Source: a virus. From it: a stretch of DNA of 24,095 nucleotides. This document shows positions 1 to 24,095 of this stretch, one piece after another. The stretch lies in the IMG/VR virus record IMGVR_UViG_3300021197_000087, positions 1 through 24,095 of that record. One strand, 5' to 3'. The translations under genes were made by a program, and so were the position numbers. The first letter of the stretch is position 1, and every line of letters begins with the position of its first letter. The notes beneath the pieces are model-generated. The model saw only the letters and a list, made by a program, of their open reading frames with translations, ran no database searches and was not told the origin of the DNA.

Positions 1-160
1 TTGCTGTGTGTTTGGCACGTAGTTTACATTCAATAAATAGGCTTTCATGTATAACATCTGCACGGGTTATTTTACCGTTGCCACCTGATAGTGGTGTACG
101 AACCCCCCCAAAAAATTTGGCCACGTTCCGTTCTCGTTGTTTCCATGCTTTATCGCCCAT
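1..160 (-). CDS. PD-(D/E)XK endonuclease (Holliday-junction-resolvase-like), 3' end missing at left edge
   Basis: Translating the minus strand from the ATG at 160-158 gives 53 residues with no stop, running off the left edge. The protein opens MGDKAWKQRERNVAKFFGG, then has an LSGGNGK stretch, a single Asp in ADVIH (residue 35) and ECK (residues 44-46). Asp, about nine residues, then E-x-K is the PD-(D/E)XK nuclease signature. The combination of a basic N-terminus, a G/S-rich loop and D...ExK matches small phage nucleases often labelled Holliday junction resolvase-like. The fold assignment is by motif. Substrate (branched DNA, or DNA during packaging or recombination) is inferred. It is read in the same direction as the small terminase, 366 bp downstream of it, so it may belong to the packaging or late side. 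A G7 and a T6 run lie in codons 16-20, so the reading frame depends on exact homopolymer length. Confidence 0.7.
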   Translation of the reverse strand, partial: MGDKAWKQRERNVAKFFGGVRTPLSGGNGKITRADVIHESLFIECKLRAKHTA

Positions 161-166
161 ATTAGC

Positions 167-195
167 ATCATACACATAACATTAACTTAACGCAA
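167..195 (-). promoter_or_regulatory. Possible sigma70 promoter for the nuclease gene
   Basis: On the minus strand, TTGCGT (195-190), a 17-bp spacer and TATGAT (172-167) precede the ATG at 160. The -10 matches 5/6 and the -35 only 3/6. The predicted start point falls on or beside the ATG, so a transcript from here would be almost leaderless. No Shine-Dalgarno sequence is visible upstream of the ATG. Confidence 0.3.
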
Positions 196-212
196 CTCCC
201 ATGTAATAGCTG

Positions 213-226
213 TTAACTTAGGTTAA
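213..226. promoter_or_regulatory. Operator-like palindrome TTAAC-TTAG-GTTAA
   Basis: Perfect 5-bp half sites (TTAAC/GTTAA) are separated by 4 bp. The same architecture recurs at 1025-1038 and, with one mismatch, at 6286, 6321, 6844 and 6875, always between genes. Here it lies about 50 bp upstream of the nuclease start, just upstream of the weak promoter described at 167-195. Binding by the Cro/YdaS-like protein encoded at 6561-6800 is inferred. Confidence 0.5.
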
Positions 227-526
227 TATCTAAATATGCCCTACACTGTGCGGATGAAAGCATTGTATATAACAAGCGGAGGCACTTTGGGGGGTGGGGG
301 GTGCGTTTGGGCAGGCGCGCTGTGGTAAATGTGTTTCCCCCTGTGTGTATATGTGACATGCGAAGGCTTTTGCTAGGCGTACCTTTACAAGACCGCAGGG
401 ATGTGAGGCCGTAGCCGTGAAATGCGCGTGTGTGTGTGCGATGAACCTTTTTTCTGGGAGGTATGGCAAGGCTAGCCGATGTGTCTTCCCCTATATAGGT
501 ATAGGAGTAATGAGCAGTATACTGTG

Positions 527-940
527 CTAATGCTCTGTTATCTTTGTACTAGACCCGCCGATAGATTGCAGCAGATGTTCTAGTTCTGTTTGTAGTTCTT
601 CGTCTGTACGTTGCTTGGTCACGTCTTCTACCTTGTGGACTGTCTGGTAGCCTGTACGGTCAAGGATGCTATTAATTGCGCCTAACTTGACTGATGCCGC
701 TACCTTGTCGTCTGTGATCAGGCTTTGTAGTTTCTCAACGGCCATAGGTACAGCGCCGCCTAATGCAGCCCGTGTAGCTAAATCAATCTCATTAACTAGC
801 TTACGTTTTAACTCGTAGCCCTGTTGTTCGGCTGTGGCTTTTGAGTAGCCCGCCTTGATTGCAGCATGTGTTGCATTGCCTAACTGACTAAAGTAGTCAA
901 CGAATGCTTTTTGCTTATCTGTCAACGTTTTTGCGCTCAT
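527..940 (-). CDS. terS: Phage terminase small subunit (Terminase_2 family)
   Basis: The 137-aa protein has the typical N-terminal DNA-binding module: LTDKQKAFVDYF, then GNATHAAIKAGYSKATAEQQG (about residues 6-41), the helix-turn-helix found in Terminase_2 small subunits. A helical middle (KLQSLITDDKVAASVKLGAIN) and a charged C-terminal tail follow. Small terminases form rings that recognise the packaging site on phage DNA and hand it to the large terminase, which is not in this window and probably lies beyond the left edge. ATG at 940 is chosen because the family motif starts directly after it. No convincing Shine-Dalgarno is visible, and a TATAAT box lies only 7 bp upstream. It is flanked by a divergent operon (1055 onwards) and by the GC-rich spacer. 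Confidence 0.9.
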   Translation of the reverse strand: MSAKTLTDKQKAFVDYFSQLGNATHAAIKAGYSKATAEQQGYELKRKLVNEIDLATRAALGGAVPMAVEKLQSLITDDKVAASVKLGAINSILDRTGYQTVHKVEDVTKQRTDEELQTELEHLLQSIGGSSTKITEH

Positions 941-947
941 GTTACTT

Positions 948-975
948 ATTATAACCTAAAGTAGTTTAAGTGCAA
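948..975 (-). promoter_or_regulatory. Possible promoter of the small terminase gene
   Basis: Minus strand: TTGCAC (975-970), 16-bp spacer, perfect TATAAT (953-948). The -35 is weak (3/6). The predicted start point (about 941) coincides with the ATG at 940, implying a leaderless or near-leaderless message, which agrees with the lack of a ribosome-binding site. Confidence 0.35.
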
Positions 976-996
976 TATATAAAGGTAAATTAATTC

Positions 997-1025
997 TTGC
1001 GTATATTCTTAAATGATGTTAACAT
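997..1025 (+). promoter_or_regulatory. Possible promoter of the small-gene operon
   Basis: TTGCGT (997-1002), 17-bp spacer, TAACAT (1020-1025, 4/6 match), with the operator palindrome immediately downstream over the expected transcription start. Weak boxes on their own. The operator and the divergent gene arrangement make a promoter here likely even if these exact boxes are wrong. Confidence 0.35.
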
Positions 1026-1038
1026 TAACCTATGTTAA
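1025..1038. promoter_or_regulatory. Operator-like palindrome TTAAC-CTAT-GTTAA
   Basis: Perfect TTAAC-N4-GTTAA palindrome in the divergent gap between the small terminase and the plus-strand small-gene operon. It shares the CTAT centre with the site at 6321-6334. It is positioned to block initiation of the plus-strand operon. Probable target of the Cro/YdaS-like regulator at 6561-6800 (inference). Confidence 0.55.
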
Positions 1039-1054
1039 TAAAAGGAGTAATATT

Positions 1055-1267
1055 ATGTGTGATAATTTAGTAACGCAATATGTTGAACGTGGCTTTGATT
1101 ACAAGCCTGTTGAAATTAAATGCGGTAACACTGGAATTTACGGTCACCGTGTGCTGTGTGATAAATGTAAAAACGATAAGGACTTGCAGGAGCGTTTGCG
1201 GGTTCAAGATGAAAACACAGATGCGGACAATGCGTGGTTGCGTTCCGCAGGTTGGGGGGAAATGTAA
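1055..1267 (+). CDS. Small conserved phage protein, candidate zinc-binding (CxxC)
   Basis: 70 aa beginning MCDNLVTQYVERGF. The ATG at 1055 is chosen because AGGAG (1043-1047) lies 7 nt upstream; the frame is open further upstream, but earlier ATGs have no such site and overlap the operator. Cys23 in IKCGNTGIYGHR and the pair Cys35-x2-Cys38 (LCDKCK) suggest a small metal-binding fold, possibly with His31 as fourth ligand. The C-terminus (AWLRSAGWGEM) resembles short hypothetical proteins I recall from marine phages. First gene of a seven-gene operon; its stop overlaps the next ATG (TAATG). Role unknown. Confidence 0.7.
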   Translation: MCDNLVTQYVERGFDYKPVEIKCGNTGIYGHRVLCDKCKNDKDLQERLRVQDENTDADNAWLRSAGWGEM

Positions 1268-1419
1268 TGAATTGTTTAGATTGTGGAAACACTGAAGGCA
1301 CACTGTTGAAAGAGTTTGACAGTGATAAGAATTACAGTTGGTACGAATTAAGTGAAATGACAGAAGTTTGTGCCAGTTGTGGTAGTGAAAATATAACAAC
1401 AAAGGAGCAACAACAATGA
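1267..1419 (+). CDS. Small four-cysteine zinc-ribbon-like protein
   Basis: 50 aa starting at the ATG overlapping the previous stop by 1 nt (TAATG). Two CxxC knuckles are seen: CLDC (residues 3-6) and CASC (residues 35-38), about 28 residues apart, the layout of a minimal zinc ribbon. The C-terminus is polar (KEQQQ). Proteins of this size usually bind nucleic acid or another protein, but the target is unknown. Start by translational coupling: the frame is open upstream to a possible earlier start inside the previous gene, which would add residues before the first CxxC and is less likely. Confidence 0.65.
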   Translation: MNCLDCGNTEGTLLKEFDSDKNYSWYELSEMTEVCASCGSENITTKEQQQ

Positions 1420-1613
1420 AAACATTTTTAAATGTATTTGGTACTATTGCGCTAGCTGTCGGTCTGATGGCTGTCGCAGGCAGTGCCAATGATTGTGATG
1501 GCAAGTGTATGGAGTATGCTAACGATTTGCCCACAATGTTAATGGTGGTCGGTTACGGCCTAATATCAATGCTTGGCGGTGGTGCATGTTTGTACACCGC
1601 TAACAAACTATAG
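1416..1613 (+). CDS. Small membrane protein with two hydrophobic segments
   Basis: 65 aa; ATG overlaps the previous stop (ATGA), with AGGAG about 9 nt upstream. Residues 4-24 (FLNVFGTIALAVGLMAVAGS) form a hydrophobic helix or signal-like segment, followed by a polar loop with two Cys (DCDGKC) and a second helix at about residues 40-60. Predicted inner-membrane hairpin or exported protein. No family recognised. Its leader GGAGCAACAAC is repeated exactly before the next gene. As part of a probable early operon it could modify the host envelope, but no function is shown. Confidence 0.65.
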   Translation: MKTFLNVFGTIALAVGLMAVAGSANDCDGKCMEYANDLPTMLMVVGYGLISMLGGGACLYTANKL

Positions 1614-1623
1614 GAGCAACAAC

Positions 1624-2214
1624 ATGAGTAAAACAAAAAATCAATATTGGGATGACATTGAAAACGATAGTCATAACGATGACAGCGCGCAGGCGGCAGT
1701 GGCAGAAGGCAAAGCGCAAGCAGCTACAATTGCAGGGCAGATAGTTGACAACTTGTCTGGCAGTGAATTGCAGTGGCTTGCAGAGGAGTTAATAGAGTGT
1801 GATCAAGATAAAGCAGAGTCACTAGCTTCAAGCCTTACGTTTGCAATACAGGACAAACATTATAGCGATTTATTAAACATCGTTAAAAGTAGCAACACAG
1901 GTGGCACACACTTACACGGGCATATCAATGACCGTTCGTATGCTGACTTGGTTAAAGCGTTTGGTGAACCGCATTTTCGTTATCAACCGCGTGCAGGTGC
2001 AGAGGATAAGATAGACGTTGAATGGGCGTTTGAATTTCCCGATGGTCGTGTGTTTACTGTGTACAACTGGAAAAATGGCAAAGCATATTGCGGCGCACAT
2101 GGTGAGGATGTTGAAGACATGACAGAATGGAATGTGGGCGCACATAAACAAAGCACATATGATGCTGTCATTGAAATGCTTAGTATAAAACTAGGAGCAG
2201 TGAAAAATGGATAA
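1624..2214 (+). CDS. Conserved phage protein of unknown function
   Basis: 196 aa from the ATG at 1624, preceded by TAGGAGCAACAAC. The frame is open upstream to 1573, but only this start has a ribosome-binding site. The N-terminal half is acidic and Ala/Gln-rich (SAQAAVAEGKAQAATIAGQ) and probably helical. The C-terminal half (about residues 93-190) has a compact block: HGHINDRSYADLVKAFGEPH, DVEWAFEFPDGRVFTVYNWK, then YCGAHGEDVEDMTEWNVG. I recognise this block from many tailed-phage genomes, where it is uncharacterised. No catalytic motif stands out. The 8-nt overlap with the next gene supports one operon. Confidence 0.7.
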   Translation: MSKTKNQYWDDIENDSHNDDSAQAAVAEGKAQAATIAGQIVDNLSGSELQWLAEELIECDQDKAESLASSLTFAIQDKHYSDLLNIVKSSNTGGTHLHGHINDRSYADLVKAFGEPHFRYQPRAGAEDKIDVEWAFEFPDGRVFTVYNWKNGKAYCGAHGEDVEDMTEWNVGAHKQSTYDAVIEMLSIKLGAVKNG

Positions 2215-2413
2215 CCCGTTTTTTAGTGTTGGTAAGGTGTGGGTTGAAAGTGTTGTGAAAGATCATTTAAAAGGCCTTTCGCCCACACAACAGCAACAGG
2301 CAATTGATTACCTATTAAACAATAAGCAGGAATTACACATTGGTTTTGATGATGGATTACGCGGCATATTGGATGATTGGGTAAAAAAACAAAATGCAAA
2401 ATTAACGCCATGA
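2207..2413 (+). CDS. Hypothetical protein, 68 aa
   Basis: Starts at ATG 2207 inside the end of the previous gene (8-nt overlap), with AGGAG about 10 nt upstream. A mostly helical soluble protein is predicted: a Val/Lys-rich N-terminus, a Gln run (TQQQQAIDYLLNN), and an acidic-aromatic C-terminal half (FDDGLRGILDDWVKK). No cysteine or known motif. Evidence for coding is the tight overlap on both sides and the ribosome-binding site; function unknown. Confidence 0.55.
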   Translation: MDNPFFSVGKVWVESVVKDHLKGLSPTQQQQAIDYLLNNKQELHIGFDDGLRGILDDWVKKQNAKLTP

Positions 2414-2562
2414 TGTTGCGTTTTATATTAACTGGCTGCTTGTGGACGCTATCCATTTATCTGATTGCAGATAATGACAAGGTAGATGCTGCAATAGTCG
2501 CAATGTGGGGTGTGATCAATCTTTGGCACACCATTGAAGAAAATAGGAGAACAGAAAGATGA
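2410..2562 (+). CDS. Small membrane protein, 50 aa
   Basis: ATG at 2410 overlaps the previous stop (ATGA, with a second ATG directly after it). MMLRFILTGCLWTLSIYLIA (residues 1-20) is one hydrophobic helix and VDAAIVAMWGVINLWHTI (about 26-43) a second, followed by a charged tail (EENRRTER). Likely an inner-membrane hairpin with a cytoplasmic C-terminus. The stop overlaps the next gene by ATGA. No family recognised. Confidence 0.55.
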   Translation: MMLRFILTGCLWTLSIYLIADNDKVDAAIVAMWGVINLWHTIEENRRTER

Positions 2563-2921
2563 CAACTAAAAAACAACGTGATTACCATGAAAAGACAGAA
2601 AGCTATGAATACTTGCAAAAGCACATCAATGAGGGTGATACAATTTACTACATTGTTAAGCGTGTTTCTAACTCTGGCATGTATAGACATATTGCTTTCT
2701 ATAAGTTTAACGTCAAAGATACATTTAAAGAAGGTGAAGACAGGGTGCAGAGCATTTGGTTAACGCGTGCTATGTGCAACGTGCTTGGTTACACTTTTAA
2801 AGAACAGACAGAATGTATGGGTGTAAATGGTTGCGGCATGGACATGGGTTTTAGTGTTATACACAATCTAGGCCATGAATTGTTTGGTGATGGTTACAAA
2901 CTTACATCAAAGGGATTATAA
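2559..2921 (+). CDS. Conserved phage protein (Cys-Gly-rich C-terminal motif)
   Basis: 120 aa, ATGA overlap with the previous gene. The pattern GDTIYYIVKRVSNSGMYRHIAFY (about residues 26-48), then SIWLTRAMCNVLGY and GVNGCGMDMGFSVIHNLGHELFGDGY near the end, matches a small protein family common in phage replication or early regions. Its function has not, to my knowledge, been established. Last gene of the plus-strand operon. Its stop codon abuts the stop of the opposing nuclease gene with no spacer, so the two messages must overlap tail to tail. Confidence 0.75.
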   Translation: MTTKKQRDYHEKTESYEYLQKHINEGDTIYYIVKRVSNSGMYRHIAFYKFNVKDTFKEGEDRVQSIWLTRAMCNVLGYTFKEQTECMGVNGCGMDMGFSVIHNLGHELFGDGYKLTSKGL

Positions 2922-3281
2922 TTATTCATAGAATAAATTGTTCCTTGTATACGGGTTGGATGCTTCTATCTGACCCGTTTTTTTATCTTCATAGTCAAGC
3001 CAATCAATCACCATTTTAAGCAGTTCTGTTTGCGTTCCATAGTTACCTGTAAACTCTGAAGGGCTTGTGTGATAGCCATATGTCCCACGGTGATGCAAAT
3101 AACAAAGCGGTATAACTTCAAAATGACTAGACCGCCTGCCCATGCCTGTATGGTTTTTTATATGGTGTATCTCAGCAGGTGAATCGTAATGGCCTAATTG
3201 TGCGCAGGCAACGCAGCCCAAATTGGCAACACGTGACATGTGTTTTTTTTCTTCAACGGTTGCAGGTTTTTTTTTAGCCAT
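2922..3281 (-). CDS. Ref-family recombination-enhancement HNH nuclease
   Basis: 119 aa beginning MAKKKPATVEEKKH. The ATG at 3281 is chosen because it overlaps the stop of the upstream gene; the frame continues to a TTG at 3296 but that start is less likely. Motifs: GCVACAQLG (Cys23, Cys26), IHHIKNHTGMGRRSSH (His39/His40 onward), and VIPLCYLHHRG (Cys60, His63, His64). This is the HNH-type zinc and metal-binding arrangement of the P1 Ref / RecA-dependent nuclease family. Known Ref cuts DNA in a RecA-dependent way and stimulates recombination. Last gene of the replication operon, fitting a role in recombination-dependent replication or repair. Confidence 0.8.
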   Translation of the reverse strand: MAKKKPATVEEKKHMSRVANLGCVACAQLGHYDSPAEIHHIKNHTGMGRRSSHFEVIPLCYLHHRGTYGYHTSPSEFTGNYGTQTELLKMVIDWLDYEDKKTGQIEASNPYTRNNLFYE

Positions 3282-3612
3282 ATTTCTTACGCTCAATGGT
3301 TTGGTTAATCATGTTGGTTTTCCATTTTTCAAAGTTAATATCAACTATCTTTTTTTCCCATGCCCATTTTAATTCTTCTTCAACAGCTATGCCCAATGCC
3401 TCAATGTGTTGCGCATATTCTGGATCAGCACGGGCTTCCCGTTCCTGTCCTGCTGCTGTCTTCTCACCTTTAAGCATATACTTTTTCATCAAGTTTGACA
3501 GCATGATTTGCCTGTTGTGTTCCAACACAGTTAGATCACGTTTAGCTGCTGCATGTTTTATACCTACCTCACGCAGCTTGTGTATTTGTTCTTCTTTAGC
3601 GTCCTCTGACAT
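3274..3612 (-). CDS. Conserved helical phage protein between helicase and Ref nuclease
   Basis: 112 aa from the ATG at 3612, chosen because GGGGGT lies just upstream; the open frame extends further upstream inside the helicase gene. Very rich in charged residues with long predicted helices (EEQIHKLREVGIKHAAAKRD, then GEKTAAGQEREARADPEY). The C-terminus is aromatic and basic (WEKKIVDINFEKWKTNMINQ). The central block resembles uncharacterised proteins next to Ref-like nucleases in other phages. Overlaps both neighbours (17 nt with the helicase, 8 nt with the nuclease), so it is translated with them. Role unknown; a nuclease partner or DNA-binding factor is a guess. Confidence 0.65.
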   Translation of the reverse strand: MSEDAKEEQIHKLREVGIKHAAAKRDLTVLEHNRQIMLSNLMKKYMLKGEKTAAGQEREARADPEYAQHIEALGIAVEEELKWAWEKKIVDINFEKWKTNMINQTIERKKYG

Positions 3613-5089
3613 AAGCACCCCCATTTGATTTGGCTTTTTTAATTTGCAAGTGGCGCAGGTAGCCTTTGACCTCATCGCCCACAGGTTTTGGCATTACACG
3701 TTTACTGTGTGGAAAATGCCCAAACTTTTCTTTAAATGTCCAACTTGCCCAACCTTCTTTGTAGCCTTTTTGTTTGCTGTGAAATAAAAGCTGTGCGTAA
3801 AACTCTTGTTTGTCTTGTGCATTGATGTCTGCTTTTGGTAACTCAACCAAACGTCCCTGCTTAATTAATACTTTTTTGTCTGCTTCTGTGGGCGCATGAC
3901 CACACACAGGGCAAGTTCTTAATATTCTGGTAGGATGATAAACGGCATTGCATTTAGTGCATGTAAACGGCTGTTTATCTATTTCCTTACGTTCTTTCTT
4001 TTGTTGTCTGGTAATCTTATCAGCAGTTAGTTCCCAATCAGGCACATCTTCAGGAAACCCGTGTTCATATACACAGCCTGCATGATCAATAATTAATGTA
4101 TCTTTTTTGTTTTCAAACGGACGCAAAGACCTTCCAACCATCTGCAAATACATGCCGTAAGATTTAGTAGGCCTTGCAAGTACAACACAAGACACCTTGG
4201 GTTCATCCCATCCCTCTGTTAATACTTGGCAATTAGATAACACTTTTATTTTGCCATGGTGTAAATCATGCAGCACTTGTTCACGTTCAAGTTCATCCAT
4301 GTCACCGTCAACATGGCCTGCAGGTATGCCGTTATCATTAAATATTTTAGATATGTATTTACTGTGTGCAATTGATGTAGCAAACACAACAGTTGGCCTG
4401 CCTTCAGCATGTCGTAACCAATGCGTAACTAAATCACCAACTAACTTAGGTGTGTTCATACGTTTGTTAAGACCACGTTTTTCATAATCACCTGCCATTA
4501 TTTTAAGACCATCTAAGTCTGGCATTGTTGGTGCAACTACACGATTAGGTACTAAATAACCTTCTTCAGTTAACTTTCGTATACTACCGCATTCAATTAG
4601 ATCATCATATATTCCGCCTAAACCTTTGCCATCATTACGTACAGGCGTTGCAGTTAGGCCAATCACATATGCTTCAGGGTATTCTTCAATCAAATCTTTA
4701 AATGATTTACTTACACTACGGTGTGCTTCATCTAAAATAATAACGTCTGCATTTGGTTTGTTAAAAAATTTGTTTTCTTTTCTAATTGTAAACGTTTGTA
4801 TGCTTGCAACTTGTGTTCTTGCACCAATGTTAGCCGATCTACCTGCCATAATTACGCCATGGTTCACATCAAACTGGCGTAGTTTATCGCTACATTGATC
4901 AATTAATTCACGTCTATGTGCCACAAACAAACAATTATTGCTTTTATCTACAGCAGCTTTGATCATTGCGCCTGCTATTACTGTCTTACCGCTACCCGTT
5001 GGAGCAACAAGCAATAGTTTTTTATTGCCTGCACGCATTGAGTCACGCAGTTTTTGTAATGCTAGTTCTTGGTAATCTCTAAGGTGCAT
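3596..5089 (-). CDS. Superfamily 2 DEAH-box DNA helicase with zinc ribbon
   Basis: 497 aa with a full SF2 motif set: Q-like N-terminus (LRDYQELAL), Walker A APTGSGKT (29-36), DEAH (120-123), TATP (146-149), a helicase C-terminal domain with VFATSI (235-240) and VLTEGWDEP (289-297), and motif VI QMVGRSLRP (316-324). After the helicase core comes a four-Cys zinc ribbon, CTKC (377-380) and CPVC (393-396), then a basic tail. It is an ATP-driven duplex-unwinding enzyme of the type III restriction/XPB-like group used by phages for replication. Start ATG 5089 has TGGAG 6 nt upstream and overlaps the primase gene by 11 nt, suggesting the pair acts together at the fork or origin. Confidence 0.9.
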   Translation of the reverse strand: MHLRDYQELALQKLRDSMRAGNKKLLLVAPTGSGKTVIAGAMIKAAVDKSNNCLFVAHRRELIDQCSDKLRQFDVNHGVIMAGRSANIGARTQVASIQTFTIRKENKFFNKPNADVIILDEAHRSVSKSFKDLIEEYPEAYVIGLTATPVRNDGKGLGGIYDDLIECGSIRKLTEEGYLVPNRVVAPTMPDLDGLKIMAGDYEKRGLNKRMNTPKLVGDLVTHWLRHAEGRPTVVFATSIAHSKYISKIFNDNGIPAGHVDGDMDELEREQVLHDLHHGKIKVLSNCQVLTEGWDEPKVSCVVLARPTKSYGMYLQMVGRSLRPFENKKDTLIIDHAGCVYEHGFPEDVPDWELTADKITRQQKKERKEIDKQPFTCTKCNAVYHPTRILRTCPVCGHAPTEADKKVLIKQGRLVELPKADINAQDKQEFYAQLLFHSKQKGYKEGWASWTFKEKFGHFPHSKRVMPKPVGDEVKGYLRHLQIKKAKSNGGAYVRGR

Positions 5090-5903
5090 ATCTACTCCAA
5101 ATGTCTTTTACTTGAAACAAAACTTCATTGTGATTTTCTGGTGGATTGCAAGCGTTAGCAAATTTTAGTGCTTCTTCTCTTGCATAGTCTTCTGACTCGC
5201 CACGTTTTCTGATAGCAATTAACATCTTAACCAATGCTGCATGTCTATCACCTCTGCCAACACCATATCTAAGTGTGCCTGTGTATTTACCTTGATACAT
5301 AGATGGTGTGTAATCTGATTTAAACATTTCTTGTTCTGGCCTTTTAAGATCAAGACCATGCTTTATCTCAGCCATGGTGTACGGTGTGTCTATGCCTTGC
5401 GCACCAATAACTTTAATTGGATATGGTTTACTTTTGTTATGATAAAACCCTGCAACTCGCATAACTCTTGGCAAATCTTTTACAACTGGGTCTGAATTAA
5501 ACTTTGCAGCTAACGCTTGTTGATACAAAGTAAATGATTCTAATGGCATGTCATTGACTAACCAGTAACAATGATATTTTTCTGGTGATGTGCTTAATAT
5601 AAAATTAGGTTTAAGATCAAACTTATCAGGCAACGGTGTGCCATCTAAATCAATAAACACAGCCCTAACTTTTGTAATATTTTTAGTTGTTCTGCCTGTC
5701 AAATCTGTCTGATTTACAGTAAAAAATACACCTGCACCCTGTTTATTAAGTGACCATAATTCATCAATGTGTTCTTCCAACGTGCCGTGTAACTGTCTTA
5801 TGATCTTACGATTTTTACCTTTATCACAAAACGTTTGAAAACTGTGATGTGTACCAAAGGCTTGCATAAATATTCCATGGTGACTATTTGGATTGTACTT
5901 CAT
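5079..5903 (-). CDS. RepB-like archaeo-eukaryotic-type primase
   Basis: 274 aa. ATG at 5903 is preceded by GGGGGAGCAAGG; an in-frame upstream extension exists but lies inside the previous gene. Key features: AVFIDLDGTPLP with the DxD metal pair (Asp85, Asp87), STSPEKYHCYWLV with His111, and DLPRVMRVAGFYHNK (about 143-157). This succession (DxD, then sxH, then an R/H-rich strand) is typical of the RepB_primase branch of AEP primases, which make primers for plasmid or phage replication. The C-terminal 60 residues are helical and charged (GDRHAALVKMLIAIRKRGES) and may contact the helicase. Located between the DUF1376 protein and the helicase, forming a compact initiation module. Confidence 0.8.
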   Translation of the reverse strand: MKYNPNSHHGIFMQAFGTHHSFQTFCDKGKNRKIIRQLHGTLEEHIDELWSLNKQGAGVFFTVNQTDLTGRTTKNITKVRAVFIDLDGTPLPDKFDLKPNFILSTSPEKYHCYWLVNDMPLESFTLYQQALAAKFNSDPVVKDLPRVMRVAGFYHNKSKPYPIKVIGAQGIDTPYTMAEIKHGLDLKRPEQEMFKSDYTPSMYQGKYTGTLRYGVGRGDRHAALVKMLIAIRKRGESEDYAREEALKFANACNPPENHNEVLFQVKDIWSRYAP

Positions 5904-6276
5904 CCTTGCTCCCCCATCGTTTGTCTGCACCTTTTTTACCCGCAACTTGGCGTTTTTTACGGTTCAACGCTTGTTCTTTTCTTTCTTCTTCAGCTTGCAA
6001 ACATATTAAAAAACTACCTTGCTTATCATTCTGCTCAAAAAACATATGTTTCATGGCAGGCCACATCTTTTTAATTTTATCTATAGTGCAATTGCACATC
6101 TTAGACATAATTTCATAATCATTTGGTATTCTAAAACCACGCCAACAATGACAGTACAAAAGAATGTACGCACCTTGTTCTTCAAGGGACATTTTCATAC
6201 GGCTTGGTTCGCTTATCCAATCATTAGCGTAAAACTGAAACGCAGGTGATTGTTCGTCTGTAGATTTTTTTCTCAT
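5884..6276 (-). CDS. DUF1376 (YdaU-type) phage replication-region protein
   Basis: 130 aa. Residues 12-45 (AFQFYANDWISEPSRMKMSL, then EEQGAYILLYCHCW) are the hallmark of DUF1376, a winged-helix-like domain found at the start of phage replication operons (YdaU, and the N-termini of some DnaC-loader or O-like initiators). The second half is basic with a Lys/Arg-rich tail (RKKRQVAGKKGADKRW). A DNA-binding initiator or origin-recognition role is inferred from family context. First gene of the operon; ATG 6276 follows AGGTAACA. A strong promoter with operator sites lies 30-60 bp upstream. Confidence 0.8.
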   Translation of the reverse strand: MRKKSTDEQSPAFQFYANDWISEPSRMKMSLEEQGAYILLYCHCWRGFRIPNDYEIMSKMCNCTIDKIKKMWPAMKHMFFEQNDKQGSFLICLQAEEERKEQALNRKKRQVAGKKGADKRWGSKDEVQSK

Positions 6277-6285
6277 TGTTACCTG

Positions 6286-6299
6286 TTAATTTCTGTTAA
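6286..6299. promoter_or_regulatory. Imperfect operator TTAAT-TTCT-GTTAA
   Basis: One mismatch from the TTAAC-N4-GTTAA consensus. It lies between the -10 box of the replication-operon promoter and the DUF1376 start, about where transcription would begin to elongate. Together with the site at 6321-6334 it forms a pair 35 bp apart. Confidence 0.35.
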
Positions 6300-6305
6300 G
6301 TTAAT

Positions 6306-6334
6306 AATATACTATCCATGTTAACCTATGTCAA
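6306..6334 (-). promoter_or_regulatory. Sigma70 promoter of the replication operon
   Basis: Minus strand: perfect TTGACA (6334-6329), 17-bp spacer, TATATT (6311-6306; 5/6). Transcription would begin about 25 nt upstream of the DUF1376 ATG at 6276. The -35 box and spacer are overlapped by operator 6321-6334, so repression by occlusion is expected. Confidence 0.7.
6321..6334. promoter_or_regulatory. Operator TTAAC-CTAT-GTCAA over the replication promoter
   Basis: One mismatch from the palindrome. One half site is the GTCAA shared with the -35 hexamer of the minus-strand promoter. Same CTAT centre as 1025-1038. Probable binding site of the regulator encoded at 6561-6800. Confidence 0.55.
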
Positions 6335-6375
6335 TACCATTTGCAAAATATGTGTAAGGGCTGCTACCTATCTTG

Positions 6376-6417
6376 GTTGAAGTTGTAGGTGCAGTTGAAG
6401 GTGAAGGTGAAGATGAA
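6376..6417. repeat. Seven tandem degenerate hexamers (consensus GNTGAA)
   Basis: Units at six-base period: GTTGAA, GTTGTA, GGTGCA, GTTGAA, GGTGAA, GGTGAA, GATGAA. The region has no ATG-started open frame. It lies between the replication promoter and the 11-bp repeat array, with strong purine bias on the plus strand. Either a simple-sequence expansion or part of an origin/control region. Confidence 0.6.
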
Positions 6418-6433
6418 GGGGATTAATTTGCCA

Positions 6434-6480
6434 TTAGCAAAACGGTAGCAAAGTAATAGCATTGCCATAGCATTGCCATA
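6434..6480. repeat. Iteron-like array: four 11-bp direct repeats
   Basis: TAGCA occurs at 6435, 6446, 6457 and 6468, exactly 11 bp apart. Units are TTAGCAAAACG, GTAGCAAAGTA and two identical copies of ATAGCATTGCC, followed by a partial ATA. A more degenerate unit may precede at 6423. One-helical-turn spacing means the repeats face the same side of the DNA, as in plasmid iterons and multi-site operators. The array sits between the replication operon and the regulator gene; candidate origin of replication (inference). Confidence 0.55.
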
Positions 6481-6490
6481 TTTATTGGGT

Positions 6491-6534
6491 AATAAAAAGG
6501 GAGGCAGGCAACAATGAGAAAAGCCGTACCTCCC
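6491..6534 (-). terminator. Rho-independent terminator of the regulator gene
   Basis: Read on the minus strand: GGGAGG (6534-6529), interrupted inner GGC/GCC pairing, CCTCCC (6504-6499), then TTTTTATT (6498-6491). The stem followed directly by a T tract lies 27 bp past the regulator stop at 6561. It would insulate the regulator message from the replication operon. Confidence 0.7.
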
Positions 6535-6560
6535 GTGCCACCAGTATTTTTAGCCTAAGA

Positions 6561-6800
6561 TTAGTGACCTACTCCCTGCGGCAACGGAGCAATTTCGTCT
6601 GCGTGTTTTAGATCGGGACGTAAATAATCCAAATCAAAATCACCTATATCTGCTATTTGATAAGCACGCAAAGGGGGTATAACTTGCCATTTAGATACAG
6701 CAGGGTGGCTAATATTCAACATACGTGATAGATTTCTACCACCATATTTAGTTACCACCTCTTTCTTGCGTTCTTTAGCAAGTTCATATAATGAATTCAT
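6561..6800 (-). CDS. Cro/YdaS-like helix-turn-helix transcriptional regulator
   Basis: 79 aa. GGRNLSRMLNISHPAVSKW (about 21-39) is a helix-turn-helix with a typical AVSKW recognition helix. IPPLRAYQIADIGDFDLDYL follows, the pattern of small Cro/YdaS-family proteins (xIPPxRAxxIe). Single-domain, no cleavable repressor or dimerisation domain, so closer to Cro than to CI. ATG 6800 has AAGGA about 10 nt upstream. It is transcribed from a promoter inside the 6801-6931 gap that itself carries an operator, so autoregulation is likely. It is the only visible candidate regulator for the TTAAC-N4-GTTAA sites. Confidence 0.8.
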   Translation of the reverse strand: MNSLYELAKERKKEVVTKYGGRNLSRMLNISHPAVSKWQVIPPLRAYQIADIGDFDLDYLRPDLKHADEIAPLPQGVGH

Positions 6801-6828
6801 AATAACAATCCTTTATTGATCTAAGTAC

Positions 6829-6857
6829 ATAATACTTATAATATTAACAAATGTCAA
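6829..6857 (-). promoter_or_regulatory. Sigma70 promoter of the regulator gene
   Basis: Minus strand: perfect TTGACA (6857-6852), 17-bp spacer, TATTAT (6834-6829; 5/6). The start point would be about 20-25 nt before the ATG at 6800. The -35 is overlapped by the operator at 6844-6857, the arrangement expected for autorepression. Confidence 0.7.
6844..6857. promoter_or_regulatory. Operator TTAAC-AAAT-GTCAA at the regulator promoter
   Basis: One mismatch from the consensus palindrome; it covers the -35 hexamer of the minus-strand promoter, just as 6321-6334 does at the replication promoter. Its centre is 31 bp from the centre of the companion site at 6875-6888, close to three helical turns. Confidence 0.55.
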
Positions 6858-6865
6858 CATGATGC

Positions 6866-6894
6866 TTGACTTTAGTAACCTAAGTTAATATAAT
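6866..6894 (+). promoter_or_regulatory. Strong sigma70 promoter of the recombination operon
   Basis: TTGACT (6866-6871; 5/6), exact 17-bp spacer, perfect TATAAT (6889-6894). The start point near 6901 leaves a leader of about 30 nt with AAGGAG before the ATG at 6932. An operator fills the spacer. One of the best promoter matches in the window. Confidence 0.8.
6875..6888. promoter_or_regulatory. Operator GTAAC-CTAA-GTTAA within the promoter spacer
   Basis: One mismatch from TTAAC-N4-GTTAA. It lies wholly between the -35 and -10 boxes of the plus-strand promoter, so protein binding would exclude RNA polymerase. Its reverse complement (TTAACTTAGGTTAC) matches the site at 213-226 in 13 of 14 bases. 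Confidence 0.55.
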
Positions 6895-6931
6895 AGACAC
6901 TCCAATAGTAAATATTAAAAAAGGAGTAGAC

Positions 6932-7552
6932 ATGAGTATTATTGCGAAGACAGTGGACAATGAGTCCAAATATCCTGAAGTAAGTACAGGAGTACACAAG
7001 GCTAGATGTGTAAAGGTAATTGATCTAGGCACACAAGAAAACAACTATGATGGGCAGATAACTTGGAAACGTCAATGTATGATTATCTGGGAAGTACCAT
7101 CTGAGTCTAATAACAATGGTGAACCTTTAACTATCAGCAAGTTTTATACACTATCGCTGCATGAAAAAGCTACATTGGGACAAGACTTGTCAGCATGGCG
7201 TGGCCGTCCATTTACTGAAATGGAAAAAAAGGGTTTTGATATATCAAAGCTATGTGGTGTTCCATGTTTCATTAATGTAATGGAAGGTAAGAATGGTAGA
7301 CCGCGTGTTACATCTATCATGCCATTGCCTAAAGATGATCAAGCATCATTAGCAGAGCAGTTTCACGAAGCTGTAGTGTTTTCAGTTGATGAATACCAAA
7401 AGGGTAACCGTGAGGAGTTTAACAAACTTGCGGATGGTATACGTAACATCATTCTTAGATCAAAAGAATTAGCAGACACACAAGACCTTGGTGATGAGCA
7501 TAATGGTGAGCCAATGCCCGATTTGTCTGATGATGAAACTGTACCATTTTAG
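6932..7552 (+). CDS. Single-stranded DNA-binding protein-like (OB-fold) phage protein
   Basis: 206 aa, ATG 6932 with AAGGAG 8 nt upstream. The central block (HKARCVKVIDLGTQ, KRQCMIIWEV, LTISKFYTLSLHEKATLGQD, then AWRGRPFTEME) matches a phage replication-protein family commonly annotated as SSB-like. The last residues, DLSDDETVPF, form an acidic tail ending in aromatic Pro-Phe, the classic partner-docking tail of bacterial SSBs (DDIPF type). Likely coats ssDNA and recruits the exonuclease or helicase. First gene of the plus-strand operon, 9 bp before the exonuclease gene, a typical recombination pair. Confidence 0.7.
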   Translation: MSIIAKTVDNESKYPEVSTGVHKARCVKVIDLGTQENNYDGQITWKRQCMIIWEVPSESNNNGEPLTISKFYTLSLHEKATLGQDLSAWRGRPFTEMEKKGFDISKLCGVPCFINVMEGKNGRPRVTSIMPLPKDDQASLAEQFHEAVVFSVDEYQKGNREEFNKLADGIRNIILRSKELADTQDLGDEHNGEPMPDLSDDETVPF

Positions 7553-7561
7553 GGGGTTGCT

Positions 7562-8458
7562 ATGAAAATAACTAACAATGCTAATTTACCTGCGGCAATA
7601 CAACGCGCAGTAACTAATGACCCGTATGATTCTGGTGGCAGTGACATTTCTGCAACACGGCTGTTGCAACCACCACGCATTACAGCGTTAACTAAAAGGC
7701 ACTATGAGAGCCTAGAAGAAGACGTATCAGACCGTATCTGGTCTTTGTTGGGTCAATCTACCCATCATGTCATAGAACGTGCTGCAGAAGGCACTGAAGA
7801 CCTTACAGAGCGTAGAATATTCGTGAAGAACAGTAAGACACACGGATGGCAACTATCTGGTACGTTTGATTATCTATCACGTGATGGTGAATTGCTTGAT
7901 TTTAAGACTACATCTGCATGGTCAGCCATGGATGCAGCATTAAAGGGTAAAGCAGAATGGGAAGCACAGCTAAATATACTTGATTGGCTTGTACGTAACT
8001 CATTGGTTAAAGAAAATGATGGTATCAAAGTTAAGTCTTTAGCCATTGTAGCTATCTTACGTGATTGGTCTAAGATGAAAGCATTAACATCTGTTAACTA
8101 TCCTAAACATCAAGCAGTTGTTATACCAATTGAACGTTGGTCACCTGAAGTGCAAGACGTTTATATTAGTGAACGTATACAATTGCATCAAGCAGCACAG
8201 AAAATGGCAGAACCACCTATATGTACACCTGAAGAACGTTGGCATAAAGAAGATCAATATGCTGTGATGAAGGATGGACGTAAATCTGCTGTACGATTAC
8301 TACCTACAAGACAAGAAGCCTTGGATTATATGTCTAAGAACAGTATGAAAGAAGGCAAAGGTTGTAACATTGTGTTACGTAAAGGTGAAGATACACGTTG
8401 CGCCCACTACTGCAGTGTTAATAAATTCTGTAGTCATTGGAATAATGTGGCCTTTTAA
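7562..8458 (+). CDS. RecB/Cas4-like PD-(D/E)XK exonuclease with C-terminal Cys cluster
   Basis: 298 aa. Nuclease motifs: LLGQSTHHVIE with His68 (motif I of RecB-like nucleases), SGTFDYL with Asp103, LLDFKTTSAW with Asp113 and Lys115 (the D-x-K core), and EWEAQLNIL with Gln136. The C-terminus has Cys280-x3-Cys284-x5-Cys290 (RCAHYCSVNKFC) plus Cys221 and Cys268 upstream. Cas4 and AddB carry a similar set of one upstream and three C-terminal Cys holding an iron-sulfur cluster, so a cluster is possible here. Likely digests dsDNA ends to make ssDNA for the upstream SSB-like protein or a host recombinase. GGGGGT precedes ATG 7562; the stop overlaps the next ATG. Confidence 0.85.
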   Translation: MKITNNANLPAAIQRAVTNDPYDSGGSDISATRLLQPPRITALTKRHYESLEEDVSDRIWSLLGQSTHHVIERAAEGTEDLTERRIFVKNSKTHGWQLSGTFDYLSRDGELLDFKTTSAWSAMDAALKGKAEWEAQLNILDWLVRNSLVKENDGIKVKSLAIVAILRDWSKMKALTSVNYPKHQAVVIPIERWSPEVQDVYISERIQLHQAAQKMAEPPICTPEERWHKEDQYAVMKDGRKSAVRLLPTRQEALDYMSKNSMKEGKGCNIVLRKGEDTRCAHYCSVNKFCSHWNNVAF

Positions 8459-8661
8459 TGACATTTAAATTAACCAAAGACCCTATTGTAGCTGCCATAA
8501 TTAAACGTGCCAATGATCGTTCTAACGCAGGCATTGATAGTTATGGTGGCACAATGGCGGATGCTAAAAAATCATTACATAGTTGGATAGATGATGCACA
8601 GGAAGAAGCATGGGATTTAATTGTGTATCTTGAAAAGATAAAAAGTATCTTACCTAAGTAA
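8458..8661 (+). CDS. Small conserved helical phage protein (MazG-like motif)
   Basis: 67 aa, coupled to the exonuclease gene by TAATG overlap. Layout: DPIVAAIIKRANDRSNAGIDSYGGTM, then SLHSWIDDAQEEAWDLIVYLEKI. Similar short proteins occur in many phages. The second part (EE..D in a helix followed by YLEKI) is reminiscent of half of an all-alpha NTP pyrophosphatase (MazG-like) core, but only one metal-binding helix is present, so enzymatic activity is doubtful. Function unknown. Confidence 0.65.
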   Translation: MTFKLTKDPIVAAIIKRANDRSNAGIDSYGGTMADAKKSLHSWIDDAQEEAWDLIVYLEKIKSILPK

Positions 8662-8870
8662 TGGATTTAATAATATTGTCAGATAACTTGTATCAGTTAG
8701 TACCTCTTACAAAAGAAATGATAGAGTCTATGCAGCTTGTAAAAGAATTTGATTTTGCAGACCTATGCGATGTGCTACGTTTAAAATTAACAACGTATGC
8801 AGACTACCCTATCAATGCTCATATAATGAACGATGGTAGCGGTCACTTTATTGGATGTATGTGGCGTTAA
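8661..8870 (+). CDS. Hypothetical protein, 69 aa
   Basis: ATG 8661 overlaps the previous stop (TAATG). The sequence starts MDLIILSDNLYQLVPLTKEM and ends NAHIMNDGSGHFIGCMWR, suggesting a small alpha/beta protein with a Gly-rich hairpin near the C-terminus. No family recognised. Last gene of the plus-strand operon; its stop overlaps by 4 nt the stop of an opposing 29-codon gene (8867-8956), and no terminator is visible between the convergent operons. Confidence 0.55.
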   Translation: MDLIILSDNLYQLVPLTKEMIESMQLVKEFDFADLCDVLRLKLTTYADYPINAHIMNDGSGHFIGCMWR

Positions 8871-8956
8871 AATCTATATGTGCAACCAACTACTGCTTGT
8901 AACAGCAACCAAAAAAGCACAAACAAAATAATCCACGCAGCAATTCTTTTGCTCAT
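8867..8956 (-). CDS. 29-aa lipoprotein-like or membrane peptide after the endolysin
   Basis: Minus-strand frame from ATG 8956, three bases past the endolysin stop: MSKRIAAW, then a hydrophobic helix (residues 8-24), then CTYRF. It has a positive N-terminus, a hydrophobic core, and a lipobox-like AVVGC (Cys25), the layout of a signal peptidase II substrate. Its position straight after the endolysin is where outer-membrane spanins (Rz1-type) are often encoded. However, the mature peptide would be only five residues, too short for a classical spanin, and no Shine-Dalgarno is seen, so coupling to endolysin translation would be needed. It may alternatively be a small membrane anchor or a chance frame. 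Confidence 0.45.
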   Translation of the reverse strand: MSKRIAAWIILFVLFWLLLQAVVGCTYRF

Positions 8957-8959
8957 ATG

Positions 8960-9412
8960 TTAATTCAATTCAAAATGTGGAGCATCAATAAATGGTCTAC
9001 GCTTTTCAGCCCTTCGCTCATCAATGTAAGAATTCATTGCATCCTCCATAGATAAATTCCAATCAGCAATATCTGGCACTGTCCATGCAGCACCCCATCT
9101 AATTCTAACTCCTTGGTTTTGGGCAGCTTCACGCATTGCTTCTGCCACATCATCATACATGTTAAGTTCCCATGTACCTCTTGACCCAATGTATGCCATT
9201 AAATCTACAGCATCACCTGTCAAATGTTTTGATTTCATAGTCTGACTAGCACCACTAGCTACCAGTTTTTTTTGTTCATCCTCTGTTCTAAGGCCACAAA
9301 TTACACCAAAGTCTACTTTAGTTATTTCAATAGCTTCCATAACTACATCAAATAATTCTGGCTTTACGGGTTCTAGTTTAGTTAATGATCGTTCTGATAA
9401 TTTAAATGTCAT
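8960..9412 (-). CDS. Endolysin, M15-family zinc D-Ala-D-Ala/L-Ala-D-Glu peptidase
   Basis: 150 aa. Zinc ligands of the M15 family are visible: SKHLTGDAVDL with His63 and Asp70, and APHFEL with His146. GLRTEDEQKKLVASG (40-54) is the conserved Arg-containing strand and helix. The enzyme cuts peptide cross-links or stems of peptidoglycan, releasing progeny. No signal peptide or wall-binding domain, so it needs the holin encoded just upstream. ATG 9412 overlaps the holin stop (ATGA). The length is normal for single-domain phage M15 endolysins. Confidence 0.9.
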   Translation of the reverse strand: MTFKLSERSLTKLEPVKPELFDVVMEAIEITKVDFGVICGLRTEDEQKKLVASGASQTMKSKHLTGDAVDLMAYIGSRGTWELNMYDDVAEAMREAAQNQGVRIRWGAAWTVPDIADWNLSMEDAMNSYIDERRAEKRRPFIDAPHFELN

Positions 9413-9813
9413 TTAGTTAATCCTTTGCTTTTTTCATATGAACGTAAGCCACCAAGTCCAAGCATACCTAACAAGACAGTCATTAGACTATCCATATCAA
9501 ATGCAGGCAACTCTGGTATCTCAACGTTTGCCCACCCTGCACCAAATAAAATAATTGGATTAAGTACAAAATGGTACAATAATGCAACAGCGCAAATCCA
9601 ACCTACAAATGGCCTCCAACCTGCAACAAACAAACTTCTATGTTTTGCTTCTGCTTGATTGACAGACACTTGTGCCATTGCAGCTTCATGCGCTTGCTTC
9701 TCTGCCATAGTAGCAATCTCATGGGCTAACTTGTTCTTCGTATCCTTGTCTTCAATAAACTTATCTAGCAGACCTGTAACTGGCCCAACTAAACTACCTA
9801 GTAGATTCATCAT
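9409..9813 (-). CDS. Holin, 3TM phage/GTA family
   Basis: 134 aa. The conserved HRSLFVAGWRPFVGW (58-72) leads into the hydrophobic segment ICAVALLYHFVLNPIILFG, and another lies near LMTVLLGMLGLGGL (110-123). The N-terminus (LLGSLVGPVTGLLDKFI) is amphipathic and followed by a charged helix. This matches the 3TMs holin family (GTA_holin_3TM). It forms lesions in the inner membrane that let the endolysin out. Start ATG 9813 has AGGAGGG 6 nt upstream, the best ribosome-binding site of the lysis operon, even though it overlaps the preceding gene by 20 nt. Confidence 0.85.
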   Translation of the reverse strand: MMNLLGSLVGPVTGLLDKFIEDKDTKNKLAHEIATMAEKQAHEAAMAQVSVNQAEAKHRSLFVAGWRPFVGWICAVALLYHFVLNPIILFGAGWANVEIPELPAFDMDSLMTVLLGMLGLGGLRSYEKSKGLTK

Positions 9814-10135
9814 GTGATGCCCTCCTTTTATTTATTTGATTAAAACCTATGAATGAACCAATCACTCCCATGTTAGACAGTACCCATATTTCAGCAATGC
9901 CTGACAAATGATCTATTCTTTCCATAGGAATAATTGGTGTCATTAATACAATAATAAATACAGTAACCGATAGTGCAGAAAACCAAACTAAGTAACGTTG
10001 TTGATCTTGTTTCTTGTCTTCGTTTTCAAGCAGCACTAACTTTTGTTTCATATCAAACTCTTTGTCTGACACTATGCCATCACCGTTTGTATCAAGTTTT
10101 TCGTACACACTACCCTTTTCTAGTTTCTTACTCAT
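9794..10135 (-). CDS. Membrane protein with an EF-hand calcium-binding loop
   Basis: 113 aa. Residues 15-26, DTNGDGIVSDKE, fit the canonical 12-residue EF-hand loop: ligands at Asp15, Asn17, Asp19, Ser23 and Glu26, with Gly20 and hydrophobic Ile21/Val22 in the right places. A charged linker follows, then two hydrophobic segments (about 48-70 and 78-99). Similar EF-hand plus membrane proteins occur near lysis genes in marine phages, function unknown. A calcium-responsive holin accessory, or pinholin-like factor, is speculation. ATGA overlap with the upstream gene and 20-nt overlap with the holin place it firmly in the lysis operon. Confidence 0.75.
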   Translation of the reverse strand: MSKKLEKGSVYEKLDTNGDGIVSDKEFDMKQKLVLLENEDKKQDQQRYLVWFSALSVTVFIIVLMTPIIPMERIDHLSGIAEIWVLSNMGVIGSFIGFNQINKRRASHDESTR

Positions 10136-10590
10136 TTGCTCATATCTTTTAACAATGGGTTTTGTAACGCATCACGTAGCCTTTTATTAAGTCTTTCTTC
10201 CAATGCGTTTAGTTTTTCATCTACTTTGGCAGTACGCTCATCAAACCATTTTTTAGCTTCTTGTATGCTTGTACGATTTTCGCCTTCAACCAAGCGAATA
10301 CGTTGCTCAACATCACCCAAAGCCTTTTCAACAGCGATAACATCTGACCGTAGATCATCTTTAATATCTTGAACATAGTCTATTGCCTCCTCTAATTTAG
10401 TTTCAAGCACAGCATTTTTAGCCTCAATTGCACCAATATCAAGGTTAGATAGCTTTTCTTTCATGTCTGTATAGTCCTTATACACTTCAAAGCCACCATA
10501 CAGCGCACCTATCAAAGTAGCTGCAGCCATTAGTAAACCAAGACCTTTGCCTCCTTTGACTTTAACGCCACCTACATCTAGTTCTGCCAT
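10132..10590 (-). CDS. Membrane-anchored coiled-coil protein
   Basis: 152 aa. A short N-terminal Gly-rich strand (DVGGVKVKGGKGLG), one transmembrane helix at about 17-34 (LGLLMAAATLIGALYGGF), then an almost uninterrupted charged coiled coil to the end (VEKALGDVEQRIRLVEGE, DEKLNALEERLNKRLRD). Type II orientation with a periplasmic coil would resemble an inner-membrane spanin, but no partner lipoprotein of suitable length is visible. The GGxKxKGGK start is a pattern I recall from marine podoviruses. Overlaps its neighbours by 13 and 4 nt. Confidence 0.65.
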   Translation of the reverse strand: MAELDVGGVKVKGGKGLGLLMAAATLIGALYGGFEVYKDYTDMKEKLSNLDIGAIEAKNAVLETKLEEAIDYVQDIKDDLRSDVIAVEKALGDVEQRIRLVEGENRTSIQEAKKWFDERTAKVDEKLNALEERLNKRLRDALQNPLLKDMSK

Positions 10591-12053
10591 TGCATTTCCA
10601 CCATATCATTCATTAGTAAATCTGATGCACCCATCCACCACATGCCATATGGATTGTCGTAGTTCTCACCACCTTTAATCTCATAGACAGGATAGAATTC
10701 TATTGTTGGTAATGATACTTGAGTATAAGTATCAAATGATTTAACTGCTTGTGATTGCTGCATTACAATCATTCTCGTAGTTTCAAGTATTGTTGAGTAA
10801 GCAATAGCTGTACTTCTACTATTTGATTTCTTTTTATCACTGGGCTTAGATTCTTTCTTGGGGGTTTCTGTATCGTTTCCCCCGTCTTCAGTTGTAGCTT
10901 CTTCGCTAGATTTACTGGATTGATCTTCCTGAACATCTGGTTCTGGTTCATTAGTTTCTGCCTCCGCTTCTGGCTCAACTGTTTCTGTTTGCTCTGGCTC
11001 TGTTGCAGGTTCTTGTTCTACATCTGCCTGTGCTACTTCAATAGTTTCAACAGCTTCTACTTCATTAATTGCTATATCAAATTCACCCATACCTGCATCT
11101 GTAATTTCTACCTCAAACGTTGCCATGCCACCATCAAATGTATCTAATTCCATTTCAAACGTTACACCTGCATCTACAGTGTAATCTGTATAATCAACTT
11201 CTATAGGTGGTGGGGGTGGGATATATTCAGAGTCATACGCATACTCTTGCGTATTTAATATTGATGTCATTGTAACATTATTAATTATTGTATTAATAAC
11301 TGTTGTTAAATGATCGTATGTTAAATTAAAATATGTGTTGCTAAATGCAGGGCCAAAGTATCCACTGTAATACCCTGCGTCCATACCATATAATTCAAGC
11401 TGCGCAGTATCAAAACTTAATGCTGATACGTCTTGATTAAAAGTATAATTCTGTGTTCCTGTCCAATTCATACTTGCATAGTTATGTGTATACGTTTGTG
11501 ATACTACACCATTATCAAGTAGTTTTACAGTTAACTTAAATTCATCTTTACAATCATTATTAGTAGCTGAACACAAGGGTACATTGGCATTAGAAACATG
11601 TGATGTTACGCTGCTGCCATAGTCTAATTCTTTTTTATTAGTGTAGTCTGACACATCAAAAGTATAAGTTTTACTACCACCGCCTACATTCTCACCTGCA
11701 GTACAAAAGTCTGTACCACTAGCCCAAGAACAATTGGTAGATATATTTGTATTGGTTACTGTACCTGTATTAATTAATTGATCTGTTTTTTCTGTAATAA
11801 CAATAGCTGTTGTAGTTGTTGTTTGTTGTACTGTTTCTTGTACAGTTTCTTCGTATTCATATGTGTAAGTAAATTCTAAATAATCACCAACCATTTCTGA
11901 TTGTGTATCTACTAACGTAGGCACTACAGTAACAGATGTAACAGTACCACCGTTAGGGCCAGTTGCACCTATTTGATATTGCGGTTCGTATGCGTTAGAG
12001 TAAGAATAACAGAACAGCAAGACCACTAAATATAGATAGCCCAGTTTTTTCAT
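10578..12053 (-). CDS. Large secreted protein with acidic Pro/Glu-rich region
   Basis: 491 aa. MKKLGYLYLVVLLFCYSYSNA is a clear signal peptide with cleavage predicted after Ala21. The mature N-terminal half is beta-rich and Thr/Tyr/Asn-rich, with four Cys (NCSWASGTDFC and LCSATNNDC) that could form two disulfides. A PPPPP stretch (about residue 278) leads to beta segments, then a Glu/Pro/Thr-rich spacer (about 331-394), a Lys/Ser-rich basic stretch, and a C-terminal domain ending DMVEMQWQN. Looks like an exported envelope or virion-associated protein expressed with the lysis genes. Function not recognised. Its first 59 bp lie inside the preceding gene. A G7 run sits just before the ATG and may act as its ribosome-binding site. 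Confidence 0.65.
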   Translation of the reverse strand: MKKLGYLYLVVLLFCYSYSNAYEPQYQIGATGPNGGTVTSVTVVPTLVDTQSEMVGDYLEFTYTYEYEETVQETVQQTTTTTAIVITEKTDQLINTGTVTNTNISTNCSWASGTDFCTAGENVGGGSKTYTFDVSDYTNKKELDYGSSVTSHVSNANVPLCSATNNDCKDEFKLTVKLLDNGVVSQTYTHNYASMNWTGTQNYTFNQDVSALSFDTAQLELYGMDAGYYSGYFGPAFSNTYFNLTYDHLTTVINTIINNVTMTSILNTQEYAYDSEYIPPPPPIEVDYTDYTVDAGVTFEMELDTFDGGMATFEVEITDAGMGEFDIAINEVEAVETIEVAQADVEQEPATEPEQTETVEPEAEAETNEPEPDVQEDQSSKSSEEATTEDGGNDTETPKKESKPSDKKKSNSRSTAIAYSTILETTRMIVMQQSQAVKSFDTYTQVSLPTIEFYPVYEIKGGENYDNPYGMWWMGASDLLMNDMVEMQWQN

Positions 12054-12588
12054 CTACCCCCCCACCTTTTTTTATCGTTTTTTTTTCCTTAGTATCTTCT
12101 TTTTTAACAGGCATCATTTGTATCATATCAGTGCCTTCAGGTATCATATTTTGATTAGTTTCCCACTGTTGTTTTGCGTCTTTACCTATGCTGCCTAAAA
12201 ATGGACACGGTGTTCCTGCCATCCACATGCCATCCCATACTCTTTCGTCTTGGCATAACACAGACACAGCAGCCACTTTCATACCCATACCATACAATGA
12301 TCGTGCAAGTTTTAGTCTTTCACAATTGTCATCTGTAATTGTTTGGCCTGTAGCAAAACCAAGTATCTGCGTTTGTACGGCAACCGATGTACCTGTTGTA
12401 CATACGTCTTGATTGTTAATAACTATAGAGGGTGCTGATGCTGTAGGGGGTGTTTTATCTACTGTAGTTGTACCTGTTACAGTGCTGCTTACAGTGTTAG
12501 TTTCTGCTAATGCGTTTGTGCCAACTGCTAAAAACCCACCTAAAATAACTGAGAATAAGAATAATGCAAACTTGGAGTATCCATTCAC
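11995..12588 (-). CDS. Secreted, membrane-tethered conserved phage protein
   Basis: 197 aa from a GTG start (12588) overlapping the previous stop (GTGA), with AGGG upstream. Residues 1-28 form a signal peptide (ANALA-E cleavage). The mature region starts Thr-rich, then has TPPTASAPSIVINNQ, Cys63, ITDDNCERLKLARSL, VLCQDERVW and AGTPCPFLG. This four-Cys block resembles a family I recall from marine cyanophages and other phages, uncharacterised. A basic hinge (KKEDTKEKKTIKKGGG) leads to a C-terminal hydrophobic tail, GLSIFSGLAVLLFLL (183-197), which is probably a membrane anchor. That tail is encoded by the same DNA as the next gene's signal peptide in another frame. Confidence 0.7.
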   Translation of the reverse strand: MNGYSKFALFLFSVILGGFLAVGTNALAETNTVSSTVTGTTTVDKTPPTASAPSIVINNQDVCTTGTSVAVQTQILGFATGQTITDDNCERLKLARSLYGMGMKVAAVSVLCQDERVWDGMWMAGTPCPFLGSIGKDAKQQWETNQNMIPEGTDMIQMMPVKKEDTKEKKTIKKGGGVDEKTGLSIFSGLAVLLFLL

Positions 12589-12824
12589 TTCTTAATCCCT
12601 TCAAGAAACTTGTCTATCTTTCCATCTAAATGATCAAGTCTATCTATTATTCTATTCATATCGTGATGTAATTCTGTTTTAGTAACGTATTCCTTTGCTA
12701 CTTCTTCACGTGTTCTGTTTAATAATATAGAAATTCTTTGTTGTTCTCTGTACATGTTGGATGCAATCCACCCTCCTAATGCAAGGGTTACTGTCAACAA
12801 TATATTCCAAACCATCATATCCAT
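12585..12824 (-). CDS. Small membrane-anchored coiled-coil protein (XhlA-like)
   Basis: 79 aa. A transmembrane helix at about residues 4-23 (MVWNILLTVTLALGGWIASN) is followed by a charged amphipathic helix with heptads (VTKTELHHDMNRIIDRLDHL, DGKIDKFLEGIKK). The architecture resembles XhlA-type or small spanin-like lysis accessory proteins and is inverted relative to true holins. The start at 12824 lacks a clear ribosome-binding site; Met3 or Met4 are alternative starts. First gene of the lysis operon, 19 bp after the adhesin gene. Confidence 0.6.
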   Translation of the reverse strand: MDMMVWNILLTVTLALGGWIASNMYREQQRISILLNRTREEVAKEYVTKTELHHDMNRIIDRLDHLDGKIDKFLEGIKK

Positions 12825-12843
12825 GTTATCTTTTTTCTAGGCA

Positions 12844-14343
12844 TTATTTAAAGAACCAATAACCATATCTACTTGTCCAAGGTACATTGTTATAATCTGA
12901 ACCAAAACCATCATTCATATTACCATTACTACCATCTGAACTGTGTATCCAAGAACCACCTATCCCACCATCATGCGAACCAATATAATATGAATTGGTG
13001 TTATTAATTGTATAATCAGTAGAACCATTATTATTAATAATTGTTGAAGAAGGTTGTCTTGATGAACTAGTTAATGATGAACCACTAGACCCACCTATTC
13101 CTTTATAAGACCAAATTTGATTTCTTCCATTATCTGTATTTCCACTTGTCAAAGCACTATTGCCAGAAGAAGTCCAGTTGATTGTAAATTTATTGCCAGA
13201 TGTAGTAAAGTTTTGTCTATGTCTGTCCATAGTATTATTACCACTTCCACTACCAGTTCCATCACTATCGTTGTCTGTCATTCCATGCCAACAATGAGTC
13301 CAAGTAATAGCATTAAAGTCGGCATCATTATGCTTACCTTTAGTACCACCTAATAGTGTAGTTATAGTTCCAGACGCACCTGTTGTAGTAGGTACTGGGC
13401 TTCCACTACCATCACTTTGACAAAACAACATCCAACCACCAAAAGAATTAAACTCACAATAAACTTGAATTGCTGTACGACCTGTTGGTTTAATCCAATA
13501 AACACCATCATCACTTGAAGTTGCACTTGTTAATGTTCTAATAGTTTCTGCATTTGTAGCCGCTAATGCTTGAGTTGAACCATCAAAAACTTTGTTTGTA
13601 GTTATATAAGAAAATGCTCTATCAGCAGTTTTACTTCCTGCTGTTGCTCTTAACGTAAAACTGTTTGTTGTATCTGAACTAACATCTGTTGGGTCACCAG
13701 ATATAACGCCACTAGAACTATTTAAAGATAATCCTCCTAATGAACCAGATTGTAAAGTATAAGCAAGTGTATCACCTTCTGCATCTGATGCTGCTACTGT
13801 AAAATGATTTCCTGTAGCATCTTCTACTATTGAACCTAAACTTCCTGCGTTTGTTGTCCAAGTAGGTGCATTATCTACATTAATTAATCCTGTTGTTGAT
13901 GTTCCTGCTAATCCACTTGCAGAAGTAACTTTAACTTTATAAGGTTCTTGTGCGTTTAAAAAACTTGCTTTAGGTGCTATTGCTGTTATTTGTGTAGCAC
14001 TATTTACTGTTGTTGTTGAAGCATCAAATGATGCTGATGAACCAACAAAAGATGCTGTAGCACCAGAAGTAAAATTTGTTCCTGTAATTACTATTGTTTG
14101 ATTTCCACCACCTGCACTATCAACTTCTGTATCATCAACACTTGTAACTGTTGGTGTAGGTTCTAAAGTTAAAACTGTAGTAGCACTTTTTCCCTCAAAA
14201 AATCCTGTAGTAGAATTGTATCGCCATTGACCTGTAGTAGAACCTCGTTGTGCTGTAGTACCTGCAGCTACTTTAGTACCCTCTGTACCAGTATCAACTA
14301 TGTTTTCAAATTTAAAATCTGCTATGTCACGGGCTTTAGTCAT
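12844..14343 (-). CDS. Tail adhesin with Ig-like domains and C-terminal fibrinogen/intelectin-like domain
   Basis: 499 aa, modular. Residues 1-60 contain a short fibre-attachment-like motif (GQWRYNSTTGFFEGKSATT). About 62-155 look like an IPT/TIG Ig-like domain (PTVTSVDDTEV, VITGTNFTSGATASFVG). About 157-248 look like a cadherin/He_PIG-type domain (AASDAEGDTLAYTLQSG, GVISGDPTD). From 279 to the end, GVYWIKPTGRTAIQVYCEFN then GGWMLF open a fibrinogen-like or intelectin-like lectin domain that ends SRYGYWFFK. In animals this fold binds sugars with calcium; in phage fibres it would recognise host glycans (inference). GGGGTGAT precedes ATG 14343. Confidence 0.75.
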   Translation of the reverse strand: MTKARDIADFKFENIVDTGTEGTKVAAGTTAQRGSTTGQWRYNSTTGFFEGKSATTVLTLEPTPTVTSVDDTEVDSAGGGNQTIVITGTNFTSGATASFVGSSASFDASTTTVNSATQITAIAPKASFLNAQEPYKVKVTSASGLAGTSTTGLINVDNAPTWTTNAGSLGSIVEDATGNHFTVAASDAEGDTLAYTLQSGSLGGLSLNSSSGVISGDPTDVSSDTTNSFTLRATAGSKTADRAFSYITTNKVFDGSTQALAATNAETIRTLTSATSSDDGVYWIKPTGRTAIQVYCEFNSFGGWMLFCQSDGSGSPVPTTTGASGTITTLLGGTKGKHNDADFNAITWTHCWHGMTDNDSDGTGSGSGNNTMDRHRQNFTTSGNKFTINWTSSGNSALTSGNTDNGRNQIWSYKGIGGSSGSSLTSSSRQPSSTIINNNGSTDYTINNTNSYYIGSHDGGIGGSWIHSSDGSNGNMNDGFGSDYNNVPWTSRYGYWFFK

Positions 14344-14356
14344 TTAGATCACCCCT

Positions 14357-14617
14357 CTATAAAACTATCGTGTTAGCTTCATCTTCTGTTAATGCTTCTC
14401 CTGCAATTAACTTTGCTTTAGCACTAGCTTTTAAATCTGCTTTAGCTGTTATTGCGTTAGCTTCAGCAGTTTTTAATTCAGCTATTTTAGTTTCAATATC
14501 TGATTTAGAAATTACTGATGTACCATTTAACCATTCTATTTGGTTATAATCCTCATCAATACAAGTTACTTCTGCATTAGGATTAATGTTTCTGATTGCT
14601 GTTACTATATCTGTCAT
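14357..14617 (-). CDS. Short tail-fibre-associated protein
   Basis: 86 aa. MTDIVTAIRNINPNAEVTCI, EIEWLNG-like (QIEWLNGTSVISKSDIETKI), then an Ala/Lys-rich helix (AEANAITAKADLKASAKAKL) and a LTEDEANTIVL end. Similar short proteins are found between fibre genes in many tailed phages; assembly chaperone or small fibre subunit are both possible, neither proven. It sits between two adhesin genes with 1- and 13-nt gaps. Confidence 0.6.
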   Translation of the reverse strand: MTDIVTAIRNINPNAEVTCIDEDYNQIEWLNGTSVISKSDIETKIAELKTAEANAITAKADLKASAKAKLIAGEALTEDEANTIVL

Positions 14618-14618
14618 A

Positions 14619-15419
14619 TTATACTCCTACTTCCATTACTATAAAACTTGATGCCATACGAGCATCTTCTGCCGCCGCATCATTATCTCTTGAAACTCTA
14701 TTTACATAATGCGTTGCAGAACCACCAATAGAAAGCTGTGGCTTGTATGTGATGGCTGAACTGGTCGCAGGGCTATCTAAAAAACTGTATGAGTGATGTT
14801 GTCCTTCTAAATTATCTGCCGCACTATGATATTGTGTTGATGCTTGTTTTCTGCTACTAGCCGCATCTCCAATAAATATCGGTGTAGTACCTCTCATAAT
14901 TCTTGATTGAGAAGGGTTACCTTGGTTTCCAACATAAACAGAACTCATTATTAAAAACTTACTTGAAGAACTTGCAGGTGTTATTGTAACTGACAAGCCA
15001 GTTATATCTGAAAAAGTTGTACTTAAACCACTAAAACTTTGTGTGTTTGTTTTAAGTGACTGTATAACTTGAAGTATTCCACCAGAACTATCTACCCAAC
15101 TAGGATTAGCACCAGTACCACCAGTTTGTAAAACTTGACCAGAAGTTCCTGCACCAAGTCTAGCAATTGCACTACCACTGTTGTAGTAAATGTCACCTTG
15201 TGCTGTACTTGAAATGTTTAGTAAGTCTGCGTCAGTTCCTTTTGAACTCATTATATTCCAGTAAGCTGTTGCGTTGCCTACTGCTTGATTTGTGTGTGCT
15301 TGAATACAAACGTAAGAATTTCCGCCTGAAGATACTACATCATCCACAGCATAGGCTGTGCTACTGTTATAAGCACCTTTCCAATTAAATTTTATAGAAC
15401 CTAATGTTACTGTGGCCAT
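14619..15419 (-). CDS. Tail-fibre/receptor-binding protein with carbohydrate-binding-like N-terminus
   Basis: 266 aa. The first 55 residues, FNWKGAYNSSTAYAVDDVVS then NSYVCIQAHTN, match the W.g.Y..g..Y..GDvV.y.g..y.c.....n pattern of small chitin-binding-like (CBM5/12) modules common in phage fibres. A GTSGQVLQTGGTGANPSWVD block (about 91-110) is a frequent fibre repeat motif. The C-terminal 130 residues (ITGLSVTITPASSSSKFLIM) are predicted beta-sandwich and probably form the tip. ATG 15419 has AAAGGAG upstream. Its own promoter is proposed at 15437-15465. Confidence 0.75.
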   Translation of the reverse strand: MATVTLGSIKFNWKGAYNSSTAYAVDDVVSSGGNSYVCIQAHTNQAVGNATAYWNIMSSKGTDADLLNISSTAQGDIYYNSGSAIARLGAGTSGQVLQTGGTGANPSWVDSSGGILQVIQSLKTNTQSFSGLSTTFSDITGLSVTITPASSSSKFLIMSSVYVGNQGNPSQSRIMRGTTPIFIGDAASSRKQASTQYHSAADNLEGQHHSYSFLDSPATSSAITYKPQLSIGGSATHYVNRVSRDNDAAAEDARMASSFIVMEVGV

Positions 15420-15436
15420 ATTTTTAACTCCTTTGT

Positions 15437-15465
15437 ATTATAGTTTTTTTACCTTATTTTGTTAA
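15437..15465 (-). promoter_or_regulatory. Possible promoter upstream of the accessory fibre and lysis genes
   Basis: Minus strand: TTAACA (15465-15460; 5/6), 17-bp spacer, perfect TATAAT (15442-15437). It lies in the 57-bp gap between the main tail fibre and the 266-aa fibre gene. Caveat: the predicted start point falls inside or next to the AAAGGAG ribosome-binding site (leader of about 10-12 nt), and AT-rich gaps produce such boxes by chance. Confidence 0.4.
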
Positions 15466-15476
15466 TTATATCAATA

Positions 15477-17756
15477 TTATATTGTATCAATTAAATCCCC
15501 ATTACTATCAATAGAAAATGCGTGTCCTGTAGCAGCATAGATTACATCATCAAATCCTGCATATGTAGCACTTGTTATATTATCATCACCACCATCTGTT
15601 GTGGTAACTATTAATGTATTTAATGCAGGTGATGTTGTATTAGCTGTTCCGCCCATACCAGAATGACTACTGCAATAATAGTATAATGTTGGTGCGCCAG
15701 TTGCTACTACTATCTGCACGTATGCACCTGCTGAACCTTGTGAACCGCTAGTTGTTACATTTGTTGTGTATTCTGTAGAACCTGCTGCATCTGCTGCTGT
15801 AGCAAATCTAAATGGGTGTGAAGACGTAGAACTATCTGATACATCAAATCTGTAAGTATTACCTTCATATAATTCCAAAGTGTCTTGCGATACACCATCT
15901 ATTACAAACTTACCGCCTGCTACTGTTACTGTTCTGTACAGTGTTTGTGCTGTATATGTTTTATTAAATCCATAAACTTCTGCAGATGAAGCATTTGCAA
16001 AGATTAAAGCGTTAGCTGCAGGGTTAACAATTAGTGCTTGTCCTGCCGTACCCAAAGATGCAGGGGTATCATTAGCTGCTGTAATACTAAAATTACTTAA
16101 TTGAAATGTACCATAAGCTACAACATCTACTTCATCTGTACCTGATACGCCAATTGCACTAGCAAAAACTATGCTTGAACCTGAAGTCGTTGTAATATCC
16201 CCTTCAGTTAGACGCACGCCGTTTAGGTACACATCTACAAATCCCGCATCGTATGCCAATGTTTTTGAATTATCATCCGCGCCTGTTACAGTTGTTGTGC
16301 TAGATGATATGCTGTAGTGAAACCTGTTACTTGTTCCGTTAACTGCGGACGCAGCCGTAACCCACCCACCAGATGAGTATACTTTCATTACGTTAGCTGT
16401 CGTATCAAAATAAAGATCACCCACATCTAGTGCGCTACCGTCTGGGTCTGCTGTTGGTGCTGAACTACTTGCTCCTAAATATGTATTAGCAAAACTGTTA
16501 ATAGATGTTAAATTTGCTGCTGCTGTGTTAACTGAAGCTATATTTGAACCCACATTGGTCACATTAGTATTATTAGTTGCTACTGTGTTAATGTTGGTAC
16601 TGTTTGCATTTACTGCATTTATATTAGTTGCGTTTGAATTAACTGCAGATATTGCTGCTGAAATTCCTGCAACTGTGTTTATGTTGTTTTGATTTGAAAC
16701 AGTTGGTGTTAATTGTAACCAAGTTGTAGATGCAAGATCATAAACTTTCATTACATCGTTAGCAGTATCAAAATACAATGCACCATCTGCCAGTGCGTCA
16801 CCGTCATTGTCTACTGAAGGATTGCTTGACTTTGCTCCTAGGTACGCATCATCAAATAAATCAAATGTTGCTGCTGCTGCACTAGCACTTCCTGCTGCTG
16901 CCGTTGCGCTTGATGCTGCTGCTGTTGCAGAATTACCTGCATTAGTTTCAGATGTAGCTGCATTAGTTGCTGATGTAGATGCTAAACCTTCTTTAGTTGT
17001 TGCTGTTGTAGCTGAACCTGAAGCTGCTGTAGCAGAACTTGCTGCTGCCGTTGCAGATGCGGCTGCTGCATTTTGTGATGTTGTTGCTGATGCTGCGTCT
17101 ACTAATAAATCCCATTTAGCACTATCTGTGTTTGTAGTTAATGGTGTTGAACCTGATGATGTATGACCTGTGTTGGCTATAAAAATATTATTTGTACTTG
17201 TATCTTTTACTATATCTCTAGCACCGTAAACTGTACTGGCTGACCAATTTCCTTTAAAACTTCCTAATTCACTTGTGACAGATAATTCACCGCTAGTATC
17301 AAAACCTAAAATCTTATTTGCTCTTGTTGCAGCGTCTACTGTAAATTCAGTAGATGTCATTGAGTTAGTACGTGATAATTTTAAAGAACGGTCTACTTCT
17401 TCCTGCGTTTCTTGCGCAATCATAATAGATCGGTCAAATGCACCTTCTACTGTTTCTGCTGTAAATGGGTCGTTTTCTACTAAATCAACTGTTTGTGTTT
17501 GTGTTGTTGCTCTACGCAATACAACAGTTTCCGTATTTAAAGGTGCTGTTCCAAATGTGATATTTCCACCAGATGCAGAACCTACACCACTAACTGAATA
17601 ATGAGTAGTAAGAGATTTAACAGTTTCCGTACCAGTAGACGCACGTATGATAACGTCTATATCGGCTTGATTTAGTATCTTAAATGAATAAGCAAATACT
17701 GTTTGTGAGCCGTTTGCGCTATAACTGTTCTTAATTGTTGTACTAGATATAGTCAT
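15477..17756 (-). CDS. T7-type tail fibre with cupredoxin-like C-terminal domain
   Basis: 759 aa. Residues 1 to about 150 (YSANGSQTVFAYSFKILNQA, EGAFDRSIMIAQETQEEVDR) are the T7 gp17-type N-terminal domain that joins the fibre to the tail. A 219-299 Ala/Ser/Thr-rich coiled-coil shaft follows, then two copies of a YLGA...DGxAL..G.LYFDT..nVMKVY module (about 301-346 and 422-460) separated by NINxV repeats. About 600-712 look like a cupredoxin: SSHPFRF (His647) and YYYCSSHSGMGG (Cys695, His698, Met701) are candidate type-1 copper ligands. The C-terminal 50 residues are a short distal domain. AGGAG precedes ATG 17756. The fibre is read directly after the giant internal protein, as in T7 (gp16, gp17). 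Confidence 0.9.
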   Translation of the reverse strand: MTISSTTIKNSYSANGSQTVFAYSFKILNQADIDVIIRASTGTETVKSLTTHYSVSGVGSASGGNITFGTAPLNTETVVLRRATTQTQTVDLVENDPFTAETVEGAFDRSIMIAQETQEEVDRSLKLSRTNSMTSTEFTVDAATRANKILGFDTSGELSVTSELGSFKGNWSASTVYGARDIVKDTSTNNIFIANTGHTSSGSTPLTTNTDSAKWDLLVDAASATTSQNAAAASATAAASSATAASGSATTATTKEGLASTSATNAATSETNAGNSATAAASSATAAAGSASAAAATFDLFDDAYLGAKSSNPSVDNDGDALADGALYFDTANDVMKVYDLASTTWLQLTPTVSNQNNINTVAGISAAISAVNSNATNINAVNANSTNINTVATNNTNVTNVGSNIASVNTAAANLTSINSFANTYLGASSSAPTADPDGSALDVGDLYFDTTANVMKVYSSGGWVTAASAVNGTSNRFHYSISSSTTTVTGADDNSKTLAYDAGFVDVYLNGVRLTEGDITTTSGSSIVFASAIGVSGTDEVDVVAYGTFQLSNFSITAANDTPASLGTAGQALIVNPAANALIFANASSAEVYGFNKTYTAQTLYRTVTVAGGKFVIDGVSQDTLELYEGNTYRFDVSDSSTSSHPFRFATAADAAGSTEYTTNVTTSGSQGSAGAYVQIVVATGAPTLYYYCSSHSGMGGTANTTSPALNTLIVTTTDGGDDNITSATYAGFDDVIYAATGHAFSIDSNGDLIDTI

Positions 17757-17776
17757 GTTCTACTCCTATCATACCA

Positions 17777-20700
17777 TTATTCTGCCTGAAACAACAGTGG
17801 AAAATCTGCAGGATTCTCTTGTGCAAAATTCTGTATGTTTTTAATTATTAGTGCTTTCTTTTTTATATCGTCCTCACTTATTAACATTTGCAATAAATCT
17901 GTACCACCTGTTGCTTTACCTAATGCGTCACGCAACATAGTGTTGTTTTTAATATAATCGCTACGTTTTGCAATAACTTTAATTTCATCTGCAGTTAATG
18001 GAGTATCATCTTGGCTAATGATCTTTTTCATTGCATCTTTAAATATTAGGCTTTCTCTACTGTTTTGTCTATCTAACAATTTGAAATCTTTAAATATATC
18101 CATTTTAACAGGATGCTCACCTACTTTTATAAAAACATTAGCTAGTTGTCCTGCTAGTGGTATTTTTAATATTTCTTCTAATTCATCTACAATTTCTGTT
18201 GGGTCATCTGATCTAAGCCTATAAATACTAGACCCTCCATAGGTGTTCCACATATACTTCAATGCTTCTGTTTGTGTCTTAATATTCTGTGCTTTCCATA
18301 CATCATCATCTAATGCGTACTGGCCTCTAAATTTATCTATTGGATTACCACCGCTTAAAAACTCAATACTGTCTGCAATTAATGGAATAACAGGATTTAG
18401 ACTTGGCATTACATCACTTTCTAATGCTTGCATAAAGTTTTGCATTCCAATCTCACCATCACCTAATACCATTTCTGCAGTCAAACCAATAAATCCATTC
18501 ATAACTCTTGCAGATTCATCTTGTGGTATACGGAAATAAATAGGCTTACCTGATTTAGTATAACCTAATGGAATAATAATATAATTTTGTTCATCGTATT
18601 TATTTACACCTGCATAGAACGTAGCCAATGCTGTACCAAATAAACCGTATTTCATAGCTTTTTGTACTAATTTAGGTGCTACATTGTAGGCCATAAACTT
18701 AGTAGTTACTGATAATGGGTCTTCTCTTAGTCTAGCATAGTCACCTCTAATACCTTCTTTCATAGCATTAGAAAAAATCATTATATTATTAGTTACTTGA
18801 TGGTACTTAGCCGTACGTAAAAAACTAGGTGAACCAACGTCTGCTTGTATTTTAAGCATCATTTCTTGCGTAGACATACTAATTTCACCACGCTCAACCA
18901 TATCTTTTAAATACATTGTGCCTGCAACTTTATGCGATCTTTCTTGAAACTTAGCAAAATCACTAATTGCTTGAAAAAACCTACCCATCGTTTTGTCATA
19001 CAATGATGAATATTCTTTAGGTGACATACGTTGTAACATTTTTTCTACAACAAATTGATCAGGCGTTAATGTGCCTTTTTCAAACATTTTAGCTAGTGCA
19101 GCTTCACCTGCTTTACCTCTATAACCTTCCATTTGCGATATAAGGAAACCTTGGTTTTCCATCCAATTAGTTAATTCTGTTCCTTTTCTATCGCCCATAA
19201 TAGATTTCCATGTAGGCTTTAAAGATTTAAACCAGTATTTAACAATTGAGTGTTTGCCACCTCCTACTAAATCAAAATATCTAGCGTTAGGTAAATTTCT
19301 TACAGACCTTCCTGTATCTCTAAAATGGTTTTTAGCCCAGAAATACGGATTGTATTCAGTAAATATTGTTCTAAAAAAATTATTAGCAGATGCAGCATAT
19401 GTCATTACTCTTACAAATTCATGTGGATTTCTTTTAAATGCTTGCGCTGCATGTTTGTTAACATGATAATATCGGTATTTACCGTTAAGCATAAAGGCTA
19501 TAGTTTCCATACCTGCAGGTGGTGGTTCTACTTTACCTTTGTCAATGTATTTAGCTTTTTCTACAACTTTATCTTTCCATGTACCAAATTTAACATAGCC
19601 TGCTTTAACCATACGGCCTTCATCAAATGTTTCTATCCAATCCTTGTTTTTTTGCATCCAAAGAATAGAATCGTGAATCATACGATTACGTTTTAATTCA
19701 GACATAATTAACATGTCTTTTTGCAGTGTAGATAATAATGGGTCTACTATATCAGCTAATGTACCTTCAGTAGCTTTGCTAAATGATGCAGATGAAATGT
19801 TGTTACCACCTGATCTGTCTAATCTTTCAAGTGCATATTTCAACACGTTAAAATTAATGTATGTTTCGTTATTTAAAATAGCTTCTAATGTTGCTTTATC
19901 AAATGCTTTACTTTCAATAATTAACGGATGTACATATTTTTTACGTAACTCATAAAATTTAGTAGCTGCTTGATCAAGCATTGGATGCTCTTTAGCAAAC
20001 CATTGATATGCTTCTAGTGGTGTACGTTCACCTACAAACTCATTTGCAATAGCTTCACCTTCTTTGCCCATAGCTTTTATTTGCGCCCATAGACCCATAG
20101 GGTTTGCTTTACCCATACGTTGTTGTGATACAGCAAGGTTTCTTAACAAGAGCATTGTAGATAGCATGCTTGAATTGTAGCCTGCTGCTTCTATTGGTCT
20201 AATAACTTGTGCATCTACTGTTTCTGTATATCGTTGCATGCCTGCATGTCTGTACCTGTAATTTTCTTGTCTAGCATTCAGGTTCATAGTTTCTTTGTCC
20301 ATCCAACGGCTTTGGCCTTCTTTGTTCTTACCCCACATACCATTTTGACCGCCAAAACGTCTGTAAAACCATGACATTGTATCTATGACATCTATTTTAA
20401 TTGCATCAAACTGATTAGGTTTCCATGCGTTTTCCATGCCGTCATATATTTGTATTTTACTGTCTACAAATTTATTAGATATACGGTTTACCATAGATGA
20501 ATAACGTGCATCTGAACCTGCGTTAATCTCATTCTGTACTTTTTCGTACTGGGCTTTTACTTCAGGCCGTTTGTACATATGGTAGTTAAACATTTGCCAT
20601 GATTTAGGCGCATTTAACATTGTCCATTGTGGGCGTAATAAATAAGCCATCATAAAATCAGCCATTAACTCACGTGGATTATCTCTGTATGCAGTGTATT

Positions 20701-23700
20701 TAGCATCTGCTTGTCTGTTAAATGGTTTCCACAATGCAGATAACGCCTGCAATTCTGCAGTTATTTCTTGTCTACTTACTAACCCTCTATTTCTAATTTC
20801 TGTTTCAAATTTACGTTTAAATATTTCAGCAGCTTCTTCAGACATTTTAGCTTCAGCTTCAGTCTTAGGTTTTTTGCCATTTATTCTATCAACTAATGAT
20901 TTAATGTGTGGGTCAATCATTCCACGCATTGCACTTTTAGTTATAAGTTTTTTAAGTTTGCCATCCATTTTGACAAATGCTTCATAAAACTCTTTGTTAA
21001 TTTTATTTTTAATGTCAGGCACACGGAATATATCTAATATTTTTTCAGGTGTGATCTGTAAATCTTCTGTAATTTCTTTGTCTACTTTAGGTTCTTTTTT
21101 AGCAGCTTCTACTTCAGCTTCTTTTTTAAGTTTAGCTATTTCTGCTTTACTTAATATTTGTGCGCCATCTGCTTTGCCATCAATCCATTTGTTCATGTAG
21201 CCTTTAAGTGCAGCTAGTGAACCTAGAATATTACCTTTGCTCATAGTTTCTGCAGGTAGGTAATCAATTAAATGCCCTATTTCATGGGCTAATGTCATTG
21301 TAAAATCTTTAGGGTTTTCTTGTAATGCACGATTAACAACTACTTTTAATTCTTCTTTTGACATTTTTTGTGGAATGCCATCTTTAACTTTTCCAAATTG
21401 AAAGTAACCACGCAAACCTGCTTTGTTCATACGCTCTACAATAGGCGTTCTGTTAATTAGCACTTCTACTAATTCAACAAGATCAAAGGTATCTAGGCCT
21501 TTAGATTGGTTATATAGTTTTTTGTATGATGCGTTAATTGGCATTTCTGGTGGTGGCTCATTAGGTACACCCCAAGTGTCATCACCTTTACTGCTTTCTA
21601 CACGTTCATCTGTACGAAATTTTGTTTCTGTGTCAGGAAATACACGGTCTTTTTTAGCAATGTGTGTATTGTAATAACTGTTAGCTTGATGATCTAACTG
21701 TCCATTAATCTTTTCACCTCTAACGGCTGCTATTATTTGACCTTTGTAAAACTGTAAATCTTTTTCTAGTACAACTAATACATCATCAATAACACCAAAC
21801 TTTGTGTTACCTGTTTCTATTTTTCCATCTTTTGTAGTGTATTTGTATGTTGCTAAACTTTCTACAACACTTCTAGGAAATGCAATGTTTTGACCTTTGT
21901 TTGTACGGTAAACAATACTATCTACTTTACGTGTAGATGGCCCATCACGTGTTACGTGAAACACCTCTTGCACCCTACTAATAGCATCTTGTTTTCGTAC
22001 TACTTTAAAATTTTCTGCAATAACTGCGCTAGTGTTTTCCATCTTAACACTTGGCTTACTAAGATTTCCTTTAATAGATGCAGCAACTTCAGGCATTGCT
22101 TTTAGATTTACAAATACATCTGGCGTACCAATTGTTTCTTTAGATTGTATAACTGTTTCTGTTTTAGATATAAGTCTAATGTCTTCAGCTATTTTTTCTG
22201 GTGCTTTACCTAAGTTATCGTTTTTAGCTAATTCAGCTTTTCTTGCAGTAACTTCTACAATGTCAGTATTAAACTCACCTTTAGTTTGTCTTTCACCAAA
22301 GTTAGTTTCTACTTTTTCAGTTATTTCTATTTTGCCATCTTTGGTAACATTTATGACTTCATTAGTTACTTCCATTGGCGCACGTACATCTATTTCTTTT
22401 ACATGTACAATTTCACCGTTATCTAGCTTAACTTCTAAAATAACCTCACCATTAATTTCTTGTCTGTTTAATACAGTAGCTTCACGTGAACCAGACGGTT
22501 CTATAGCAACTTTAGTATTTGGCTCAAATTTAGGTGGTTCTACAAGTTTAATGCCTGCTTCTTTTTCTAAGCCTGCAATAAATGCTTCGTTTAACTCTGC
22601 TAATGCTCTTGGCTCTATAACATCAGGGTCTAATAAATCAGTTTTTACATCTTCCCTTCTTTGGGACAATGTTTGCATATCACGTGGATGTACGCCATAT
22701 TTTTTGTACACATGATACAATTTGTTAATACCACCTGCTGCACCGTGTAATCCAAAAATTAATACAGCAGCATGGGCAAAATCTTTTCTAGTAGGTACTT
22801 GACCTTCTAATACAGATGATAAGGTAACTAATGTACCAACTTCACCTGCCATTTGTGTTTTACGTCCACCTCCTACTGCTTTAATAGCTTTACCTGTACC
22901 ATATGTAGCTGCACCAACTGTTGTATATTTACCAAATGTTTTTAGCGATTGAACACGCATAATTTCATCTAACAATTCATCAAAATCATTTACCTCACCA
23001 TTTAACATTGCACGCATATACACATCACGTACTGTTTCAGGTAATCCAAAAGAAAACCCTAATGCAATAAAAGGTGTTGCGGGCGCTGCTGCACCTCCTG
23101 TAGCACCTGTTAATGCCATTCCTGTGCCTGCACCTGTTACAAACCCTAGACCCATCATAGGTAGATCGGCTGTTAGTGTTATGGCACTTTGTATTATTTC
23201 TTGTGGAAAGTTTTGTGCTTGGTGCATAAATATTTGTTCATATGCTGCTTGCGGGTCTACACCATCTTCTGTAACTGCTGTGTGATATGCTTGTATTAGA
23301 CCCATTGTGGACATTGAATATCCTGCGCCAAATACGTTTTTATCACCTGCACCGCCTGTATATTTAACAAACTTACGGCCTGCCCAACTGTCTTTCATAA
23401 ATTTAGTAATAGCCCAATCATCTTCATCAGGTGTTAGTATGTCACCACCCCATGTTGCTAATTGTGGCAATTCATACTCATATTTAAGAGTATTCCACGC
23501 ACCCATGTATTCATCTACACGTGCATTAAAAGCGTCTGTATCCCTATTTACGCCTGTTAGAGCATCCATTTCTAATGTTAATTCATCTAATTCATTTAAA
23601 AACATGTCCATTGTTCTGTTTTCAAAATCAAGATTTTTAAATTCTTTAGGGTCAGCATTAAATAAACCACCTGATTCTGCAAAGTTTTTAATACCAACAT

Positions 23701-24095
23701 CTACATTTTTCATTTCTTCTTCTATTTCAACGCGTCTAGCATTAATTTCAGCTATTCGTGCAGAATTGTCTATAACCTCTGGCGGGTTATAATATTTTGT
23801 ATATAACTCTGTTAGCGCATCCTTATCACCTCTAGCACCTTTTAATATGTATGCTTGGGCTTCAGGGTTCATCATTAGTTTAGTTAATGCTAATGCACGT
23901 TGAGCATCTAAAGATAATTTACCTGCATCTTTATGTGTGTATGCTGCCTCTAATGACTTAGGCATTTTAAAATCAGGGTTTTGTGCTTTAGCTATATTTC
24001 CATAGTAATTAAGTAATTCTGTTATTTCTTCTCTACCAATTTGAAATACACCAGTTTTAGTATTTGTTTCATTTTGTATGTTTCTGTTACTAGAC
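17777..24095 (-). CDS. Giant gp16-like internal virion/ejection protein, 5' end beyond the right edge
   Basis: At least 2105 aa. An ATG exists at 23965, but the frame stays open to the right edge, adding 43 residues including TGVFQIGREEITELLNYYGN, which resembles the GLFQI motif region of lytic transglycosylases, so the true start is probably outside the window. Numbering from the ATG: a Gly/Ala-rich hydrophobic stretch (about 262-308), a KOW/SH3-like patch (about 490-545), a zincin-type LAHEIGHLIDY (HEIGH at 894-898), long helical regions, and about 1540-1920 (NPYFWAKNHFRDTGRSVRN, LKYMWNTYGGSSIYRL) resembling the LPD38-type large polyvalent protein domain. Position just before the T7-type fibre fits T7 gp16, which is ejected with DNA and crosses the cell wall. 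Confidence 0.75.
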   Translation of the reverse strand, partial: SSNRNIQNETNTKTGVFQIGREEITELLNYYGNIAKAQNPDFKMPKSLEAAYTHKDAGKLSLDAQRALALTKLMMNPEAQAYILKGARGDKDALTELYTKYYNPPEVIDNSARIAEINARRVEIEEEMKNVDVGIKNFAESGGLFNADPKEFKNLDFENRTMDMFLNELDELTLEMDALTGVNRDTDAFNARVDEYMGAWNTLKYEYELPQLATWGGDILTPDEDDWAITKFMKDSWAGRKFVKYTGGAGDKNVFGAGYSMSTMGLIQAYHTAVTEDGVDPQAAYEQIFMHQAQNFPQEIIQSAITLTADLPMMGLGFVTGAGTGMALTGATGGAAAPATPFIALGFSFGLPETVRDVYMRAMLNGEVNDFDELLDEIMRVQSLKTFGKYTTVGAATYGTGKAIKAVGGGRKTQMAGEVGTLVTLSSVLEGQVPTRKDFAHAAVLIFGLHGAAGGINKLYHVYKKYGVHPRDMQTLSQRREDVKTDLLDPDVIEPRALAELNEAFIAGLEKEAGIKLVEPPKFEPNTKVAIEPSGSREATVLNRQEINGEVILEVKLDNGEIVHVKEIDVRAPMEVTNEVINVTKDGKIEITEKVETNFGERQTKGEFNTDIVEVTARKAELAKNDNLGKAPEKIAEDIRLISKTETVIQSKETIGTPDVFVNLKAMPEVAASIKGNLSKPSVKMENTSAVIAENFKVVRKQDAISRVQEVFHVTRDGPSTRKVDSIVYRTNKGQNIAFPRSVVESLATYKYTTKDGKIETGNTKFGVIDDVLVVLEKDLQFYKGQIIAAVRGEKINGQLDHQANSYYNTHIAKKDRVFPDTETKFRTDERVESSKGDDTWGVPNEPPPEMPINASYKKLYNQSKGLDTFDLVELVEVLINRTPIVERMNKAGLRGYFQFGKVKDGIPQKMSKEELKVVVNRALQENPKDFTMTLAHEIGHLIDYLPAETMSKGNILGSLAALKGYMNKWIDGKADGAQILSKAEIAKLKKEAEVEAAKKEPKVDKEITEDLQITPEKILDIFRVPDIKNKINKEFYEAFVKMDGKLKKLITKSAMRGMIDPHIKSLVDRINGKKPKTEAEAKMSEEAAEIFKRKFETEIRNRGLVSRQEITAELQALSALWKPFNRQADAKYTAYRDNPRELMADFMMAYLLRPQWTMLNAPKSWQMFNYHMYKRPEVKAQYEKVQNEINAGSDARYSSMVNRISNKFVDSKIQIYDGMENAWKPNQFDAIKIDVIDTMSWFYRRFGGQNGMWGKNKEGQSRWMDKETMNLNARQENYRYRHAGMQRYTETVDAQVIRPIEAAGYNSSMLSTMLLLRNLAVSQQRMGKANPMGLWAQIKAMGKEGEAIANEFVGERTPLEAYQWFAKEHPMLDQAATKFYELRKKYVHPLIIESKAFDKATLEAILNNETYINFNVLKYALERLDRSGGNNISSASFSKATEGTLADIVDPLLSTLQKDMLIMSELKRNRMIHDSILWMQKNKDWIETFDEGRMVKAGYVKFGTWKDKVVEKAKYIDKGKVEPPPAGMETIAFMLNGKYRYYHVNKHAAQAFKRNPHEFVRVMTYAASANNFFRTIFTEYNPYFWAKNHFRDTGRSVRNLPNARYFDLVGGGKHSIVKYWFKSLKPTWKSIMGDRKGTELTNWMENQGFLISQMEGYRGKAGEAALAKMFEKGTLTPDQFVVEKMLQRMSPKEYSSLYDKTMGRFFQAISDFAKFQERSHKVAGTMYLKDMVERGEISMSTQEMMLKIQADVGSPSFLRTAKYHQVTNNIMIFSNAMKEGIRGDYARLREDPLSVTTKFMAYNVAPKLVQKAMKYGLFGTALATFYAGVNKYDEQNYIIIPLGYTKSGKPIYFRIPQDESARVMNGFIGLTAEMVLGDGEIGMQNFMQALESDVMPSLNPVIPLIADSIEFLSGGNPIDKFRGQYALDDDVWKAQNIKTQTEALKYMWNTYGGSSIYRLRSDDPTEIVDELEEILKIPLAGQLANVFIKVGEHPVKMDIFKDFKLLDRQNSRESLIFKDAMKKIISQDDTPLTADEIKVIAKRSDYIKNNTMLRDALGKATGGTDLLQMLISEDDIKKKALIIKNIQNFAQENPADFPLLFQAE

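Follow-up and report, generated by a model that had tools for sequence, protein, structure and literature searches.

A P22 Cro-type regulator and its candidate operators at the early promoters of a marine phage lineage

One of the closest described counterparts of the control region considered here is that of phage P22, whose Cro protein (PF14549; PDB 1RZS) belongs to the same Pfam family as the regulator of our window, the 24,095-nt stretch of DNA (one strand, positions 1–24,095 of IMG/VR virus record IMGVR_UViG_3300021197_000087) on which this analysis is based. P22 Cro carries an annotation as a protein that switches off early gene expression when the phage grows lytically, and the P22 OR and OL operators, TTAAG-N4-CTTAA, are set in early promoters and have the same 5-4-5 dyad geometry as the sites described below. 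The nearest recognition helix, HPAVCRW (HPAVSKW here), is that of the Cro proteins from Klebsiella phage ST101-KPC2phi6.3 and Pectobacterium phage ZF40, whose operators, GTAAC-N4-GTTAC, have four of five half-site bases in common with those of the window; unlike the lineage studied here, both phages are temperate and possess a divergent CI gene. Cluster A mycobacteriophages rely on a single repressor with many dispersed sites and have neither a Cro analogue nor a CI/Cro pair; their stoperators are 13–14 bp long, lack dyad symmetry and lie mostly away from promoters (PMC6550527).

The window (37% GC; no Rfam families or tRNAs were found in it) belongs to a lineage of ocean phages related to Pelagibacter phages, which includes the isolate Pelagibacter phage EXVC032P Baldr. 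Its 79-aa regulator matched P22_Cro with an E value of 3.4e-10 and 40 bits (curated cut-off 30.2). The YdaS family (PF15943, cut-off 30) scored 18.1 bits with this protein and 30.1, barely above the cut-off, with the Baldr regulator; P22_Cro scored higher for both. Per genome, the 11 long relatives and Baldr had exactly one P22_Cro gene, and 12 of 12 exceeded the curated cut-off. An AlphaFold2 model composed of helices only (mean pLDDT 82.5) predicts a short helix-turn-helix fold and resembles Xfaso 1 Cro 3bd1 (rmsd 1.7, probability 0.99, with a Foldseek E value of only 0.2). The recognition helix, with consensus ISHPA[VI]SKW, is near-invariant across 156 relatives, which ruled out covariation analysis within the lineage, so the comparison was made across P22_Cro phages. 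Relative to the P22 half-site TTAAG, the innermost base pair of TTAAC is inverted. A strict one-residue code between helix and half-site was rejected: Gln before Trp pairs with an inner G in only six of eight helix types, and Vibrio chagasii and Shewanella proteins with Gln at this position have an inner C. In P22_Cro phages that are temperate, CI uses the operators as well, and they hence give no clean test of Cro specificity.

The window was searched for TTAAC-N4-GTTAA with at most one mismatch, using a simple gene caller to divide genes from intergenic positions. The original prediction had listed six copies, all of which we located (perfect at 213–226 and 1025–1038; one mismatch at 6286–6299, 6321–6334, 6844–6857, and 6875–6888). 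Its list lacked an intergenic match adjoining 1025, at 1009–1022, and five within coding sequence (1873, 8084, 11296, 16498, and 20513). The resulting 12 matches compare with 2.15 ± 1.45 in shuffled sequences, where the maximum was seven and none of 100 shuffles reached 12. Intergenic DNA makes up 4.6% of window positions and holds seven of the 12 (binomial P 3e-7). The proposed scan for intergenic enrichment was also positive among relatives: 11 family genomes contained 51 sites in 19.9 kb of intergenic and 49 in 368 kb of coding DNA (odds 19), and the pattern read in reverse, as a control, gave 0 and 20, respectively. When all half-sites and spacers were scanned upstream of the regulator, TTAAC-N4 ranked first (37/40), compared with 15 for the best palindrome in shuffles. 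The perfect copy at 8084, within the exonuclease gene, was found in close relatives only, and coding copies of this kind are probably due to chance.

The sites differ from those of P22 in being spread over four regions across ∼6.7 kb, with no tripartite OR and no divergent C2/CI gene. In being palindromic and promoter-associated they also fall outside the definition of Cluster A stoperators. Regions D and C flank the regulator gene and comprise the following features.

6561 to 6800, minus strand: regulator gene, 79 aa, P22_Cro family (Pfam PF14549), recognition helix ISHPAVSKW
6829 to 6857, minus strand: regulator promoter, TTGACA-17-TATTAT, 11/12 match
6844 to 6857, no strand: operator D1, TTAACAAATGTCAA (read on the minus strand, TTGACATTTGTTAA), which overlies the −35 element and spacer of the regulator promoter
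6866 to 6894, plus strand: rightward promoter of the 206-aa protein/exonuclease operon, TTGACT-17-TATAAT, 11/12 match
6875 to 6888, no strand: operator D2, GTAACCTAAGTTAA, within the spacer of the rightward promoter
6932 to 7552, plus strand: gene for a 206-aa protein (PHROG 862, no known function), first in the rightward operon
7562 to 8458, plus strand: exonuclease gene (PHROG 2139, E 2.7e-47)
6306 to 6334, minus strand: replication operon promoter, TTGACA-17-TATATT, 11/12 match
6321 to 6334, no strand: operator C1, TTAACCTATGTCAA (read on the minus strand, TTGACATAGGTTAA), which overlies the −35 element and spacer of the replication promoter
6286 to 6299, no strand: operator C2, TTAATTTCTGTTAA, located downstream of the replication promoter, with unchanged spacing in close relatives
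2922 to 6276, minus strand: leftward operon encoding a primosomal-like DUF1376 protein, a RepB-type primase, a helicase, an unknown protein, and an HNH/Ref-like nuclease

That three copies overlap good sigma70 elements, as originally noted, was borne out: positions 1–9000 of the window contain only three promoters with an 11/12 match, and each overlaps an operator. Half-sites in TTGAC-N4-GTTAA double as −35 elements, a −10 element (at least 5/6) following in 28% of cases vs. 3.5% for other TTGAC occurrences (P 3e-15). After removal of near-duplicate relatives, which applies to all four regional counts, sites were present at D in 31 of 33 relatives and at C, the interval between the regulator and primosomal genes, in 28 of 33. 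Relative L080 had no site at D, and at C several relatives had one-mismatch sites only. Spacings between D sites group at 21–24 and 31–34 bp, or about two and three helical turns. The regulator of Baldr, annotated as a hypothetical protein, is 70% identical to that of the window, and the same operator type occurs at corresponding regions. Unlike the window, Baldr has an extra ORF before the regulator, and its D operators lie at the promoter of that ORF; in this Baldr-like subgroup the operators remain at the distal promoter.

Regions B and A lie further left.

997 to 1025, plus strand: candidate small-gene promoter, TTGCGT-17-TAACAT, read from the sequence
1025 to 1038, no strand: operator B, a perfect copy (TTAACCTATGTTAA) that adjoins the −10 element of the small-gene promoter and lies over its start site
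1009 to 1022, no strand: weak possible second B operator, TTAAATGATGTTAA, one mismatch, spacing not conserved in the relatives listed
1055 to 2921, plus strand: small-gene operon (ORFs)
527 to 940, minus strand: terminase small subunit gene, terS (Pfam Terminase_2, E 1.3e-13)
213 to 226, no strand: operator A, a perfect copy (TTAACTTAGGTTAA) in the interval from terS to the nuclease-like gene, promoter context uncertain
1 to 160, minus strand: small nuclease-like gene truncated at the edge of the window, which includes its beginning (MGDKAWKQRER...); its length in a relative is 95 aa

Five ORFs tested from the small-gene operon gave no confident Pfam match, and the nuclease-like gene gave none. 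A site was present at B in 21 of 24 dereplicated relatives and at A, taken as the 600 nt after terS, in 15 of 16; the reversed pattern yielded 0–1 across the four regions. The small-gene promoter of the relatives reads TTGCGT-18-TATAAT, the final T of the −10 element being the first operator base. Site A showed no promoter geometry consistent among the window and its relatives, and a fixed arrangement there was rejected.

The original view that the 79-aa protein is the binder and the four regions its targets receives comparative support from its assignment to P22_Cro, from the retention of sites in diverged relatives, and from a site type and spacing that match those of other P22_Cro phages; dyad operators with a 4-bp centre in early promoters appear here as in that family. 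It had also noted no visible CI-type repressor, and domain searches of 11 long relatives and Baldr likewise found neither HTH_3 nor Peptidase_S24, nor any match to integrase (PF00589) or resolvase (PF00239). The gene divergent from the regulator encodes the PHROG 862 protein in place of a CI-type repressor. With neither a divergent CI gene nor temperate integration machinery found, the locus does not correspond to a lambdoid cI-cro immunity region.

Judged from sequence, the sites are likely operators of the phage's own P22_Cro protein, forming an autoregulated Cro-only repressor circuit, with no CI or integrase, that turns early promoters down. A regulator dimer would occupy the DNA by placing a recognition helix in each TTAAC half-site. 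It would act mainly as a repressor: the C and D operators overlie the −35 element, the spacer, or both in strong host-sigma70 promoters, and operator B, next to the −10 element and over the start site, would also serve repression. Upon infection the early promoters would fire immediately and the regulator would build up from its own promoter; once accumulated, it would shut off the replication operon, the 206-aa protein/exonuclease operon, the small-gene operon, and itself, as the Cro half of a lambdoid switch operating alone. Binding by the regulator, its binding as a dimer, repression, and timing are the elements that we infer. Weighing against this reading are the inconsistent promoter geometry at A, the exceptions to the helix/half-site rule, and the relatives with no site at D or one-mismatch sites only at C.

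It is possible, but unlikely, that the regulator, besides repressing early promoters, acts from site A as an activator of the packaging/late cluster. Both in the window and in several relatives, a weak promoter (TTGCGT-17-TATGAT and similar) implies a start ∼56–60 bp downstream of the centre of operator A, an arrangement like that of activated promoters, and A heads a leftward cluster that in Baldr runs on into terL and structural genes. However, this geometry is absent from distant relatives, in which the start codon is only ∼40–50 nt from the operator, and an ATATTAAC context at A could instead be a −10 element abutting the operator, as at B.

Somewhat more doubtful is a lone, CI-like immunity or maintenance repressor under which the phage stays silent, in a carrier or plasmid-like state, in place of lytic early shut-off. 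Cluster A mycobacteriophages set a precedent in using one repressor and no Cro analogue (PMC6550527), the sites cover all early promoters including the regulator's own, and a RepB-type primase is present. Against this, the protein is a short Cro-type without an S24 self-cleavage domain, integrase and resolvase are absent from the 11 long relatives and Baldr, and a search sensitive to close relatives only found none among 84,980 prokaryote species genomes.

Some dispersed phage palindromes are replication or host-factor sites, and with binding by the regulator inferred, the palindromes might bind a host factor or replication protein, the nearby regulator being incidental. We regard this as very unlikely, since the sites follow promoters rather than one origin region, their half-site and geometry match other P22_Cro gene neighbourhoods, and helix and site are conserved jointly. 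Chance in A+T-rich intergenic DNA, which the 37% GC genome, a motif with 80% A+T at its specified positions, and the coding copies such as 8084 might suggest, was rejected as wholly improbable on the shuffles (12 matches vs. 2.15 expected), the 11-genome enrichment, the half-site scan, the nearly empty reversed-pattern control, and the placement of sites kept in diverged, dereplicated relatives.

A control circuit without a visible CI-type repressor was originally put forward as perhaps previously undescribed, which holds for the arrangement, of which no account was found in the open-access literature searched, and not for the protein type, which is already known; the same literature yielded nothing on how transcription is controlled in this marine phage lineage. 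Should the unlikely dual role hold, a Cro-type protein acting alone would govern an apparently lytic marine phage lineage as its master regulator, repressing early promoters including its own and turning late genes on via A at the head of the packaging/structural cluster, so that one 79-aa protein would make the early-to-late switch without CI. The proposed regulon is concrete and testable, and the isolate Baldr grows on Pelagibacter HTCC1062. Recognition-helix/half-site pairs from P22_Cro phages also provide data for a proposed protein–DNA recognition code. The Cro half of the lambda/P22 switch is apparently used alone in this lineage, which bears on whether such switches gained or lost CI.

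The palindrome TTAAC-N4-GTTAA, with at most one mismatch, occurs 12 times in the window, vs. a mean of 2.15 and a maximum of 7 in 100 shuffles. The original prediction had placed six copies between genes, starting at 213, 1025, 6286, 6321, 6844, and 6875, and a scan of the window found these positions to be correct; the remaining matches are a weak one at 1009 and five within coding sequence, including a perfect copy at 8084 in the exonuclease gene. Intergenic DNA, as delimited by a simple gene caller, makes up 4.6% of window positions yet holds 7 of the 12 matches (binomial P 3e-7). After relatives' loci were oriented by the regulator, a 79-aa protein encoded at 6561–6800 (−), the same four regions were found to bear sites.

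Predicted operators in the window, with site and reversed-pattern (motif read backwards) counts for each region among relatives, near-duplicates removed
213–226 (A): between terS and a nuclease-like gene; site in 15 of 16 relatives, reversed pattern 1
1025–1038 (B): ahead of the small-gene operon, adjoining terS; site in 21 of 24, reversed pattern 0
6321–6334 and 6286–6299 (C1 and C2): ahead of the primosomal/primase/helicase operon; site in 28 of 33, reversed pattern 0
6844–6857 and 6875–6888 (D1 and D2): between the regulator and a 206-aa protein; site in 31 of 33, reversed pattern 1

Across 11 genomes there were 51 sites in a total of 19.9 kb of intergenic sequence vs. 49 in 368 kb of coding sequence; the reversed pattern gave 0 and 20, respectively. 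When 40 dereplicated upstream regions were scanned for all 5-bp half-sites at all gaps of 0–12, TTAAC-N4 ranked first (37 of 40); in shuffled regions it averaged 2.25, and the best of any palindrome reached at most 15. The C operator of many distant relatives (e.g., loci L026, L081, and L098) is a hybrid, TTAAC-N4-CTTAA, kept across many phages, with one half as in the window and the other as in P22.

Sequence places the regulator in the P22_Cro family (E 3.4e-10, over the curated cut-off), and it would work like that family; in the PDB it weakly matched P22 Cro (1RZS). Viral contigs yielded 43 relatives and an alignment-based search 204, of which the best 80 were fetched. Residues 30–38, ISHPAVSKW, are invariant in 18 aligned members, and the helix ISHPA[VI]SKW recurs in 155 of 156 relatives, the remaining one deviating at the first residue only.

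Of the sigma70-like promoters in the window's first 9 kb, the best three overlap operators D1, D2, and C1. In C1 and D1 the half-site TTAAC is changed to TTGAC, which supplies bases 1–5 of the −35, and across all relatives a −10 (at least 5/6 match) follows TTGAC-N4-GTTAA in 28% of copies vs. 3.5% for other TTGAC. In region B of many relatives, versions with TTGCGT-18-TATAAT included, the operator's first base is the last base of the −10. A subgroup resembling Baldr (Pelagibacter phage EXVC032P, an isolate of the same lineage) has an extra ORF before the regulator, with the D operators at the distal promoter, about 250–300 nt off. D-site spacings group at 21–24 and 31–34 bp, near two and three helix turns, which suggests that binding there may be cooperative on one face. 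A 12-pair hairpin with a T-run after it (2951–2978) separates the convergent small-gene and HNH-nuclease operons and is a likely terminator.

The P22 operators OL1 and OR3, read from its record, are TTAAG-N4-CTTAA, with close variants elsewhere; they share the geometry of the window's operators but have the innermost pair inverted. A blind search for the best half-site upstream of other P22_Cro genes returned N4 dyads in nearly all, and GTAAC-N4-GTTAC lies beside both genes with the nearest helices, ISHPAVCRW (a Klebsiella phage) and IKHPAVCRW (ZF40). Among helix types with a basic residue preceding the tryptophan, all 5, the window's included, pair with an inner C; of the 8 with glutamine there, 6 pair with an inner G, and Vibrio chagasii and Shewanella elements are the exceptions (Fisher P 0.02 for the association, in a small, related sample grouped by a residue picked after the first cases were seen). 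For these reasons, and because the same sites also serve CI in the temperate phages compared, the pairing is supporting evidence, short of proof, for the regulator as the binder. On Shewanella plasmid CP080634 (L376), a P22_Cro gene at 283–389 has TTAACCTCGGTTAA and TTAACGTAAGTCAA alongside; its different helix, VTKSAISQW, reaches the same half-site as the window's regulator.

The window is a virus record of 24,095 bases, and the long relatives put the full genome at about 35–39 kb. Baldr (OQ414636, 39,463 bases, host HTCC1062) is 64% identical to it in the helicase and 70% in the regulator, and the tail fibre region shares 74–77% DNA identity with other Pelagibacter phages. GC content is 37% vs. 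31% in Baldr, so the host may differ. One ORF in the leftward structural cluster (17777–23965, −; 2062 aa) occupies a quarter of the window.

Exactly one P22_Cro gene apiece was found in the 11 long relatives and Baldr, and these genomes gave no match to PF00589, PF00239, HTH_3, or Peptidase_S24 in searches with positive controls. The absence of CI and integrase is read from them because the window, lacking about a third of its genome, is insufficient for that purpose. Since a divergent CI and an integrase were searched for and none was found, the system is not a lambdoid immunity region. A scan of 84,980 prokaryote species (one genome each), which detects close relatives only, revealed no regulator relatives, a result that weighs against frequent lysogeny. 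Cluster A mycobacteriophages likewise have a single repressor with scattered sites, but theirs lack symmetry and for the most part do not lie at promoters (PMC6550527). A search of open-access papers turned up no published account of the circuit proposed here.

Site A heads the leftward nuclease/packaging cluster. In close relatives a weak promoter would place the start about 56–60 bp downstream of the operator's centre, a spacing that would suit activation; distant relatives do not keep this geometry. The stretch between terS and site A (~225–270, −) holds a non-coding element that is conserved and relatively rich in GC (CAATGGATTAATCCGTGTAGCGGTGGG in many relatives). It adjoins the terminase genes of this A+T-rich genome and is a candidate packaging (cos/pac) site or terminator. 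Baldr encodes a terS homologue (59% identical) at ~39008–39382, where its record (L048) annotates no gene.

On the observed basis of the motif, its enrichment, promoter overlap and conservation, the protein family, and the lack of CI, the most likely working is shut-off by the regulator, modelled on P22 Cro, which is annotated with such an action. Expressed from its own early promoter, the regulator would bind the operators as a dimer and, as its level rises, would repress itself together with the promoters at C, D, and B.
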